From positions 1 to 64,000 of the IMG/VR virus record IMGVR_UViG_3300023296_001079: a DNA stretch of 64,000 bases; one strand, written 5' to 3'. This document shows positions 1 to 64,000 of the stretch, in pieces. The notes beneath the pieces are model-generated. The model was not told the DNA's origin and ran no database searches. It saw only the letters and a program-made list of their open reading frames with translations. Source of the stretch: a virus. Within the stretch, counting starts at the first letter, position 1. Each line of letters opens with the position of its first letter. The position numbers and the translations under genes were made by a program.

Positions 1-1383
1 CCTTCCGGGCTGTCCAATTCAGACTTTGACGATTACACCATGAGGGCCGAGTTCTACCCCGCCACTGCCAGGACCCTGGACGGTCTGGCCGGGGCGGTAT
101 TCCGCAAGGACCCCTTGATGACGGTCCCAGAGGCCCAGGAAAAGCTTCTGGAGGAGGCCACCCTTCGGGGTGAGGACATTACGACCTTCGCCAAGAGAGT
201 TGTTCGGGACGTCATATCGGTGGGCCGATTCGGATCCCTGGTGGATTTCGATGAATCCATGGAGAAGCCCTTTGTGGCCGGATACCGGGCGGAGAACATC
301 ATAAACTGGCGGGTCACCGTGATTGACCGCCGTCCCGTGGTGACGCTTATCGTTTTAAAGGAGGCCGCCTACGCCCCGGATGCTGATGACCCCTTCGCCA
401 CGGTCGAGGTGGAACGGTGGCGGGTTCTCCTCCTGGGGCACGCTGAAGCAGAGGACGTTGGGCCCCTGGTGTATTCCCAACAGGTTTGGGAGAAGCGGGA
501 GGAGGACAAGGACCCGATGCAAATTGGCGGGACGATCATTCCCACCCGCCGGGGGAAGCCTCTGGAGAAGATTCCGTTCACGTTCTTTGGGCCCTTCGAC
601 CTGTCGCCAGACCCACAGAAGGCTCCTCTTCTGGACCTTTCAGACGTCAATCTGTCCCATTATCGGACCAGCGCGGAACTGGAGGAGGGGGCATACTTCA
701 CCGGGCTGCCAATGTATTGGGTGGCTGGCCGTATGCAGGGCTCACAGGATGAAGGAGAGGTGGAGTTCACCGTTGGGTCACGGCAGGCCCTACTCCTGGA
801 AGAAGGGTCCACAGCGGGCGTCCTGTCGGTTGACGGCGGGGACATGGGAATCCTGAAGACCCTTATGGACGACAAGGAAAAGCGAATGGCCGTCCTGGGG
901 GCCCGAATCCTGGAGGACCAGAAGGCCGGGGTTGAGGCAGCCGCCACGGTGACCATGCGGCACGCCGGGGAGAGCAGCCTTCTGTCCAGTATTTCCGGGA
1001 CGTGCTCCAAGGGCATGGCCCAGGTGGTGGAGGACCTTGTCTGGTGGGACGGGGTGGAGCCCAAGGATATTGGCTTCGAGTTGAACAAGGACTTCATTTC
1101 CGGGCAGATCGCCCCCTCCGAGTTGGTCCAGCTAGTGGCGGCCTATCAGCAAGGGGCCTTGGGCCCAAAGGCCTTCTTTAAAGCCATGCAAGATGGGGAG
1201 CGGGTTCCTCATGAATGGACCCTGGAGGACTGGCTGAAGGACATTGACGATGGCCGGGAGTTGCTGGACGCTCAAATGGCCAACGAGGACGATGGTGACG
1301 AAGAGGACGACGAAGAGGACGACGACCAGGGCGGGGACGACAAGAAAAAGTCCCCCAAGGACGACACCACCAAGGATAAATAA
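1..1383 (+). CDS. Phage portal protein, DUF4055-like (5' end cut by window edge)
   Basis: The reading frame is open from base 1 (CCT) through the first ATG at 40 to the TAA at 1381-1383. The stretch ATARTLDGLAGAVFRKDP is typical of DUF4055 portal proteins, which form the dodecameric ring at the packaging vertex. The C terminus (from about 1280) is a long Asp/Glu-rich tail ending in Lys-rich residues. The missing N terminus appears to be the 35 codons at 63896-64000. The next gene, the MuF-type head protein, starts 3 nt after the stop, as expected for a portal-MuF pair. The ATG at 40 is not the true start, because conserved residues lie upstream of it. Confidence 0.85.
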   Translation, partial: PSGLSNSDFDDYTMRAEFYPATARTLDGLAGAVFRKDPLMTVPEAQEKLLEEATLRGEDITTFAKRVVRDVISVGRFGSLVDFDESMEKPFVAGYRAENIINWRVTVIDRRPVVTLIVLKEAAYAPDADDPFATVEVERWRVLLLGHAEAEDVGPLVYSQQVWEKREEDKDPMQIGGTIIPTRRGKPLEKIPFTFFGPFDLSPDPQKAPLLDLSDVNLSHYRTSAELEEGAYFTGLPMYWVAGRMQGSQDEGEVEFTVGSRQALLLEEGSTAGVLSVDGGDMGILKTLMDDKEKRMAVLGARILEDQKAGVEAAATVTMRHAGESSLLSSISGTCSKGMAQVVEDLVWWDGVEPKDIGFELNKDFISGQIAPSELVQLVAAYQQGALGPKAFFKAMQDGERVPHEWTLEDWLKDIDDGRELLDAQMANEDDGDEEDDEEDDDQGGDDKKKSPKDDTTKDK

Positions 1384-1386
1384 TCC

Positions 1387-4300
1387 ATGCCTGGGGCCAA
1401 TGAGGAACTCTTCGACGCTTTAAACCGTCACCAAGTCTTCCTGATCCGATACGGCGGGGCGTCTGCCAAGCGGGCCGTCACCCTGTTGAAGGCAGCGGAG
1501 AAGGACGTCCTGGCCAGGATGGCTTTAAAGGCGGGTAATATGTCCTCCGTCCAGTCCACCCGCTACCAACAGATGATATTCACCCTCCGGAAGCAGTCCA
1601 AGGACCTGTTGAACGCCCTGGAGAAGCAGTCCAAGGCTGACCTGTTGGAACTGGCCGGGCAGGAAGTGGACATTTCCGATGCCCGGTTAAATCAGGCCTT
1701 CGGGGTGGACCTCAACAACTTCAGGGTTCCGCCGGAGGTTCTTCGGACCCTGGTGGAGAGCCAAGGCCTCAGAGCCCGCCGTCTGAAGGACTGGTGGGGA
1801 GATATAGGCAAGTCCCGACTGTCCAGGCTGGAAAGCGCGGTGGGGATTGGGGTCATGACCGGGGAGACTTCCCCACAGATCGCCCGCCGGTTCCGGGATG
1901 CCGAGAAGGTGACCGCCCGACAGGCCACGGCCCTGGTGCGGACTCATGTCAACCATGTGGCCAACGCCGCCCGCCAGTCCTTCTATGAGGCCAATGACGA
2001 CCTAGTGGACCAAGTCCGCTGGACCGCTACCCTGGACGGCAGGACCTCCCACATATGCCAGTCCAGGGACGGTAAGTCCTACCCTTTAAAGCGAGGCCCA
2101 CGGCCCCCTGCCCACCCTAATTGCCGGTCTACCATGGTCCCGGTCACCAAGTCCTGGGATGACATTTCCAACGTCCCCCTGAAACCAGGGCGAGGAGCCA
2201 AGAACCTTCGGGGGCTGTACGAGAAGTCCTTGGCGGCCAAGGGGTTTTCCAAGGCGGACATTTCCAACGTGATCCAGGACAGCCGGGCCAGTCTGAACGG
2301 TCAGGTGCCGGGCTCCCTGGATTATGAGTCCTGGCTACGCCGCCAGCCCCACGGATTCCAGAACGAGGTCCTGGGCAGGACGAAGGCCACCCTGTTCCGT
2401 AAGGGCGGCATGCCCCTGGACAAGTTTGTGGACGAGCGGGCCGGGATTCCCCTGAACCTCGCCCAGATTCACCGGGCCAATGAGCAAACCTGGATGCAGG
2501 TCTTCGGCCCGATGGACAAGAACCTGAACGAGGCCTTGATAAGCCCCCACCTGTTGGCGGCCCAGGCAGCCTCCCTGTCTCTACGGGGCAGGAGAGCCCG
2601 AGGCCCTGGTGAGTTCGAGAAGCTGGAGGCAGAGGCCGGTGGACCCAAGACCAACGTCTCCAAGGCCATCAAGAAGGCCAAGCTGACCGTGGACGGGTTC
2701 GACGTGAAGTCCTCCTCCGAGAAGGCCGGAATCGTCACGGCCATGGTGGCCGACCTCGCCATTGAGAAGAAGATTTGGGGCTCTTTAAAGGCCCTGGACG
2801 TGAAGCTGGCCAAGGGGATCGACGGCACCCCGGAGCAAATGGCCATGTTGGACCTCCTGGAGGACGTCAACCCCGATGCCCACGAAAAGTTCATGGACAA
2901 GGTGTCCTCTCTGAAGCTGGAGTTCGGAGGGGCGGCTGAACTGGCTGAACTGTCCGCGAAGCCCTGGGCCGGGACCATCCTGAAGACCCTAGACCCCGAC
3001 CTGCCGGACCCGTCCAAGGTGGCCGTCCTGAAGAAGGCCATGGCTGACGAGGACGTGGCGCAGGACGCCTTGAACAAGGCCAGAGCAGACCTGAAGGACG
3101 CCTTGAACAAGGACGGCCTGGACGGAGCCTTTGGCAAGCACCTGCCAGACGGGTTCGATGACCTCTTGCCCTCCCAGGCTCTCCCTGTGTTCAAGGTCCT
3201 GGCCGATTCCCTCCCCGACACCCTGAAGGCCATAAAGGCCTCCAAGGTCATTGACGACTTTAAAGGGGAAAGCGGCCTCCATGCCAAGGTCATGGACAAG
3301 GTGGACAAGAACCTATCAGCGGCAACCCCGAACGCCAAGCTGGCTGTGGCCAAGGCATGGCTGGAGGAGGAGAAGGTCCAACACTCCGGTGTGATAGCGG
3401 CCCAGAATCAGGTTTTTGAGGACCTGGGTCTGGACGGCCTGGACATGCTCAAGAAGAAGCTTCCGGACGACTTCAACACCCTCCTGCCGTCCGCCCAGGC
3501 CACCCTCCAGGAGAAGGCTGTCCTGGCCCTCTATGAGGATCACCTGGACCTTCTGGGCTCTGGCATGGTTAGCCCTTTAAAGACGTCCTCTGTCCAGGCC
3601 CCTGAGATGTGGCAGATTCACATGGTCAAGAAGATTGACCAGGACCCCGGCAACGCCGACCACAGCCCCTATCTGAAGTTCCACCTTGTGAAGGAGGCCC
3701 TGGAGGCGGAGGCGGACGCCGCCGTCAAGCTTGCAGCAGCCAAGGACACCTTTGTGGACGTCATTCCCGACTTCGACAATCAGGCCAACCTACTTCTGCC
3801 GAGCAACTACCCCAACCTGCCGCCGACCCAGAAGATTCCCCTTCTGACCAAGGCATACACGGATATCTTCGACCTTCAGAAGAAGGGCCCCGACCTGACC
3901 TCCCCGGAGCAAGTGTCGGCGGCGGGGCACCTGGACACCATAGAGGGCTCTGGAGCCATCACCTGGAAGGTCAACCTAGTGAAGGAGGTCAAGGCCAAGT
4001 TCGACACCCCGGTGGAGCAGTTGAACATGGCAAAGGTGATACTGGAGGCCAATGAAGCGGCCCTGGTGAAGATTAACGATATCCACGGGACCTTGAACGA
4101 TAGCCTCCCCCACGGCTGGTTGAACAAGGGCGCGGCCTTCTTGCCGGACGGGTATGATGACCTGATCCCTACGTTGAAGCTGTCCCACATGGAGGACATG
4201 GCCAACAAGCTGTTGATTGAGGCCATAGAGACCGCCAAGGCCTCGCCTATCGACACGGTGGCGGCTGCCAAGCTGGCCCAGTCCAAGAAGATCAAGGTGG

Positions 4301-6837
4301 GGTTCATCAAGAAGAAGCTGAAGGAGGGCCAGCCTCTCTCCAAGACTCAACAGGCCCTATGGGACAACGACCTGACCCAGGACGAGAAGGATGGAATCCT
4401 GGCCCTGACCCAACAGGCCAAGGCGGCAGAGACCCCCACCATTATGTTCCACGAAGACTTCCCCAAGATCGGCCCCAAGCCGGGCGGCTCCATGGACGGG
4501 TTCCTGGCCAAGCATACGCCGACCGGGGAAGAGTGGATTGTCAAGATTCCCGCCGGAGCCGATGCCGAGAGCATGGCCTTCAACGAGGCCCTGTCCGCCC
4601 AGCTTTATAGGGCCGCCGGGGTGAACCATGCAGATGTTCACTATGTGAAAGGCCCCCAGGGAGAACACTGGGCCGTGTCCAAGATGCTGCCCAACGCCAA
4701 GAAGGTGACCCGGGACACCATGGCCCAGTCTCCCGAGGTCCTGGAGAACATGGCCGTGGACGCATGGCTGGGCAACTGGGACGTGGTGGGCCTGGAGTTC
4801 GACAACATCATATCCTCCGGCGGCAGGCTCTACCGGATCGACGCGGGCGGCTCCATGAAGTTCAGAGCCATGGGAGGGCAAAAGGAAATAGACGACTGGC
4901 TGCAACGTCCGGATATTCAGGAGATGGACACCTTCCGGGAGCCCTCTATCAATGCCCAGTCCGCCTCTGTTTTCGGCAAGGCCTCACAGGCCCAGATTGA
5001 AGTGGGGGTCCGGAAGGTTCTGGCCGTTACCGATGCCCAGATTGACGATATCCTGGATAAGTTTGGCCCCGACAACCGGGGTCTGGGCGTCATGGTCAAG
5101 GCTGAGTATAGGGCAGCCCTGATTTCTCGCCGGGACTGGTTGGCCAAGAAGTTCCCCCACCTGAAGGCCCCCGAGCCTCCGGCCCCCATAAATGTCGCGG
5201 TGTCCGCCGGGTCCTTTGCGGAGAGGGTCACCGGTTCCCGGTCAATCGGGGCGTCCAGGATGGGGGACAAGGACATGGTGGAGGACCACAACATCCTGTT
5301 CTGGGAGGAAGGGGACGCCATAGGCAAGATGGACACCACAGGGGCCAAGCTGACCCTGAGAACCACGGTCCTGGACAAGCAGGTCCGTCCGCCGGGGTCT
5401 GGGTCTGGGCGGAACATGCCCCCGATTATTTCTGCCGGATTCCAGAAATTCAATATGCAGGCCAAGCAGGCCGTGATTGGGATGAAGCACTACTCCGCGA
5501 TTCGGCAGGAGGAACTGGACCGGGTCCGAGCCCTGCGGGACGTCTTCAACGATATGGAGGACGGGAAGATCATCGTCCACAACAAGGACTTCCTGGAGCC
5601 CGCCCGGAAGTGGCTGGAGGCCATGGAGAAGGCCATCAAGCCGGGGCTGGGGCAGGCGGCGGACCTTCCGGACCTGAACGCCCTGGGCATGTTCGCGGCC
5701 ATGGAGGACTTCCCCATTGTGGTGGCGGCGAAGGCCACCAAGACCACGAAAGCCTCCTATACCTGGACCAAGCTGGACGCCCTGCCCGCAAAATACCACG
5801 ACAAGGGCTACTTGATACGCCGCCCGGCGGGATTCAACGACCGGGACCGGGGGGTGGAGGACGGCCATATTCGCCTGGGCTCCTCAGAGATGCCCTACGA
5901 GGCGGACGTGGACGGGGTGACGGTCCACTATTGGCCCAGGACAGGCCCGGGCAAGGCTGTCCAGGGCAACCTTCACGTCATGACCAAGAAGACCGGGCAG
6001 GCCGCTTTAAAGGAGATTGACGCAACCCTGAAAAAGCTGGGAATCGACACCAAGCCCCCCAAGCTGGTGGACATGGAGAGGCGGTATTTATTTGCCCACT
6101 ATAGGGCCCGCAATGAAAGGCCCCCCAAGCCCGGCAACGGCGGGACGGCGGCCTACGTCCAGGCCATGAAGGACGACCTGTCCCAAAAGGCGGGGTACGA
6201 TATCACCAAGTCCGATTACTGGCAGCCCGCCGGGAAGGAGAACGCTTTCCAGCAAGGGCACAAGGTCTTCCTGCGGGCGGACGTGGACAATATGTCCAGC
6301 GATTGGGACACAGCAAACTTCGGCCACGGGTCAAGCGGCACGGCGAACGATGAACTTTTGAAGAACGTCATTCACCAGGGCGGCTGGATGACCCCCAAGG
6401 CTGAGTTCGACCGCAAGGGGATGCACTATCTTCGATGGGGTGGGCTGTCTCCGGGCCCTGACCGGCTGGGGGGCGGGAGCCATTATATCTACACCTCCTT
6501 GAATACGAGCGGCGGAGACCAAGCTTTTAGATTCGACGGGAAGACGATGGCCCGCCGGGTGGACGCCCGGATGCACCACACGGACCCCACTGGGGACATT
6601 GACTTCAGGGATGGGCCTATGAATCTGCACACCCCGCTGGACCCAGCACGCCCCGGGGCGTGGCAGGGCTACGAGACTATATTCAAGAACGGCCTTTCCG
6701 TGTATGATACAGGGTTCACGTTCTACACCCGGAACGTGTCCGCCATGATTCGGTGGCTGAAGGATCAAGGGGAGCCGTTCTCCAAGGGGCTCTGGCCCGA
6801 TGGGCGAAAGCTGGAGGAGGTTATTTTATCCGATTGA
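1387..6837 (+). CDS. Giant MuF-like minor head protein with repeats and a kinase-like domain (polyvalent protein)
   Basis: 1816 aa, against about 300-500 for ordinary MuF/SPP1 gp7 proteins. Residues about 1-260 are the MuF head-morphogenesis domain (ARQATALVRTHVNHVANAAR, then RPPAHPNCRSTMVPV), continuing to about 385 with a usual MuF extension (SWLRRQPHGFQNEVLG). Four helical repeats follow, each with a core like LPDGFDDLLP, near residues 584, 691, 803 and 918. Residues about 1025-1160 resemble the HipA/PI4-kinase fold: a Lys in EEWIVKIP, then NWDVVGLEFDNI (catalytic D and N) and RIDAGGSM (DFG-like). About 1560-1816 is an unassigned domain. The MuF assignment is firm. The kinase assignment rests on motifs only. 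By analogy with polyvalent proteins, the extension may be packaged and injected with the DNA; that is inference. Confidence 0.8.
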   Translation: MPGANEELFDALNRHQVFLIRYGGASAKRAVTLLKAAEKDVLARMALKAGNMSSVQSTRYQQMIFTLRKQSKDLLNALEKQSKADLLELAGQEVDISDARLNQAFGVDLNNFRVPPEVLRTLVESQGLRARRLKDWWGDIGKSRLSRLESAVGIGVMTGETSPQIARRFRDAEKVTARQATALVRTHVNHVANAARQSFYEANDDLVDQVRWTATLDGRTSHICQSRDGKSYPLKRGPRPPAHPNCRSTMVPVTKSWDDISNVPLKPGRGAKNLRGLYEKSLAAKGFSKADISNVIQDSRASLNGQVPGSLDYESWLRRQPHGFQNEVLGRTKATLFRKGGMPLDKFVDERAGIPLNLAQIHRANEQTWMQVFGPMDKNLNEALISPHLLAAQAASLSLRGRRARGPGEFEKLEAEAGGPKTNVSKAIKKAKLTVDGFDVKSSSEKAGIVTAMVADLAIEKKIWGSLKALDVKLAKGIDGTPEQMAMLDLLEDVNPDAHEKFMDKVSSLKLEFGGAAELAELSAKPWAGTILKTLDPDLPDPSKVAVLKKAMADEDVAQDALNKARADLKDALNKDGLDGAFGKHLPDGFDDLLPSQALPVFKVLADSLPDTLKAIKASKVIDDFKGESGLHAKVMDKVDKNLSAATPNAKLAVAKAWLEEEKVQHSGVIAAQNQVFEDLGLDGLDMLKKKLPDDFNTLLPSAQATLQEKAVLALYEDHLDLLGSGMVSPLKTSSVQAPEMWQIHMVKKIDQDPGNADHSPYLKFHLVKEALEAEADAAVKLAAAKDTFVDVIPDFDNQANLLLPSNYPNLPPTQKIPLLTKAYTDIFDLQKKGPDLTSPEQVSAAGHLDTIEGSGAITWKVNLVKEVKAKFDTPVEQLNMAKVILEANEAALVKINDIHGTLNDSLPHGWLNKGAAFLPDGYDDLIPTLKLSHMEDMANKLLIEAIETAKASPIDTVAAAKLAQSKKIKVGFIKKKLKEGQPLSKTQQALWDNDLTQDEKDGILALTQQAKAAETPTIMFHEDFPKIGPKPGGSMDGFLAKHTPTGEEWIVKIPAGADAESMAFNEALSAQLYRAAGVNHADVHYVKGPQGEHWAVSKMLPNAKKVTRDTMAQSPEVLENMAVDAWLGNWDVVGLEFDNIISSGGRLYRIDAGGSMKFRAMGGQKEIDDWLQRPDIQEMDTFREPSINAQSASVFGKASQAQIEVGVRKVLAVTDAQIDDILDKFGPDNRGLGVMVKAEYRAALISRRDWLAKKFPHLKAPEPPAPINVAVSAGSFAERVTGSRSIGASRMGDKDMVEDHNILFWEEGDAIGKMDTTGAKLTLRTTVLDKQVRPPGSGSGRNMPPIISAGFQKFNMQAKQAVIGMKHYSAIRQEELDRVRALRDVFNDMEDGKIIVHNKDFLEPARKWLEAMEKAIKPGLGQAADLPDLNALGMFAAMEDFPIVVAAKATKTTKASYTWTKLDALPAKYHDKGYLIRRPAGFNDRDRGVEDGHIRLGSSEMPYEADVDGVTVHYWPRTGPGKAVQGNLHVMTKKTGQAALKEIDATLKKLGIDTKPPKLVDMERRYLFAHYRARNERPPKPGNGGTAAYVQAMKDDLSQKAGYDITKSDYWQPAGKENAFQQGHKVFLRADVDNMSSDWDTANFGHGSSGTANDELLKNVIHQGGWMTPKAEFDRKGMHYLRWGGLSPGPDRLGGGSHYIYTSLNTSGGDQAFRFDGKTMARRVDARMHHTDPTGDIDFRDGPMNLHTPLDPARPGAWQGYETIFKNGLSVYDTGFTFYTRNVSAMIRWLKDQGEPFSKGLWPDGRKLEEVILSD

Positions 6838-6854
6838 ACGAGAAGGGCAAAAAC

Positions 6855-7148
6855 ATGACAACAGAGGACAAGGACTCGAATATTGTTGTCCTGGGGGCCT
6901 TCCGGGCTGAGAAGGACAACAACGCCAAATCCTGGACGCCTGCGGACGCTTTAAAGGCGGTCCTTCAGGCTGCGGAGAGCGACGATATGGCCTGGTCAGA
7001 CGTCGAAGAGATTATCATTATCGGGAGGACCAAGGGCGCAGACAACCTCCTAACTACAAGGGCCGGAACATCCTATGCCTCCACAATTACCATGTTGACT
7101 ATGGCCCAGTTTATAGCCTTACAGGAATGGAACGGGGAGAAGCCATAG
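6855..7148 (+). CDS. Hypothetical phage protein (97 aa)
   Basis: Unrecognised. The ATG at 6855 is chosen because it follows a purine-rich site (GAGAAGGGC) just after the 1816-aa gene; an upstream in-frame extension would run deep into that gene. The protein is acidic, with no membrane segment or cysteine motif. It is followed after 1 nt by the next gene, so it is probably co-transcribed with the head genes. Confidence 0.65.
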   Translation: MTTEDKDSNIVVLGAFRAEKDNNAKSWTPADALKAVLQAAESDDMAWSDVEEIIIIGRTKGADNLLTTRAGTSYASTITMLTMAQFIALQEWNGEKP

Positions 7149-7149
7149 A

Positions 7150-7467
7150 ATGGCCAAGGTCTGGACAATATCCTTCGTGGACGCCAGGGAGGACCGGTTC
7201 TGGGACACCCGGGGGATGGCCTTTAAAGCCCCTGGAGGCAATATGGCCTGGGTGGCCCCAGAGTATGCTACAAGCCCCACCCATGAGGCTCATATGGTAC
7301 AGGGGGCGGTCCAGAAGATATCAGACACCAGATACTTCTTGACGACCGAAGCAGGCGACACCTACAACTTTACCCAGACCACACGCCAAGTCCCGGATGA
7401 CGAGGCGGACGTGAAGCTTTACCTGGACGGGTTCTTCCCCAAATGGGAATGGACATCCCTGGATTAA
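7150..7467 (+). CDS. Hypothetical phage protein (105 aa)
   Basis: Unrecognised. The ATG lies 1 nt after the previous stop, suggesting translational coupling. It is soluble and rich in aromatic residues, with no motif I can name. It sits between the MuF protein and the scaffold, in the head block, so it may be a virion or assembly accessory protein (inference from position). Confidence 0.65.
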   Translation: MAKVWTISFVDAREDRFWDTRGMAFKAPGGNMAWVAPEYATSPTHEAHMVQGAVQKISDTRYFLTTEAGDTYNFTQTTRQVPDDEADVKLYLDGFFPKWEWTSLD

Positions 7468-7488
7468 ACAGAAAGGGCACCCCTATAA

Positions 7489-7878
7489 ATGTGGATATTT
7501 GGACGGCAGGGCATGGTTTCCATAGTCCAGGACCGAGAGGACCCCAACTATGTTTGGGTCCGGGCGCGGGAGCGGGCGGCCCTTGTTGAGTTCCTGAAGA
7601 TTGAAGACGGCCCGCTGGATATTGGGTACGTCACCCACACCCCACCCCCGGCGGATTACGAGTTCCGGGTCAAGGGGGAGAAGGCCATTGTGGCGGACCT
7701 CATGGTAGACGCGGTCTGGGGTATCGACTATGACAACTTCAAGGACTCAATCCCAAAGGATCGGCCCCGCTACCACTACGCCCTCATGTCTATCTGGTTG
7801 ACCGTCCGGAGCGCGTTAGGTCTGGAGGAGGACTACGGGACGGATGATGATGACGGCCCGGACGACGACATTGACTGA
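7489..7878 (+). CDS. Conserved phage hypothetical protein (129 aa)
   Basis: The start MWIFGRQGMVSIVQ and the following RVRARERAALVEF resemble a family of small phage proteins beginning MW-F---G--S-VQ that recurs near structural genes; its function is not known to me. The C terminus is Asp-rich. The ribosome site is AGAAAGGGC upstream of ATG 7489. Its 3' end overlaps a small gene starting at 7850. Confidence 0.65.
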   Translation: MWIFGRQGMVSIVQDREDPNYVWVRARERAALVEFLKIEDGPLDIGYVTHTPPPADYEFRVKGEKAIVADLMVDAVWGIDYDNFKDSIPKDRPRYHYALMSIWLTVRSALGLEEDYGTDDDDGPDDDID

Positions 7879-8005
7879 CGACCTGTACCAAGCCGCATTG
7901 CCGGTGGATGACGAAGACCTGAAGGTCCATGTGGTCCACCCCACTGACCAACGGGAAAGTTACGACGATTCCAGGGCGCTGTTCCGTTCCCCGAGGTCCC
8001 GCTAA
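7850..8005 (+). CDS. Small hypothetical protein (51 aa), overlapped start
   Basis: An ATG at 7850, inside the end of the previous gene in another frame, opens a 52-codon frame ending TAA at 8003-8005, directly abutting the next ATG (8006). It fills what would otherwise be a 127-bp gap in a genome where gaps are usually a few bases. The product is acidic in its second half (VDDEDLKVHVVHP). There is no homology signal; it is supported by tight coupling to both neighbours. Confidence 0.5.
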   Translation: MTARTTTLTDDLYQAALPVDDEDLKVHVVHPTDQRESYDDSRALFRSPRSR

Positions 8006-8980
8006 ATGCCCACCAAGGTCTCCCTAGAACGAGCCGCCGATGCCCAGGACCTTGGGCCCAACATCAAGTACGCGGCCACCCTGGGCCTGCCCATGGTCCA
8101 GAAGGACTGCCACAAAGGGGCCAAGGGGTTCATATGCTCCACAGGCCCCAGCGTCATGAACAAGTCCGCCATGCGGGCCTTTTTGCGGAAGATCAAGGAC
8201 GCACAGGCCCAAGGATGCGGGGTTGTTATCTTCGCTTTAAAGGAGGCCATCCCCTTTCTCCGTAGCAAGGGCGTAGAGGTGACCTATTCCTCCTCCATGG
8301 ACCCTGGCGGAGTTCGACAGGTGACACGGACCCCGGTGGACCTGGACGTCACCTATTGCGTAGCTTCCTCCTGCCACCCCATGCTGTTTGACTACCTCCT
8401 GGCGGCAGGATGTAGGGTTCAGGTCTTCCATAGCGCCTGTGGCCACGGGGAGCCCCGCTACGAGCCGGGCGTCCTGTTCGAGGCAGGCACAGGCCACCAC
8501 GGGGCCCTGTCTGTCATCAAGGGCCAACAGGTCCACCGGACCATGCTGGGAGACCTGGAGTTCTGCCCCCTGGTCTGCCTGAAGCTGGGGGAGGTGGAAC
8601 TGTACCAGGAACTCTTCGGAACCGGGGACACGATGCAGGGCGGGTTTACGGTGACCAACCGGACCCTGTCCCTGGCGAACTATATGGGCCTGGAAGACAT
8701 CGTCATGATGGGAACGGACTTCGGCTGGAGGCGAGAGGGCGGGAGCCACTATTCTCCCCTGGTCCAGGTTGACCCCCTGGGTGCAAACGCTATGTCCGAT
8801 GAAGGGCAGGTTGACGGAACGCCCTGGTTCACCCGAGTGGACCAGTTAGCCTCCGCCGTGGACGTGGCGCGGAAGATCAAGGAAGGAGAGGTCATGGTTC
8901 TGGGCGACAGTCTGGCCGTGGCTCTGTCTAAACGAGAGGATTCATTCTTGGATCAAGTTGTTTACTTCGGAAAGGGCTAG
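8006..8980 (+). CDS. DUF115/MptE-like (motility-accessory-factor type) protein
   Basis: 324 aa. GFICSTGPSVMNKSAM matches the GPSL-type loop of the DUF115 family. The later VVIFALKEAIPFLRSKGVEV and GLEDIVMMGTDFGW match its conserved strands. The family includes motility accessory factors that act in flagellin glycosylation, and MptE, a pterin diphosphokinase. The gene sits between head genes and the scaffold, and an eight-gene sugar-modification cluster lies downstream (15203-21370). A role in glycan transfer or nucleotide-sugar chemistry is plausible but inferred. The start abuts the previous stop (TAAATG). Confidence 0.6.
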   Translation: MPTKVSLERAADAQDLGPNIKYAATLGLPMVQKDCHKGAKGFICSTGPSVMNKSAMRAFLRKIKDAQAQGCGVVIFALKEAIPFLRSKGVEVTYSSSMDPGGVRQVTRTPVDLDVTYCVASSCHPMLFDYLLAAGCRVQVFHSACGHGEPRYEPGVLFEAGTGHHGALSVIKGQQVHRTMLGDLEFCPLVCLKLGEVELYQELFGTGDTMQGGFTVTNRTLSLANYMGLEDIVMMGTDFGWRREGGSHYSPLVQVDPLGANAMSDEGQVDGTPWFTRVDQLASAVDVARKIKEGEVMVLGDSLAVALSKREDSFLDQVVYFGKG

Positions 8981-8989
8981 GAACAGACC

Positions 8990-9778
8990 ATGGCTTTAAA
9001 AGCAAAGATCACAAAACTGGAAGACGTAGCAGAGGAACTCCGGGCCCTGTACCGCAAGGACGGGGACGTGTTCGTCCTGGACGTTGGCGACGATTTGGCG
9101 GACCACCCGTCCGTTGGGCCTTTGGCCCGGGCCCTGGCCCGAGAGAAGACCGCCAACGCCGAATCCAAGGCTGCCCAGGACGCCCTGGAGGAGAAGTTCA
9201 AGGGCCTGGACCCTGAAGCTGCACGGGCCGCTTTAAAGGCCGCTGAAGACGCTGGTGACCAGACCCTTATTGCAGAGGGCAAGATGGACGAGGTCATTGA
9301 ACAACGCACCGAACGGATGCGGAAAGAGTTTGCGGACCAGTTGGCCGCCAAGGACGCCGCCCTGGAGAAGGCCAACGAGTCCGGGGCTGCGACCATTGCC
9401 CAGCTTGCGGAAATATCCATTTTCGGAGCGGTCAAGGACGCCGCCCTGTCGAAGGGGGCCCGGAAGGAAGCCCTTCAGGACGTCACCAACCGGGCCCGCG
9501 AGGTCTGGAGAATGGAGGAGGGCAAGCCGGTTGCCCGCAACGGTGAGGATTTAATATACGGCAAGCAGGGCGAGGCTCTGACCGTGGAGGAATGGGTGGA
9601 CACCCTATCCACTGAGGCCGCCTATCTGTTCGAGCCCAGCAAGGGCGGGGGAGCAGGCGGAGGAGACGGAGCAGGCAACCGGGGTGGAAACTCCGGGGAC
9701 GTGAAGCTTGTCTCCCCGGAACACGCTGGGGATAACATCGCAGGGCTGGCCTCTGGTGAAGTCCAAATAAACCGCTAA
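8990..9778 (+). CDS. Capsid scaffolding protein
   Basis: 262 aa, rich in Ala, Glu and Lys, with predicted long helices (about residues 45-135) that would form a coiled coil. A Gly-rich linker (about 215-235) and a short C-terminal tail follow. Its place just upstream of the major capsid gene is standard for scaffolds of the GP20 type. It would direct procapsid assembly and then leave or be cleaved. A strong terminator follows at 9838. The transposon insertion begins about 100 bp after the stop. Confidence 0.75.
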   Translation: MALKAKITKLEDVAEELRALYRKDGDVFVLDVGDDLADHPSVGPLARALAREKTANAESKAAQDALEEKFKGLDPEAARAALKAAEDAGDQTLIAEGKMDEVIEQRTERMRKEFADQLAAKDAALEKANESGAATIAQLAEISIFGAVKDAALSKGARKEALQDVTNRAREVWRMEEGKPVARNGEDLIYGKQGEALTVEEWVDTLSTEAAYLFEPSKGGGAGGGDGAGNRGGNSGDVKLVSPEHAGDNIAGLASGEVQINR

Positions 9779-9837
9779 CCGATTCGCTGCCGGGCCGGGG
9801 TTTTCCAGGGGGATCACGTCCCGGCTCTGGCGCGATA

Positions 9838-9877
9838 GCCCCCGGCGGGAGTCCAGGCCTGCCGGGGGCACTTTTTT
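9838..9877 (+). terminator. Rho-independent terminator after scaffold gene
   Basis: The arms 9838-9846 (GCCCCCGGC) and 9861-9869 (GCCGGGGGC) pair perfectly and can extend inward; six T follow at 9872-9877. It ends the portal-to-scaffold transcript, separating it from the promoter of the capsid gene, which now lies beyond the transposon. Confidence 0.85.
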
Positions 9878-9882
9878 GTTTG
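9875..9882. repeat. Target-site duplication, left copy (TTTGTTTG)
   Basis: TTTGTTTG at 9875-9882 immediately precedes the left inverted repeat, and the same eight bases follow the right inverted repeat at 13093-13100. Eight bases fit IS1-family insertion. The copy overlaps the end of the terminator T-tract. Confidence 0.9.
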
Positions 9883-9903
9883 GGTAGTGTCTCAGTTTGA
9901 AAT
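9883..9903 (+). repeat. Left terminal inverted repeat of the transposon
   Basis: These 21 bases are the exact reverse complement of 13072-13092. Identity stops at the 22nd base. They carry the transposase recognition end. Confidence 0.9.
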
Positions 9904-9949
9904 TTGAAGTTTATCCGGTCAGTTCCTATGTTATGCTTAGCGCAAAGCA
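9904..9949 (+). promoter_or_regulatory. Cargo-operon promoter with palindromic operator
   Basis: The -35 is TTGAAG (9904-9909), with a 17-bp spacer and -10 TATGTT (9927-9932). Immediately downstream, TATGCTTAGCGCAAAGCA (9932-9949) contains the inverted repeat ATGCTT/AAGCAT and would cover the transcription start. A closely matching site overlaps the transposase promoter at 12152-12169. This is the arrangement expected for a repressible promoter bound by the XRE protein encoded in the element (inference). Confidence 0.55.
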
Positions 9950-9960
9950 TGGAGGAACCA

Positions 9961-10140
9961 GTGGATACATACGCAGAGATTTTGGCTGACGCAAAGAAAA
10001 CACAGATGGAAGCTGCTCGATCACTGGCAAAGATTAATGCGAGCGGAGATGACAGCAGTGAGGCCGTGATAACTATGCTAAAGGAAAACATCATTGCCTG
10101 TCAGCAGATTATTGATCGGTTAGGTGGTCACAATGCCTAA
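9961..10140 (+). CDS. Small cargo protein (59 aa), unknown
   Basis: The GTG at 9961 is chosen because GGAGGA lies at 9951-9956. An upstream ATG at 9949 would start inside the operator and include that ribosome site as coding. The product is mostly helical, with Ala/Lys/Glu and no recognised motif. It is the first gene of the cargo operon, and its end overlaps the next start by 8 bp. Confidence 0.5.
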   Translation: MDTYAEILADAKKTQMEAARSLAKINASGDDSSEAVITMLKENIIACQQIIDRLGGHNA

Positions 10141-10378
10141 AGGACCAAAGGGAGAAAAGCGCCCCGCTGACGCAATTGGCCTTGCAGTGATGATTGGCAA
10201 GATCGCCACTGGCGAAGTTGACGACGAAACCCCTGATGATGGCAAAGACCCCGCCGCAAAAGCGATGGGTGCTAAGGGCGGCAAGGCGCGTGCGGCTAAG
10301 CTGACGCCAGAACAGCGGTCGGAGATTGCCAAGAATGCCGCGTCAAAGCGGTGGGATGCCAAAAAGAATAGAATTTGA
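10133..10378 (+). CDS. Small basic protein with AKGGKARAAKLTPEQR motif
   Basis: 81 aa. It starts MPKGPKGEKRPADAIG and carries AKGGKARAAKLTPEQRSEIA, then ASKRW near the C terminus. This pattern recurs in short basic proteins of Proteobacteria that are often labelled RNA-binding or histone-like; no function is proven to my knowledge. The ATG at 10133 overlaps the stop of the previous gene, implying translational coupling. An upstream GTG at 10124 would add three residues. Confidence 0.6.
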   Translation: MPKGPKGEKRPADAIGLAVMIGKIATGEVDDETPDDGKDPAAKAMGAKGGKARAAKLTPEQRSEIAKNAASKRWDAKKNRI

Positions 10379-10449
10379 ATAAGAACTGTTGATTTTGCAA
10401 AAACAGTATGACAAAACTTGCCTGAAGATATCACAGCAGGCAGATACCT

Positions 10450-11067
10450 ATGAACCAGTACAGCGAAGACGAAGTAAAGCAGCAACTCACGCCCTATCAT
10501 GATCGCATCCGCGATGTGGTTGAGCGCGGATATGCTGACTGGGTTCAGATCAAAAAATTTATGGCGAAAAACAGCATTGGTCCGGTGTTATACCCGCGAA
10601 CCGTGGCGAACTTTGTCTTTGATGCGGTTGTTCAGCACGCTCTGATTGAGTTTGCTGAAGATGAAGGTGTCCGGGTCAAAAAAGAAGCTCAAACCGTGAA
10701 GTTTTGCTTTGATGATGTCGTCCTTGCGCGGTTCAAAAAGGGCGATGAAGACAATCTCGGCCAAAACCAACCGACACAAGCAGTGATCAACTTTGTTGAA
10801 GCACAAAATATTTTTCCGGGACTCCCGCCATCAGCCGCAAAAGTAAAATTTCTTTTCTCCGCTGATGCTATTGAAGGCGGCATTGATCGTGTCGTTGTCG
10901 CGGCGCGTGACGGGGATACTCTACTTTGGCATTACGATTTGGACGATATTGCCGAAAGCAACGGCACCGTGCCTTTCCCAACACCAATTGCCCCAATCGA
11001 AGACATCGAAAAAATTGTATCCCTGCGCAATCGCAAGGGCGATGCTGACGAAAACGAGAGCAGTTAA
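10450..11067 (+). CDS. 205-aa partner protein of the XRE-ImmA gene
   Basis: Unrecognised. The protein is soluble with mixed alpha/beta character (for example TPYHDRIRDVVERGYADWVQ). It ends 2 nt before the XRE-ImmA gene, so the two are surely co-translated. Two-gene units of this kind, with an ImmA/IrrE-type metallopeptidase and a companion, include toxin-antitoxin and anti-phage systems such as RosmerTA; the similarity here is in layout only. It could be the toxin or the substrate of the peptidase. Confidence 0.6.
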   Translation: MNQYSEDEVKQQLTPYHDRIRDVVERGYADWVQIKKFMAKNSIGPVLYPRTVANFVFDAVVQHALIEFAEDEGVRVKKEAQTVKFCFDDVVLARFKKGDEDNLGQNQPTQAVINFVEAQNIFPGLPPSAAKVKFLFSADAIEGGIDRVVVAARDGDTLLWHYDLDDIAESNGTVPFPTPIAPIEDIEKIVSLRNRKGDADENESS

Positions 11068-11069
11068 TC

Positions 11070-12146
11070 ATGGCAACTCGTGGAAGCTTGCTGCGCTTGG
11101 CGCGGCACCTTAGGGGATTCAACCAGAAGAAGTCTGCGGAGCTATTGGGAGTGGCGCAGGCCGTTTATTCCCGAATGGAAAACGATCTCGTAGAGACGGA
11201 CGACGTAATAATTTCGCTGGCTGCAAAATCATTCGACTTGCCACCAAACTTTTTTAATCTGGAAGACACGGTTTATGGCCCGCCTGTGAGTGTTCACACG
11301 ATGCGTAGAGGGAACTCGCAAGTGACCGCTCGTGATGTTGATATGATCACGGCAGAGTTGAACCTAAGACTGATACACCTTCGCCGCTTTCTGGATAACA
11401 TCGACATTACCCCTTCCTTGAGTGTCCCCAGACTCGACGTCGAGCGCTATGAGTCACCCGCAGATATTGCCGATATGGTGCGACGCCACTGGCAAATGGA
11501 TTCTGGGCCAGTTCACAATTTAACACGCTTACTTGAGCGCGCGGGTGTGGTTGTTGGGTATTCAAATTTTCATGGCGCGGGGGTGAGCGGCGTTACGTTT
11601 TCAGCGCCCGGACAGCACCCGCTCATTCTAATTAATCCAGATCACCCGGCAGATAGAGTTCGCTTCACATTGGCCCATGAATTAGGCCACTTGGTCATGC
11701 ACCGCTTCCCAACCCCTGAAATGGAAGTTGAGGCCAACCATTTCGCGTCAGTATTTCTTTTCCCGCGTAGAGACTTGAAAACAGCGTTTAGAGGAAGAAA
11801 GGTAACTTTGTCTTTGCTGGCTGCGCTCAAGCCGGAATGGAAAGTGTCTATGCAGGGTATATTGTATGTGGCTCAGAGAGAAAATCTTATCACAAAAAAC
11901 CAAGCTCGGTATCTGTGGGCACAAATCAGCTCTAATGGCTGGAAAACTAGAGAGCCATCGAGCCTTGATTTTGAACATGATCGCCCTTCGGTTTTGCCAA
12001 CGATCATAAAGTCTATGCTTGATGACCTTGGTTTTGAGAAAGATGAAGTATTGAGCATGTCGAGGGTTTATCAGAAAGACTTTGATCTGCTCTATCCAAT
12101 GCCAAAAGAGACTGAACAGCGGCCACGATTGCGTATTATAAATTGA
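11070..12146 (+). CDS. XRE-family regulator fused to ImmA/IrrE metallopeptidase (DUF955)
   Basis: 358 aa. Residues about 3-55 form a helix-turn-helix (LARHLRGFNQKKSAELLGVA, then VYSRMEND). A zincin domain follows, with RFTLAHELGHLVMH: HELGH at about 203-207 plus a downstream Glu in EVEANHFAS. In this family the DNA-binding part represses and the peptidase relieves repression by cleavage, or the pair acts as an antitoxin with protease activity. It starts 2 nt after the 205-aa gene. It is the best candidate to bind the palindromes at 9932 and 12152. The domain call is firm; the system-level role is inferred. Confidence 0.85.
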   Translation: MATRGSLLRLARHLRGFNQKKSAELLGVAQAVYSRMENDLVETDDVIISLAAKSFDLPPNFFNLEDTVYGPPVSVHTMRRGNSQVTARDVDMITAELNLRLIHLRRFLDNIDITPSLSVPRLDVERYESPADIADMVRRHWQMDSGPVHNLTRLLERAGVVVGYSNFHGAGVSGVTFSAPGQHPLILINPDHPADRVRFTLAHELGHLVMHRFPTPEMEVEANHFASVFLFPRRDLKTAFRGRKVTLSLLAALKPEWKVSMQGILYVAQRENLITKNQARYLWAQISSNGWKTREPSSLDFEHDRPSVLPTIIKSMLDDLGFEKDEVLSMSRVYQKDFDLLYPMPKETEQRPRLRIIN

Positions 12147-12151
12147 CATTA

Positions 12152-12185
12152 TATGCTTGACGCCAAGCAAGAAAGTTCATATTAA
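12152..12185 (+). promoter_or_regulatory. Transposase promoter overlapped by the shared operator
   Basis: The -35 is TTGACG (12157-12162), with a 17-bp spacer and -10 TATTAA (12180-12185). TATGCTTGACGCCAAGCA (12152-12169) holds the perfect inverted repeat TGCTTG/CAAGCA and matches the operator at 9932 at most positions. A protein bound here would block the -35. The -10 is so close to ATG 12187/12193 that the message may be nearly leaderless. Confidence 0.5.
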
Positions 12186-12186
12186 A

Positions 12187-13083
12187 ATGAGTATGAACAA
12201 GCTCGACATCAAAACCCGCACAATGATCCTGAACATGATGGTTGAGGGCAGCTCTATGCGCTCCATCAGCCGCGTTGTGGGTGTGTCGATCAACACAGTC
12301 ACCAAGCTGTTGATTGAGGCGGGTGAGGCTTGTGCTGCCTACCATGATGAGACGGTGCGCAACGTAGGATCGACCCGTGTTGCGTGTGATGAAATCTGGT
12401 CGTTCTGCTACGCCAAAAACAAGAACGTCCAGACAGCCAAGGCCGCACCTGATGGCGCTGGCGATGTTTGGACATGGACTGCAATCGACGCAGATAGCAA
12501 AATGATCCTGTCCTATGAGGTTGGTGATCGTTCCGCAGATACCGCCCACGAATTTATGTTTGATCTGCGTGACCGTCTGAGCAACCGCGTTCAGCTTACC
12601 GCAGACGGCCACAAAGCGTATCTCAGCGCAGTAGAGGGCGCGTTTGGTACAGACGTTGACTATGCGATGCTGGTCAAGCTGTACGGCGACCAGGCAGGCT
12701 CAAAGGGCCACGAAAAGAAGTACAGCCCCGCAGAGTGCACAGGCATCAAGAAAGAAGCCATCATGGGCCAGCCGATCAAGGAACTGGTCAGCACGTCCTA
12801 TGTTGAACGCCAGAACCTCACGATGCGCATGGGTATGCGCCGCTTCACCCGCCTGACAAACGGGTTCAGCAAGAAGTTGGAAAACCACCTGCACATGCTG
12901 TCACTGTATTTTGTGCATTACAACTTTGTACGTATCCACAAGACGCTGAAAATGACACCTGCGATGGCTGCTGGTGTATCCGACACGTTGCGTGACACGG
13001 CTTGGATTGTTAGCTTGATTGATGCCCGTGCGCCTGCTCCGAAAAAGCGTGGACCTTACAAAAAGAAAGAGATTTCAAACTGA
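12187..13083 (+). CDS. IS1-family DDE transposase
   Basis: 298 aa from ATG 12187; ATG 12193 is also possible. An N-terminal helix-turn-helix (MRSISRVVGVSINTVTKLL) precedes a catalytic core with CDEIWSFCYAKNKNV, WTWTAIDADSKM and a distal YVERQNLTMRMGMRRF. This matches the long single-ORF IS1-like transposases that need no frameshift. The stop codon lies inside the right inverted repeat. A longer start at 12157 would overlap the -35 box and is rejected. Confidence 0.88.
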   Translation: MSMNKLDIKTRTMILNMMVEGSSMRSISRVVGVSINTVTKLLIEAGEACAAYHDETVRNVGSTRVACDEIWSFCYAKNKNVQTAKAAPDGAGDVWTWTAIDADSKMILSYEVGDRSADTAHEFMFDLRDRLSNRVQLTADGHKAYLSAVEGAFGTDVDYAMLVKLYGDQAGSKGHEKKYSPAECTGIKKEAIMGQPIKELVSTSYVERQNLTMRMGMRRFTRLTNGFSKKLENHLHMLSLYFVHYNFVRIHKTLKMTPAMAAGVSDTLRDTAWIVSLIDARAPAPKKRGPYKKKEISN

Positions 13084-13092
13084 GACACTACC
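13072..13092 (-). repeat. Right terminal inverted repeat of the transposon
   Basis: Exact 21-bp reverse complement of 9883-9903. It includes the transposase stop codon at 13081-13083. Confidence 0.9.
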
Positions 13093-13100
13093 TTTGTTTG
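13093..13100. repeat. Target-site duplication, right copy (TTTGTTTG)
   Basis: Eight bases identical to 9875-9882. The last three (TTG) form the first half of the phage -35 box TTGACA at 13098-13103, so the duplication leaves the promoter intact. Confidence 0.9.
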
Positions 13101-13126
13101 ACATAGGTAAACCCATCCTTTAAAGT
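13098..13126 (+). promoter_or_regulatory. Phage promoter for the capsid operon
   Basis: The -35 is TTGACA (13098-13103), with a 17-bp spacer holding TAGGTAAACCC and -10 TAAAGT (13121-13126) within CTTTAAAGTG. It nearly matches the promoters at 49582 and 54097, including a downstream GAGACAGA leader. It drives the 35-aa gene and probably the major capsid gene. Confidence 0.8.
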
Positions 13127-13160
13127 GATTCTTGAGACAGATAAACAGGAGAACAGACCG

Positions 13161-13268
13161 ATGGCCCGCCAGAAGTTCGTTAATGTAGGAGCCCGCGACA
13201 TTCTCATAAATCATGAGGGGGACGTGGCTTGGCAGGTTGTCATTGAACAGACGAGAAGGCCCCTTTAA
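13161..13268 (+). CDS. 35-aa small protein upstream of capsid gene
   Basis: The ATG at 13161 follows the phage-typical leader ACAGGAGAACAG. The 35-residue product (MARQKFVNVGARD at its start) is basic at both ends. The first good ribosome site after the promoter belongs to this gene, so it is likely translated. Function is unknown. The stop lies in a weak hairpin (CCCC/GGGG) followed by TTTCTTTTTG near 13262-13286, which might act as an attenuator before the capsid gene. Confidence 0.5.
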   Translation: MARQKFVNVGARDILINHEGDVAWQVVIEQTRRPL

Positions 13269-13412
13269 ACGGGGGTTTCTTTTTGTTTAAAGGTCCTATA
13301 TGGTCCTCGACCAGTGGCGGTCTGTGGCCGTCCCTACGCAAGAGCCGGGTCTGTGGCCCCCTAGCGTTAAGCGCCCCGCCCCAGTCTCAACTTTTGCATA
13401 GGGTCCATTTTC

Positions 13413-14555
13413 ATGGCCAATACACTCACCAACATTCTGGACAAGATTCTTGCCCAGGGCCTGTCCACCCTGCGAGAGGCCGCTGTCATGCCGCGCCTCA
13501 CAAACACCGATTATCAGGGTGACGCTGCCCGCCAGGGCAACACCATCGACGTCCCCATCCCCGTTGCCCAGGTTGTCTCCACGGTCGCAGCTTCCAGCAC
13601 GCCCAAACAGGCAATCAGCAAGCAACCCAAGCTGGTCCAGGTTCCCCTCGACCAGTGGAAAATGACGGACTTCTTCCTGACCGACAAGGAGATGGCCGAG
13701 ATTGAACGCAACCGCCACTTTGTGCCGATGCAGACCGCAGAGGCCGCCCGGGCGATTGCCAACTCAATCGACACGTTCATCCATGGCAAGTACACCGGAG
13801 TCTATGGCTACACCGGGGTTGCTGGCGTTATTCCGTTCTCCACCGTCGCCACGGCGACCGGAGCCCGGCGCGTCTTGAACACCCAGCTTGCGCCGATGAA
13901 TGATCGCCGGATCGTCATGGACCCCATTGCTGAAGATCAGGCCCTACAGCTTTCCGCCTATTCCGACATGGAGAAGACCGGAGAGCAGTCGGTGAAGATC
14001 GAAGGCGTGGTTGGACGGAAGTTCGGCCTAGATCACTATATGTCGCAAAACGTGCAAACCCATACAGCAGGTACAATCGCAGGTACTGCCTCGGCAGACG
14101 TTGCCTCGACCACGGCGGCGGGCGTTTCGACCATTGGAATGATCGCGGACACCCCGGCCACTGTTGTGGTTGGTGACGTGTTCACCATCGCTGGTGACAC
14201 CCAGACCTATGTGGTTAAGACGGCTGCCACCATCGGCTCCTCGAATACGGCGATTGCGTTCCAGCCGGAACTGGCGACAGGGGCAACTTCGGGCGACCTT
14301 GTCACCTTCAAGGCAAGCCACACGGTCAACCTGTGCTTCCAGCGCGGGGCCTTCGTCTACGTCACCCGTCCCATCGCAGATGCGGTTGGCGGAATGGCAG
14401 GCGGCAACCCCATGACGGAACTCACCGACAGCATGACCGGATTGACCATGCGGTTGGAAGTGGTCCGCCAGCACAAGCAGAACGCATTCCAGTTTGACGT
14501 TCTCTGGGGCGCGGCTCTGGTCCGCCCCGAATTTGCGGGCCGTATCGCAGGCTAA
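13413..14555 (+). CDS. Major capsid protein, P22 coat-like
   Basis: 380 aa. The N terminus (MANTLTNILDKILAQGLSTL) and the layout of the central insertion resemble P22 gp5-type coat proteins, which have the HK97 fold with an inserted I-domain. It assembles with the scaffold encoded at 8990. A leader of about 140 bases lies between the 35-aa gene and ATG 13413; the ribosome site (AGGGTCC) is modest. Two hairpins follow the stop. P22-like coat with siphovirus tail genes is a mosaic combination. Confidence 0.85.
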   Translation: MANTLTNILDKILAQGLSTLREAAVMPRLTNTDYQGDAARQGNTIDVPIPVAQVVSTVAASSTPKQAISKQPKLVQVPLDQWKMTDFFLTDKEMAEIERNRHFVPMQTAEAARAIANSIDTFIHGKYTGVYGYTGVAGVIPFSTVATATGARRVLNTQLAPMNDRRIVMDPIAEDQALQLSAYSDMEKTGEQSVKIEGVVGRKFGLDHYMSQNVQTHTAGTIAGTASADVASTTAAGVSTIGMIADTPATVVVGDVFTIAGDTQTYVVKTAATIGSSNTAIAFQPELATGATSGDLVTFKASHTVNLCFQRGAFVYVTRPIADAVGGMAGGNPMTELTDSMTGLTMRLEVVRQHKQNAFQFDVLWGAALVRPEFAGRIAG

Positions 14556-14629
14556 CCGGGAAAGGAAGACCCCCCGAGAGGTGCGGGGAGTCCTTGCCCT
14601 TCTTCCTGCTACCAATTAGGTGGTCGAGA

Positions 14630-14657
14630 GGCCCCCGAGGGAAACCCCGGGGGCCTT
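14630..14657 (+). terminator. Terminator after capsid gene
   Basis: GGCCCCCG (14630-14637) pairs with CGGGGGCC (14648-14655) around a short A-rich loop. The T-tract is poor (TTGCTCGTTT), so termination may be partial. A weaker CCCCG/CGGGG hairpin lies near 14570-14590. Confidence 0.65.
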
Positions 14658-14736
14658 GCTCGTTTGGGGTTTACTTAGGCCCTGGGCAGGCCTAGAACGC
14701 TATACCAGTATATCTCAACATATAGAGGGCTATGTC

Positions 14737-15189
14737 ATGCCGAGACTTCCCACAGTCACCATGAAGCACCGGAAGACGGGACGAATTAAGACCGTCAACG
14801 TGACCGACTACGCCAGAGACATTGCAGGCTGGAAAGATTACGAGCGGATATCCGAGACACGCGGCAACGCCACCGACAAGGAAGTCAAGCTGGCGGCCCT
14901 GGAATCGGATGACGTGAAGAAGAGGCTGGCAGACCCGAAACGGGAAAAGAAGTTTGGCGACCATCGCAGAGCCCAGGAGCACAACGCCTCCAAGACCAAC
15001 GTGGTGACGGAAGCCCCGGAGCACGGCACAATGGAAGACCCTGCCCCAGCATGGCGGAATATGCCCTGGATGGAGCAGGCCAAGTTTGTGCGCGAGGTCA
15101 CGGGCACCTATCCCCGGAGCAAGAAGCAGGCCGAGGCTCTCATGACCGCCTCCAGCGGAGCCGCTGACAAGGAACCACACACCGTTTAA
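14737..15189 (+). CDS. Hypothetical virion-region protein (150 aa)
   Basis: ATG 14737 is preferred over an upstream start at 14620, which would run through the terminator hairpin. The product is basic at the N terminus (TMKHRKTGRIKTVNVTDYAR) and charged throughout. It lies between the coat gene and the sugar cassette. It is unrecognised; a head accessory or decoration role would be a guess. Confidence 0.6.
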   Translation: MPRLPTVTMKHRKTGRIKTVNVTDYARDIAGWKDYERISETRGNATDKEVKLAALESDDVKKRLADPKREKKFGDHRRAQEHNASKTNVVTEAPEHGTMEDPAPAWRNMPWMEQAKFVREVTGTYPRSKKQAEALMTASSGAADKEPHTV

Positions 15190-15202
15190 AGGGCACACTC
15201 AC

Positions 15203-16150
15203 ATGGGATTCGGTGACGAGATTATGGCCACGGCCTATGCCAAGGCCGTGGTGAAGAAATACCCCGAGGCCAAGGCCATCTTCGGGGACCCCAAGAACCA
15301 CCTGGATGCAGGGACTAACACTTTAAAGGTTAGCTTCTCGGAGGTGTTCCTGAACAACCCCCACATTCTGCAAGAGGGCGAGGCCATCAAGGACTTCGTT
15401 TGCATTCCGGATTATCCGGGCTGCCGGATGTATGTGGACTACGAGAAGTCCCAGACGGAGGGCAACAAGATAATGGCCTTCTCCTGGAACCCTGAATTTA
15501 GGGCCGCCCGGGGCCAGCTATTCTTCACAGACCAGGAGAAGTCCGTGGCGGCGGCCATCGTCGCCCGCCTGCCTTTCCCGTTCTATGCCATAGAGCCGAA
15601 TGTGGCAGGCAAGGACTGGATCAACAAGAAGGCCTGGGCCTGGGACCGGTGGCAGGCCGTGGTGGACCAGACCGTGGCTCACTCTGTTGGGGGTGACGAG
15701 GCCTTTCCCTGGGTCCAATTAAGCGGACCTCACCTTGCCGGGGTTGTCGGACTGGAGAACCTGCCCTTCAGGGTGGCCTGTGCGGTCCTGTCATGCGCGA
15801 ACGGCCTCCTGACTACTGATGGGGCCCTTCACCATGCGGCAGCGGCCCTGGGCGTCCCCGCTGTGGTCCTGTGGGGCCATTACTCGTCCCCCACTACTTT
15901 CGGGTACGAGGATCAGGTCAACCTGCGGGAATCAGACAGAATGAGTCTGGGCTGTGGGACGACATACGGGGAATGCCCCGAGTGCCCCAAGTCGATGGCG
16001 GCCATCACGGTCCCCCAGGTCCTGAAGGCCCTGGTGGCCATAACGAACCCGGACAGCCCCAAGGCCTACAAGTTCCAGGAGGACCCGGGAGGACCGCCCC
16101 CTATCTTTAAACCGGTGTCCGGATACGGTAAGGAAAAGCCCTATGTATGA
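15203..16150 (+). CDS. Glycosyltransferase family 9-like (heptosyltransferase-type)
   Basis: 315 aa. GFGDEIMATAYAKAV is the N-terminal loop of GT9 enzymes, and TTDGALHHAAAALGVPAVVLWG is the C-terminal donor-site motif. GT9 enzymes move heptose or related sugars onto lipopolysaccharide core in bacteria. The ribosome site is AAAGGGC. It is the first gene of an eight-gene + strand cassette with tight overlaps. In a phage it could modify a virion glycan or the host surface. Confidence 0.8.
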   Translation: MGFGDEIMATAYAKAVVKKYPEAKAIFGDPKNHLDAGTNTLKVSFSEVFLNNPHILQEGEAIKDFVCIPDYPGCRMYVDYEKSQTEGNKIMAFSWNPEFRAARGQLFFTDQEKSVAAAIVARLPFPFYAIEPNVAGKDWINKKAWAWDRWQAVVDQTVAHSVGGDEAFPWVQLSGPHLAGVVGLENLPFRVACAVLSCANGLLTTDGALHHAAAALGVPAVVLWGHYSSPTTFGYEDQVNLRESDRMSLGCGTTYGECPECPKSMAAITVPQVLKALVAITNPDSPKAYKFQEDPGGPPPIFKPVSGYGKEKPYV

Positions 16151-16997
16151 AGTTGGAATCTTCAGGCCTCTGGACGGCCCCTGGGATCACTCGTCCTTCC
16201 TGACTTCCTTTGCCCGAGGGGTGAAGGAGAAGGGGGACAACGCCAGGGTCCATAACCTGGAGGAAGGATACCAGGACTGTGACGTGGCTGTGGTCTTCGG
16301 CCTCCCCAAGTTTTCCGTCCCTGCCTCCTGGGCCCGGGGCTCCATAATCTATGAGCACCGATACCGCCGGAAGAAAAACGTCTTGATAATGGAGCGGGGA
16401 TTCATCAAGCGGGATACCCATTACGGGGTGGCCCTGAACGGCCTGAACGGCCTGGGGGACTTCGGGTCCAAGGACAGCCCTGCCGACCGGTGGAACAGGC
16501 TGGGGGCGGAGATTAAGCCCTGGCGGCCCCCGAACGAGGACGGTTACTTCCTCCTCTGTGGTCAGGTCCCCTGGGACGCCACCGTCCAGCATACGAAGCA
16601 TGCCCAATGGTGTCAGGCAGCCTTTAAAGCCATACAGGGGGAAGGTCACAAGGTCAGGTTCCGACCACACCCGGACGTCAAAGAGTATGACTACGGCCTG
16701 GAGGCCTCCAAGGCTTCCTGGGAGGAGGACCTTGACGGGGCCAATGCTGTGGTGACCTTCTCGTCCACCTCCTCTGCCCTGGCCGTCCTGGAGGGGATTC
16801 CTATATTCGCCCTGGACCGTGGCTCCATAGCGTACCAGATCGCCAACCAGGAACTGTCCCCTGAGACCCTGGCCGTCCCTGGCCTTGCGTTCAGGGACCA
16901 GTGGGCCTGGGACCTAGCCTATTCACAGTGGACCGAGGAGGAGATGGCCGGGGGACAGCCCTGGGAGCAACTCCGTTCGGCCATGTCCGCCAGCTAA
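16143..16997 (+). CDS. Putative glycosyltransferase, capsule-synthesis-like
   Basis: 284 aa. VRFRPHPDVK followed by NAVVTFSSTSSALAVLEGIP and a DRGS segment is the pattern of the C-terminal half of capsule-synthesis transferases (KpsS/KpsC-like) and CDP-glycerol transferases: a phosphate-binding HP motif, then a TFSST donor loop. It overlaps the GT9 gene by 8 bp. The family-level call is moderate; donor and acceptor are unknown. Confidence 0.6.
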   Translation: MYEVGIFRPLDGPWDHSSFLTSFARGVKEKGDNARVHNLEEGYQDCDVAVVFGLPKFSVPASWARGSIIYEHRYRRKKNVLIMERGFIKRDTHYGVALNGLNGLGDFGSKDSPADRWNRLGAEIKPWRPPNEDGYFLLCGQVPWDATVQHTKHAQWCQAAFKAIQGEGHKVRFRPHPDVKEYDYGLEASKASWEEDLDGANAVVTFSSTSSALAVLEGIPIFALDRGSIAYQIANQELSPETLAVPGLAFRDQWAWDLAYSQWTEEEMAGGQPWEQLRSAMSAS

Positions 16998-17016
16998 TGG
17001 AAGGTGGGGGTCAATA

Positions 17017-17814
17017 ATGAATCCGGACAGGGTAGCGGACGCCATCGTCTTCGTAGGCTGGGACCCTCTGGACGCCCAGGCCTTCCGGGTGGCTCTCCAG
17101 TCCATGTGGGAGACTTCCCCCGAGGTTCGGGAGGGGTCAATAATTGTGGAGCCTTTGGTCCAAGCTGACCTTCGGAGGCGGGGCCTATACTCCAGGTGCT
17201 TTCAGACTTTAGCTAACGGGCAGAAGATGGACCTGGGGGATAATTGCCCCCACTCCACGGAGTTCTCCTACACTCGATTCTTGACCCCACACCTTGCGAT
17301 GGCCCGGGGAATCACCAAGGCGCTGTTCGTGGACGCGGATGTCATGTTCCTGGGTAATGTGGCGGACCTGTTCGCCCTGGCGGACGCGAAGAAAATGGTC
17401 CAGGTGGTGAAGCACGATATGGTATTGGACCCCGACCGGGGACCTAAGATGGGGGTCTTTTTCCAGTCGGAATATGAGAAGAAGAATTGGTCCTCTGTTA
17501 TGCTGTTTCCGGACGCCAGGAAACTGTCCGACTGTTTGAATCCCTTGACGGTATCGTCCACCCACCGGAACTACCTCCACCAGTTTGGCTGGGTAGAGGA
17601 CAAGGCCATAGGGGCCCTTCCGGAGCACTGGAACTGGCTGGAGGGGTACAGTAAATCCGCAGCGGCCCCTTGCCATTCCCTGGTCCACTTCACCCGGGGC
17701 ACCCCGGACATGATTAAGGACGTGGACCCCGTCCTTGGGTCTAGGTGGGACGAGTTCTCCGACCGGGCGGGCTCTGCTATGTACCCCTTTGGATGGGGAG
17801 CCTTAATGGCATGA
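17017..17814 (+). CDS. Glycosyltransferase, GT8-like, with DxD motif
   Basis: 265 aa. ALFVDADVMFLGN (D106 and D108) is the metal-binding DxD of GT-A enzymes such as GT8, preceded by FSYTRFLTPHLA. A retaining hexosyl or similar transfer is expected. The start at 17017 follows GGAGG-like bases; the end overlaps the sulfotransferase by the ATGA at 17811. Confidence 0.7.
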   Translation: MNPDRVADAIVFVGWDPLDAQAFRVALQSMWETSPEVREGSIIVEPLVQADLRRRGLYSRCFQTLANGQKMDLGDNCPHSTEFSYTRFLTPHLAMARGITKALFVDADVMFLGNVADLFALADAKKMVQVVKHDMVLDPDRGPKMGVFFQSEYEKKNWSSVMLFPDARKLSDCLNPLTVSSTHRNYLHQFGWVEDKAIGALPEHWNWLEGYSKSAAAPCHSLVHFTRGTPDMIKDVDPVLGSRWDEFSDRAGSAMYPFGWGALMA

Positions 17815-18464
17815 GTTACTTCTCCAGGGACCTGAACATGGTCTTCATTCATATCCCCAAGAACGCGGGGACGTCGATTCACCGGACCCTGACCGATTTG
17901 GTCCCGGACCTGGAAGCCTTCGACGCCACGGACGCCCTCCACCGGGAACAGCGTCACCCAGCCTTCGCCAACCATTTCCCCATGCCCATGGCCAATGCTC
18001 TCTGCCGGTATTTCATCCCGGACTTTGACCCTTTAAAGGCCACCTCCTTCATGGTGGTCCGGAATCCCTGGGAGCGTATGGTTTCCCTGTTCGAGCACAG
18101 GAAGCGAAAGAAGGATTTATTCTACGAGGGGAACCCCAGGAACTCTGGGCCGGACAAGGTGGCCCTGGCCAAAGGATTCAAATACTGGCTGATGGAGTCC
18201 CCCTCGCCGGGGGACTCCATCCTGACACGGACCCCCCAAATGGACTGGGGACCGGTGACCCATACCCTAAACTTCAATGACGATTTACTTGGTCAGTGGG
18301 TGGACTTGATTCACGGCCTGGGCCTGCCTACGGTCAACCTTGTCCAGGCCAACACAGGCAAGGGCGAATCCTCCAAGTATCGCTCCTACTACGACATTGA
18401 ATCTTTTGGGTTCGTCCGGGACAGGTTCAAGAAAGACATTGAGGAATTCAATTATGCCTTTTGA
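17811..18464 (+). CDS. Sulfotransferase family protein
   Basis: 217 aa. VFIHIPKNAGTSIHRTL (about residues 11-27) is the 5'-phosphosulfate loop, and VVRNPWERMVSLFEHR (about 81-96) is the 3'-phosphate site of PAPS-dependent sulfotransferases. The C terminus, GFVRDRFKKDIEEFNY, is also typical. It would sulfate a carbohydrate. The start ATG 17811 overlaps the GT8 stop by 4 bp; an in-frame start at 17745 would lie inside that gene. Confidence 0.8.
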   Translation: MSYFSRDLNMVFIHIPKNAGTSIHRTLTDLVPDLEAFDATDALHREQRHPAFANHFPMPMANALCRYFIPDFDPLKATSFMVVRNPWERMVSLFEHRKRKKDLFYEGNPRNSGPDKVALAKGFKYWLMESPSPGDSILTRTPQMDWGPVTHTLNFNDDLLGQWVDLIHGLGLPTVNLVQANTGKGESSKYRSYYDIESFGFVRDRFKKDIEEFNYAF

Positions 18465-19437
18465 TTTTAGCTTCCCGGACAGTGCCTCCCACCCTGAGTG
18501 GGACGTTCCGAGGTCTCCGGACAATTGGCACCTCCCCGTTTCGGCAGAGGTTGGAGTTTATATGGTTGAAGCCCAAGGGGCCTTCGGACGGGCCCATGAA
18601 TTTTTGGGCCGGCAGATCGAGGCACAGGCCCTTTTACAGGACCAATACCACAGCGTCCTGGGGGCCTTCCGCCGGTATGCGGCCTTTCAGAATCCCCCCA
18701 AGGATAACTTCCTGTGGCATTCCGGATATTTAGCCTATCGGGACGAGAATCCGCTGGCGGGTCTGTTCCTGTCGGAACTCCAGCACCTTTCCCAGATGGA
18801 GGTCACCTACCCCCTGCCCATAAAGAAGATCGACAGGACCATGGCTTGCTCCAAGACCAAGACCCAGGCGGTCCAGGACTACCTCCAGAGCCTCCCCCTA
18901 TGGCACCATGTAGCGGACTACTTTGGGCACCACCCCAACGTCAAGACGGTCCAGGCCCACCTGTCCCGTCCAGGCGACCGGCACCACCGGCAGACCTTCC
19001 GGGACCTCCCCCATGAAGGCAAGCTTCTGAACCTGCACGTTGACCCCAAGCCGGGCGTCATTAAGGCCATCATCTACCTGGGAGAGGTTGGGACCTGTCA
19101 CGGGCCCTTCCAGATTCTTCCCGCCTCCAAGGACATGGGGGAATCCATGTTCCAGAGAATTGTGGCCTGGGGAAACTCCACTGGGAACTACTGCCACACG
19201 CCCGAGCACAGGCGGGCCATGGGGGCCCTGCCTGCACCCTGGCGCGTCAACGCTATTGTGGGAAAGCTAATCCCGGACGATTCCGAGGACTTCAAGAACT
19301 TCACCGGGCCGAAAGGCCTCCGGACCATCACCAGCGATATCGCCAACGTCATCGTGTTTGACCCCGCCTGGAACTTCCACAGGGGTGGACTGGTGGAGGA
19401 GGGCGAACGCTTCAATCTTCAGGTGACAATCCAATGA
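18454..19437 (+). CDS. Probable 2-oxoglutarate/Fe(II) oxygenase (phytanoyl-CoA dioxygenase-like)
   Basis: 327 aa from ATG 18454, which overlaps the previous gene by 11 bp. The metal triad is visible as HVD (H195, D197 in LNLHVDPKPGVIKAIIYL) and a distal H309 in NFHRGG, with R321 downstream (GERFNLQ) to bind 2-oxoglutarate. HGPFQILPASKD after the first motif also fits. Hydroxylation of a sugar or lipid is possible. A longer frame starting at 18340 is not credible because it lies within the sulfotransferase. Confidence 0.65.
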   Translation: MPFDFSFPDSASHPEWDVPRSPDNWHLPVSAEVGVYMVEAQGAFGRAHEFLGRQIEAQALLQDQYHSVLGAFRRYAAFQNPPKDNFLWHSGYLAYRDENPLAGLFLSELQHLSQMEVTYPLPIKKIDRTMACSKTKTQAVQDYLQSLPLWHHVADYFGHHPNVKTVQAHLSRPGDRHHRQTFRDLPHEGKLLNLHVDPKPGVIKAIIYLGEVGTCHGPFQILPASKDMGESMFQRIVAWGNSTGNYCHTPEHRRAMGALPAPWRVNAIVGKLIPDDSEDFKNFTGPKGLRTITSDIANVIVFDPAWNFHRGGLVEEGERFNLQVTIQ

Positions 19438-20177
19438 CCGCTTTAAAACTATCTCACGAGGTTCTGGCCCGCCGGGTATACCGGGAAGACGTCAACATGG
19501 GACTGGCCGCCAACACCATCATGAAGTTCGTGGTTCCTCTCCTGGACCCCCTGAAGGTGGCCCTGGATGTAGGGGCAGCCACTGGCCACATTACCAACAT
19601 CATCGCCCCCCACGTTTTCCGGGTCTATGGATTCGAGGCGGTCCTTCCGGTGTTCTTTCAATATTGCAAAATGCAGGACCGGTGGGACAACGTGGTCCCG
19701 GTCTATGGAGCGGTGGGCTCCGACATGGGGACGGCTGAGTTCTTCGTGGATGACAAGCGCCTGTCCAACTCAGGCTTCCAGGACCTTGTGGACGGGCAGA
19801 AGACCCGAGTCCCCATGCTCTGCCTGGACCCTATGTTTGACCAGGACGAGACGATTGGATTCGTCAAGGTGGACGTGGAGGGCAATGAGTTGGACGTCCT
19901 CCGAGGGGCGGAAGGTATCCTCCGGCGGGACCGGCCTCTTCTCATGGTGGAAATTTATAAGCCATTCTGCCCCTACCCCCTGGAGAAGGTTTTCCAGTGG
20001 ATTATGGACCAGGGCTACACCTGTTTCTGGTATGTCAAGAGCCGGGGCCACATGGCCTCCTGCCACACGGCGGAAGAGGCCGCCGTGGTGTGCGTGGACA
20101 AACATGAGGAGCATGACGGGGACTTCTTGTTTGCCCCCACCCAGTTACGCCTAGCAGAAGCCTGGAAGGGCCTTTAA
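19434..20177 (+). CDS. FkbM-family methyltransferase
   Basis: 247 aa. SAM-binding ALDVGAATGHITNII, then GFVKVDVEGNELDVLRGAEG and LLMVEIY are FkbM hallmarks. These enzymes O-methylate sugars and polyketides. It overlaps the oxygenase stop by ATGA and is followed directly by a second methyltransferase, so methylated sugars are a likely output of the cassette. Confidence 0.85.
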   Translation: MTALKLSHEVLARRVYREDVNMGLAANTIMKFVVPLLDPLKVALDVGAATGHITNIIAPHVFRVYGFEAVLPVFFQYCKMQDRWDNVVPVYGAVGSDMGTAEFFVDDKRLSNSGFQDLVDGQKTRVPMLCLDPMFDQDETIGFVKVDVEGNELDVLRGAEGILRRDRPLLMVEIYKPFCPYPLEKVFQWIMDQGYTCFWYVKSRGHMASCHTAEEAAVVCVDKHEEHDGDFLFAPTQLRLAEAWKGL

Positions 20178-20804
20178 ATGACCAGTTCGAGTGGAGAGCG
20201 GCAGATAGGCAAGCGCCTGGACGACATAGCCCCGGACCATGTGGCCAGATATCACTGGGCGGCTAGAATGCTTCACATTAAGCTGGACAGGAAGGTCTTC
20301 GGGCCCCCCCGGATTCTGGACGCGGCCTGTGGTTGTGGGTACGGGTCAGAGGTACTGGCCCAGAGCGGGTTCAAGGTGACGGGGGTTGATATCTCCCCGG
20401 AAGCTAAAGCCTACGCCCGTCACTTCGGGGCGGGGCGGGACTGGGACTTCCTCCAGCACGATATCCTGAACCTGGGACACCTGGGAAAGTTCGACGCGGT
20501 GGTGTCGATTGAGACGGTGGAGCATATCAACCAGGACGGGTTCTGGGTTACCCACATGCACCGGCTGGCGGACTTGGCTGTGGTCACGGTCCCCAACCAG
20601 TTGGTGACCCCGTTCACCCCCAACCAATTCAAGCACCACTTCCGGCACTACACCCCAGACCAGTTGGGCGGTCTATTCAGGGCCCGAGATTGGAACATAG
20701 AGGAGAATGACTGGTGGACACAGAAGGGCACAAAGTGGAAGGGCACAGATATGTCACCGGGGAAGGGGGGGAGAGTGTTGGGCATTATAGCCTCCGGCGC
20801 ATAG
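20178..20804 (+). CDS. Class I SAM-dependent methyltransferase
   Basis: 208 aa. ILDAACGCGYGSEVLAQSG is motif I, VTGVDISPEA motif II, and FDAVVSIETVEHI motif IV, as in Methyltransf_11/23 small-molecule methyltransferases. ATG 20178 immediately follows the previous stop. The 3' end overlaps the SIS-domain gene. Confidence 0.8.
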   Translation: MTSSSGERQIGKRLDDIAPDHVARYHWAARMLHIKLDRKVFGPPRILDAACGCGYGSEVLAQSGFKVTGVDISPEAKAYARHFGAGRDWDFLQHDILNLGHLGKFDAVVSIETVEHINQDGFWVTHMHRLADLAVVTVPNQLVTPFTPNQFKHHFRHYTPDQLGGLFRARDWNIEENDWWTQKGTKWKGTDMSPGKGGRVLGIIASGA

Positions 20805-21370
20805 CCCAACAGGTCATACTCCAGGAATCCTTGGGGCTGGTGGCCCTGGCAGACGCCCTCCCGGTGGCGGTGTTCGATGATGCGGTGAACCACCTCTGCC
20901 GACAGGGAACCGTGGTCCTGTCTGGGTTGGGGAAAAGCGGACACGTTGCCCGGAAGATATCCTCCACCATGACGTCCCTGGGGACGCGGTCTGTATACAT
21001 ACACCCCACCGAGGCTGCCCACGGGGACCTGGGCTTCCTGGGCCCCCAGGACGCCCTCCTGGCCCTATCCAGGTCCGGCGGGGCGGAAGAGTTGCTCCAC
21101 CTGTTCCACAGGGCCAAGGATTTGAACATCCCCTCCGTCCTGATAACGGAGGACCCCGCTTCCCGGCTGGCCAGGGTGGCGGACTTCGTCCTCCCTATTC
21201 CCAAGGTCCTTGAAGCCTGGGGCCATGCCCCTTCCACCTCAACCACGATGCAGATGGGCCTGGGCGATGCCCTCGCTATCTGTCTGGCCCAGTTGCGCGG
21301 CTTTACCAATACGGACTTCAAGAGGACCCACCCTGGAGGGGCTCTGGGCCACCTGAAGAAGGCTGGATAG
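20735..21370 (+). CDS. SIS-domain sugar isomerase, KdsD-like
   Basis: About 211 aa. VVLSGLGKSGHVARKISSTM, then HPTEAAHGDLGFLG and the C-terminal FKRTHPGGALG match D-arabinose-5-phosphate isomerases, which make the precursor of Kdo, an LPS core sugar. The CBS domains of full KdsD are absent, as in single-SIS forms. GTG 20735 is chosen for its AGAAGGGC ribosome site; GTG 20714 is the longer alternative. It overlaps the methyltransferase by 70 bp and is the last cassette gene. Confidence 0.75.
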   Translation: MEGHRYVTGEGGESVGHYSLRRIAQQVILQESLGLVALADALPVAVFDDAVNHLCRQGTVVLSGLGKSGHVARKISSTMTSLGTRSVYIHPTEAAHGDLGFLGPQDALLALSRSGGAEELLHLFHRAKDLNIPSVLITEDPASRLARVADFVLPIPKVLEAWGHAPSTSTTMQMGLGDALAICLAQLRGFTNTDFKRTHPGGALGHLKKAG

Positions 21371-21383
21371 AGGTCCCTGGACC

Positions 21384-21406
21384 ATTTAAAGAAAGGCGTG
21401 ATATAG
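21384..21406 (+). promoter_or_regulatory. Possible extended -10 promoter
   Basis: TGATATAGT near 21398-21406 resembles an extended -10 element and lies after a TTTAAAG word. No good -35 is visible. It would serve the 21452 gene and the connector/tail operon. Confidence 0.25.
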
Positions 21407-21451
21407 TGCCGGGGCTTTAAGCCACCCACTGAGGCCTACCGAGGGATTCTC

Positions 21452-21883
21452 ATGTCAGATTTTGTATTTAACCGGGCAAAGGGCGCAGCGGCTGAACTGT
21501 GCCGGAATTATACCGGGGCCCTGATTATGGCCCTATACAAAGCGGTGGGGAATGTTTCCACCCTCCGAGACGCGGACAACCTGTCGGCAGTCGCGGCAGT
21601 CGCAGCCACCACGGAATTGACGGATGGCTCCTACGCCCGGAAGACAGGCTTAACTGAGACGGTCACCCTTGACGACACCAACGACCGGGTGGACCTGGAC
21701 GTCCCAGACCAGACGTGGTCCGCCCTGGCGGGCTCCGCTGTGGTTGGGGTGGTCATCGCCATTGAGTCCTCCGCCAGTGATTCGGCGCGGATTCCTCTGA
21801 CCCAACAGGACTTCGCTGTGACCCCGGACGCTTCGGACGTCACCCTCCAGGTCAACGCCTCCGGCTTCTATCGGGCCAGCTAA
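21452..21883 (+). CDS. Virion structural protein (143 aa), head-region
   Basis: The pattern FNRAKGAAAELCRNYTGA and TLDDTNDRVDLDVPDQTW recurs in small phage proteins found just after the capsid block; their exact role is not known to me. The rest is beta-rich and Ala/Thr/Ser-rich with few Lys. It is likely a head decoration or connector protein. Confidence 0.6.
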   Translation: MSDFVFNRAKGAAAELCRNYTGALIMALYKAVGNVSTLRDADNLSAVAAVAATTELTDGSYARKTGLTETVTLDDTNDRVDLDVPDQTWSALAGSAVVGVVIAIESSASDSARIPLTQQDFAVTPDASDVTLQVNASGFYRAS

Positions 21884-21897
21884 AGGACCCCCTACAC

Positions 21898-22308
21898 ATG
21901 AACATTCCCGCATGGCTGACAGAAGACGCCCAGGGCCGCTGGCACATTGACAGCGATGGGGCCTATCCCGAGTGGATGGGATTCCTTGGCCTGACCAATG
22001 AGGACCTTGACCGCTACTGGCTGGAGGTTCTCTTCCAGTGTGCCAAGATGGACGCCCAGGTGGCCGTCCGGAGTTCCGGGGATGACCCCCGCATGGTGGG
22101 CAAGGGTCTTATCCTTGTGGTGGACGCCACCAAGGCCAAGAAGCAAAGCTGGGCGCAGATAAACTTCCCCGTGGAGACAGCGGCAGGCCGCCGGAAGCGG
22201 GAGGCCCTCATGGGGGAGAACCGCAAGCTGGCGGGTCCGGACGCGGCCACCAAAGGCAAGGAAGCGCGGGCGCTGTACCGAAAGATTCGAGGCTTCGTCC
22301 CGGAGTAG
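21898..22308 (+). CDS. Hypothetical protein (136 aa)
   Basis: Unrecognised. It starts MNIPAWLTEDAQGRW. The C-terminal half is helical and basic (RRKREALMGENRKLAG). It lies in the connector block 14 nt after the previous stop. Confidence 0.6.
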   Translation: MNIPAWLTEDAQGRWHIDSDGAYPEWMGFLGLTNEDLDRYWLEVLFQCAKMDAQVAVRSSGDDPRMVGKGLILVVDATKAKKQSWAQINFPVETAAGRRKREALMGENRKLAGPDAATKGKEARALYRKIRGFVPE

Positions 22309-22338
22309 CCCCACCTCTGTTGCTTTAAAGGGGTCCCA

Positions 22339-22770
22339 GTGAAAACGTACACGCCCAACGGAAACTTCAAGGTCAACCGGAACGTGTTGATTGCCCTGGG
22401 CGAGGAAGTCCCGGAGCATTTCCACGTCTGGAGTCACACGGTCCTTCCGGTGGAGGGCCTGTTCCAGATAACGGCCTGGGATAATCCGGACTGTGACAAT
22501 GAATTTGACGTGAACAAGCACCCCCTTCTTGGGTCCACCCACGTGGGTTATCCGAGATATGCGAAGGCGCACCCTGATATTGTGGTTCACCCCTGGGCCT
22601 TGATTGACGCGAAACGATTCCACGTCATACGGCTGGTGTCCCTGACCAGTAAGGTGGGGGAATCCGAATTGATCGAAACCCAGGGGGAGTTCTGGTGTTG
22701 CTGGTCCCACCGGAAGGTGGACGGGGAAGTGGTGCAATACGACACCGGCTGGAGTGGGGCCCTTTCCTGA
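22339..22770 (+). CDS. Hypothetical protein (143 aa)
   Basis: Unrecognised, rich in Trp and His, and apparently beta-rich. GTG/ATG choices agree on 22339, which follows TTTAAAGGGGTCC. Its stop overlaps the next start by one base (TGATGG), indicating coupling. Confidence 0.6.
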   Translation: MKTYTPNGNFKVNRNVLIALGEEVPEHFHVWSHTVLPVEGLFQITAWDNPDCDNEFDVNKHPLLGSTHVGYPRYAKAHPDIVVHPWALIDAKRFHVIRLVSLTSKVGESELIETQGEFWCCWSHRKVDGEVVQYDTGWSGALS

Positions 22771-23264
22771 TGGCCGAGTATATCGCCGTCCATGGGATAG
22801 CCTACCATGACCGGCACTGGCACCCAACGAAGCAACCAAAAAGCCTTCGGGATACAATGATATCGTCCGGAGAACTTATCACCCTGTGGCAAGCCAACGG
22901 CCCCAGGCACTGGTTCCCTGTGTGGGACTCCAACCCTACCGTCATTCGCGTCCGCATTCTGAACGCCTTGGTGGGGCAATATGACTGGATGGTGTCCGAC
23001 TATACAGTCAATGACGCCACAGCCCAGGACCCTTATTCCATTGTCACAATTGCGAAGCGGTTGTGGAGGCTGGACCATGTTCCAATGTTGGCGGACGAGG
23101 TCACCCGTCTGAAGCGTCCCTTGAACATGGAGTCTGACATACTGGACCTAGACCCTTTAAAGCTAACGAGAAAGGTAGAGGGAGGAGTTCTGTTCAATAA
23201 AAATGCGGAGGACGTTCCGCGGGAAGACCCCACCCGGGCTGGTCTGGCCGGAGGACGTTTGTAG
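22770..23264 (+). CDS. Hypothetical protein (164 aa)
   Basis: ATG 22770 is used because it sits on the stop of the previous gene; an in-frame ATG at 22695 is inside that gene. No motif is recognised. The stop overlaps the GTG of the next gene (TAGTGG). Confidence 0.6.
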   Translation: MAEYIAVHGIAYHDRHWHPTKQPKSLRDTMISSGELITLWQANGPRHWFPVWDSNPTVIRVRILNALVGQYDWMVSDYTVNDATAQDPYSIVTIAKRLWRLDHVPMLADEVTRLKRPLNMESDILDLDPLKLTRKVEGGVLFNKNAEDVPREDPTRAGLAGGRL

Positions 23265-25291
23265 TGGCCACCGACCGGACCAGAAAATGCCCCATCACAA
23301 TCTCCTCCACCTATGTGGCCTCCACGGTGGCGAACTACCCCTTTCGTCTGGAGGTGGCGGACCTGCCCAGCGAGGCCATGGACGCGGACGGGACCTACCC
23401 CTGCAACGCGGACGGGGCGGATATTCAGTTCTTCAGTGACGAGGACCTGACCACCGAGTTGGCCGTTGACGTTGTCTTCGTCAACCTGAACAACAACCCT
23501 GCCCTGGCCACCTCCAAGATATTTGTCAAGATTCCCAGCCTCTCTTCAACCTCTGATACCACCATATGGATGGCCTACAATACGGTGGACCCCGCCACCT
23601 TCCCGGCGGCAGATTCTACCTATGGCTCGGAGGCTGTCTGGGCTGACTATGAACTGGTTATCCACGGGGAGGCGGGGTACGAGGACGCGGCGGGGAATCA
23701 TACAGTCAGCACGTCCGGGAGTCCGACCTACAGCGAAGACGATGGGCTGATTATCGTCTCCACCCAGTATGCCTACGTTACGGCCACGGCCCTGGGGGAG
23801 ACGGACCTAACGGTCCAGGCGAGAGGCCGGGCGGCGGAGTTCAAACAGTACACCTACGGCAACAGCACCCACCTGGGCTCCAACATATTCAACACCCGAG
23901 TTTTGGGGTCAGACGACAGCCCCACCTTCGGCATGTTCCATAATTCAACCTCTCCCAAGGTCTCCTTTGTGATCGACAGCGAAGGGATCGGCAAAGGCGC
24001 GGACGGCACCACCACGCTGGCGGTGGATACTTGGTATCACATGCACGGAACAGTAGTTCCTAACGGGTCCATTCCAACCTATGACGGAACCTTCCGGGCG
24101 TATCTGGCGGGGGCGGAGGAAGGAACGAACAACATAGCCCTGGGAGGAACCTGGGGCGGGGGCGCGTGGCAGGGAGCCACATGGTATATCGGGGAGCACG
24201 TAGACTGGGACGGTCAGACCACGGTGGACCTAAAGGACCTCCGGGTCCGCAAGGAGGCCCTGGGGGCTGACTGGATTGCCACGGAGGAGGACAACCTGTC
24301 CACGGCTGCCTTCGCCACGGTGGGGACCTGTGAGACCATATCCACGGACCAGACTGTGGAAGTATCCCTGACAACTGAGACGGACGTGGCCCTGGCGTCT
24401 TCGGCAGCCAAAGCCCTGGCCCTGGCCCAGGTGGCAGAGGCCGATTCGGCCCTGTCGGTCTCCTTCTCCCGGGCCCTGGCTATAGTCCTGGCGACCGGGA
24501 CGGACACGGCCCTGACCCTGGCAGGCTTCGACAAGGTTAAAGCGGTGGGGCTGGCAACGGAACTGGACACGGCCCTGACCCTGTCCGGGTGGGCCAAGGT
24601 CACCGGGACAGGGCTGGCAACGGAACTGGACATCACCTTCTCCCCCACGGCAGCCTCCGCCGGGAGCATTGGTCTATCAGTAGAGACCAACCTGTCCCAG
24701 GCCCTGGGGGTGTCAAAGGTCCGGGCAACCGGGCGGACCACGGAAGCGGATTCGGTCTTCGCCATCGCGGGCTGGGCAAAGGCCACAGCAATAGGGGTGG
24801 TGGCAGAGGCGGACCAAGCCTTCACGCTGACAGCGGACAAGCTTCTGGCCATCGCCCTGGTGGCAGAGGCGGACCAAGCCTTCTCCCCCACGGCCCAACA
24901 GTCTAGAATCATCGCCATTCAACAGGTCCTATCGGCAGCGGACCAAGCCTTCACTCTCTCCGGTTGGCTGAAGGCCCAGGGCCTTGGGCTGGCGACGGAA
25001 GCGGACCTTGCCCAGACTGTGGGGCGAATCCAGAACGTCTCCATTACCCTGGCGACCGATACCGAAACAGCCCAGACCCTGGGGACACCACAGAAGGCCC
25101 AGGACATTGGCCTGACCCTGGAGACCACGGTTCTATTCGGGGTGGAGTTGATTGTAGGGTCCGCCCCAGACCAGAGAACGGTCCAGGTGACGGCAGACAG
25201 GCTCTCTGTGGTGGACACCCGGACGAGTTCGGCAGAGGCGGGCGGGGAGACCCGAGTTGCCACAAGAGTCTCTATAGTGCCGACCAGATAG
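23264..25291 (+). CDS. Large virion protein: DUF2341/LamG-like N terminus plus tandem ETD repeats
   Basis: 675 aa from GTG. Residues about 1-115 resemble DUF2341 (YPFRLEVADLP, ADIQFFSDEDL, KIFVKIPSL). About 130-345 is a LamG/lectin-like beta sandwich. From about 360 to 650 there are roughly 13 tandem units of about 21 aa with the core GLATEADxAxTLSG. Such repeats occur in phage surface proteins. It could be a head fibre or glycan-binding decoration. The position between neck and connector genes, away from the tail tip, is notable. Confidence 0.6.
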   Translation: MATDRTRKCPITISSTYVASTVANYPFRLEVADLPSEAMDADGTYPCNADGADIQFFSDEDLTTELAVDVVFVNLNNNPALATSKIFVKIPSLSSTSDTTIWMAYNTVDPATFPAADSTYGSEAVWADYELVIHGEAGYEDAAGNHTVSTSGSPTYSEDDGLIIVSTQYAYVTATALGETDLTVQARGRAAEFKQYTYGNSTHLGSNIFNTRVLGSDDSPTFGMFHNSTSPKVSFVIDSEGIGKGADGTTTLAVDTWYHMHGTVVPNGSIPTYDGTFRAYLAGAEEGTNNIALGGTWGGGAWQGATWYIGEHVDWDGQTTVDLKDLRVRKEALGADWIATEEDNLSTAAFATVGTCETISTDQTVEVSLTTETDVALASSAAKALALAQVAEADSALSVSFSRALAIVLATGTDTALTLAGFDKVKAVGLATELDTALTLSGWAKVTGTGLATELDITFSPTAASAGSIGLSVETNLSQALGVSKVRATGRTTEADSVFAIAGWAKATAIGVVAEADQAFTLTADKLLAIALVAEADQAFSPTAQQSRIIAIQQVLSAADQAFTLSGWLKAQGLGLATEADLAQTVGRIQNVSITLATDTETAQTLGTPQKAQDIGLTLETTVLFGVELIVGSAPDQRTVQVTADRLSVVDTRTSSAEAGGETRVATRVSIVPTR

Positions 25292-25302
25292 GACGGGATC
25301 GC

Positions 25303-26118
25303 ATGTCAGATATTGTTGGAACCTTCACCCAGGACGCGGACGAGAAGCTAGACTTCACCATAGACTGGACGCTGTGGATGGCCACGGCGGACGTCCTCAA
25401 TGGGTCCTCCTGGTCCGTGGAGACCTTCGCCGGGGACGCTTCCCCTCTGGCCGCTGCCCTTTCGCCTTCTCCCTCCTATGACGCGGGCGAGAACAAGACC
25501 ACGGTGTGGCTGGAGGACGGGTCCAACGGCAAGACCTACCGGGTCACCAATACGGTCACCACGACCGGTGGAAGGACAGGAGAGAAGGCCCTTCTCTTAA
25601 AGATCAATGACGCCCCCCTGGCGGGGCTGGTGGCCGAGGACGGCACAGGCCTTGCAGCCGCCACCAGTTACGCCACGGTGGCCGAGGCGGACACCTTCTT
25701 CTCCAGGCGTCTATACACCACACCCTGGACCGGCGCGGACCAGGACGACAAGGAGCGGGCTTTGATAATGGCCTCCTCCTTGCTGGACTCCCACATGACC
25801 TACCAGGGGATGAAGACCGGAGACACCCAGGCCCTGTCCTGGCCCCGGTATGGGATTTATGACAAGAGTGGATTCCTGGTTCCCTCCACAACTCTGCCCC
25901 AGGCTTTAAAGGACGCCACCTCCGAACTGGCCAAATGGCTTCTGGCCTCTGACCGGACGGCGGAGGACGACACCAAGGGGTTCCGGGAGATGAAGGTTGG
26001 CTCCCTGGAACTGGTGGTGGACAGGTCCGACCGGACGGCCACCATCCCGGATGCGGTCAAGCGACTTCTTCGCCCCTTCGGAAGAATCCACACCGGTATG
26101 GCCAGGGTGTCCAGATAG
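25303..26118 (+). CDS. Head-tail connector (DnaT-like/adaptor family) with N-terminal beta domain
   Basis: 271 aa from ATG 25303. The C-terminal about 170 residues (GLAAATSYATVAEADTFFS to KRLLRPFG) are the phage adaptor family sometimes labelled DnaT-like, which sits under the portal. The N-terminal about 100 residues form a beta-rich domain like those of tail-associated proteins. Thus two modules seem fused. The longer frame from 24964 is a shadow inside the previous gene. Confidence 0.7.
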   Translation: MSDIVGTFTQDADEKLDFTIDWTLWMATADVLNGSSWSVETFAGDASPLAAALSPSPSYDAGENKTTVWLEDGSNGKTYRVTNTVTTTGGRTGEKALLLKINDAPLAGLVAEDGTGLAAATSYATVAEADTFFSRRLYTTPWTGADQDDKERALIMASSLLDSHMTYQGMKTGDTQALSWPRYGIYDKSGFLVPSTTLPQALKDATSELAKWLLASDRTAEDDTKGFREMKVGSLELVVDRSDRTATIPDAVKRLLRPFGRIHTGMARVSR

Positions 26119-26490
26119 ATGGGACTCAAGGAAACATTCCAGAAGGCAGCCCTGGCGGGCGTAAACGCCTTCGGGAATGTTCGGGCGTCCACCATCTACG
26201 TCCAGGTGTCCTCTGCCTCCACCTACAGCGCGTCCACAGGTGTCCAGGCTGTGGCGGAATCCTCCACGGCTGGCGTCATGGTTATCTTCGACGTGTTCAA
26301 GTTCCGGGAGATTGACAACATCAACGTCCGGGCCGATGACAAGAAGGCTCTGGTTCCTGCCTTGTCGATTCCTGGAATTGTCCCCACCCCAGAGGATAGG
26401 ATTATTGAGTCCTCCGCCGTCTGGAACGTGGTGGCGGTCGAGGTGGACCCGGCAGGGGCTCTCTACACCTTGCAGGTCAGGAGGTCATAG
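26119..26490 (+). CDS. Head-closure/neck protein candidate (123 aa)
   Basis: It abuts the adaptor stop and overlaps the next gene by one base. Size and position match head-completion proteins. The beta-rich C terminus (SAVWNVVAVEVDPAG, LYTLQVRRS) resembles head-closure folds. The call rests on gene order. Confidence 0.6.
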   Translation: MGLKETFQKAALAGVNAFGNVRASTIYVQVSSASTYSASTGVQAVAESSTAGVMVIFDVFKFREIDNINVRADDKKALVPALSIPGIVPTPEDRIIESSAVWNVVAVEVDPAGALYTLQVRRS

Positions 26491-26858
26491 TGGCCGCCCG
26501 GGGGACCTTTAAAATAGAACTGACCACCAACATAAAGGAACTGGCGGACGCCCTGGAGGTTGACGTTGGGGTGGTCAAGCGGAAGATCGCCCTGGACCTT
26601 TACGCCGACATTCAGAGAAAGACTCCGGTGGATACTGGACGGGCCCGCAATACCTGGGGAGTTGGAGATTCCCCCGTCCACAAGCCCGGGGTGGGCGCTA
26701 TATCAAAGGGTATGAATCCAACCTATATCTCCAACAACCTGCCCTATATAACCCGCCTGGAGTTCGGGTACTCCAAGCAGGCCCCCCACGGCATGGTCCG
26801 GATTGCCCTGGCCTCCATGGAAGCTAAACTTTCCGCCCTGAGACAGAGGCTGCCATGA
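26490..26858 (+). CDS. HK97 gp10-like neck protein
   Basis: 122 aa from GTG 26490. The pattern RKTPVDTGRARNTW is the family signature, followed by PYITRLEFGYSKQAPHGMV. These proteins join the connector to the tail. It overlaps the tail-terminator gene by 4 bp. Confidence 0.85.
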   Translation: MAARGTFKIELTTNIKELADALEVDVGVVKRKIALDLYADIQRKTPVDTGRARNTWGVGDSPVHKPGVGAISKGMNPTYISNNLPYITRLEFGYSKQAPHGMVRIALASMEAKLSALRQRLP

Positions 26859-27265
26859 GTTTCAATGACACCCGGAACGCCATAGAGGCCCGCATGGTTG
26901 CGAATTATTCAACCTACAAGGTGAAGTTTGAAAACACTAAATTCAAGCCACCTGTGAACACTCCGTGGCTGGCTTTAACGGTCCAGGACGGGGAGGCCTT
27001 TAACGCTTCAATCGGAACCGCTAGACGAGTCCAGCGTCATCCTGGTATCATCCAGGTTGATATCTACGTCCCGGAGAACCAAGGAACGAAGACTTCCCGG
27101 GAGATAGCGGACGCCGTGGCGGTAATTTTCAACACGGTACAGTTTAGTCTAGGGTCTTCTGGGACGATCAGCACCAGAGCCCCGGCACTTCAAGGATTGG
27201 GCATAGAGGAGGGCTGGGACAGGAAGGTCCTGTCCATTCCCTTCATTCGGGACGTCATAGCTTAA
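26855..27265 (+). CDS. Tail terminator protein (DUF4128/gpU-like)
   Basis: 136 aa. LALTVQDGEAFNASIG and GIIQVDIYVPENQG fit tail terminators that cap the tail tube at the head end. Its location between the gp10-like and tail-tube genes is canonical. The start ATG 26855 overlaps the previous stop. Confidence 0.75.
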   Translation: MSFNDTRNAIEARMVANYSTYKVKFENTKFKPPVNTPWLALTVQDGEAFNASIGTARRVQRHPGIIQVDIYVPENQGTKTSREIADAVAVIFNTVQFSLGSSGTISTRAPALQGLGIEEGWDRKVLSIPFIRDVIA

Positions 27266-27278
27266 CGGAGTCTTTATT

Positions 27279-28439
27279 ATGCCACTCGCTGAAACGAACC
27301 GGGTCCAGCTTCGATACGCTGCCGAGTCCACCTGGGGCGAGGCTGTAGCCAACGGCCCGGCCACCACGGAAGTCCGAATCACTTCGGAGAGCCTAGCCCA
27401 CCAGAAGTCCACAATCGTCTCCCAGGAGATACGGACAGACCGGCAGCGAACGGCCCTCCTGGAGGTTGGCGTCTCTGCCGCCGGGGACTTCGGGTTTGAA
27501 TTGTCCTATGGCTCCATGGAACTGTTCGCGGCCAATGCCTTGCGAACGGCCCTGGTGTCCACGGTCACGGGTCTGGCTTCGGCCACAGTGGCCGCCTCCA
27601 GCATTACAGGCCCCACAGGAACCACCTTCCTTGCGGACGGGTTCACGGCTGGCCAGTTCATCATGATTGAGTCCACGGGCAACACCCACAACGGGGTGGT
27701 GGCCCAGATCGACAGCTTGACAGAGTTGGCCTTGACCATTGTGGGGACGACCTTGACCGCTTCGGTCCTGGCTTCTGCCGCGATCAACGGGCGGACGATT
27801 GTCAACGGAACCACAAAAACCTCCTACTTCATGGAGGCCGGCTTCGCGGACATTACCGCCGTCAAATATTTCACCGGTATGCGGGCGGCCTCCATGTCCA
27901 TGGACCTCCAGTCCGGGCAGATTGTCACCGGGGTCTTCAGCTTCATGGGCAAGGAAGGGTCAGTGGCCTCCGTCACGGTGGCCTCCACCGTGGTCACCTC
28001 CGCCAACCAGACCACGGCCATGACCGCAGCCGCCAACGTCCTGAATGTGTTTGAGGCTGGCGTGGATGTCGGAGTGGCCGTCCAGGGGTTCAACATATCC
28101 CTGGAGAACAACATGCGGGAACGTCCCCAGGTGGGTCAGAAGTACACGGCGGACCCGGGAGACGGCGGAGTGGACGTCACGGGCAACCTGAATGTCTACT
28201 TTGAGAACATTTCTCAGATGACCAAGTTCATCAACCACACGGCCACCAGCCTTGCCTGTAAAATGAAGGACGTGGACGGGAACTACATCATTGTCTCCGT
28301 TCCGGCGGTCTACTTTTCGACAGGGGACCCGGGGGCCAGTGGCCCGGATTCGGACGTCTTCCTGTCAATGGACTTTACCGCGATCAAGGACGCCACGAAG
28401 GGCTACACTATCCGGGTGGACTTCCTCCCGGCAGCATAG
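27279..28439 (+). CDS. Major tail tube protein
   Basis: 386 aa. The start NRVQLRYAAESTWGEAV is typical of siphovirus tail tube proteins, with the conserved E-T-x-G segment and a later NISLENNMRERPQVG. Ser/Thr/Val/Ala-rich beta structure dominates. It is followed by the frameshifting chaperone gene and the tape measure, as expected. Confidence 0.85.
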   Translation: MPLAETNRVQLRYAAESTWGEAVANGPATTEVRITSESLAHQKSTIVSQEIRTDRQRTALLEVGVSAAGDFGFELSYGSMELFAANALRTALVSTVTGLASATVAASSITGPTGTTFLADGFTAGQFIMIESTGNTHNGVVAQIDSLTELALTIVGTTLTASVLASAAINGRTIVNGTTKTSYFMEAGFADITAVKYFTGMRAASMSMDLQSGQIVTGVFSFMGKEGSVASVTVASTVVTSANQTTAMTAAANVLNVFEAGVDVGVAVQGFNISLENNMRERPQVGQKYTADPGDGGVDVTGNLNVYFENISQMTKFINHTATSLACKMKDVDGNYIIVSVPAVYFSTGDPGASGPDSDVFLSMDFTAIKDATKGYTIRVDFLPAA

Positions 28440-28464
28440 TGACACTTTAAAGAGGGCAAACAAC

Positions 28465-28845
28465 ATGGACGTCAACACCACATGGGCAGACCCAGCCCTG
28501 GAGAAGGACGGGGTCTGGGTGGGCTACCGTGAGGGCTCCAGGGTCCTGGTGGCTCGATTCGGCAACCCTAACTTCCAGCGGGCTGTGGCGAAGAACACCC
28601 GCCTGAATAAGACCAAGAAAATTGACCCGGTGGAGGAGAAAGACCAACTCTGCCAGATCATCTCCAGGACCATCCTCCTGGGGTGGGAAGGGTTCACAGC
28701 CAAGGGCAAGAAACTGGACTACACCCCGGACTTGGCCTACAGCCTACTGGCCACCAACCTGGACTTCCGGAACGAGATTACCGAGTTGTCCATGGAGTCA
28801 GAAAACTTTAAAGCTGAGCAGGTTGAGGAGACGTCAAAAAACTAG
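28465..28845 (+). CDS. Tail assembly chaperone, short (zero-frame) product
   Basis: 126 aa from ATG 28465, with RBS AAAGAGGGC. Its last codons are TCA AAA AAC TAG, which contain the canonical slippery heptamer A AAA AAC (28836-28842). The position between tail tube and tape measure matches lambda gpG-like chaperones. An upstream frame to 28291 overlaps the tail tube gene and is rejected. Confidence 0.85.
   Translation: MDVNTTWADPALEKDGVWVGYREGSRVLVARFGNPNFQRAVAKNTRLNKTKKIDPVEEKDQLCQIISRTILLGWEGFTAKGKKLDYTPDLAYSLLATNLDFRNEITELSMESENFKAEQVEETSKN
28836..28842 (+). other. Programmed -1 ribosomal frameshift site (A AAA AAC)
   Basis: The heptamer is in the correct phase (codons TCA-AAA-AAC-TAG) one codon before the zero-frame stop. 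No strong downstream stem is obvious by eye, but the GC-rich stretch after 28846 (GAACGGCGGCTTC) may help. Confidence 0.8.
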
Positions 28846-29165
28846 AACGGCGGCTTCTGTTTGACCTGAAGTATACCCAGGAGCAGTTCGACTTTCTGGT
28901 GTCTATGGGCAAGGAACTGGAACCGCCGGAACTTGATGCTTATGAGTTTTATATTTGGCAAGGCTTCCGGATACTGGCTACGTCAAGACCATCCGGGATG
29001 GACATTGGAGCGATTTCGTTTAGTGAATCCTTCCTGTTCTGGAGGGATTTTAAAGGGCTGGTGGGAGAAGACCTAGAAGAGGCTCTCCATTTAACAAGGT
29101 TCCTGGACGTGGTGTATTTAAACCATATCCAGAAAGAGCAGGCCCGGAAGACTGGAAAAAGCTAA
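28842..29165 (+). CDS. Tail assembly chaperone, -1 frameshift extension (GT-type product)
   Basis: A -1 slip on A AAA AAC makes the ribosome read CTA GAA CGG from 28842 and continue to the stop ending at 29165. This adds 107 aa (including FDLKYTQEQFDFLVSMGKEL) for a product of about 233 aa. The frame also has a GTG at 28899, but with no clear ribosome site. The slip is inferred from the canonical site; the gene arrangement is established for siphoviruses. Confidence 0.8.
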   Translation, partial: LERRLLFDLKYTQEQFDFLVSMGKELEPPELDAYEFYIWQGFRILATSRPSGMDIGAISFSESFLFWRDFKGLVGEDLEEALHLTRFLDVVYLNHIQKEQARKTGKS

Positions 29166-31601
29166 ATGTCCTTTGAGACCGGAATCAATGTCACCTTAGA
29201 CCCGCGTGATGCCCGCAAGGGAATCATGGCTATTGAGCGGGACCTGAAAAGGTTGGGGACCCGGGCCCAGACGGAAGGCCGGAAGGCCACGGGGTCCTTC
29301 AGTAAAATGAGCGGTGCCATGCGAATGGCCTCCAGGGCGGCTGCCGGTCTGGGAATCGCCTTCGGGGCTTTAGCTTTTGGACGGTTGGCTGTGAGTATTG
29401 CCAAGTCCGCCGACCGCATGAACGTCCTCAACCAAAGATTCAAAATCCTAACCGGGCAGGCCGGAGCCTTCGATGCCGTCCTGGACTCTGCCGCCAAGAT
29501 GGGGGTGGGGGCGGAAGCCTTTGGCAACTCCTTTGCCCGGTTCGCCATCGCGGGGGAACAGGTGGGCATGACCACCAACGAAGTTCTGAAGCTGACCGAG
29601 ACCGTTAGCCAGTTGGGAATTATCGGCGGGGCGTCAACCCATGAAATGACGGCAGCCATGATCCAGTTGGGCCAGGGCCTCGCCTCCGGCCAGCTACGGG
29701 GGGAGGAACTCCGGTCTGTCATGGAGCAGATGCCTCTGGTCACCAAGGCCCTGGTCAAGGGAGTCGGGGTGGACGGTGTTGGAGCCCTGCGGGCCATGGC
29801 GGAAGAGGGCAAGCTGACTGCCGACATAGTGGCGAAGGCTCTCCTGGGGGCGGCAGATGACGCGGCCTCCGCCTTTGCTGAATTGCCCCTCACCTTCGAG
29901 CGGGCCCAGAACACGCTTTCCGTGGAGTGGTCCAAGTTCACTGTGGCCTTGGACAATAAACTCCGACTTTCGGAGACCTTTATCTTCTTCACCGAGACCC
30001 TGGGGGATGCTCTCCGGTCCCTCACGGGGTGGCTGGACAACGACCTCCCCACCACGGTTGAAGCGTCCATGAAGGAGGTGGCGGCTCTCCAGAAGAAGAT
30101 ATTTGAGGCGGAAGAGTTCGCGGTGGGGGTGAAAATAAACAGCGTGGAATTTTCAAATAGGCTGGCGAAGAATGGGGCCTTCTCTGAGGGCCTTTTTTCC
30201 TCCCCAGACACCCCGACGTCCGGGACTCACCTGTCCTTGAGCGACGAAAGGGCCGGAGGACTGGAGGCCTTAAAGAAAGACCTTTCCCGGCAGATGGCGA
30301 ACCTAAAGAAACTCCAAGGGATTGCGGGGGGCAACATGGATGCCTCTTTAAAGGAGGGCACCAGTACGGGGTTGCGAGACAAGACCCAGGTCACCCGGGT
30401 GGAGAACTACATCAAGGCCCTGGAAAAGCTAAAAGTGGCCCAGGGGGACAGCAACCGGGCCCTGGAGGATGAACTGTTCCTGGTGGATAAGGTGGCCATC
30501 GCCACGAAAGGCCTGGGGCCTCTCCAGGAGAAGGAACGAGACGCGGCCATTGCCCGGGTCATGGCAACACAGGAGCGGGCCCAGGTTGAGATTGAAGCCA
30601 TGGAGAAAATACGGGACCTCCGTCTGAAGGTAAAGGCGGGCGACCTGACAGCGGACGAGATAGCCCAGTCAGAGGCCCTGATAAAGGTCATTTGGGCGCA
30701 GGCCCAGCAAGAGGGCGTCCTGACAGAGGCCTTGCTGTTGCGGCAGCACGCCGAATCGGTGGCCAATGACGCGGTCAAGGATGCGGCTTCGGTCCTGGAG
30801 AGTATCCGGACCCCCCTGGACATTTACATTGAGAAGCTGAAAGAGATCGAGAAACTCCTGGCCGCCCAGCTTTTGACCCAGGCGCAGGCTACCAGGGCGG
30901 TGGAGAACGCAAAGGAGGCCTATATTGACGCGGACCCTGTCCTGTCCAAGGTCCGGGATGGAATGTACGGCCTGTCCGATGCCATGACCTCCAGCTTCCT
31001 GAATGCGGAATCTGCCGGGGATGCCTTTAAAGGATGGTTGAAGAGTTTCGTTGACGACCTCCTGAAGGAACTAAACCGGGCCATCATGAAGAAGCTGTTA
31101 TTCGACCAAGTCTTCTCCCAGAGTTCCGGCGGAGGCGGAGGCGGCGGTATATTTGGCAGCATATTACAAGGCCTGGGCGGCCTCTTCGGAGGGTTCGGAG
31201 GCGGCAGCGCGGCGGGCGGGACCGTAATGACCCCAACGGCTACCATTGCCAACGGTGGAGTCATGTCCGGCGGGGTTCTTTCCAAGTTTGCTCAGGGAGG
31301 TATTGTCTCAGGGCCCACCATGTTCCCCATGCGGAACGGGTCAGGCCTCATGGGTGAAGCTGGCCCGGAGGCTATCATGCCTTTAAAGCGTGGCCCTGGC
31401 GGCAAGCTGGGGGTGGCCGGAGGTGGAGGCGGCGGGACCCATATCACCATTGACGCCCGGGGCTCTAACGGAGACGCCGCCGTGGAGGCTGCCGTGGAGA
31501 GAGGAATCCGCCGGGCGGGCCCTGCCTTGATAAACGCCAGCGTCAACAAGGTCCGGACAGAACGGGCCAGAGACCCTAAATTCTTCGGGGGTAGAGACTA
31601 G
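29166..31601 (+). CDS. Tape measure protein
   Basis: 811 aa. The N-terminal helical region with Ala/Gly-rich hydrophobic stretch (AAAGLGIAFGALAFGRL) and ARFAIAGEQVGMTTNEVLK is typical. The C terminus is Gly-rich, with MGEAGPEAIMPLKRGPGGKL, a well known end motif. With the usual 1.5 angstrom per residue rule, the tail would be about 120 nm. It follows the chaperone without a gap. Confidence 0.9.
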   Translation: MSFETGINVTLDPRDARKGIMAIERDLKRLGTRAQTEGRKATGSFSKMSGAMRMASRAAAGLGIAFGALAFGRLAVSIAKSADRMNVLNQRFKILTGQAGAFDAVLDSAAKMGVGAEAFGNSFARFAIAGEQVGMTTNEVLKLTETVSQLGIIGGASTHEMTAAMIQLGQGLASGQLRGEELRSVMEQMPLVTKALVKGVGVDGVGALRAMAEEGKLTADIVAKALLGAADDAASAFAELPLTFERAQNTLSVEWSKFTVALDNKLRLSETFIFFTETLGDALRSLTGWLDNDLPTTVEASMKEVAALQKKIFEAEEFAVGVKINSVEFSNRLAKNGAFSEGLFSSPDTPTSGTHLSLSDERAGGLEALKKDLSRQMANLKKLQGIAGGNMDASLKEGTSTGLRDKTQVTRVENYIKALEKLKVAQGDSNRALEDELFLVDKVAIATKGLGPLQEKERDAAIARVMATQERAQVEIEAMEKIRDLRLKVKAGDLTADEIAQSEALIKVIWAQAQQEGVLTEALLLRQHAESVANDAVKDAASVLESIRTPLDIYIEKLKEIEKLLAAQLLTQAQATRAVENAKEAYIDADPVLSKVRDGMYGLSDAMTSSFLNAESAGDAFKGWLKSFVDDLLKELNRAIMKKLLFDQVFSQSSGGGGGGGIFGSILQGLGGLFGGFGGGSAAGGTVMTPTATIANGGVMSGGVLSKFAQGGIVSGPTMFPMRNGSGLMGEAGPEAIMPLKRGPGGKLGVAGGGGGGTHITIDARGSNGDAAVEAAVERGIRRAGPALINASVNKVRTERARDPKFFGGRD

Positions 31602-32231
31602 ATGGCCATTACTTTCCCACGGGCCCTGCCTTCCACCATGCTGATTGACCAGGTGAACTTCGGCACCAACAACATTGTGGGCCGGGCCACCTCTGAGTTT
31701 TCCGGTAAGGGAAAGACCCAGGAGTTTTCTGGCCAGTGGTGGACCGCCAAGATTATTGTGTCCCCTTCGGAGAGGGAGGACGCCGCCCCCGTGGCCGCGT
31801 GGCTGACCTCTTTAAAGGGTAAGTCCAAGACCTTCCTGTTGGGTGACCCCGGCGCGTCCTCTGCCCGAGGTTCCGCGTCTGTGACCCCGGGGACTCCTCT
31901 GGTGGACGGGGCGGCCCAGACGGGTGACGCCCTCCTCTGCAAGGGCGGGCCCCTATCGGCCACAGGCTACCTCCTGGAGGGTGACTACGTCCAACTAGGC
32001 TCTGGGGCCTCCACCCGTCTCCACATGGTCCTCCAGGACGTCAACACGGACGGGGCCGGGGACTTCTCCCTGACCCTGTGGCCGGACCTTAGAGACAGCC
32101 CCGGGGATGGGGACACCCTGGTGGTGGACGCGACCACGGGCCTGTTCACCCTGGCCAGTAATTCTCAGGGCTGGGACCTGTCAGAGATAATTTACGGATT
32201 CAGCTTCGACGCGGTGGAGTCCTTGTACTAA
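31602..32231 (+). CDS. Distal tail protein candidate (209 aa)
   Basis: SKTFLLGDPGASSARGSA and the C-terminal LSEIIYGFSFDAVESLY resemble a siphovirus family found directly after the tape measure and before DUF2163 proteins. It probably forms part of the distal tail. It overlaps the next gene by one base. Confidence 0.65.
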   Translation: MAITFPRALPSTMLIDQVNFGTNNIVGRATSEFSGKGKTQEFSGQWWTAKIIVSPSEREDAAPVAAWLTSLKGKSKTFLLGDPGASSARGSASVTPGTPLVDGAAQTGDALLCKGGPLSATGYLLEGDYVQLGSGASTRLHMVLQDVNTDGAGDFSLTLWPDLRDSPGDGDTLVVDATTGLFTLASNSQGWDLSEIIYGFSFDAVESLY

Positions 32232-32803
32232 TGACGCGGACAATCTCCTCCACGGTTGTGGATCAGGTGGCGGCCCCCAGTTGCAAGCCTGTATTCCTGG
32301 CTCAGTTTGAGTATGATTCCTCCCCTCTGAATCTGTGGACCGGGACCCAGCCTGTCCTCTACAACATAGGCAGGGGCGGGGGACCGGAGTCCTTTGTGGG
32401 TGCCGGAGACTTGCTGGGCGTTAGCCCGATTACCGAGACCCAACAATTGAGGGCCACGGGGTTGGACTTCTCCCTCACGGGGATCAACGCCCAGATGTTG
32501 TCTATCGCCCTGGCGGAACCCTACCAGGGCCGCCAGTGCTCTCTCCACCTTGGCTTCATGGAGGATGGAGACATCCTGGCGGGCCTGGAAATATTCCGGG
32601 GCCGGATGGACGTCATGACGATATCAGAGGGCGGTGTCACTTCCAGCATAACGGTTGCCGCCGAGTCCATTCTTATCGGCCTGGAGAAGCTTGACGAGAG
32701 ACGATGGACCGGAGAGGACCAGAAAATATCCTACCCCACGGACCTGGGCTTTGACATGGTCCCCTCCCTGCAACAGAAGGAAATAACCTGGGGCAAGACA
32801 TGA
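32231..32803 (+). CDS. DUF2163-like tail protein
   Basis: 190 aa. The order of strands (VFLAQFEYDS, LWTGTQPVLYNIG, GRQCSLHLGFMEDG, FRGRMDVMTI) fits the DUF2163/BR0599 family of tail-tip proteins. It overlaps the cell-wall peptidase gene by 4 bp. Confidence 0.65.
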   Translation: MTRTISSTVVDQVAAPSCKPVFLAQFEYDSSPLNLWTGTQPVLYNIGRGGGPESFVGAGDLLGVSPITETQQLRATGLDFSLTGINAQMLSIALAEPYQGRQCSLHLGFMEDGDILAGLEIFRGRMDVMTISEGGVTSSITVAAESILIGLEKLDERRWTGEDQKISYPTDLGFDMVPSLQQKEITWGKT

Positions 32804-33240
32804 CCGCGCCCCGGAAAGAGGACTGGGTGGCACGGCTGGACCGCTACTTTAAAGCGACCAAGAGCCGGGCCTTCGCCTGGGGCTCCCACGATTGTTGCAC
32901 CTTCACCTATGGCGCGGTGGGGGAGATGACGGGGGAAGACCCTATGACAAAATACCGCCGGAAATACCGAACCCGAAACCGGGCCTTTGCTATGGCCAAG
33001 CGAGTGGGCGGCGGTGACCTGGGAGCCCTGGCGGAAAAGTTTGCGGCCACCTTGGGCCTAAAAGAGATTGCCCCCGGCTTCGCCCGGCGCGGTGACATTG
33101 TTCTGTTCCCAACGGATGACGGGCCCGGGATGGGCGTGGTAGACTTGACGGGGCGCGGCATTAAAGGCCTGCACCCGGAGAGGGGTTTGACGCACGTCCC
33201 CCTGACCGTGGCAACCAGGGCCTGGAGAGTGGGACGATAG
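32800..33240 (+). CDS. NlpC/P60-like tail-tip peptidase (DUF6950)
   Basis: 146 aa. FAWGSHDCCTFTYGAV places the catalytic Cys at the start of a helix as in NlpC/P60 and DUF6950. GDIVLFPTDDGPGMGVVDL would carry the second part. It probably opens peptidoglycan during DNA entry. Position before the J-like protein is standard. Confidence 0.75.
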   Translation: MTAPRKEDWVARLDRYFKATKSRAFAWGSHDCCTFTYGAVGEMTGEDPMTKYRRKYRTRNRAFAMAKRVGGGDLGALAEKFAATLGLKEIAPGFARRGDIVLFPTDDGPGMGVVDLTGRGIKGLHPERGLTHVPLTVATRAWRVGR

Positions 33241-33241
33241 A

Positions 33242-36148
33242 ATGGGCGGTGTATTCGGAAGCGTAGCCCGGGCCTTTATCGGCGCGGCCTTGACCGTTGC
33301 CACGGGCGGGGGTTTCGCCTTGGCCATGTTGTCTTTCGCCGGGTCCTTGCTTCTGGGCTTCATATCCTCCGCCCTGGCCCCAAAACCTAAGTCCCCCAAC
33401 CTGATGGATTTTACGTCCCTGTCCCAGGACCGAACCCGGCAGTTCAGGCAGCCGGTGACCGCGTGGCGGACCCTGTACGGGGAGGCGCGTGTCTCCGGGC
33501 CCCTTACCTTCCTGGGGGCCACCAAGAACAACAAGCGCCTCCACATGGTCATCACCCTGGCCGGGCATGAATGCGAGGGAATTGATACCCTGTATGTCAA
33601 TGACGACACGGTGTCCCTAGACTACGACCTGGGCGACAACAACGTGGTGAACACGGGGAAATATATCAACCTGATTCGGTGCTACACCCACCTGGGGGTG
33701 GTTGACGGGACCCAGCCCTTCCCGGCTTTAGCTTCTGCCGTTACGGAGTGGGCAGAGGACCACAGGCAGGACGGCCACACCAAAGTCTATATTGAGATGA
33801 CGTACGACCGGAACAAGTTCCCCTCCTCCATTCCGAATCTTAGCTTCTGGACCAAGGGAAAGAAGGTGGTGGACTCGCGGAACGCCTCCACGGTGGCCTG
33901 GACGCCCAACCCTGCCCTTGGGGTCCGGGACTATCTTGTCACGCCCAAGGACCTGACCGGATTTGGAGCCTCCACCCTGGAGGTCAACGACACCTTCACC
34001 AACGCGGCGGCCAACACCAGTGAGGAGATAGTGTCCACGGCCCGCATAGTGGTGTCTGTGCTGTCCTCCCGAGCCTCTACAGACGTCATGACCCTGGAAG
34101 GCTCCACCACGGTCCTATTCACAGGAGACCGCGTCCTGGCGTCCGCCACAGATGCTGGCGTCCTTCCCGCCGGGTTGGCCGCCGGAACGGACTATTTCTA
34201 CATCCCCAAGGTTCGGATTGGGGAACTACGGGGCAAGCTGGCCACCACCTACGCCAACGCCCTGGCAGGGACGGCCATTGACCTGACAGACGATGGGACG
34301 GCCCCGTTCGCTATCATCAAGACTGGGGAGCCCCGGTACACCATGAACGGTCTCCTGGAATCAGACCGGAATCATGTGTCGAAGCTTACGGATATGTTGT
34401 CCGCCATGGGCGGGCGGGCGATACACGCCACAGGGGAATGGAGGATCACGGCGGCGGCCTATGAAGCCCCGGAGATTGACTACAGTGAGGATGATTTCAT
34501 CACCCCACTGTCAATCAAGACCAAGGTAAGTCTGAAGGACCGGTTCAACGCGGTGAAGGGAATCTATGTCTCCAGCCTCAACATAGACCAAGCCTCTGAC
34601 TATCCGCCGGTTACAAATGCCGTCTATCAGGCGGAGGACAACGGGGAGAGGAAGTACCTGGACCTTGACCTGCCCATGACCAACCGCCCCCAGACCGCCA
34701 AGCGGCTGGCCAAGATTGAATTGGAGAGGTTCCGCCAGGAGATTGTCATGGAGGGGACCACTACTTTAAAGGGTCTTCGGAGCAGGGCGGGCGACACGGT
34801 GACCTTGACCCTGGCTCGTATGGGCTGGTCCGCAAAAGTGTTTGAGGTCACCACCTGGAAGCTGGCACTGGTAGGGGACGAGGACAGTCCATACTTGGGC
34901 TGTGAAATGACCTTCAAGGAAACAGCCTCGGACGTCTTCGATTGGAATAGTGGGCTGGAGACCCAGGTGGACCCGGCCCCGAATACCAACCTGCCTTCCG
35001 CTTTCGACGTCACGCCCCCCAGCGGCCTGACGATCACGGAGGAGACCTACGAGACCCGGGACTCCTCTGGGGTCAAGGCCCGGGCCATAATTTCCTGGAC
35101 GCTTTCCCCGGACGCTTTTGTGGAAAGTTATCAGGTCCAGTTTAAGCTTTCCACGGAATCGGAGTGGACCATCGCCCCGAACGTGGACCAGGACGCCACC
35201 TCCCTGAAGCGAGAAGACGTCTCCCCGGGAATCTACGATTTCCGCCTGAAGGCAATTAACACGGTGGGAATCTCCTCCGATTTCATCACCAAGACCCAGG
35301 AGATTTATGGCCTCCTGGCGGCTCCGACCGAGCCCCAGAATATGACCATCACGGCCCAAGGCGGTCTGGCTATTATCCAATGGGATCGAATGACGGACCT
35401 GGACGTCCGGGTGGGTGGATACGTCTACATCCGGCACAGCAACCTTCTGTCCGGGGCCGCCTGGATTGGGTCCGTGTCAATCGGAAACGCCATTCCAGGG
35501 TCCGAGACCATCGCGGTTCTTCCTTTAAAGGGCGGGACATATTTGGCCAAGGCCGTGGACAGTTCAGGGACCCGGAGCGACGGCTTTTCCTCTGTCACCA
35601 CCAAGCAGGCCAACGTGGCCCAGTTCGCCCTGTCCTCCACCATCCAGGAGGATACGGCCTTCACCGGGTCCACTACCAACATAGCAGTGAACGCGGGCGC
35701 TATCCGTCTGGGCTCCTCCGCCCTGGTGGATACCATTGCGGACGTGGACTCCGTGGTGGACTGGGACGTGGAGGGTGGCGTGGTCAACGAGGGGACCTAT
35801 CTGTGGTCAACCGTCTTTGACTTCGGGGACGTCACGGACAAGAGAATCACCACCCTGGTCTCCGCCGTGGTGTTCGATGCCTTCGACCAGATAGACGACA
35901 GGCTGGGGAACATAGACGACTGGGAGACCTTCGACGGGGACGACACCGGGGAGGCGGACGCCCGGACCTTCATGAGACAGACAGACGATGACCCCACAGG
36001 CAGTCCGACCTGGGGGACCTGGGAGCGGGTGGAGGTGGCGGACGTCTCCGCCTGGGGGGTACAGCTAAAAACGGTCCTCACCACGGTGGACAACAACCAC
36101 AACATTGACGTCTTAAAATTGAGGGCCACAGCCCAGTCAGCGGCCTAG
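33242..36148 (+). CDS. Tail tip attachment protein, lambda gpJ-like
   Basis: 968 aa. A hydrophobic N-terminal segment (about 10-45) is followed by TRQFRQPVTAWRTLYGEARV, a hallmark of J-like tip proteins. The middle holds the tip domains, and about 590-790 looks like two fibronectin type III units. The C terminus is beta-rich and acidic. It would form the central tail tip that holds the fibres. Confidence 0.8.
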   Translation: MGGVFGSVARAFIGAALTVATGGGFALAMLSFAGSLLLGFISSALAPKPKSPNLMDFTSLSQDRTRQFRQPVTAWRTLYGEARVSGPLTFLGATKNNKRLHMVITLAGHECEGIDTLYVNDDTVSLDYDLGDNNVVNTGKYINLIRCYTHLGVVDGTQPFPALASAVTEWAEDHRQDGHTKVYIEMTYDRNKFPSSIPNLSFWTKGKKVVDSRNASTVAWTPNPALGVRDYLVTPKDLTGFGASTLEVNDTFTNAAANTSEEIVSTARIVVSVLSSRASTDVMTLEGSTTVLFTGDRVLASATDAGVLPAGLAAGTDYFYIPKVRIGELRGKLATTYANALAGTAIDLTDDGTAPFAIIKTGEPRYTMNGLLESDRNHVSKLTDMLSAMGGRAIHATGEWRITAAAYEAPEIDYSEDDFITPLSIKTKVSLKDRFNAVKGIYVSSLNIDQASDYPPVTNAVYQAEDNGERKYLDLDLPMTNRPQTAKRLAKIELERFRQEIVMEGTTTLKGLRSRAGDTVTLTLARMGWSAKVFEVTTWKLALVGDEDSPYLGCEMTFKETASDVFDWNSGLETQVDPAPNTNLPSAFDVTPPSGLTITEETYETRDSSGVKARAIISWTLSPDAFVESYQVQFKLSTESEWTIAPNVDQDATSLKREDVSPGIYDFRLKAINTVGISSDFITKTQEIYGLLAAPTEPQNMTITAQGGLAIIQWDRMTDLDVRVGGYVYIRHSNLLSGAAWIGSVSIGNAIPGSETIAVLPLKGGTYLAKAVDSSGTRSDGFSSVTTKQANVAQFALSSTIQEDTAFTGSTTNIAVNAGAIRLGSSALVDTIADVDSVVDWDVEGGVVNEGTYLWSTVFDFGDVTDKRITTLVSAVVFDAFDQIDDRLGNIDDWETFDGDDTGEADARTFMRQTDDDPTGSPTWGTWERVEVADVSAWGVQLKTVLTTVDNNHNIDVLKLRATAQSAA

Positions 36149-36202
36149 TGGACCAGGGCCCCCTTTAACGGTAGAGTGTCACGGCCTCAGAGGACTTGAT
36201 GA

Positions 36203-36841
36203 ATGTCACAACATGATTTTAACCTAGCCAACGCCAGCGGGTCCGCCTTTCGGTCTGACCTGAACAATGCCCTGAGCGCGATTCTATCCAACAACTCCTC
36301 CACCGTGGTCCCTACGACTACCGAGGCCTATATGTGGCACGCGGACGTCTCCGCAAATGTGATGCACGTCCGGGACCAAGCGGACGCCCTGTTCATCAAG
36401 GTGTTCAAGATGACGGCCTCCGCTGTCATGCCCTACATCCTGGACGCCGCCGGGGAACCGGAGATTGGTTCGGCCATCGTCCAGAGGACCAACAACAACA
36501 CCTTCGCCAAGGCCCAGAGAGCGGCCATCGCTTCGGTGACCTACGCCTCCACCCTCGCCCTTGACCTGAATGATGGAAACAATTTCCAGATAACCCCCCT
36601 CTCCGGGAACCTGACCCTGTCGGACCCGTCCGCCATCACGTCCTCAGTGGGCCAGGGCGGCTCCATATGGGTCAAGCAGGACGGCGCAGGCTCCAGGACT
36701 ATCTCCTTCGGGTCCATGTGGAAGTTCTCCGCAGGAACGGCCCCCACGGCCTCCACAGCGTCCGGCACCACCGACCGGGTGGACTACAAGGTCCGCAACG
36801 CCTCGACCGTGGACGCCGCCTACACCCTGGACGTTTCCTAA
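36203..36841 (+). CDS. Tail fibre-associated protein (212 aa)
   Basis: It starts SQHDFNLANASGSAFRSDLN, a start recognised in many siphovirus tail proteins downstream of the tip gene. The C-terminal part (LTLSDPSAITSSVGQGGSIW) is beta-rich. It may be a short fibre or adaptor. The next gene starts one base after the stop. Confidence 0.6.
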   Translation: MSQHDFNLANASGSAFRSDLNNALSAILSNNSSTVVPTTTEAYMWHADVSANVMHVRDQADALFIKVFKMTASAVMPYILDAAGEPEIGSAIVQRTNNNTFAKAQRAAIASVTYASTLALDLNDGNNFQITPLSGNLTLSDPSAITSSVGQGGSIWVKQDGAGSRTISFGSMWKFSAGTAPTASTASGTTDRVDYKVRNASTVDAAYTLDVS

Positions 36842-38164
36842 ATGTCATTATTTGGGGAAGCTGACCTCCTCCTTTCCGGAGGCCAATCCGGGGAACAGAA
36901 TTTCTTCCAAATTCTGACAGACCTGTCCATGATCGCGGATTTAAAGCTGTGCCTGGACGCCGGGTCCCTGGCTTCTTATGACGGAACGGACGGAGGCTGG
37001 CAGGACCTGACCGCCAACGCCTATCAGTTGTTTTTGGGCATAGATGACACTGTCGAGGCGGCTGATCCGGAGTTTATGGGGGTGGCTGGAGACCTGTCCG
37101 GCGCGGAATTTTTCGAGTGCGACGGGTCCGAATATTTCACTTTTGATGAAGCCGGGGGGATGCCCTCCTGGATTTCAGATATGCACAAGGTGGGGGCCCA
37201 GTGGTCCCTCTTGATTTGGGCCAAGCTAAAAACTAGCGGCACAAATGACTACCTCGTCAATACTATGTCCTCTTCCAGTACCAATGGATTCAGACTTGAC
37301 ACCACGGGGAGGGATTTAAGCCTATTTGTCCACGGGGCTTTGACTGTATCCAACACAACCGCCAACGTGTACGACGATGACACCTGGAACTTGGTTGGGG
37401 CGAACATAGATGCCGTTGGGTCCACCACCAGCTTCTACTTCCTCAATGGCCAATATGCCCCGGTAGCGGACGCGGACCTATATGACGCGGACTTTACGGG
37501 TGCGGGGTCAAGTGACGCGGATACTCTTATGTTGGGGGCCCGCCCGGGCGGGGGAACGGTGGTCCCTGCCGGGTACGGGTACGCGGGCGCGGCATTCTTT
37601 GACGGGCTCCTGACCATCGGTCAAATGCAAGACTTCTGGAACGCCACGCGGGCCCGGTTCGGGCTCTACAACGGCACCTGGGCCGGAACAGCGGGAGCCG
37701 CGAAACAGTGTGAAGATAGCCTGATTCCCGGGTTCCGATTCATCGCCACAAAAACGGGCTATATATCGGGCGTCACCTTCAACTTGACGGCGGAGCATAC
37801 GTCCAACACCATCCAGGCTCGAATCTATGCGGACGGCTCCAACACCCCGAACGTCACAGACCATGCCGCCTCCTCCAACACGGTGGGCACCTCCATTGCC
37901 CCAGGGGACGCGGACTTCACCTTTGCCGACAATTCAGCGGACCCTGTGGCGGGAGGAAACTACGTCACCCAGGGAACCGCCTACTGGGTTGTTCTGTGCA
38001 AGACGAACGGGGCCATTGACTCCACGGGCTGGAGCATGGCTACGGTCACCGAAATATACGGCAACGAAAGTGGACGGGCGTCCACCATCACGGGGATTCC
38101 CATGGACGCCCTGGGAACAACGCTCCATTGGAAGTGTAAACTTAAATATAACGGAGAGGCCTAA
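36842..38164 (+). CDS. Tail fibre with LamG-like domain, receptor-binding candidate
   Basis: 440 aa. About 40-270 looks like a LamG/concanavalin-type beta sandwich (ADLKLCLDAGSLASYDG, WSLLIWAKLKTSG). About 280-440 is a second beta domain like carbohydrate-binding modules (FRFIATKTGYISGVTFNL). Lectin-like modules at the tail end make this the best receptor-binding candidate. Confidence 0.6.
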   Translation: MSLFGEADLLLSGGQSGEQNFFQILTDLSMIADLKLCLDAGSLASYDGTDGGWQDLTANAYQLFLGIDDTVEAADPEFMGVAGDLSGAEFFECDGSEYFTFDEAGGMPSWISDMHKVGAQWSLLIWAKLKTSGTNDYLVNTMSSSSTNGFRLDTTGRDLSLFVHGALTVSNTTANVYDDDTWNLVGANIDAVGSTTSFYFLNGQYAPVADADLYDADFTGAGSSDADTLMLGARPGGGTVVPAGYGYAGAAFFDGLLTIGQMQDFWNATRARFGLYNGTWAGTAGAAKQCEDSLIPGFRFIATKTGYISGVTFNLTAEHTSNTIQARIYADGSNTPNVTDHAASSNTVGTSIAPGDADFTFADNSADPVAGGNYVTQGTAYWVVLCKTNGAIDSTGWSMATVTEIYGNESGRASTITGIPMDALGTTLHWKCKLKYNGEA

Positions 38165-38165
38165 C

Positions 38166-38888
38166 ATGGCAGACCCCACCAGCCGCTATGGAGTCCTGAC
38201 CCTGAAGAACAGCGGGGCCTACGAGTTGCCCCTGACCCGGGAATTTACACGACCGGAACAGGTAACCGTGGAGAAGAACGGATTCCGGACCATCCACCCC
38301 AAGTCCATATGGACCATATGGACCAACCGTCAACTCCAGAAGGTGGGCCTGTGCCGTATTGCGGACGCCACCTCCGTCCCTGCCGGGAAGGAGCGGACCA
38401 GCACCCTGTCCCAGGAGAACCTGACCCCGGGGATGGTCACCAGGAAGTTCACGCTCCGGAACATACCCGTGGCGGGCCCCAGGAGGTCCCTGAGTGGCCG
38501 AGTCAACTCTATCCGGGACGACCACATAGAAGGCGGTCTGACCATCACCCACGGCGGCTCCCCGTATGTCCTGGAGACCGACCGGGGCAGCCGAATCAAT
38601 GTCTCGGGTCTGGCGGCAGCCATAGGGGCCGGTCTGTCTCTCCCTTTAAATGCAGACGGGACCGTCAACACCCTGGGGACTGGGACCCACATATCCTGGC
38701 GGACCAAGAACAACACAGACCTCCTCCTGGACGCCACGGCCTTCTTGTCCGTGATCGGAAGGCCTCTCCTGTACCACGTCAACAACTGCCATTTAGCGGC
38801 CAGGGCCCACAAGCTGGCCATCTCAACCCTGACTTCTGTGGAGGCGGCGGCCTACGATTTGGAGGCGGGGTGGCCACCGAGCCCCTAA
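38166..38888 (+). CDS. DUF4376-like tail protein
   Basis: 240 aa from ATG 38166. The C-terminal ISWRTKNNTDLLLDATAFLS, then VNNCHLAARAHKLAI is DUF4376, often seen at the end of tail fibre or fibre-associated proteins. The rest is unassigned. Confidence 0.65.
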   Translation: MADPTSRYGVLTLKNSGAYELPLTREFTRPEQVTVEKNGFRTIHPKSIWTIWTNRQLQKVGLCRIADATSVPAGKERTSTLSQENLTPGMVTRKFTLRNIPVAGPRRSLSGRVNSIRDDHIEGGLTITHGGSPYVLETDRGSRINVSGLAAAIGAGLSLPLNADGTVNTLGTGTHISWRTKNNTDLLLDATAFLSVIGRPLLYHVNNCHLAARAHKLAISTLTSVEAAAYDLEAGWPPSP

Positions 38889-38897
38889 AAAGCTAAA

Positions 38898-39152
38898 ATG
38901 GAGGACAGAAAAGGGGCTTTAACCTTCGGGTGGTTGCGGAAAATGTCAGAGGACAGTAAGCACACGGCCAAGATAGCTGTCCTGGAGGAGAGAACCTCCA
39001 CGATTCAAGACGAGATTCGGCGGGTTGAGGAGAGGCTTTCGGAGTTTGTCCCTCTGAGTCGATACCAAGCTGTGGAACGAACATTCTGGGGGTGTGTCTC
39101 TCTTATTATCGGCATTGTTTTCGGCGGCATTGCCAAGCTGGCGCTATTTTAA
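38898..39152 (+). CDS. Small coiled-coil membrane protein, lysis region
   Basis: 84 aa. A coiled coil (AKIAVLEERTSTIQDEIRRV, about 24-43) leads to a C-terminal membrane segment (about 64-84). This layout is seen in phage holin-accessory proteins of XhlA type. Lysis genes follow. No antiholin evidence. Confidence 0.55.
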   Translation: MEDRKGALTFGWLRKMSEDSKHTAKIAVLEERTSTIQDEIRRVEERLSEFVPLSRYQAVERTFWGCVSLIIGIVFGGIAKLALF

Positions 39153-39163
39153 AGGATTGGGTC

Positions 39164-39742
39164 ATGAAAAACAGACGGAGAGCAGACCGACCGGCGGAGG
39201 GAAAGCTAAAGCGGGCAGCAAGTTCCGTGAAGCGGGAGCGAGTCTGGAAGCCCATATCCGTCCTGTTCTTCCCTTATGCCGTGGCCAGCTTTCTGGTCTG
39301 GACCTTTGTGGGGGAGCCTCTCCTGTTGGGGGAGCCCCAGTCCCTGGTGGCTTGGCGCATGGACAGCCCCGTGGTTGCCCCGGGGGAGCCCCTGGTCATA
39401 TCCTCTGCCTTGGACACCAAGCGGAACTGCAAGCTGTCCCTGGCGCGTACCGTTCAAGGGGACAGCTTCCTCCATTCCCTGCCGCTGGTCTCCGGGACAC
39501 TCAGAGACCTGGGCCTCGCGGAGGACACTTCCGTGGTGGTTATTCCGGCCTTCCCTCCTGGGACCTACACCTTTAAAGCAACGGCCAAATATACCTGCTG
39601 GAATCGGGTGGGGCATGAATACGTCCAGAACCGTGTTCCTTTAAAGTTCGAGGTGGTGGACGCCCTCCAGCCTAGTGACTTGACCATGGGGGCCCCCGTG
39701 TTCCGAGCCCCCTACTACACCCAACAGGTGGCGGCCCCTTAA
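39164..39742 (+). CDS. Membrane-anchored protein with Ig-like domain
   Basis: 192 aa. The N terminus is basic (about 1-28), then one membrane segment (ISVLFFPYAVASFLVWTF), then an extracytoplasmic beta-rich domain with three cysteines. It overlaps the endolysin start by one base. A spanin-like or envelope role is possible; I do not recognise the family. Confidence 0.55.
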   Translation: MKNRRRADRPAEGKLKRAASSVKRERVWKPISVLFFPYAVASFLVWTFVGEPLLLGEPQSLVAWRMDSPVVAPGEPLVISSALDTKRNCKLSLARTVQGDSFLHSLPLVSGTLRDLGLAEDTSVVVIPAFPPGTYTFKATAKYTCWNRVGHEYVQNRVPLKFEVVDALQPSDLTMGAPVFRAPYYTQQVAAP

Positions 39743-40218
39743 TGCTGTTTGACCACTGGACGGAGGTTCCTTGGGATGAATCACGTTGGCCGAATTTTTC
39801 GCCGGACGAGCCAAATCTGGCGTGTCCTTGTTGCGGGAGTTTCTGGTTTGATCCTAAGTATCTGGATGGTCTTCAGCGTGTCCGTGATTTTGTCGGTGTT
39901 GGCGTTAGGGTTAATTCTGGCCACCGTTGCCGGTTTCATAATCGCAAAGTTCATGGGGCTCTCAATTCGCAACACCTCCAGATCGCCTTCGATATTAGCC
40001 TCCGAGGTCATGCCCCGGAGGTCCTTCTGTTCGCAGCAATTGAGGGCGGGTTCTCCTCCTTCGGGTTCTATGGCTCCTTCATTCATTGTGATCGACGGAG
40101 ACCGAGAAGACTTTGGTCCACGGAAGCAGGGAGACGCACATGGAGTCCTTTCTTGACCTTCTCGGAGTCGGGGCGTCCGTCGCCTCCGGCGGCATATTCG
40201 GGGCGATTGGGGCCGTAG
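39742..40218 (+). CDS. Endolysin, peptidase M15 family
   Basis: 158 aa. VNSGHRCRFHNRKVHGA, then SQHLQIAFD (H78, D84), then FIHCD (H115) supply the zinc ligands of M15 D,D-peptidases, which cut peptide stems in peptidoglycan. There is no signal peptide, so release depends on the holin. The C-terminal 40 residues overlap the holin gene by 79 bp; another frame through this stretch (39749-40156) is a shadow without motifs. Confidence 0.8.
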   Translation: MLFDHWTEVPWDESRWPNFSPDEPNLACPCCGSFWFDPKYLDGLQRVRDFVGVGVRVNSGHRCRFHNRKVHGALNSQHLQIAFDISLRGHAPEVLLFAAIEGGFSSFGFYGSFIHCDRRRPRRLWSTEAGRRTWSPFLTFSESGRPSPPAAYSGRLGP

Positions 40219-40691
40219 TTGGGGCCATCTCCAAGAGCATAAATGCCAGCCAAGAGCATAAACGAAAGCTGGAACTCCTGGACTGGGACTTGAAGATGTT
40301 TAACCGCCAGCAAGCTGCCGACCAAGCTGAAACGGAGCGGGAGATTGCGGTGGCGTCCGCCCAGGGAGCCTGGGAAGGGTTGAACACCAGCATAAGGGCA
40401 GACAACGCCCTGGCCAAGCACACAGGGGAGTTCGTCAATGGGGTGAAGTCCCTGTTCCGGCCCTTCCTTACCTTGTCCCTCACCGGGTCCACGGTCTGGA
40501 TTTTCTATCTGATATGGTCAGACTTTGCCAATGCCACTTCGGACAGCAACCTGACCCTCCTGTTCACGGAGACCGAAATCAAGGAATTGCTGAAGTACAT
40601 GGTCTATTCGCAATGCTTCGCCACGATGACCGCCATCGTCTGGTGGTTTGGGGACCGGGCCCTGGCACCCCCGGGCATGAAGAACAGATAG
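40140..40691 (+). CDS. Holin, three-TM type (GTA-like)
   Basis: 183 aa from ATG 40140. TM1 is near 12-34, a charged helical region follows, and TM2 (SLTGSTVWIFYLIWSDF) and TM3 (CFATMTAIVWWFGDRAL) are near the C terminus. This fits the 3TM holins first described for gene transfer agents. It overlaps the endolysin gene. Confidence 0.7.
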   Translation: MESFLDLLGVGASVASGGIFGAIGAVVGAISKSINASQEHKRKLELLDWDLKMFNRQQAADQAETEREIAVASAQGAWEGLNTSIRADNALAKHTGEFVNGVKSLFRPFLTLSLTGSTVWIFYLIWSDFANATSDSNLTLLFTETEIKELLKYMVYSQCFATMTAIVWWFGDRALAPPGMKNR

Positions 40692-40702
40692 GAGACCTTT
40701 AA

Positions 40703-41260
40703 ATGGACACCATCATCATCCTGGCGGCTGCCGGTTTCTTCGGGATAGTCCTGGGGCTGTGGCGTCTGTACGACGGACAGCCTCATGAAAAATTCGGGAG
40801 ACTGTTTGGGGGAGTCCCCTGGGTCACCAGCCTCCTGGCGGGATGGGTGGCGGCGGGGGGTCCCAACACCCTGGACGATGTCTGGACCCTGAAGGTCCTG
40901 GGGTATGCCCTGGTGGCCACCATGACAGCGTGGCTATGCAAGCGGGGTATGCCGGGCTGGGATTCCTGGTTTATTAACACGGACCCCATCACAGGAAAGA
41001 CCCGGGAGGGAATGGCTATCGGATTCGCCGGGCCCACTCTGGCCTGCTCAATCCCGGTGGCGGTGAACCTTGGAGACCCAGCCGCCCTGGTCTATGGCGC
41101 GGCAGGCGTCCTGATAGCCTCCACCTACGTCCTGGGCACCATGTGGGAGGATCGGCACGGATTGATACTGGGGAAGCCTGTGGGGCCCTTCTGGGGGCCT
41201 TTAAGCTATGCCGGGCTGGGGGTCGGACTCACCCTCCTGGGGGGCCTTCCTCCACACTGA
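40703..41260 (+). CDS. Multi-pass membrane protein, unknown
   Basis: 185 aa, perhaps five membrane segments (for example IIILAAAGFFGIVLGLW). It follows the holin after 11 nt and is the last + strand late gene. Its 3' end overlaps the end of the minus-strand helicase gene by 32 bp, so the two transcripts converge. It may be a second lysis or envelope protein. Confidence 0.55.
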   Translation: MDTIIILAAAGFFGIVLGLWRLYDGQPHEKFGRLFGGVPWVTSLLAGWVAAGGPNTLDDVWTLKVLGYALVATMTAWLCKRGMPGWDSWFINTDPITGKTREGMAIGFAGPTLACSIPVAVNLGDPAALVYGAAGVLIASTYVLGTMWEDRHGLILGKPVGPFWGPLSYAGLGVGLTLLGGLPPH

Positions 41261-42977
41261 GGAGTTCCCGGACGTCCAAGATGGACCGGGCCACGTTCTC
41301 CCGCTTCTCCAGGACGTCCAGAATCTTTATGTCAATGGTCCCCGGGCTGACGAGGTCCCCGAACCAGCAAGTGTCCTTTTGGCCAGACCTGTTGATTCTT
41401 GCCTCCGACTGCCAGCGCAGGTCCGCGTTAAAGCCATTGGAGAAGTACAGGGCGGCAGAGCAGACCTGTTGGAGGCCATCCATACCTGTCCCGCCCACAG
41501 CCTGATTCGACAGGAAGACCCTCTTCTTGTCCGACTCCAGGAAGGCCGCCTTCTGGGCCGCCCTGTCCTGGGAAGGGATTCCCCCATGGTATTCCACATA
41601 ACCCACCCCTGCCTTCTTTAAGGCGGCGGATATCTGTTCGATATCTGGGCGGGCCATGGCCCATATAACAAGCTTCTGGGTGTCTTCCACCACCTCCAGG
41701 GCCGCTGACACCCGATTGTTCGGGATGGGCACCCAGGGGCCCTCCTCCGGGCGCAGATAACCACAGACGACTTGATACATTTTTATCAACTTGGTGATTG
41801 CCAGGGGGGTCTCCACAAGTTCCCCGGATTCAAGCTGGGCGAACAGGTCATCCCGGAGGCTGTAATATAGTTTATTCTGTTCGTCCGTCATGGGGACTTT
41901 TCGCCGGACATAGGTCAGTTCCCCGTCCTTCCGGTCCCTCTTGGCCCGGTAGGTGTGGGCGTCAAGGCGGGCGGTCAGTTCCTCCAGGTTCTGGTAGCCC
42001 ACTATCTCCACGGCCCCGGCGGGGGCCCCACGGATGGCACGGCATAAACAGAAGTGGTTCCGGAACGTGTAGAAGGAAGAGAAGCCCAGGAGGTCCGGGG
42101 AGAGGATATGAAGCTGGGAGAACAGGTCCTCCACCCCCAGGGAGATTGGGGCCCCGGAGAGTATGCGGCGGTAGCCAGCGTCCTGGGAAATTTTCATGAG
42201 GTTCTTGGTCCGGGAGGACCCCGCATTCTTGAACCGGATGGACTCGTCCACGACCAGCATGGTCTTCTTGTCCAGGCGGGCCGCGACGAATCCCACCCCG
42301 CTTTTGTGGCTTAGAGCGTCACAGTGGATGAAGTACAGGCGAAGCTTGGGCGAGGCGTCCACCACGGCCAGCCGGTCCCGGAATTTCTTGGTCTCTTTCG
42401 ACTTGCTTATGTAGACCAGGGATTCATGTTCCACCCAGTCCGGGAGGTGGCGCGGGACCTGTTCCACGGCCCACTGGTCCTGGACGCCATTGGGGGCGAT
42501 GATGACGGCCCGGTCAATTTTACCTTCAGCGTACAGGCTGGCGATATCGTCCAGACAGACCTTGGTCTTGCCTGTTCCCATCTCCATGATATAGCCAAAA
42601 AACTCCCGGCCCCTCGCTTTAAAGAAGGCCTCCTCTTGGAGCCTGAAGGGCTTGGTCTTGAAGCGGAAGTGCTGGGACTCTGGAGGGAGCGGTGGCGGGC
42701 CTTTAGCTTCCAGCCTGGACAGTTCCGCCACCCTGGCCAGCCTGCCACTATCCTCCCACTCTATCTCCCCGGGGAAGGTCTTGTTCAGGAACTCGATATT
42801 GGCCCGGGTGGCCTCAAAGGACAGGTCCCGCTTCAGCCAGCGGGTCCGCCCTGGGGCAGCCCTGACCGCCTGGAAGTCTGCCGGATGGAAGGAGCCCCGG
42901 AGGAGTCCTTTCCCCGAATCCACGAACGCTTTGAGTCTCACTTGTTCACCATGTTGTCCTGTTTCCGATAGGGTCAC
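41229..42977 (-). CDS. SNF2/SF2-type DNA helicase
   Basis: 582 aa, the only clear minus-strand gene. Walker A is MGTGKTKV (about 133-140), motif II is DESI (about 244-247), and motif VI is near SEARINRSGQK, typical of SNF2-like phage helicases involved in replication or recombination. GTG 42977 overlaps a plausible -10 (TAAAGT on this strand), so translation may begin at GTG 42941 instead. It faces away from the early + strand genes across a control region. Confidence 0.85.
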   Translation of the reverse strand: MTLSETGQHGEQVRLKAFVDSGKGLLRGSFHPADFQAVRAAPGRTRWLKRDLSFEATRANIEFLNKTFPGEIEWEDSGRLARVAELSRLEAKGPPPLPPESQHFRFKTKPFRLQEEAFFKARGREFFGYIMEMGTGKTKVCLDDIASLYAEGKIDRAVIIAPNGVQDQWAVEQVPRHLPDWVEHESLVYISKSKETKKFRDRLAVVDASPKLRLYFIHCDALSHKSGVGFVAARLDKKTMLVVDESIRFKNAGSSRTKNLMKISQDAGYRRILSGAPISLGVEDLFSQLHILSPDLLGFSSFYTFRNHFCLCRAIRGAPAGAVEIVGYQNLEELTARLDAHTYRAKRDRKDGELTYVRRKVPMTDEQNKLYYSLRDDLFAQLESGELVETPLAITKLIKMYQVVCGYLRPEEGPWVPIPNNRVSAALEVVEDTQKLVIWAMARPDIEQISAALKKAGVGYVEYHGGIPSQDRAAQKAAFLESDKKRVFLSNQAVGGTGMDGLQQVCSAALYFSNGFNADLRWQSEARINRSGQKDTCWFGDLVSPGTIDIKILDVLEKRENVARSILDVRELLSVEEGPPGG

Positions 42978-43003
42978 TTTAGGCCGATTCCCTGGGGCGT
43001 CCA
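42976..43003 (-). promoter_or_regulatory. Possible promoter for the minus-strand helicase
   Basis: On the minus strand, TGGACG, a 16-bp spacer and TAAAGT (42981-42976) are present. The upstream GGTAAACCC matches the element in the strong phage promoters. If used, the start codon would be GTG 42941. Confidence 0.35.
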
Positions 43004-43161
43004 GGGTTTACCGGGGGCAAAAGTAAGGAGACTAGGCTGGGAGGGACGTCCACAACGCGGGAGGGAAGAAGAGGTTGGGGTGGTGTATAAAACGGCTCCC
43101 CCGGGCGGGAACCTAGCGGGGCAGAGACCTAAACCTGTTTTGTGGCCAAGGTCCGGGATGC

Positions 43162-43193
43162 GAAAAGCCCAGCAATATCAAGGGGTCTCACGG
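43162..43193 (+). repeat. 32-bp direct repeat, copy 1
   Basis: Begins GAAAAGCCCAGC and ends GGGGTCTCACGG; identical to 43236-43267. The copies start 74 bp apart, about seven helical turns. Confidence 0.9.
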
Positions 43194-43235
43194 CCTCCCA
43201 TCCATTAGCAAATGCTCATGTAATCCGGGCGTACT

Positions 43236-43267
43236 GAAAAGCCCAGCAATATCAAGGGGTCTCACGG
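43236..43267 (+). repeat. 32-bp direct repeat, copy 2
   Basis: Identical to 43162-43193. It is followed directly by TTGACCTGTT. Possible binding sites for a phage regulator or initiator. Confidence 0.9.
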
Positions 43268-43347
43268 GTTGACCTGTTTCCACACGGAAAAAGTCCGCCT
43301 TTATTTTTCTCTTCGCGTGCGCGTGCGCGTATAGAGATTTTGACCTG

Positions 43348-43376
43348 TTGACATTCCCCAGGACGGGGACTAGAAG
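43348..43376 (+). promoter_or_regulatory. Early promoter for 43422 operon
   Basis: TTGACA (43348-43353), a 17-bp spacer and TAGAAG (43371-43376), ending about 45 bp before ATG 43422. The spacer differs from the TAGGTAAA-type promoters, so it may be read by unmodified host polymerase. Confidence 0.55.
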
Positions 43377-43421
43377 CGAATGGACAGTGGGACGAATCAG
43401 CTAAACAGGAGAAACAGATTC

Positions 43422-43802
43422 ATGTCAGTTGTTTTTGGCATTCAAGAGCCCAGGCCCTTCTTCGATAGGGTGACGGGCGTCAACCAGACGCGGGACTTCT
43501 CGTCCGCGAACCGATACGGGCCCATTAAGTTCCTTCTGAACGTGAAGGACTCGCCTTCGGACGCTCCGGGGCCCTGCACCAATAAAATAATCACCGGCCT
43601 CCGGGAGTACACGGAAGGCGACTATCTCATGTTCTCCGGCGGTGACCCTATCGGCTTATGGTTGGCGTGTGCCGCTTTAAATGCCCTGGGGTTCCGAGAG
43701 TCCCAGTTCCTGAAGTGGGACCGGGAGAGAGACACCACGGGCAAGGTGGTGTCAGGCTCTGGGTTCTACACTCCGGTGACGCTGCCAACGAGGGCACCAT
43801 GA
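43422..43802 (+). CDS. Early protein, unknown (126 aa)
   Basis: First gene after the control region. ATG 43422 follows the phage-typical AAACAGGAGAAACAG leader; an ATG at 43380 lacks it. No family is recognised. It overlaps the next gene by ATGA. Confidence 0.65.
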   Translation: MSVVFGIQEPRPFFDRVTGVNQTRDFSSANRYGPIKFLLNVKDSPSDAPGPCTNKIITGLREYTEGDYLMFSGGDPIGLWLACAALNALGFRESQFLKWDRERDTTGKVVSGSGFYTPVTLPTRAP

Positions 43803-44386
43803 GCAAGTTCGTCCAGGAAGAATTGGAGGCCATCTCCGACCATCCGGCGGCCTCTTCCAATTCGGAAATGGCCCGCATGATGGGCGAGGCCGAATCCTAC
43901 CTTTCCCTAACGGCTGAAGCCGAGGCCATGGACGAGGCGTCCAAGGCTTTAAGGGCCAAGGCCAGAACCATCTTAGAGCAGACCCTGCCCCAGCTTATGG
44001 ACGAGATAGGCTGCCCATCATTTGAGACCACCATGGGGCACAAGATAACGGTGGGTCCATTCACCCGAGCGGCCATCCCCAAGAAGACCGAGGAGAAGGC
44101 CTTTGAGTGGCTCCGTAAGAACGGCCAGGGCGACCTCATAAAGACCCTGGTCACGGCCCGGTTCGCGGCGGGCAAGGACAAGGCGGCAGCGGCAGCGGTC
44201 AAGACCCTGGAGAAGTTCGGGGTGGCGGCGGACGTCAAGAACACGGTCCACGCGGGTACCTTGACCGCTTGGGTCAAAAAGGAACTGGAGAAGGACCCCA
44301 AAGATCGGGTGGTCAAAAAACTCCCGGAGGACCTTCTGGGGATATACTCCACCCGGATGGCAACAGTTAAACCGCCCAAGGATTAA
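43799..44386 (+). CDS. Conserved phage protein beside SSB-like gene (195 aa)
   Basis: Helical N terminus, then HKITVGPFTRAAIPKKTEEK and a C-terminal LPEDLLGIYSTRMATVK. The pattern recalls phage proteins of unknown function encoded next to replication genes. It starts within the stop of the previous gene. A replication-accessory role is inferred from position. Confidence 0.6.
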   Translation: MSKFVQEELEAISDHPAASSNSEMARMMGEAESYLSLTAEAEAMDEASKALRAKARTILEQTLPQLMDEIGCPSFETTMGHKITVGPFTRAAIPKKTEEKAFEWLRKNGQGDLIKTLVTARFAAGKDKAAAAAVKTLEKFGVAADVKNTVHAGTLTAWVKKELEKDPKDRVVKKLPEDLLGIYSTRMATVKPPKD

Positions 44387-44426
44387 GTCCTGGGGCACAA
44401 GGGCAACTAGAAAGGAAGACAGAAAC

Positions 44427-45263
44427 ATGGTTAAACAGAAAGACGTGGCAGTGGTCAAGACCAACGCGGTCCCGGCAATTTTCCAGGAGGACCTGGAGGC
44501 CAACGCGGGCGGCGGCATGGAAGGAGCCACCAGCGAGGACATGACGATTCCGTTCCTGGTCATTATGCAGGACCTGACCCCGGAGGCCAAAAAGCGGGAC
44601 CCGGCCTACATCGACGGCGCGGAGCCCTCCATGTTCTTCAATACGGCATTGCGCCGAATCTACAGTGGCGAAGTGGGCCTCCGGATTGTCCCGGTCTTCT
44701 ATCGCCGGTCCTATAAAGAGTGGGTACCACGGGCGGGTGGCGGCGGGTTCGTTGGAGAGCGGGACGCCACCATCCTGGAGCAGACCACGCGGAACGACCG
44801 GGGCAAGGACGTCCTGGCCACCGGCAATGAGATTGTCACCTCTGGAGACTGGTACTGCCTAGTCCTCCACGATGACGGGACGGTGGATCAGGTGGTGGTT
44901 GCCATGTCATCCACCCAGTTGAAGAAGTCCCGGCGCATGCTGACGATGCTAAAAAATGTCCAGCTTCCCCGGTCCAGCGGCAAGGGCACCTTCAATCCGC
45001 CCATGTGGTACAATATCGTTAAGATTGTATCGGTCCCAGAATCCAACGACCAGGGGTCCTGGTTCGGGTTCGATTCGTCCCTGGACGGCAACCTGGGCAG
45101 CTTGGACGAAGAGGTTGGCCGGCAAGTTATGGACATGGCCAAGGCTTTTGGTGAGGCCGTTTCCTCTGGTGCGGTTCGGGCGTCTCCTCCTCCTTCTGAG
45201 GGCGGCAGCGCGGACGCCCCGGTGGCAGGAGATGAAGGGGGAGACGAAATCCCTTTTGATTAA
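44427..45263 (+). CDS. Putative single-stranded DNA-binding protein
   Basis: 278 aa. The body (MTIPFLVIMQDLTPEAKKRD, VGLRIVPVFYRRSYKEW) resembles phage SSB-like proteins. The C terminus ends GDEGGDEIPFD, an acidic tail like that of SSBs (D-D-I-P-F), which recruits partners. It lies immediately upstream of the primase, and a terminator follows. Confidence 0.6.
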   Translation: MVKQKDVAVVKTNAVPAIFQEDLEANAGGGMEGATSEDMTIPFLVIMQDLTPEAKKRDPAYIDGAEPSMFFNTALRRIYSGEVGLRIVPVFYRRSYKEWVPRAGGGGFVGERDATILEQTTRNDRGKDVLATGNEIVTSGDWYCLVLHDDGTVDQVVVAMSSTQLKKSRRMLTMLKNVQLPRSSGKGTFNPPMWYNIVKIVSVPESNDQGSWFGFDSSLDGNLGSLDEEVGRQVMDMAKAFGEAVSSGAVRASPPPSEGGSADAPVAGDEGGDEIPFD

Positions 45264-45282
45264 CCCCTACCAGTGAAACAGT

Positions 45283-45307
45283 GGGCCCCCAGATATCATG
45301 GGGGCCC
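45283..45307 (+). terminator. Terminator after SSB-like gene
   Basis: GGGCCCCC (45283-45290) pairs with GGGGGCCC (45300-45307). It is followed by TAACTTTCTC, so the T-tract is weak. Confidence 0.65.
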
Positions 45308-45331
45308 TAACTTTCTCAGGAGGGGAGAATC

Positions 45332-46873
45332 ATGGGGGTTGAATCAGAGTTCCACGAACTCTTTAAAGGCTACTCGAAAGCTAAAGGCGCGTTTCGGATT
45401 GAGCGCAAGGACATCAAGGGAAAGGCTGTCGGCAAGGCCGCCACCATTCTCCAGGGCCCGACCGTCCATGACTGGGGCGTCCACCTGGAGGGCAAGGACC
45501 CCGGCCTGGGCGTCCTGCCGCTGTGCGACGATAACAAGTGCCTCTGGGGCGCAATCGACGTTGACATAATCAACCTGGACCACAGCAAGGTCGAGAAGGA
45601 TATAGAGACGCACGGCCTCCCGCTGGTGGTCTGTCGCAGCAAGTCCGGCGGGGCCCATCTTTATGTGTTCTTCAAGGAGCCAACGGCGGCAGAGGACGTG
45701 GTGGAAGCCCTGTCCTCCTGGGCCGGTACGCTGGGATTCGGCGGCCACGAAATATTCCCAAAACAGACCTACCGGGCCAATGAGAATGACATTGGGAACT
45801 GGTTAAATATGCCCTACTTTGGCATGGCAGATACGCTCCGGTATTGCGTCAAGGACGGCAAGGCCCAGACCCCGGAAGTCTTCCTGGAGTGGGCCAACAG
45901 CCGCAAGGTGTCCGTGTCGGATATCACCATCGAAGACCCCGACAGTGAATTGTTCGAGGAGGGTCCGCCCTGCCTGAAGTCCATTGAGAAGATGGGCGGC
46001 TTCCCCGAGGGCACCCGGAACGAGGGCATGTTCTCCGTTTGCGTTTACCTCATGAAGCGATTCGGGGAGGGCTGGGCGGACCACCTCCTGCCCTACGTCC
46101 AAGCGATGACGGACCCCGCTTTAAAGATGGACGAGTTGAACGCCCTGGTGAAGTCCGCCCAGAAAAAGGACTACCAATACAAATGCACCCAGCCCCCTAT
46201 CAAGTCCCACTGCAACAGGACGGAGTGCCTCCGGCAGGCCCATGGGGTGGGCAGCGGGGCGACAGAAGACAACCCCGTATTGGTGGAGCACCTGACCCGG
46301 CTCCAGGGTGACCAGATTCTATGGTTCGCCCAGGTTGGCGGGCGGCGCGTCCTGTTCAATACGGACGAACTCTACAACCCCCTGGCATTCGTCAAAAAGA
46401 TAGCGGAAGCCACGGGCAACCCTCCGGACCCCATGCCGGTCTCCCGGTGGCACCGGTACATTGGGCGGGTCATTCGGGAGTCCACGACAGAGATTCCGCC
46501 GGTCGAGGACATGGAACCCCTGGGCGGTTTCAAGTGGTTTTTGGACAAGTTCCTGACCGGTAACGCCCGCTGCAACACACGGGAAGAGTTGGCGACCAGG
46601 GAGGCTCCGTGGTACGATTTGGAGAAGGAGCGAGTCCTGTTCCAACAGATTGCTTTCTCCTCCTATTGCCGGTCACAGGGCTTTCAGGATTTTGGCAGCG
46701 CGGTGAAGATTGGGCAGAGCCTCCGGGAGACCTACCCGGAAATTGAACCGGTGCAAATATGGGTGGGAAGACGAAACAAAAGAGTCTGGTCCCTGCCCCT
46801 TTCCTCTCTACCTGGACATGGACCTGAAGCAGAAAATGAACCTGAACAGACCCCCACACCTGAAAAGTTCTAA
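45332..46873 (+). CDS. Archaeo-eukaryotic-type primase (AEP)
   Basis: 513 aa. CLWGAIDVDI (D75, D77) gives the metal-binding acid pair, and CRSKSGGAHLYVFFK (about 102-116) holds the nucleotide-binding sGGxH motif of AEP primases (primase-polymerase family, as in TOTE-type proteins). A cysteine cluster (QPPIKSHCNRTECLRQ) near 285-305 may bind zinc. The ribosome site is AGGAGG. The end overlaps the helicase gene by 56 bp. Confidence 0.8.
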   Translation: MGVESEFHELFKGYSKAKGAFRIERKDIKGKAVGKAATILQGPTVHDWGVHLEGKDPGLGVLPLCDDNKCLWGAIDVDIINLDHSKVEKDIETHGLPLVVCRSKSGGAHLYVFFKEPTAAEDVVEALSSWAGTLGFGGHEIFPKQTYRANENDIGNWLNMPYFGMADTLRYCVKDGKAQTPEVFLEWANSRKVSVSDITIEDPDSELFEEGPPCLKSIEKMGGFPEGTRNEGMFSVCVYLMKRFGEGWADHLLPYVQAMTDPALKMDELNALVKSAQKKDYQYKCTQPPIKSHCNRTECLRQAHGVGSGATEDNPVLVEHLTRLQGDQILWFAQVGGRRVLFNTDELYNPLAFVKKIAEATGNPPDPMPVSRWHRYIGRVIRESTTEIPPVEDMEPLGGFKWFLDKFLTGNARCNTREELATREAPWYDLEKERVLFQQIAFSSYCRSQGFQDFGSAVKIGQSLRETYPEIEPVQIWVGRRNKRVWSLPLSSLPGHGPEAENEPEQTPTPEKF

Positions 46874-48335
46874 AGCCCGGACCAACTTGGTCCTGGGTCC
46901 GCCCGGGACGGGGAAGACCACCTCCCTCCTGGGTCTGGTAGAGGAGGCTTTAAAGGCGGGGATACCCCCCGACCGAATCGCTTATTTAGCTTTCACCCGG
47001 AAGGCCGCCAACGAGGCCGTGGACCGGGCCGTGAAAAGGTTCAACCTCCAGCGGGAGGATTTTCCCTTCTTCCGGACCCTTCACTCTTTAGCTTTTCGGT
47101 CCATGGGCCTGTCTCGCTCCGAGGTCATGACCACCCAGGACTATGTGAACATGGCGGACGACTTGAAGTCCTACACCTTCACCCACCAATATGACGAGAC
47201 CGCGGAGAGGCCGCCCATGGGTGGGGGCCTGGGAGACCGGTGTCTCCGACTTTACGCCCTGGCGAAGGCCACAGGCCTCCCTGTCGAGGAGATTCGGCAG
47301 GCCTACGACAACGCGGAAGTGGAGCCCCTGGGACTGGAGAAGTTCTGTCTCGCCCTGGACCGCTACAAGGCAGACACTTTAAAGTATGACTTCTCCGATT
47401 TCCTGGACCACGAATTGTCCCTGGACGTGGACCTGTTCATTCTGGACGAGGCCCAGGACCTCACGGCCCAGCAATGGGCGTTTGCCCGCAGATTAGCTAA
47501 AAAATGCCCCAAGGTCTTCATTGCCGGGGACGACGATCAGGCAATTTTTCAATGGTCCGGGGCTGACATTCGGACCTTCCTGGGGTTCGAGGGGGACCGC
47601 TACGTCCTACCGATATCCTACAGGCTGCCCCGAAAGGTCTTCGACGTGGCTGACCGGATTGCGGGCCGTATCGCCTACCGGGCCGCCAAGGTCTGGGAGC
47701 CCAAAGCCGAGGAAGGAGACGTTGGATTACTGTCTGGTATGGGGGACCTGGACCTGACCCAGGACGATTGGATGTTTCTGGTCCGCAGGAACTCCCAGGT
47801 TTACAAACTTATTGACCTCTGCCGCAACGCCGGGGTGGTCTACAACGACCGGGGCCACTGGTCCAACGATGACGCCACAGTCCGGGCCGTCCTGGCCTAC
47901 GAACGGATGCGGCGGGGAGAACGGGTCTCCCCCACAGACGCCCACAGGGTCTGCCTGTACGCGGGAGCCGAGCCCAGGCAGGAAACGACCAGCTACCAGT
48001 GGCAGGACGTCCGGTGGCCCTTCGAGGGCTCCCCAGACTGGCTTCACGGTATGCCGGGCCTGCCGGATTCGCAGCGGGAGTATATTCGACTCCTCCGGCG
48101 GAACGGTGAATCCCTGGTCAACCCGGGCCGGGTGACCCTGTCAACGATTCACGGAGCCAAGGGCGGAGAGTGCCAGAACGTGGTTCTGTTCCCAAAGCTA
48201 AACCGCCGGGTCCAGCGCGGGATGAATCTGGACCCCGACCAGGAGCACCGGGTCTGGTATGTCGCGGCCTCCAGGTCTCTCCAGAATCTGTTCGTAGTTC
48301 GGGAGCCCTCAAAGTATTTTTACGACATAACCTAA
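46818..48335 (+). CDS. SF1 helicase, UvrD-like
   Basis: About 505 aa. Walker A LGPPGTGKTTS (about 27-36), motif Ia IAYLAFTRKAANEA, motif II FILDEAQDLTAQQ, motif III AGDDDQAIFQWSG, and motif VI YVAASRSLQNL. A 3'-5' DNA helicase with replication or repair role is expected. ATG 46818 is chosen; 46836 is equally possible; an open frame from 46710 is inside the primase gene. Confidence 0.85.
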   Translation: MDLKQKMNLNRPPHLKSSKARTNLVLGPPGTGKTTSLLGLVEEALKAGIPPDRIAYLAFTRKAANEAVDRAVKRFNLQREDFPFFRTLHSLAFRSMGLSRSEVMTTQDYVNMADDLKSYTFTHQYDETAERPPMGGGLGDRCLRLYALAKATGLPVEEIRQAYDNAEVEPLGLEKFCLALDRYKADTLKYDFSDFLDHELSLDVDLFILDEAQDLTAQQWAFARRLAKKCPKVFIAGDDDQAIFQWSGADIRTFLGFEGDRYVLPISYRLPRKVFDVADRIAGRIAYRAAKVWEPKAEEGDVGLLSGMGDLDLTQDDWMFLVRRNSQVYKLIDLCRNAGVVYNDRGHWSNDDATVRAVLAYERMRRGERVSPTDAHRVCLYAGAEPRQETTSYQWQDVRWPFEGSPDWLHGMPGLPDSQREYIRLLRRNGESLVNPGRVTLSTIHGAKGGECQNVVLFPKLNRRVQRGMNLDPDQEHRVWYVAASRSLQNLFVVREPSKYFYDIT

Positions 48336-48351
48336 AACAGGAGCACAGACG

Positions 48352-49563
48352 ATGAAGCTAGAAGGCAGGCAGGTTGCGGCCTATGACACCATCATGACGT
48401 CCCAGGAGCCCCTGGTGGTCCTCACAGGCAACGCTGGGACGGGAAAGTCCACGGTGCTGGCGGAGGCGGCGGCCAGCGGGGAGTTCGATATCCTGACCCC
48501 CACCCACAAGGCGGCGGACGTCCTCCGAAAGAAGGGGGTGTCCAGCCCCCGGACTTATCACTCTGTCCTGTACGCTGCCCAGGAGGAGATTAAATACGTC
48601 CTGCCGGACGGCACGGTGGAGGAGGTCTGGGAGTTGGAGGACGTCCCGGAGGAGGGGAAGATTCTCTCCCGGACGCCCTGGTTCGGCAAGCGGGCTGTGA
48701 CCGGGCAGGCAAAGGTCAAGGCCCTTGTGGACGAGGCCTCCATGGTTCGAGAGAAGGAACTGGACGACCTCATGGGGGCCTACCAGCAAGTGGTCCTGGT
48801 GGGAGACCCCTTTCAGCTTCCTCCGGTCAAGGCCAGGGACCTGTTCAGTGAACTGGACGTGGACATTCACCTGGACGAGGTCCACCGGGTGGCGAAGGGC
48901 AACCCGATAACAGCCTATGCCAACGCGATCCGCCGGGGCGAGGACCCCAAGCCGGACGGCAAGATAATTGTCCCGCTGGATCAGAAGAACCCTGACCTCT
49001 ACAAATGGCTGACCGCCAGGGATGTCCAGTCCGTGGTCTGGACCAACAACCTCAGACACCACGTCAACCAGCGATTCAGGGAGACCCTGGGCAGGGAGAG
49101 AGGAACCGTCGAGGCGGGAGAGCCTCTGGTCTGCCTGTCCAATATCCGCAAGAGCCTGGACGGGGAGAAGGTTTACCAGATTCTCTACAACGGCCAACTG
49201 GTGACCGCTGCAACTCCCCCGGCCACTGGCAAAGGTCCCTATCTCCCCCAGGGCCTGAACCTGGACGAGACCGCGGACGGGATTCGGGTCTGGCCCTTCT
49301 GGGACTCCGGACACTGGGCCGCCCGGGCTTTAAAGGGACGGGACGGCTGGGAGGAGAAGGTTCGACGCCTGGGGCGGGCCTACGAGTTCGATTATCCATA
49401 CGCCCTGACCGCGCATAAGGCCCAGGGGTCCGAGTGGGACCGGGTGGCGGTCTGGGACCAGCGTCCACAAATGAAGCGGTGCATGTCGAGAGAGGGCGTG
49501 GCCCGGTGGTATTACACGGCCACCACCCGAGCGGCGGAAAGGCTTCTTTTGATAGCGGCATAA
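48352..49563 (+). CDS. SF1B helicase, RecD/Dda-like
   Basis: 403 aa. Walker A TGNAGTGKSTV (about 26-36), ILTPTHKAADVLRKKG, motif II ALVDEASMV, VLVGDPFQLPPV, and the C-terminal LTAHKAQGSEWDRV plus YTATTRAAERL. This is the Dda/RecD2 pattern (5'-3' helicase). The leader ACAGGAGCACAGACG fits the phage ribosome-site pattern. Second of three SF1 helicases. Confidence 0.88.
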   Translation: MKLEGRQVAAYDTIMTSQEPLVVLTGNAGTGKSTVLAEAAASGEFDILTPTHKAADVLRKKGVSSPRTYHSVLYAAQEEIKYVLPDGTVEEVWELEDVPEEGKILSRTPWFGKRAVTGQAKVKALVDEASMVREKELDDLMGAYQQVVLVGDPFQLPPVKARDLFSELDVDIHLDEVHRVAKGNPITAYANAIRRGEDPKPDGKIIVPLDQKNPDLYKWLTARDVQSVVWTNNLRHHVNQRFRETLGRERGTVEAGEPLVCLSNIRKSLDGEKVYQILYNGQLVTAATPPATGKGPYLPQGLNLDETADGIRVWPFWDSGHWAARALKGRDGWEEKVRRLGRAYEFDYPYALTAHKAQGSEWDRVAVWDQRPQMKRCMSREGVARWYYTATTRAAERLLLIAA

Positions 49564-49581
49564 AATAATTTCAAATAATAG

Positions 49582-49610
49582 TTGACGTAGGTAAAGGGGC
49601 CCTTTAAAGT
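49582..49610 (+). promoter_or_regulatory. Phage promoter, TAGGTAAA type
   Basis: TTGACG (49582-49587), a 17-bp spacer with TAGGTAAA, and TAAAGT (49605-49610) in CTTTAAAGTG. AGAGACAGACAG follows, as at 54097. It serves the small-gene operon from 49660. Confidence 0.75.
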
Positions 49611-49659
49611 GGTGAACATACAGAGACAGACAGAAACAAACAGGACGGGAGACCAAGCG

Positions 49660-49881
49660 ATGAAAGCCTCAGACGTTAAAACCTTCGATCTGGTTGCGGT
49701 CGAAGTGAACGAGAACCCCGTGGGGACCCCCGTGGTCCTCATGGGCCGGGTGGGAACGGTCACTCACCGACTGGCGAACGGATTTGCCGTTTTCGGAATC
49801 TTCTCGGTCACGGGGGGATTCGCCACAGTCCGGACGGACGTGGTCAACCTGTTGAGTCGTCCGGGCGAGGTGGCGGCATGA
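49660..49881 (+). CDS. Small protein (73 aa), unknown
   Basis: First gene after the 49582 promoter. ATG 49660 is used; an in-frame upstream start (49609) overlaps the -10. The product looks beta-rich (VVLMGRVGTVTHRL), like a small barrel. It overlaps the next gene by ATGA-type coupling. Confidence 0.6.
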   Translation: MKASDVKTFDLVAVEVNENPVGTPVVLMGRVGTVTHRLANGFAVFGIFSVTGGFATVRTDVVNLLSRPGEVAA

Positions 49882-50090
49882 CCTTCAACCTGCCCAAGAA
49901 GCACGCCCTCCGAATCCGGAGCCTCTACAACTCCAGCAACGTCTCCCGAATCATGCTGAACGCGGGGGATCCAGGCCGGGCGGACTATCTGGAATATGTT
50001 TCCGACTGGAAGAACCACGGCGCGAAGGCACGCCGCGACCTTCGCGCCGAGTACGGGATAGAGATTCCCGGGCACAAGTATCCAAGTTGA
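49878..50090 (+). CDS. Small basic protein (70 aa), unknown
   Basis: Starts on the previous stop. Helical and basic (KKHALRIRSLYNSSNVSRI, KARRDLRAEYG). No family recognised. Confidence 0.55.
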   Translation: MTFNLPKKHALRIRSLYNSSNVSRIMLNAGDPGRADYLEYVSDWKNHGAKARRDLRAEYGIEIPGHKYPS

Positions 50091-50200
50091 TTCTGGGGTT
50101 TATCTGTGCCACACTGAACCACGGCCCCGGGTGAGTAAGGACCCCCAAGTCCCCGTCTTGTTCAAGCAACCTGGGGCCGCTTTAAACAGGAGTACAGAGA

Positions 50201-50752
50201 ATGCAGACTGTCTACCACCACACGTCCGTTGCCCATCTTCCCTGGATAGTCCGGGATGGTTCTCTGGTACGCTCCCCAGCGTGGCCTGACCCTGTCCCCA
50301 TGCCAGCGGTGGTCTGGGCCACCACGGACCCTGCGGGAGACCGCACGGTGGCGGCCTGTAGCCAGCGGACCCCTGCCCTGATTCCCCGGGCCCGTATCGC
50401 CTTCCCCCAGGACCTTTTCCTTCCCTGGGTAACAGAGGCTTTAAAGCTGAAGTCCGAGGCCGTGGCGGCGGCCTGTGACACGGCATACCGGATGGTCCAG
50501 CCCAACGTCACCGGATGGTTCATGTCCTATGAGGACGTCCCCATGTCGGAGGCCTTCCACATTGACGTCCGCACCTATCGGACGCCCTGGCGGACGGTCG
50601 AGGTGGACACGGTCACCACGGTGTCCCCACCCGAGTGGCGGCCATGGTGGGAGGGCTCCCTGTCGATTCCAAGCGGAACATGGTCCGCACCAACCGGATG
50701 GAATACTTCAGGAACTCAACACAAATGGAGGCCTTTAAATGAAGACAGTTGA
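50201..50752 (+). CDS. Putative ADP-ribosyltransferase-like protein (183 aa)
   Basis: Leader AAACAGGAGTACAGAGA precedes ATG 50201. The start VYHHTSVAHLPWIVRDGSL is like the H-x-T...I-L-x-x-G opening of ADP-ribosyltransferase-fold proteins (DarT and related), and VVWATTDP may be the second strand. The third catalytic residue is not certain; an Glu in MSEAFHIDVRTYR is a candidate. The fold is inferred; activity unknown. Confidence 0.45.
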   Translation: MQTVYHHTSVAHLPWIVRDGSLVRSPAWPDPVPMPAVVWATTDPAGDRTVAACSQRTPALIPRARIAFPQDLFLPWVTEALKLKSEAVAAACDTAYRMVQPNVTGWFMSYEDVPMSEAFHIDVRTYRTPWRTVEVDTVTTVSPPEWRPWWEGSLSIPSGTWSAPTGWNTSGTQHKWRPLNEDS

Positions 50753-51011
50753 CATATATCTGGACCACCCCCGCGCCGGGTTCGGCTGGCGGCGGGTCAT
50801 TCAAATAATGCAGGGGCCCAAGTGGACCTCCCTGTTTGACCCTGCCACCCTGTTCCACTTCAAGCTTCCCACGGGCTCCCAGGCTGTTAAGCTGGCCAAG
50901 GACCGGGGGGCAGTGGACGAGGCCGCTTTGCGCCGGAGGATAAAGGCTCGACGCCGGGCAGGTTTTACTGACAACGCCCCAACAGCCACAAAGGAAGCTT
51001 TTCAAGTTTAA
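50739..51011 (+). CDS. Hypothetical protein (90 aa)
   Basis: ATG 50739 follows GGAGGCCTTTAA and overlaps the previous gene by 14 bp. The C terminus is Arg-rich (ALRRRIKARRRAG). No family recognised. Confidence 0.55.
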   Translation: MKTVDIYLDHPRAGFGWRRVIQIMQGPKWTSLFDPATLFHFKLPTGSQAVKLAKDRGAVDEAALRRRIKARRRAGFTDNAPTATKEAFQV

Positions 51012-51249
51012 CGGACGCCTAGCCGGAGGCCTTCCCCGAGTATCGTTTTCTCATTCGGGGCAGCATTTCCGGCAGCGGAAAGACGGCGAGTGCCGCTGCA
51101 CAATAACCCCGTCACTAGGTGGGCCCTATCGTTACCTCCTGGGGCCGCGACCTACTCTCCCGGTGCCGGTGCCGGAATGCTCCGGTATTCAGCCCATGCG
51201 GTGTGCGCGGGCCCACCGGCACCGGGGGGATTGCTTTAAAGAGGACCAC
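51012..51249. other. 238-bp stretch without a clear gene
   Basis: A hairpin with arms GCAGCGG (51072-51078) and CCGCTGC (51093-51099) lies here, without a T-tract. Two short + frames cross the right half; one (from GTG 51163) would extend the next gene with extra Cys and His residues, so its start may lie upstream. Confidence 0.4.
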
Positions 51250-51450
51250 ATGGCCGAAATATATTGCTCCTCCTATTTTTGCGAACACCCGACCTGCCCG
51301 CACAAAATATCGGTGGGGAAAAAGCACAGCCTGGAGTTCAACATGGTCGAGTTCTACTTGTCCCCCATCCGGGGAACCCGGGACTGCCCCGGATATATGA
51401 GACTGCCCAGGCCTCCGAGTCTGGTCCTGAAACAGGATGACAACCTATGA
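51250..51450 (+). CDS. Small Cys-rich protein (66 aa)
   Basis: ATG 51250 follows AAAGAGGACCAC. It has a cysteine pair motif (CSSYFCEHPTCPH) that may bind zinc. A longer form from 51163 or 51196 would add CARAHRHRGDC, another possible zinc site. It overlaps the next gene by ATGA. Confidence 0.5.
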   Translation: MAEIYCSSYFCEHPTCPHKISVGKKHSLEFNMVEFYLSPIRGTRDCPGYMRLPRPPSLVLKQDDNL

Positions 51451-51794
51451 CACAGACGCCTCTTGACGCCCGGGACCTGATATACCGGCTGGAGACCGTG
51501 CCGGATGGGGACATAGCCCTCTCACGGGACGTTTTGGCCTTCCTGGGCCATAAAGGACCGGGGGAACGGACCCTGGACCAGTGCGCCATCTATATGGAAG
51601 TGGCCATCCTTCTGTGGCGCAAACACCGTGCCAAGGAAGAGGCGGCAGGCCGGTCCACCATGGAGGTGGGTCACCCGTTCAGCTTTGTGGACGGAGACTC
51701 CTTGCACCCCAACATATTTTCCGGCAAGGGCAAGACCCACGCCTTGCGTGTGTGCGCTGCCTTGGTTCGGGCCCAGACGGGGATTCGGGACTAA
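51447..51794 (+). CDS. Hypothetical protein upstream of DNA polymerase (115 aa)
   Basis: Starts on the previous stop and ends on the polymerase start. Mostly helical, with no motif I recognise. Probably a replication-block accessory. Confidence 0.6.
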   Translation: MTQTPLDARDLIYRLETVPDGDIALSRDVLAFLGHKGPGERTLDQCAIYMEVAILLWRKHRAKEEAAGRSTMEVGHPFSFVDGDSLHPNIFSGKGKTHALRVCAALVRAQTGIRD

Positions 51795-53677
51795 TGCAAT
51801 TTCCTCTTTTCAAGCCAGAGGTCACCTGGGCCCCACCTGACAACCTGCCTGTCCTGGACAATCTGGTGGCCCTGGACTTCGAGACCAAGGACCCCTTCCT
51901 GAAGAAGCTGGGCCCAGGCTGGTGTTTCCCCCACGGCGGCAGGATTGCCGGGGCCGGGTTGGCCACGGCCCAGGGCTCCTGGTATCTGCCGACCGGGCAC
52001 GAAGGCGGCGGCAACCTGGACGAGGGCACGGTCATCCGGTGGCTGAAGGCCATGGCGGCGGACCCCGCCAGGACCTGGGTCTTTTGCCATGCCCTCTATG
52101 ACATGGGCTGGGCGCGGCGGTACGGAATCGAGTTCGCAGGCCCGGTGGTGGATATCCAGTTCCTGGCCTCCTTGATAAACGAGGACGAGGACAGCTATTC
52201 GCTGGACAATATGGGCGAACGTGAACTGGGCAAGCGGAAGGATACGAAAAAGCTAAAGGAGGCCCTCGCCTCCTACGGTTTAAAGGGCCTGGGCGACCTG
52301 TATAAACTCCCCGCCGCATGTGCCGGGGAGTACGGAGAAGGGGACGCTTCCCTGACCCTGGACCTTTACCATCATTACATGCCGATCATCGCGGCCAACA
52401 GGCTGGAGCGGGTCAACAGGCTGGAGCACAGCCAGATTCCCCTCCTCCTGGACATGCGGGCAGACGGAGTCCGGGTCAACGTCAACAAGGCGGAGGCTCT
52501 GTCCGGAGAATTGAAGCTGAAGAAGGCGGAGGCCCTGGAAGAGGTCAAGCGCCTCACAGGAATCCAGGTGAACCCATGGGTGGCCCAGTCCGTGGCGGCG
52601 GCCCTGATCGAGTCCGGGGCAGTGGCGGAGGCCGATATCCCCCGGACCCCCAAGACGGCCCAGCCGAGTATCGGCGCGGACTGGCTGGAGGGTCTGGACC
52701 ATGAGGTCCCCAGGCTGATTCTGGAGTCCAGGAAGGTGGACAAGATGGAGTCCATGTTCGTCCGGAACTATATCTTGAACCACGCGGTGAACGGGCGGGT
52801 CCATTGCTCCTTCCACCCTTTAAAGGGTGAGGTCGGAGGGGCGGAAACGGGCCGGTATTCCTCCTCCAACTTCAACTTCCAGAACCTGCCAAATCCAGAG
52901 AATGACCCTATCTGGGCATTCCGTCTCAGGAGCCTCATAGAGCCGGACGAGGGGGACGAGTGGGCCGCCGTGGACTATTCCTCCCAGGAGCCCCGCCTGA
53001 TCATCCACTGGGCCGTTAAGATGCGGGCCCCCGGTGGTGCGGCCATGGCGCAACGGTTCCGGGACGACCCTTCCACCGACCTTCACCAGATCACGGCGGA
53101 CCTTTGTGGGATTCCTCGCAAGCCTGCCAAGATCATAAACCTGGGTCTGGTCTACGGAATGGGCGGTGCTGAACTCTGCCGACAGCTAGGCCTCGCCACC
53201 CAGTGGAAGGAGGTCACTTTCCGGGACACAAACGAGACCAAGGAGATTGAGATTGCCGGGGAAGAGGGCCAGAGGATACTGAACCAGCACGCCAAGGAGT
53301 TGCCCTTTGTGAAGTCCATGGCGGACACTATGAAGAACGAGGCCAAGCGGAGCGGGTTCGTCACCACCCTGTCAGGCCGCCGGGGTCATTTCCCCAAGAA
53401 CGCCGCCGGGCAATATTGGTATATTCACAAGGCCTTGAATAAGCGAATCCAGGGCAGCGCGGCGGACCAGTTGAAGCAGGCCATGGCGGCCCTGTGGAAG
53501 GAGAAAATAAAGATTCGGGTCACGGTCCATGACGAGGTGGGCCTGTCGATCACAGACAGGTCAGAAGCTAAACGGGCGGCGGAGATAATGGAACATTGCC
53601 TGCCCCTGGAGGTCCCGTTCCCCGTGGACGTGGACATAGGGACGAGTTGGGGAGAGGCCAAGCCGGTCACCCTTTAA
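51794..53677 (+). CDS. Family A DNA polymerase with 3'-5' exonuclease
   Basis: 627 aa from ATG 51794. Exo I ALDFETKD (D28, E30), Exo II CHALYDMGW, Exo III EYGEGDA. Pol motif A AAVDYSSQEPRL, motif B PAKIINLGLVYG (K446), motif C VHDEVGLS. The residue equivalent to E. coli Pol I F762 is Leu450. There is no 5'-3' exonuclease domain, as usual for phage enzymes. It is the phage replicase. An upstream frame to 51581 is a shadow. Confidence 0.92.
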   Translation: MQFPLFKPEVTWAPPDNLPVLDNLVALDFETKDPFLKKLGPGWCFPHGGRIAGAGLATAQGSWYLPTGHEGGGNLDEGTVIRWLKAMAADPARTWVFCHALYDMGWARRYGIEFAGPVVDIQFLASLINEDEDSYSLDNMGERELGKRKDTKKLKEALASYGLKGLGDLYKLPAACAGEYGEGDASLTLDLYHHYMPIIAANRLERVNRLEHSQIPLLLDMRADGVRVNVNKAEALSGELKLKKAEALEEVKRLTGIQVNPWVAQSVAAALIESGAVAEADIPRTPKTAQPSIGADWLEGLDHEVPRLILESRKVDKMESMFVRNYILNHAVNGRVHCSFHPLKGEVGGAETGRYSSSNFNFQNLPNPENDPIWAFRLRSLIEPDEGDEWAAVDYSSQEPRLIIHWAVKMRAPGGAAMAQRFRDDPSTDLHQITADLCGIPRKPAKIINLGLVYGMGGAELCRQLGLATQWKEVTFRDTNETKEIEIAGEEGQRILNQHAKELPFVKSMADTMKNEAKRSGFVTTLSGRRGHFPKNAAGQYWYIHKALNKRIQGSAADQLKQAMAALWKEKIKIRVTVHDEVGLSITDRSEAKRAAEIMEHCLPLEVPFPVDVDIGTSWGEAKPVTL

Positions 53678-53698
53678 ACAGCACAGCAGGAGAACGGA

Positions 53699-53920
53699 AT
53701 GAACATCGACAAAATGAATGCGGCCATCACCCGGTATCTGGACGCGGGCGGCAAGGTGGAAAAGCTAAAGACCGGGGTGGCCAGAGGCTTGACCAAGTGG
53801 GAGGAGTCCCTGTGGACGGCCCAGGTGGGCTACACCGGACGGGTGGCCACCAACATGGCAGCCTCCCAGAAGAAGGCCACCCAGAAGTCCGCAAGGCGGA
53901 GGGCGGCCAATGTCCTCTGA
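53699..53920 (+). CDS. Small basic protein (73 aa)
   Basis: Leader CAGCAGGAGAACGGA before ATG 53699. Lys/Ala-rich and helical, ending SQKKATQKSARRRAANVL. It may bind nucleic acid. It overlaps the next gene by 11 bp. Confidence 0.55.
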   Translation: MNIDKMNAAITRYLDAGGKVEKLKTGVARGLTKWEESLWTAQVGYTGRVATNMAASQKKATQKSARRRAANVL

Positions 53921-54122
53921 GAATCCAGACCTGCGGTGGTTCGAGTTGTTCGGAAGGTGCGGCGGCTGTGGACGCCCTGCGGCGGGCATTCTCCGGAACA
54001 ACCTGAACGCCAACATGGGCCCGTATTGCCAGAGGTGCGCCACCACCCGCCTGGGGAGAGCCAAGCTGGAGCGGGAGCGGCTGGAAAAGAAAGAGGTTGA
54101 CATAGGTAAACCCTCCCTTTAA
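53910..54122 (+). CDS. Small zinc-ribbon-like protein (70 aa)
   Basis: CGGCGRPAAGI and YCQRCATTRLG give two CxxC pairs (about 17-20 and 39-42), then a basic helix. Its last codons contain the promoter at 54097. Probably a nucleic-acid-binding accessory. Confidence 0.55.
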   Translation: MSSENPDLRWFELFGRCGGCGRPAAGILRNNLNANMGPYCQRCATTRLGRAKLERERLEKKEVDIGKPSL

Positions 54123-54125
54123 AGT
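54097..54125 (+). promoter_or_regulatory. Phage promoter, TAGGTAAA type
   Basis: TTGACA (54097-54102), a 17-bp spacer with TAGGTAAACCC, and TAAAGT (54120-54125) in CTTTAAAGTG. It differs from the 13098 promoter at only two spacer positions, and is followed by AGAGACAGACAG. It starts inside the coding end of the 53910 gene. Confidence 0.8.
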
Positions 54126-54160
54126 GGTTTTATCAAAACAGAGACAGACAGGAACAACCG

Positions 54161-54937
54161 ATGAAGGCCACCAAGCACAGCAACGGAGAAGTAAAGACCA
54201 TCGACCTGAAGGCTGCCAAGACCAAGAAGCCCTCCATGGGCGGCACCCAGGTGAAAGTTGTCGCCCGCAAGCCTGCCGTCAAGAACGTGGCCGTGGCCAA
54301 GAAAGCGAACGCCAAGAAGGCCAAGGCCATCAAGAACCCCGTCCAGGTGACGCGGGAGCAGTGGCTCCGCCGGATTGTCGCGATGGCGCGGCCCATGTTC
54401 GAGAAGGCCGGGTCTCCGTTGCCTGCACCCGAGAAGTTGAGGGTGGCCATAGGGCTCCCGTCCGGCTCCCGCAAGGCACGCGGCCAGTGCTTCCGTAGCG
54501 TCTGTGCGGCGGACGGCGGACGTGAGTTGTGGGTGTCTCCCACGATTGGCGGGGCCGGTGACGAGATAAAGTTTATCTCCACCATGGTCCATGAGTTGTG
54601 CCACGCGGCCCTGGAAGACGAGGTTGGCCACACGGCACCCTTCGTCCGGCTGGGGACGGCCATGTTCCTGGAGGGCAAGCCCACCCACATGATCGGCGAG
54701 AACAGCGAGGCCTTCACCAAGGTCTGGGAGCCCATCATCAAGAAGGTTGGCCCATATCCCGGGGTGGCGTTCAATCCGGGTTCGGCCGAGAAGACCCAGA
54801 AGACCCATTTGGTCAAGGTCGCCTGCAACGATGGCGAGTGTGGAGCGGTCTTCCGGATCACAGCCAAGTGGATTGACGCCGCAGAGGGCGGCCTGACCTG
54901 CCCCGTCTGCAAGTCCGATGACCTGGGGGTGGGTTAA
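54161..54937 (+). CDS. SprT-like metallopeptidase with basic N terminus
   Basis: 258 aa. A Lys/Ala-rich N terminus (about 1-60) precedes STMVHELCHAALEDEVGH (HELCH at about 143-147, then H at 155), the SprT/Spartan zinc site. The end has two CxxC-like pairs (VACNDGECG and CPVCKSDD), a zinc ribbon. SprT-like proteases act on DNA-protein crosslinks or replication proteins; a comparable role for the phage is inferred. Confidence 0.75.
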   Translation: MKATKHSNGEVKTIDLKAAKTKKPSMGGTQVKVVARKPAVKNVAVAKKANAKKAKAIKNPVQVTREQWLRRIVAMARPMFEKAGSPLPAPEKLRVAIGLPSGSRKARGQCFRSVCAADGGRELWVSPTIGGAGDEIKFISTMVHELCHAALEDEVGHTAPFVRLGTAMFLEGKPTHMIGENSEAFTKVWEPIIKKVGPYPGVAFNPGSAEKTQKTHLVKVACNDGECGAVFRITAKWIDAAEGGLTCPVCKSDDLGVG

Positions 54938-54942
54938 GACCT

Positions 54943-54968
54943 GGAGGCCCTTCGGGGCCTCCTCTACC
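54943..54968 (+). terminator. Terminator with UUCG tetraloop
   Basis: GGAGGCCC (54943-54950) and GGGCCTCC (54955-54962) close on C-TTCG-G, an unusually stable loop. CTCTACCCTTT follows instead of a pure T-tract. Confidence 0.6.
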
Positions 54969-54994
54969 CTTTAAATGAAACAGGAGAACAGATT

Positions 54995-55735
54995 ATGAGT
55001 TTCCCAAAAAAGTTCACGGCTGGAGTGGCCAGCATTCTGAGTGGTGGGGAGGCAAGCCCCTGGGCCATGTCAATCCTTGTGAAGATCAGCCCCCAGACCG
55101 AAGTCTTCCTGGGCCGGGTGTTCATGGTGGAGACCACCTTGACCGAATCCGATGGGGCCCCTCACGTTATGATTTGCCTCACAGAGACCCCGACAGGATG
55201 CCCCACAGGACGAGTGGGGACCAGGGGTGGCGGGGTCCAGTATTTCAGCCGGTTCAACCGGTCAGGTTCTGGGCAAGGCATGAATCTCCGGGCCCGGGCC
55301 CTCTTCCTGGGCAAGGGGGTCCTGACTGATCAGGTCTTGGCGGAATTTACCAGCGCCCGGGACGGGCCCATAAATGGTCTCGTTTGCTACACTTGCGTTT
55401 TGCCGATTTCCGCTTTCGTGGAGCGGTCCCGGCGGACCAGGAGGGAGTTTGGTCAGGTGGCCATGGCCAATCCAACCCAGGCCTCTCTGCCCCAGGTGCC
55501 CCAGGTGGCCCCTCCCGTGGTGGCCGGTGCCCAGGTGGCCCAGGTGGCCCAGGTCATCGCCTCCGGGGGACCGGTGGTCCCACTGAACCCCCAGGGGGTG
55601 GCCTTCAACGCCTTGTCCAAGGCCCTGAACGACCTGGACGAGTCCGGGCTCTCCCTGGAGTATGATGGGCAGCCCATGGACGTCACCAAGATATCCGTCA
55701 CCACGTCCACGCGGTGGCTGATCCGCAAAGGCTAA
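54995..55735 (+). CDS. Hypothetical protein with PQV/AQV-rich linker (246 aa)
   Basis: Leader GAAACAGGAGAACAGATT before ATG 54995. An N-terminal globular domain (about 1-150) resembles no family I recall. A low-complexity Pro/Val/Ala/Gln linker (about 165-190, units like QVPQVAPP and AQVAQV) leads to a C-terminal domain of about 50 aa. An SSB- or recombination-type role is not excluded. Confidence 0.55.
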   Translation: MSFPKKFTAGVASILSGGEASPWAMSILVKISPQTEVFLGRVFMVETTLTESDGAPHVMICLTETPTGCPTGRVGTRGGGVQYFSRFNRSGSGQGMNLRARALFLGKGVLTDQVLAEFTSARDGPINGLVCYTCVLPISAFVERSRRTRREFGQVAMANPTQASLPQVPQVAPPVVAGAQVAQVAQVIASGGPVVPLNPQGVAFNALSKALNDLDESGLSLEYDGQPMDVTKISVTTSTRWLIRKG

Positions 55736-55739
55736 ACCC

Positions 55740-55763
55740 GGGAGCCCTTCGGGGCTCCCCCTT
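55740..55763 (+). terminator. Terminator with UUCG tetraloop
   Basis: GGGAGCCC (55740-55747) and GGGCTCCC (55752-55759) close on C-TTCG-G, as at 54943. It is followed by CCTTCCCCC and TTTAAAGG. Confidence 0.6.
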
Positions 55764-55796
55764 CCCCCTTTAAAGGAGGCGGCGAGGGCAACCACG

Positions 55797-56024
55797 GTGC
55801 GAGATTTTACCTTTTGCTTTTCATATGGCCATGGCCATCCGGCCCTGACCCTGATCGCCACAACCCCGGCAGGGGCGGAGGTCTTCTTACTGGAGACAGA
55901 CACGGGTTGGAGAGTGTCCTACCCTGAGACGACGATTCCCGAGGGAAACACGTTCCTGCCTGCTATCGTCCTGGCCGCTGCCCGGTGGGCTCGACGCCAG
56001 CGCCGGTCCCGTGGCAAAAGCTAA
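55797..56024 (+). CDS. Hypothetical protein (75 aa)
   Basis: GTG 55797 follows GGAGGCGGCGAGGGCA. The product has a short beta-rich body and a basic tail (ARWARRQRRSRGKS). No family recognised. It overlaps the next small gene by 14 bp. Confidence 0.5.
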   Translation: MRDFTFCFSYGHGHPALTLIATTPAGAEVFLLETDTGWRVSYPETTIPEGNTFLPAIVLAAARWARRQRRSRGKS

Positions 56025-56169
56025 AACCCGCCGGACCCGGAAACTGCGGCGGGGCGCAAAAGCTAAACAGAACCATGGAGAAGGGGCCACCCGGACGCAC
56101 AAGGCCCGGGCAGGCCGTACAGGGGCCATCCGGTCCAAGAATCTGAGGAGTCGAAAGGGACGAAAATGA
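56011..56169 (+). CDS. Very basic 52-aa protein
   Basis: GTG 56011 opens a frame to TGA 56167-56169. The product starts MAKAKTRRTRKLRRGAKAKQ and is nearly a quarter Arg plus many Lys. It overlaps the previous gene by 14 bp and shares ATGA with the methyltransferase start. Possibly a DNA-binding or RNA-binding peptide. Support: placement and frame; no RBS is clear. Confidence 0.45.
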   Translation: MAKAKTRRTRKLRRGAKAKQNHGEGATRTHKARAGRTGAIRSKNLRSRKGRK

Positions 56170-56936
56170 AACAAAACACTTCCCACGCTGTCATGTCACA
56201 GGCCTCCCCTCAGAGCCGCCTGGGGCGGAACTTCTTCCCCACGCCCCCCTGGGCCACCAGGGCCCTGGTCAACTATCTCACGGTCGCTTACGGCCGCCCA
56301 GGGGACTGTTGGGACCCGGCGGCGGGTGAGGGCCACATGACCGTGGCCCTGAAGGATTCCATTATGCCGGAGGCCAGCGTCTGGGGGTCCGATATATTTG
56401 ACTATGGGGCAGGGTTCCCTGTCCTGGACTTCCTGGCCATGGAAAAGTCTGCCGGTCCCCTGGTGGACTGGATCATCACCAACCCGCCCTTCAACAAGGC
56501 CGTGGACTTCGCCCACAGGTGCCTGGACCTGCAACCGGTGGGCGGGTTCGCCTTGCTGGTTCGGACCACATGGCTGGAAGGCGGGAAGCGTTACGAGGCC
56601 CTATTTCGCCACAATCGGCCCAGCTATGTTATGGTTTTCACGGAGCAGGTCCCCATGCTGGAAGGGGTCCTGAATCCCAAGGCCTCCTCCGCCACGTCCT
56701 ATTCGTGGTTTGTCTGGGATACGGAGAAGCCGGGGCATGACCTTTCCAGGCCGGGCGGACAGACCAAGACAGTTTGGTTTCCGCCAGGGACCCGGAAGAA
56801 TTTTGAGAGGGCCGGAGATTATGACCCCCTGACCCCAGCCCAGAGGACGGCGGACGGAGTCAAGGGGTATGAGGTGGCGATGGAGGCTCTACGAAAAGCT
56901 AAAGAGGAGAAGGAAGGTGGCCCCTTTAAAGCTTGA
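56166..56936 (+). CDS. DNA adenine-type methyltransferase (orphan)
   Basis: 256 aa. WDPAAGEGHMTVAL is the SAM motif and DWIITNPPFNKAVDF (NPPF at about 106-109) the catalytic motif of N6-adenine methyltransferases. There is no restriction enzyme nearby. It could protect phage DNA from host restriction, or set regulatory marks. Target is not predictable from sequence alone. Confidence 0.75.
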   Translation: MKQNTSHAVMSQASPQSRLGRNFFPTPPWATRALVNYLTVAYGRPGDCWDPAAGEGHMTVALKDSIMPEASVWGSDIFDYGAGFPVLDFLAMEKSAGPLVDWIITNPPFNKAVDFAHRCLDLQPVGGFALLVRTTWLEGGKRYEALFRHNRPSYVMVFTEQVPMLEGVLNPKASSATSYSWFVWDTEKPGHDLSRPGGQTKTVWFPPGTRKNFERAGDYDPLTPAQRTADGVKGYEVAMEALRKAKEEKEGGPFKA

Positions 56937-57144
56937 ATTAATACCTGAGGACATGCCGGAAAGGGTCCTAATGTCCGGAAGCTTGGGGGAGCGGACCTTT
57001 TTTGAAATCAAGGTTCGTGGCCCTGTGGGGGTCAACGAACTGATAAACCTTATCCGGAAGCTGGACCTGGATCTCCAGATTCTCCGGAAGGAGGATGAGT
57101 CCGACGCTTCACCCGAATTGTTGGTTGGTCCCGATACCTGGTGA
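56917..57144 (+). CDS. Hypothetical protein (75 aa)
   Basis: GTG 56917 is preceded by GAGGAGAAGGAAG; an in-frame start at 56869 lies deeper in the previous gene. Mixed alpha/beta (RVLMSGSLGERTFFEIKVRG). Its last 95 bp are antisense to the minus-strand candidate at 57050-57328. Confidence 0.55.
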   Translation: MAPLKLELIPEDMPERVLMSGSLGERTFFEIKVRGPVGVNELINLIRKLDLDLQILRKEDESDASPELLVGPDTW

Positions 57145-57328
57145 GGAACGGAATGCGGCAGTGCTTGCAGTACCAGACCTCCGCGTACACCACCTTTTGA
57201 TAGGGCCCTTTGTAGACGGCCAGTGGCTTGTACCGCATGGAGTACAGCGGGTCCCTGGTGTGCTCTCCGAGGAGGACACAGAACACGATTCGCATAAGCC
57301 AGTGGTAAACCCATTTAAAGGGAGCCAT
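57050..57328 (-). CDS. Candidate minus-strand Cys-containing small protein (92 aa)
   Basis: It would fill the 301-bp gap 57145-57445, which has no good + gene. The product has YAEVWYCKHCRIPFLTRYRD, a CxxC with aromatic context like small phage zinc proteins. The ribosome site is poor, and it overlaps the + gene by 95 bp. ATG 57292 is an alternative start. Moderate at best. Confidence 0.35.
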   Translation of the reverse strand: MAPFKWVYHWLMRIVFCVLLGEHTRDPLYSMRYKPLAVYKGPYQKVVYAEVWYCKHCRIPFLTRYRDQPTIRVKRRTHPPSGESGDPGPASG

Positions 57329-57445
57329 GCCCCAGGATAGCCCTCTGGGCGTCTTAAAAAAGCTTGCAATTTAACGGTGTCGCAGGTAAGTGCTTTTATA
57401 CCTTCAGGGAGTGGCCCCGGAGGCTCAAACAGGAAGAACAGATTC

Positions 57446-59026
57446 ATGGCTTCTTTCAAGCTTTCCGAGCAACAGCAAAATGTCATCGACTGGGTCAAGA
57501 GTGGCTCCGGTTCCATGATCCTCAAAGCCCGCGCCGGGTGTGGCAAGACCTTTGTCCTGCGGCAGGTCATTATGACCATCGCCAAGGCCTACCCCCAGGC
57601 GGAGACCTTCTGTGGTGCCTTCAACAAGGCCATTGCGGGCGAGATTGCCGAGGCCGTCAAGGAGGACTTTAAAGCAGAGGGTCTGCCCTTCGACTGGAAG
57701 AAGATTGGTGTCTCCACCCTGCACAGTGCCGGGTTCTCCGCATGGCGTTACAAGGCCAAGAACAAGGACCTGAAGGTCAACGAGAAGAAGGTCGCGGAGA
57801 TTTTTGAGGCCATGGTCAAAGCCCTGACCCCCAGGGCGGTCCAGGATGAAATGTTCAAAGCCACCTCCGTGGTCCTGGACTTGGTCAGCTACGCTAAACA
57901 GCGCGGATTCGGTTTCCTGGTGGAGATTGATGACACCAAGGAGTGGTTCGACATGGTTGACCATTTCGGTGTCGAGGAAGTCCCCGCCGGTACGGACGCG
58001 GTCATTGAGTGGGCCAAGACGGCTCTGAAGACCTCCATTTCCCAGGACTGGGACGTCATTGATTTTGACGATATGCTGTTGGCCCCTCTGGTCCACGGTG
58101 CCCGCTTCTTCGGCAAGGACTGGGTCCTGATTGACGAGGCCCAGGACACCAACCCCGTCCGCCGGGCCCTGGCCCTGGCCCTGCTGAAGCCCAAGACAGG
58201 CCGCTTGATTGCGGTGGGTGACGAGGCCCAGGCCATTTATGGCTTCACGGGTGCCGACAGCGACAGCCTGGACCAGATTCAGAAGTCCCTGGGCGCGGTG
58301 GTCATGCCTTTAAATACCACCTACCGCTGCCCCAAGGCCGTGGTTGAGTTCGCCCAGCAATTCGTGTCCGATATCAAAGCCCATGAGTCCGCCCCCCAGG
58401 GGTCCGTGGAATACGTTGACGTCCTGCCCCAGGAGTCTCTGACCGCTGCCGATGCCATCCTGTGCCGCAACACGGCCCCGCTGGTGTCTCTGGCCTTCGG
58501 TCTGATCCGGGACGGAATCGGCTGCAAGGTCGAGGGCCGCGACATTGGCAAGGGCCTGATCGCCCTGGCCACCCGGTGGAAGATCAAGACCACCTCCGAG
58601 TTGCGGGCCCGGCTGGACGCCTACCTGTCCCGGGAGACCACCAAGTGGTTGGCCAAGGACCGGGAGGAGATGGTTCAGGCCGTGGACGATAAGGTCCAGA
58701 CCCTGTTCTTGCTGATCGGGCGTTTGGCCCTGGAGCAAAAGCACCTGATTTCGGACGTGGTGGATACCATCCAGTCCCTGTTTGGGGATGACGTCTCCGG
58801 GGCGGGCCTCCTGACACTGGCCACGATACACCGGTCGAAAGGCCGCGAGTGGCCCACGGTCTACTGGTACGCTCCGGAGTTGTGCCCGAGCCCTTGGGCC
58901 CGGAAGGACTGGCAGGTAGTCCAGGAGGAGAATCTGCAATATGTCGCGGCCACCCGGGCCATGGACCGTCTGGTCTTCGTCCCGGGCCCGCCCAAGGCCA
59001 AGGCCAAGGCCAAGGCCAAGAAATAG
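57446..59026 (+). CDS. SF1 helicase, UvrD-like (third SF1 helicase)
   Basis: 526 aa from ATG 57446, with the leader AAACAGGAAGAACAGATTC. Walker A KARAGCGKTFVL (about 25-36), motif II VLIDEAQDTNPV, motif III GDEAQAIYGFTGAD, then TTYRCPKAVVEFA, IHRSKGREWPTV, and YVAATRAMDRLVF. It ends in a Lys/Ala repeat (KAKAKAKAKK). A 3'-5' helicase; with the 46818 gene it duplicates this activity. Confidence 0.88.
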   Translation: MASFKLSEQQQNVIDWVKSGSGSMILKARAGCGKTFVLRQVIMTIAKAYPQAETFCGAFNKAIAGEIAEAVKEDFKAEGLPFDWKKIGVSTLHSAGFSAWRYKAKNKDLKVNEKKVAEIFEAMVKALTPRAVQDEMFKATSVVLDLVSYAKQRGFGFLVEIDDTKEWFDMVDHFGVEEVPAGTDAVIEWAKTALKTSISQDWDVIDFDDMLLAPLVHGARFFGKDWVLIDEAQDTNPVRRALALALLKPKTGRLIAVGDEAQAIYGFTGADSDSLDQIQKSLGAVVMPLNTTYRCPKAVVEFAQQFVSDIKAHESAPQGSVEYVDVLPQESLTAADAILCRNTAPLVSLAFGLIRDGIGCKVEGRDIGKGLIALATRWKIKTTSELRARLDAYLSRETTKWLAKDREEMVQAVDDKVQTLFLLIGRLALEQKHLISDVVDTIQSLFGDDVSGAGLLTLATIHRSKGREWPTVYWYAPELCPSPWARKDWQVVQEENLQYVAATRAMDRLVFVPGPPKAKAKAKAKK

Positions 59027-59037
59027 GAGGAGGCATA

Positions 59038-59145
59038 ATGATGGCCCCCTTCCTCCAGGGGATTCTCCTCCTGGCCTTTATTGTCTGCCTTGTTTGGCTC
59101 ACGGTGGACCAGTTCCTTTTAGCTATTGTGAGGACGATGGGATGA
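59038..59145 (+). CDS. 35-aa membrane peptide
   Basis: GGAGGAGG lies just upstream of ATG 59038. The product is one hydrophobic helix (QGILLLAFIVCLVWLTV) with short polar ends. It overlaps the next gene by ATGA. First of four tiny membrane genes. Confidence 0.6.
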   Translation: MMAPFLQGILLLAFIVCLVWLTVDQFLLAIVRTMG

Positions 59146-59276
59146 AGAAGAAGGAGTGGAAGTGGGCCGTCTTCATGTGGAGCATGTGGGGGGCGGCGGT
59201 GTGCGTGTTCCTGGGGATCATTGCCCTGGGAATATGGGTTCTGGTCCATGTGGCTTCAGGTGGCTGCCCCACATGA
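59142..59276 (+). CDS. 44-aa membrane peptide
   Basis: Begins with MKKKEWKWAVF and has one membrane segment (AAVCVFLGIIALGIWVLV). It starts on the previous stop and ends on the next start (ATGA at both). Confidence 0.6.
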   Translation: MKKKEWKWAVFMWSMWGAAVCVFLGIIALGIWVLVHVASGGCPT

Positions 59277-59479
59277 TTGACCCCGGGACCCCTGTGGTGG
59301 CCGTCTATATGTTCGTGGCGGTTATCTTCGGCCCCGTCTTCGGGGTGGACCACTTCGTCCAGGAGAACCTGACCCGGGAGGAGTGTGAGTGGATGCAGGA
59401 GGACGCCAAGCTTCTCATGAGGGCCCCGCATATCACGTTCCTGGAAACATCATGCTGGATAAAGGACAAGGAAGAATGA
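59273..59479 (+). CDS. Small protein with N-terminal membrane segment (68 aa)
   Basis: VVAVYMFVAVIFGPVFGV is probably membrane-embedded, followed by an acidic cytoplasmic tail with two Cys. ATGA overlaps on both sides. Confidence 0.55.
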   Translation: MIDPGTPVVAVYMFVAVIFGPVFGVDHFVQENLTREECEWMQEDAKLLMRAPHITFLETSCWIKDKEE

Positions 59480-59814
59480 GCGGGACGACTGTTTCCTATA
59501 TCATCCTGGCCATTGTGACGGTGCCGTTTTGCGCGGCCAGCAAGACCACATTTGGCTCCCGGGTGGCGTCCACGTTCCTGACCATGTGGAGCCTGGGGTG
59601 GGCGATATATTTTCCCCTGACCCCAGAGGCGATTCTATGGACATACCTGGACCTAGCGGTGGCCACGGCCCTGTGGCCCCTGGATGACCAGATTGACGAG
59701 CGGAGCCCTGTGGTCAGGACCTGTCTGGCCTACCTGTTCCCCGCCCTGTTGTGTGCCTTTCTGCTGGGGGCACTACTGCATGGGGCAAAAATGTTCCGGC
59801 CCCGCAAAAGCTAA
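59476..59814 (+). CDS. Membrane protein (112 aa), three or four TM
   Basis: Hydrophobic segments near 5-20, 30-48, 52-70 and 84-102 (for example YLFPALLCAFLLGALLHG). It is the last of the four coupled membrane genes. Function unknown; a role in superinfection exclusion or membrane takeover is a guess. Confidence 0.6.
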   Translation: MSGTTVSYIILAIVTVPFCAASKTTFGSRVASTFLTMWSLGWAIYFPLTPEAILWTYLDLAVATALWPLDDQIDERSPVVRTCLAYLFPALLCAFLLGALLHGAKMFRPRKS

Positions 59815-59822
59815 AGGAGACG

Positions 59823-60167
59823 ATGATGAAAGTAGTTGACCCAGGCCACACCTATATCATGAGGGATATAGACGGAACCGGGATTCAATATATCCAATTT
59901 GTGAAGCGAGAAGGGGACAACTATCCAGGAAATACTGGAAGCCGTCCTGGGATTCTCTGTCAGGAGGCCCTTCGAGTTCTTATTAACCGGTGCGAATACT
60001 TGAATAATCAAATACCCTGCGCCGAAACGGAAGCTATTATTGCCAACCTGCGGGCAGCTTTCCTTGCTTTCGAGGTCAGGGCAGCGCGGGTCCGGGGTGA
60101 GGTCATTGACCTGCCAAGGAGGCGGCCAACCAGGAGCATTTGGAGGCCAAGAGGCCGGAACCTGTGA
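59823..60167 (+). CDS. Conserved phage hypothetical protein (114 aa)
   Basis: ATG 59823 (or 59826) follows AAAGGAGACG. ERREGDNYPGN-like core (FVKREGDNYPGNTGSRPG) and QEALRVLINRCEYLNNQIPC recall a recurrent small phage protein of unknown role. It overlaps the next gene by 28 bp. Confidence 0.6.
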   Translation: MMKVVDPGHTYIMRDIDGTGIQYIQFVKREGDNYPGNTGSRPGILCQEALRVLINRCEYLNNQIPCAETEAIIANLRAAFLAFEVRAARVRGEVIDLPRRRPTRSIWRPRGRNL

Positions 60168-60340
60168 AGAGGGAGCCCGTCCCCCAACAGTGTGGGACAT
60201 GCCGATTCTGGAAGGACGAAAGGTGTAAAAAATACCCTCCCGTCCCTTTCGTGGTGGTAGAGGGCCACCGGCCCCGGTTTTATGCCGTTCAACCTAAGAC
60301 CCAAAAAGAGGACACCTGTGGAGAGTTCAATTGGGTGTGA
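60140..60340 (+). CDS. Small Cys-rich protein (66 aa)
   Basis: TTG 60140 follows CAGGAGCAT. CGTCRFWKDERCKKYPP and a distal C in TCGEFNWV suggest an iron-sulphur or zinc site; the pattern C-x2-C-x6-C...C-xEF is common in small phage and bacterial proteins. Confidence 0.5.
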   Translation: MEAKRPEPVKREPVPQQCGTCRFWKDERCKKYPPVPFVVVEGHRPRFYAVQPKTQKEDTCGEFNWV

Positions 60341-60757
60341 GGTATGGAGCGGGAAAGACCAGCCCAGGTTGCAAAACCAGAGGAATCGGCGCTAGGAAAA
60401 AGGTAACATTCTTGCGTGTCTCGCTTTAAAGCAGGAGGATATGAACGCTTGACAGGAGGCTCTGGGAGGTAGACGCGGGCGCGGGGGATACGCGCGCATG
60501 ACGCGAGGAGTTTTTTATGTGCGTGAATAATCGGTGGTTTTTGTCTTATTTGATCATTTGACCTGTTAAGGTGTTGAATAGAATAGGGTATTCGGCCCCC
60601 GGATTGGGTTTTTCCCATGCTATGAGGTGGGAGGATTCCGAGAGGCTAAAAAATAGAGGATTGAAAACAAACACCAAAAGACCCCTCCCGGACGTTTGAT
60701 TGCACAGGTAAATTCTGCTAGGGTGGGTTTTTGCAACCAGTTTAGAAAGGGCAAGCG
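60341..60757. promoter_or_regulatory. 417-bp non-coding region with several promoter-like words
   Basis: It holds TTGACA at 60449, a GC-rich alternating stretch (ACGCGGGCGCGGG, ACGCGCGCATGACGCG) near 60472-60504, an AT-rich stretch, TTGACCTGTT at 60558, and a candidate promoter TTGATT-17-TAGGGT (about 60698-60727) with CAGGTAAA in its spacer. No convincing gene; two minus-strand frames here lack support. Confidence 0.5.
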
Positions 60758-61393
60758 ATGACGCCGGAACAGATTGATATTCTCCGAGTCCTGTCGAGGG
60801 GTGACCCCAACAGTGACCCCGTGGTGACAACCAGCCCCGAGGACAAAGCGGTCCTTCGGGAAGCTAACCTGGGGGAGCGGGTCCTGGAATTGGAGGCGGC
60901 GGCTCTGCGGGCCTATTCGACTCTGCGGGCCTATAAAGGGCGGGCGATGGACCTGGAGGCCGGGTTGGGTGTCGCGGAAAGTGAGGCCGTGACCCTGCGA
61001 GAACTGGTTGGGCACCTGAAGCCCAAGGTGGCGGACCAGCGGAAACGGATGGAGGAACTGTCCGAACAGCTTCGGGACCGACCGGACCAGGACAAGCTGG
61101 ATGCCCTGCGGGACGAGAACCGGGACCTGATTATAAACTTCGACAGGGAGACCGACTTGCTGGGGGAGAAGGCCGGGGAGTTGACCGAGGCTAAGAAACT
61201 GCTAGGGGAGGCCTTGTTCACGGTCTCACGGCACGCCGCCCGGAATGAGGGGCTGGTGGAACGTCTGGAGGCAAGCCGGGACCATGCCAAGGAACTGGAT
61301 AAGGGTAAATTGTCGGACGGATTGCCGGGGCCATCAGGACCCTGGGGCGGCAGCAGGGGTACACCGGGCTCCCGGTCCTGGATGAAGAGGTGA
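60758..61393 (+). CDS. Coiled-coil protein (211 aa)
   Basis: RBS AGAAAGGGC before ATG 60758. A long coiled coil spans about 35-175 (heptads in RKRMEELSEQLRDRPDQDKL). The C-terminal Gly/Pro-rich segment is probably disordered. Function unknown; it is early in the operon that ends with the terminase genes. Confidence 0.6.
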   Translation: MTPEQIDILRVLSRGDPNSDPVVTTSPEDKAVLREANLGERVLELEAAALRAYSTLRAYKGRAMDLEAGLGVAESEAVTLRELVGHLKPKVADQRKRMEELSEQLRDRPDQDKLDALRDENRDLIINFDRETDLLGEKAGELTEAKKLLGEALFTVSRHAARNEGLVERLEASRDHAKELDKGKLSDGLPGPSGPWGGSRGTPGSRSWMKR

Positions 61394-61395
61394 CC

Positions 61396-61578
61396 ATGGA
61401 GGACAAGGACGGGACGGTCAGAGAGGCCCATCGTATGACCTCCGCATGGTTCCCAACCACGGAGGAGATTGAGGCCCTCCGGAATGGCGCGGCCTTTTAT
61501 TTGATGCTTCTAACCACGGCCCACCCTCCTGTGGCTTTAAAGGTTGGGAACGCGGCACCGATGGACGAGGAGGGGTGA
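61396..61578 (+). CDS. Hypothetical protein (60 aa)
   Basis: ATG 61396 follows GAGGTGACC; GTG 61390, on the previous stop, is an alternative. It begins MEDKDGTVREAHRMTSAWF. No family recognised. Confidence 0.5.
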   Translation: MEDKDGTVREAHRMTSAWFPTTEEIEALRNGAAFYLMLLTTAHPPVALKVGNAAPMDEEG

Positions 61579-61581
61579 CCC

Positions 61582-61953
61582 ATGAGGGAGAGCCTTCTGG
61601 CCCAGAACATCCAAAAGCTGCCCGGGGTGTTCTGGGTCCGGATAGAAAATAAACTTGCGGGTGGATTGCCGGATGCTATAGGTACATTTTACGGCCACAC
61701 ATTTTTTGCAGAGTTCAAGAGCCTGGACCGGTACTCTGAGAAGTTAGGGGCGACCAAGGAGCAACTGTTATGGCACAGAAGGTGGAACCGGCACGGAGGC
61801 GTGGCGCTGTTCATGATGAAGGCAAGGGAGGAGTTCCTTTGCGTGCGGCACAGCGACGGGGGAAACTCGATTCTGGCCTGCGGAAAGGCTTTAAAGCCCG
61901 TCTTCGGGAAGCAGTCCCTGTTGAGGATGTTGTACCTTGCGAGTTTGAGGTGA
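61582..61953 (+). CDS. PD-(D/E)XK nuclease, VRR-NUC/resolvase-like
   Basis: 123 aa. GGLPDAIGTFYGHTFFAEFK gives the D...ExK core (about 27-47), and LGATKEQLLWHRRW the following helix with Gln. Such enzymes cut branched DNA. Placed before the terminase genes, it may resolve structures before packaging. The end overlaps the next gene by GTGA. Confidence 0.7.
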   Translation: MRESLLAQNIQKLPGVFWVRIENKLAGGLPDAIGTFYGHTFFAEFKSLDRYSEKLGATKEQLLWHRRWNRHGGVALFMMKAREEFLCVRHSDGGNSILACGKALKPVFGKQSLLRMLYLASLR

Positions 61954-62264
61954 CGGCGGCGGAGTATGACCTGTTGGAGGCCAAGCGGGAACGGGACCAT
62001 TGTATTCGTGGCTGGCCGGAATGGAACATGGGGGCAGAGCCCAACCTGGGGGAGATTTGTTACCTGATCCGGTGCCGGATGGACGAGCGCATGAAGGACA
62101 TGGCCAAGGATATTGGGACTTCCCATGTGACTATGATACGCTGGGAGCGCGGCAGGGGCAGGTGTTCCCGATTGTGGGACTACTGGGCAGAGCAGGGGTG
62201 GCGGTTACCTGTGGCGGCCCTTGAAAAGGCAAAGGCTTTAAATGACGACCAAAGCACGCACTGA
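61950..62264 (+). CDS. Helix-turn-helix regulator (104 aa)
   Basis: GTG 61950 sits on the previous stop. DERMKDMAKDIGTSHVTMIR followed by WERGRG is an XRE-like helix-turn-helix. It is just upstream of the terminase genes, so it may be a late regulator. The 61770 upstream frame is inside the nuclease. Confidence 0.55.
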   Translation: MTAAEYDLLEAKRERDHCIRGWPEWNMGAEPNLGEICYLIRCRMDERMKDMAKDIGTSHVTMIRWERGRGRCSRLWDYWAEQGWRLPVAALEKAKALNDDQSTH

Positions 62265-62640
62265 AAAGTCCAAGAAGGTCAAGTCCCGGAACAGGAATGT
62301 GGAGGCCAAGGCTGTGGCCCCCTTTCGTACCTGGGCAAACAAGCGGTCTTTCTCGGACAGTATCATGAGGTCCCTGGAGTCCGCTTCCAGATTCCCTGGG
62401 GAGAGAGCCCTGGAGGCTGTCACCAAGAAGCTGGTTCATATTGCCCTGGAGGATGGGCACCCGTACCAGTTCCAGGCCATCAAGGAGATAGGCGACCGAC
62501 TGGAGGGCAAGCCCACCGTGAAGGTCGCCGGGGATGCTGAAGGAGACCCCATTGGAATCACTGAGCAGTCCCGAGAACTCCTCATTTATAAACTCAACGC
62601 TATCGCTCGAAACCGAGAAGGAACGGGAAGCCTTCATTAG
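62242..62640 (+). CDS. Terminase small subunit candidate
   Basis: 132 aa. Basic N terminus, then LVHIALEDGHPYQFQAIKEI and DRLEGKPTVKVAGDAEG, a pattern seen in small terminase subunits of siphoviruses. Overlaps the large subunit by about 107 bp in another frame. It would recognise the packaging site. Confidence 0.65.
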   Translation: MTTKARTEKSKKVKSRNRNVEAKAVAPFRTWANKRSFSDSIMRSLESASRFPGERALEAVTKKLVHIALEDGHPYQFQAIKEIGDRLEGKPTVKVAGDAEGDPIGITEQSRELLIYKLNAIARNREGTGSLH

Positions 62641-63871
62641 GAAGGCCACCCCGGAACAGGTTCACGACCTCCTCTATAATTGGCGATATTGGGCACGACC
62701 AGACCAGAGGCTTCCACCGGGGGCCTGGGTCACATGGTTGATTCTGGCAGGTCGAGGGTTCGGTAAGACCAGGACCGGGGCAGAGACTGTCCGGGCATTT
62801 GGACAATCCAAGACCTACAAACGCATGGCCTTGATTGCCCCAACGGCGGACGATGCCAGGGCCGTTATGGTGGAGGGCGAATCCGGTATTCTGGCTTGCA
62901 GCCCGCCCGGGGACCTCCCTTTGTACGAGCCGAGTAAGCGCCGACTTACCTGGGCGAGCGGGGCAATAGCCACCCTGTATTCAGCGGACGAGCCCAGACG
63001 CCTCCGTGGACCACAACATGACTTTGTCTGGGCGGACGAGATTTGCGCCTGGGAGTATCCAGAGACCTGGGACATGGCCCAGTTCGGCCTGCGGCTGGGC
63101 CACAACCCCCGGGCAATGGTTACGACCACCCCCAAGCCCGGCAGGCTGTTGAAGGGCCTTATGGAGGGCCTGGGGACCCATGTGACCCGGGGCAGCACCT
63201 ACGCCAACCGTGACAACCTAGCGCCGGTATTCTTCCAGACGATTGTGAAGAAGTACGAGGGGACACGCCTGGGCCGCCAGGAACTGAACGCGGAAGTCCT
63301 GGACCAAGCAGAGGGAGCCTTGTGGACCAGGGACCTTGTTGAGAAGACCAGGAGGAGCGACCACCCAGAGTTCAAGCGGGTGGTGGTGGGAGTTGATCCG
63401 GCGGTCACCAAGACGGACACCTCAGACGAGGTTGGTCTGATCGTTGGGGCCCTGGGAGTCGATGACAATGGCTATATTTTGGCAGACATGTCGGCCAAGA
63501 TGACGCCCAACGAGACCTGCAAGAACGCTGTTGGTGCTTTAAAGGCCTGGGACGGTGACCGGATTGTGGCCGAGGTGAACAACGGCGGGGACTGGATTGA
63601 GTTGGGCCTGCGGCAGGTTGACAAAAACGTCCCATACAAGAAACTACACGCCAGCCGAGGGAAGAAAGCCCGAGCGGAACCGGTGGCCGCCCTGTTCGAG
63701 CAACACCGTTGCCATTTGGTGGGCTCTTTCCCTGAATTAGAGGATGAACTATGTTCTTGGGAGCCGGACGGCAAGAGTGCAAGCCCGAATCGGCTGGACG
63801 CTTTGGCCTGGGTTGTCACCGAGTTGATGATTTCTGGCTCCGGTGCCTCTACCATGAGAGTCCGAGCCTAA
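62534..63871 (+). CDS. Terminase large subunit
   Basis: 445 aa. Walker A ILAGRGFGKTRTGAETVRAF (about 71-90), Walker B HDFVWADEICAWE (about 158-170), and nuclease acid VVVGVDPAVTKTDTSDE (about 284-300), with Asp near the end (PNRLDALAWVV). This is the GTA/siphovirus-like TerL family. The portal gene starts 25 nt later. Start could also be a few codons downstream. Confidence 0.92.
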   Translation: MLKETPLESLSSPENSSFINSTLSLETEKEREAFIRKATPEQVHDLLYNWRYWARPDQRLPPGAWVTWLILAGRGFGKTRTGAETVRAFGQSKTYKRMALIAPTADDARAVMVEGESGILACSPPGDLPLYEPSKRRLTWASGAIATLYSADEPRRLRGPQHDFVWADEICAWEYPETWDMAQFGLRLGHNPRAMVTTTPKPGRLLKGLMEGLGTHVTRGSTYANRDNLAPVFFQTIVKKYEGTRLGRQELNAEVLDQAEGALWTRDLVEKTRRSDHPEFKRVVVGVDPAVTKTDTSDEVGLIVGALGVDDNGYILADMSAKMTPNETCKNAVGALKAWDGDRIVAEVNNGGDWIELGLRQVDKNVPYKKLHASRGKKARAEPVAALFEQHRCHLVGSFPELEDELCSWEPDGKSASPNRLDALAWVVTELMISGSGASTMRVRA

Positions 63872-63895
63872 AGGGCTATATTGGGATTTAAAGCC

Positions 63896-64000
63896 ATGCC
63901 TGTCGATACGCCTTGCCAGTCCTACCAGGAGAACATCGCCCAGTGGAGCCGGGTCCGAGACTGTTTGGCCGGGTCCGATGTGATCAAGAGCAAGGGAACG
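63896..64000 (+). CDS. Portal protein N terminus (3' end cut by window edge)
   Basis: ATG 63896 opens 35 codons (MPVDTPCQSYQENIAQW at the start, with DVIKSKGT at the edge) with no stop. This is the expected N terminus of the DUF4055 portal, whose remainder begins at base 1. The frame is continuous if base 64000 is joined to base 1, although the family usually has a few more residues at this point, so a small gap may remain. Confidence 0.75.
   Translation, partial: MPVDTPCQSYQENIAQWSRVRDCLAGSDVIKSKGT

Follow-up and report, generated by a model that had tools for sequence, protein, structure and literature searches.

The window, a 64,000-nucleotide stretch of DNA from a siphovirus clade member known from sequence only, carries eight intact, co-directional genes on the plus strand at positions 15203–21370. 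They lie between the gene for the major capsid protein (MCP; 13413–14555, +; PF11651 8.5e-16, phrog_283 1.7e-67), a possible acceptor of the modification discussed below, and the gene for the head-tail adaptor Ad1 (24964–26118, +; phrog_477 4.1e-40 at residues 222–381, with homology in the C-terminal part only). An earlier note on this DNA had described this set and placed it between the capsid and connector genes. The set was recovered in full and the placement holds, although other genes interrupt the order MCP-cassette-Ad1. A small gene of unknown function (14620–15189, +; partly conserved in cassette relatives, by tblastn in L003–L007) precedes the cassette in this phage and several open reading frames (21452–25291) follow it.

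The cassette begins with a GT9 heptosyltransferase-like glycosyltransferase gene (15203–16150, +). Its product scored just above the Pfam cut-off (PF01075, 6.7e-5), its profile matched heptosyltransferase II in the PDB (1psw, 2.5e-5), and its GxGD motif and C251, C258 and C261 are invariant in nine phages. The GT8 glycosyltransferase (17017–17814, +; PF01501 4.9e-6, phrog_28018 8.5e-47) keeps its DxD and HxTxG motifs in 9 phages. Next to it is a PAPS-dependent sulfotransferase (17811–18464, +; Sulfotransfer_2, PF03567 4.5e-10, above the Pfam cut-off), whose start was moved from 17745 to 17811 and whose PKNAGTS (5'-PSB) and RNPW (3'-PB) motifs are invariant. The PhyH-type 2OG-Fe(II) oxygenase (2OG; 18454–19437, +) was recognized by its HxD...H triad and 2OG-binding arginine (H194xD196...H308 and R318, invariant in 23 sequences) and through a 39% identical homologue, L045, that matches PhyH at 1.2e-8; the window protein itself gave no match in the Pfam search. 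An FkbM-family O-methyltransferase (19434–20177, +; PF05050 1.2e-12; TIGR01444 2.3e-19, 70.3 bits vs a cut-off of 37.7) and a second, class I SAM methyltransferase (20178–20804, +; Methyltransf_25, PF13649 2.4e-13) follow. The cassette proteins showed no hydrophobic stretch strong enough to be a clear membrane span, and the Wzx flippase (PF01943) and priming transferase (PF02397) were absent from the records searched, with positive controls matching. The earlier suggestion that the set could build and decorate a sulfated, methylated sugar fits these enzyme families, whose gene content and active-site integrity were established computationally.

The gene between GT9 and GT8 (16143–16997, +), previously called a capsule-type transferase, can be refined to a KpsC/WbbB-fold, retaining beta-Kdo transferase-like protein. 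Its identity rests on fold, a Pfam search having given nothing above the cut-off. The AlphaFold2 model (pLDDT 95.4) has KpsC as its best PDB folds (6mgd, 8fuw and 6mgc; 2.7e-8 to 5e-8), followed by WbbB and KrkA, in a fold-level match with a TM of about 0.5 and 12–16% identity. KpsC was also the top match in a sequence-profile search, a weak alignment (E 0.016) covering the QVxxDAS and xPHPD motifs, in which GQVPWDAT and RPHPDV of the phage protein are the counterparts of GQVESDAS and KPHPDV in KpsC. The Asp of GQVPWDAT, which we take to be the nucleophile as in KpsC, belongs to a motif missing in some distant members (L011–L013, L015). While fold and motifs are shared with the KpsC/WbbB beta-Kdo transferases, the phage protein differs from them in being a single short domain and in its conserved C-terminal QWTxxExxxG motif. 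Tetraselmis virus 1 proteins are among its closest viral folds.

The last gene (20714–21370, +), previously called a KdsD-like isomerase, can likewise be refined, to a KdsD-type arabinose-5-phosphate isomerase with its catalytic residues kept (KdsD/KpsF-like, SIS domain only; KdsD model 2.5e-45, PDB 2xhz 2.3e-31). The equivalents of K59, E111, E152 and H193 (E. coli KdsD numbering) are all four conserved in 6 phages. The protein scores below the subfamily cut-offs (160.6 vs 203.7 bits for kpsF; 155.2 vs 505 for the KdsD equivalog) and the match stops at model positions 151 of 268 (kpsF) and 200 of 328 (KdsD), indicating that the C-terminal part of these models is absent from it. Seven related cassette phages encode KdsA and five, among them two from the same head lineage (those of L036 and L037), encode KdsB. 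Because related cassettes encode these enzymes, the cassette glycan most likely contains Kdo, a feature of the sugar that had gone unnoticed and to which the KpsC/WbbB/KrkA fold, the KdsD catalytic residues and the relatives' KdsA and KdsB probably point.

Junctions were read with the best start codons. The previously reported overlap of 1–91 bp between neighboring genes applies to some junctions (4–91 bp) but not to all: the GT9 and KpsC-like genes overlap by 8 bp, a gap of 19 bp separates the latter from GT8, the overlaps at GT8/sulfotransferase (ATG at 17811), sulfotransferase/2OG (ATG at 18454) and 2OG/FkbM are 4, 11 and 4 bp, respectively, the two methyltransferase genes abut, and the second methyltransferase overlaps the KdsD-like gene by 91 bp. 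The KdsD-like gene starts at GTG 20714 with a GAGGAG ribosome site upstream. A start at 20777, where the codon is GTT, was dropped in favor of GTG 20714 with its good ribosome site. The codon use of the cassette is the phage's own, as had been claimed: pooled relative synonymous codon usage correlated with that of the phage core genes at r 0.97, compared with 0.14 for the nearby M78/IS1 island. The word CTTTAAAG, also pointed out earlier, is real (47 occurrences in the window vs 0.38 expected) but only three of the cassette genes contain it, with a frequency typical of this genome. Promoter and terminator scans inside the cassette gave no informative signal.

The earlier count of eight had missed a ninth gene of the system, located between MuF and the scaffold gene at 8006–8980 (+). 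It encodes a short protein of 324 aa with a Maf/DUF115 domain (PF01973, 8.1e-14; 52.2 vs a cut-off of 34.6 bits), a putative protein O-glycosyltransferase. The central domain of Maf enzymes, which place Kdo on flagellin Ser/Thr residues, is pfam01973 (PMC11339370). GSGPTL-like and GGxxVxNR blocks are conserved across 19 phages, and the 19-member profile gave partial alignments in the PDB, with 5mu5 as the top match (7.9e-5) and MptE (8sd5) second (5.9e-4). The pterin enzyme MptE also falls within PF01973, which counts against the Maf reading of this gene. The AlphaFold model of the protein (pLDDT 49.5) was too poor for use and its Foldseek matches were discarded as meaningless. The Maf-domain gene was present upstream of the cassette in 17/17 testable cassette phages vs 0/31 MCP relatives devoid of a cassette; this association is a single evolutionary event and thus does not lend itself to a statistical test on the tree.

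The search for the gene order in other phages proposed in the earlier note succeeded: the same genes recur in the same order at 35–58% protein identity, so the set is beyond a chance assembly. In a census by six-frame profiles, MCP relatives carried a cassette at the same site in 23 cases and lacked one there in 47. Some cassette genes in these relatives lie beneath longer antisense ORFs. In the MCP tree the cassette phages all fall into a single supported clade, the cassette is kept in the head operon throughout, and its divergence follows that of MCP (r 0.76–0.99); by this computational linkage and conservation, the cassette has a single shared origin and its gene content has changed since. 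The second methyltransferase, the KpsC-like gene and GT8 are among the genes most retained. FkbM lies directly downstream of 2OG in 39/40 testable phage loci. Phages outside the clade also carry this pair, at sites removed from the head genes, and related cassettes there adjoin nrd/phoH genes. The description of the pathway as unusual stands relative to the phage records searched, where the window 2OG had no match among 50,697, but not in IMG/VR, where 47 FkbM-family loci were found; uncultured phages commonly carry cassettes of this kind. No relative emerged from pattern-limited scans for 2OG and FkbM in 84,980 prokaryote genomes, consistent with phage-restricted subfamilies. A literature search combining phage, sulfotransferase, FkbM and glycosyltransferase returned nothing.

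We consider it about an even chance (roughly 0.5) that the cassette O-glycosylates a virion protein in the cytoplasm, with a glycan that contains Kdo and is partly sulfated and methylated. Here the donor sugars, order of steps, virion-protein acceptor and benefit are those we infer. While in the host cytoplasm, a virion protein would receive the first sugar of an O-glycan on its Ser/Thr residues from the Maf-domain protein, with CMP-Kdo or a similar CMP-ulosonic acid as donor. KdsD would feed arabinose-5-phosphate into the Kdo pathway, with KdsA, KdsB and KdsC presumably supplied by the host in this phage; relatives encode KdsA and/or KdsB themselves. The KpsC-like transferase may then add beta-Kdo, and GT8 and GT9 a hexose and probably heptose. 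The 2OG and FkbM enzymes would work as a pair, by hydroxylation and then O-methylation, the second methyltransferase would methylate again and the sulfotransferase would sulfate. The predicted product is particles whose acidic, decorated glycan could act as a shield or modulate adsorption. In relatives that keep such a set, the phage's own capsid proteins are probably the ones coated with Kdo, an acidic bacterial sugar. More tentatively, the whole tailed-phage clade may use a Maf-like transferase and a modular cassette fixed in the head operon to O-glycosylate its capsid with sugars of the Kdo type.

The earlier note had named two destinations for the sugar, the virion and the host surface. 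This pair was well chosen, and the present evidence favors the virion, short of proof, because the head-operon Maf-domain gene co-occurs with the cassette, the cassette is retained in the head operon clade-wide, and neither flippase nor priming transferase was detected. Among the points that count against the virion are related cassettes by nrd/phoH in other phages, the fold-level nature of the KpsC match, MptE in PF01973, the short length of the Maf-domain protein and the single event behind its association with the cassette. The main rival, which we regard as less likely, is remodeling of the host surface, in which enzymes acting at the inner membrane would attach Kdo, heptose or hexose with sulfate and methyl groups to LPS core or to precursors of the capsule. 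This would block superinfection or keep progeny from re-adsorbing to debris. Surface-glycan synthesis is the classic setting for GT9, GT8 and beta-Kdo transferases, and since enzymes of the GT9 and GT8 classes also build the LPS core, a peripheral cassette could modify that core in the absence of a flippase. Marine T4-like phages with LPS-type clusters have been interpreted in this way (PMC9602691, PMC7824862), and the nrd/phoH neighborhood of related cassettes in other phages fits it too. The clusters of P-SSM2 and S-SSM7 likewise combine glycosyltransferases with sugar-nucleotide enzymes, one in P-SSM2 lies near phoH as do some related cassettes, and for the 2OG-FkbM pair at sites distant from head genes, cyanophage "LPS" clusters of this type provide the known counterpart. 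They differ in being read as surface modification and in lying outside head modules of larger genomes, and the window 2OG is without a match in the phage records. A surface role would need neither the head-operon position nor the Maf-domain coupling, and the negative flippase, priming transferase and prokaryote-genome searches also speak against it.

The presence of a 2OG oxygenase with glycosyltransferases also recalls sugar hypermodification of phage DNA, as in TET- or hydroxymethylase-based phage systems, and glycan hypermodification by virus-encoded glycosyltransferases has been published (Pyle et al. 2024, as cited in PMC12619734). This explanation is largely rejected as improbable: thymidylate synthase/hydroxymethylase (PF00303) was absent in seven records and C5 DNA methylase (PF00145) in the window phage, both with positive controls, Tet_JBP (PF12851) gave no match in a search run without a positive control, the oxygenase is PhyH-like, and Kdo enzymes and a Maf-domain gene would not be expected. 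Equally hard to credit is a free small molecule or secondary metabolite attached to no protein or polymer. One cluster in a cyanophage, containing 2OG oxygenases and methyltransferases, was interpreted as serving either capsule decoration or secondary metabolism (PMC7824862), but a set that combines three glycosyltransferases with a sulfotransferase and a gene for Kdo supply, and has no release or export enzyme, suits a glycoconjugate better.

Glycosylation of the virion has a parallel in mycobacteriophages, where phage glycosyltransferases decorate capsid and tail-tube proteins of tailed phages (Freeman et al. 2023, as cited in PMC12619734 and PMC11256854). That system, as these citing accounts describe it, has few glycosyltransferases, near the genome 3' end in Maravista, rather than a large cassette embedded in the head operon, and Kdo, sulfation, FkbM, 2OG and Maf-domain genes are not mentioned in them. 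Maf flagellin O-glycosylation shares PF01973 and the transfer of CMP-activated ulosonic acids, with Kdo an accepted donor, onto Ser/Thr of a self-assembling structural protein (PMC11339370); here, in contrast, the acceptor would be a virion protein and the short phage protein has a putative activity. Virus-encoded Kdo synthesis is known from the giant viruses CroV and Fadolivirus (PMC9614988), which, unlike this phage, are eukaryotic viruses.

The cassette is a compact source of enzymes for Kdo, sulfation and methylation. If it served host-surface remodeling instead, there would be no explanation for why a whole clade has it fixed among the head genes. If virion O-glycosylation is correct, a mass shift of about +220 Da per Kdo on a structural protein would provide a testable handle. 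To our knowledge, it would be without precedent both as a case of a phage virion decorated with Kdo and as a Maf-type system that targets a virus particle. Uncultured phages would then coat their particles with a hallmark sugar of the Gram-negative surface by the O-glycosylation logic of flagellin, which would bear on phage stability, adsorption and recognition.

All eight glycan genes that the earlier note had named at 15203-21370, between the major capsid protein gene (MCP, 13413-14555) and the head-tail adaptor gene (Ad1, 24964-26118), were found in the window, and each retains its family signatures: GxGD in GT9, QVPxDA(S/T) and RPHP in the KpsC-like protein, DxD in GT8, PKNAGTS/RNPW in the sulfotransferase, HxD...H/R in the 2OG oxygenase, DVGxATG in FkbM, DAACGCxYG in the methyltransferase (MT) and four catalytic residues in KdsD. 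No clear transmembrane segment was present among the cassette proteins by 19-residue hydropathy means, the highest being 1.65 (KdsD). The evidence throughout comes from metagenomic contigs. The IMG/VR virus record comprises 64,146 bases, of which the window covers 64,000; with terminase at 62534-63871 and portal at 40-1383, it is probably a near-complete, circularly permuted siphovirus genome. An archaeo-eukaryotic primase with a TOTE-type domain (45332-46873; 9.4e-11) adjoins several UvrD-like helicases and a family A DNA polymerase.

The cassette is resident, not recent, in the phage genome. Its codon use, described earlier as phage-like, is indeed so, with a pooled correlation of 0.97 with the phage core genes; the corresponding RSCU value for an island in the same region (10450-13083) is r 0.14. 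Divergence of the cassette proteins between phages tracks that of MCP (Pearson 0.76-0.99 over 6-21 pairs, which share taxa). The low-GC island, of foreign codon use, lies between scaffold and MCP and carries an unknown ORF, an HTH+M78 regulator (phrog_2439, 8.5e-76) and an IS1-type transposase; no island-type genes occupy this interval in the cassette relatives compared. The palindrome CTTTAAAG occurs window-wide in 47 copies (e.g. 1176, 15321, 63537) versus 0.38 expected, with zero copies in the 10.4-13.1 kb island. It is near zero in relatives L003, L006, L007, L018, L036 and L037, and is a word private to the window phage among the relatives compared. Three copies (13118, 49602, 54117) have a common TAGGTAAA...CTTTAAAGTG context, possibly a promoter-like intergenic repeat.

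The gene order, which the earlier note had proposed seeking in other phages, was recovered by an MCP scan. GT9, KpsC-like, (GT8), sulfotransferase, 2OG, FkbM, MT and KdsD lie between MCP and Ad1 in loci L003-L007 at 35-57% protein identity, with GT8 in L003 only, and a further locus (L018) has all eight genes. Additional ORFs at 21452-25291, between KdsD and Ad1 in the window, include one for a 675-aa repetitive protein; they were not found at this site in L003, L004 and L007, where Ad1 follows closely behind KdsD. In Mardecavirus SSP002 (MCP 43%), Ad1 lies 0.6 kb past MCP, and neither the cassette nor a Maf-domain gene is present. A census drawn from a wider MCP scan gave 23 loci, including the window, in which the MCP-Ad1 interval contains glycan genes, and 47 in which Ad1 lies at most 1.2 kb from MCP with no glycan genes between. 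MT, KpsC-like and GT8 genes are the most frequent content; GT9, sulfotransferase, 2OG-FkbM and KdsD are variable. One supported clade of the MCP tree (97/98) holds all cassette phages. All but four of its members are labelled, and each of these four has the Maf-domain gene; for L087, L093 and L114 there is little sequence downstream of MCP, and in the 10 kb downstream in L092 no Ad1 or cassette gene was recognised. With these four left out, the cassette and the Maf-domain gene each require one change on the tree.

The Maf-domain gene (8006-8980; PF01973, 8.1e-14), a ninth gene beside the eight of the cassette and a candidate protein O-glycosyltransferase, lies between MuF and scaffold. Among cassette loci that have 2.5 kb or more of sequence ahead of MCP, 17/17 carry this gene upstream, versus 0/31 non-cassette loci (Fisher 2e-13, uncorrected for kinship). 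Because each arose once, the association is linkage by a single event plus retention. A 19-member profile matched 5mu5, the Magnetospirillum Maf enzyme, best in the PDB (7.9e-5), followed by MptE 8sd5 (5.9e-4). The central Maf domain, pfam01973, is sialyltransferase-like, and Maf enzymes can attach Kdo to flagellin Ser/Thr (PMC11339370). The 1816-aa product of 1387-6837 has a MuF-type head protein N-terminus and a long extension with a weak, below-cut-off HipA_C match (1.9e-4).

The glycan probably includes Kdo. Arabinose-5-phosphate, the product of KdsD, is a Kdo precursor. The KpsC-like structure model (30 sequences, pLDDT 95.4) best matched, among PDB structures, KpsC, WbbB and KrkA, which are beta-Kdo or retaining Kdo transferases, at TM ~0.5, and a sequence-profile search placed KpsC on top, weakly (E 0.016); the predicted KpsC assignment is at fold level. 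In related cassette phages, KdsA exceeded the equivalog cut-off (L059, L077, L081, L082) and KdsB-type cytidylyltransferases the subfamily cut-off (L077, L078, L080), L078 coming from the phage of L036, a member of the head lineage to which the window belongs. Family searches across 24 records detected KdsA-type genes in 7 of them and CMP-sugar synthetases in 5; the window phage yielded neither, so its host would have to complete the Kdo pathway. The donor sugars and the order of steps are predictions. The 2OG gene is directly upstream of FkbM in 39 of the 40 loci with enough upstream sequence (slightly farther in L037), a pairing that suggests hydroxylation and then O-methylation.

Where the glycan goes was weighed from gene content and position. 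Transfer to the host surface is less likely than transfer to the virion; in its favour, the enzyme classes are common to LPS core, cyanophage clusters offer a precedent, and related cassettes lie away from head genes. 2OG-FkbM members also occur outside head modules, in phages that carry PhoH and exonuclease genes and, in some, ribonucleotide reductase genes; genome scans, whose reach was limited to exact peptide patterns, returned no prokaryote relative. The related 2OG-FkbM-ST-GT9 (ST, sulfotransferase) cassettes of L049 and L055-L063, on such contigs, include some with KdsA, an NDP-sugar dehydrogenase or a second 2OG. Loci L015 and L016 cover Caulobacter phage CcrSC, whose GT9 and KpsC-like genes are flanked by tail-fibre and lysis genes, and a Manatee Spring podovirus, in which a TibC-annotated transferase, a methyltransferase and a KpsC-like gene adjoin terminase. 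Modification of DNA is highly improbable, its base-modification partner genes being missing from the records searched, and a small-molecule product is equally remote. The virion is favoured by the head-operon position held across the clade, the Maf-domain gene and the soluble enzymes, and also because a priming transferase and a flippase were searched for and not found in the records covered. With a probability of about 0.5, the glycan would be placed on a putative acceptor in the virion.
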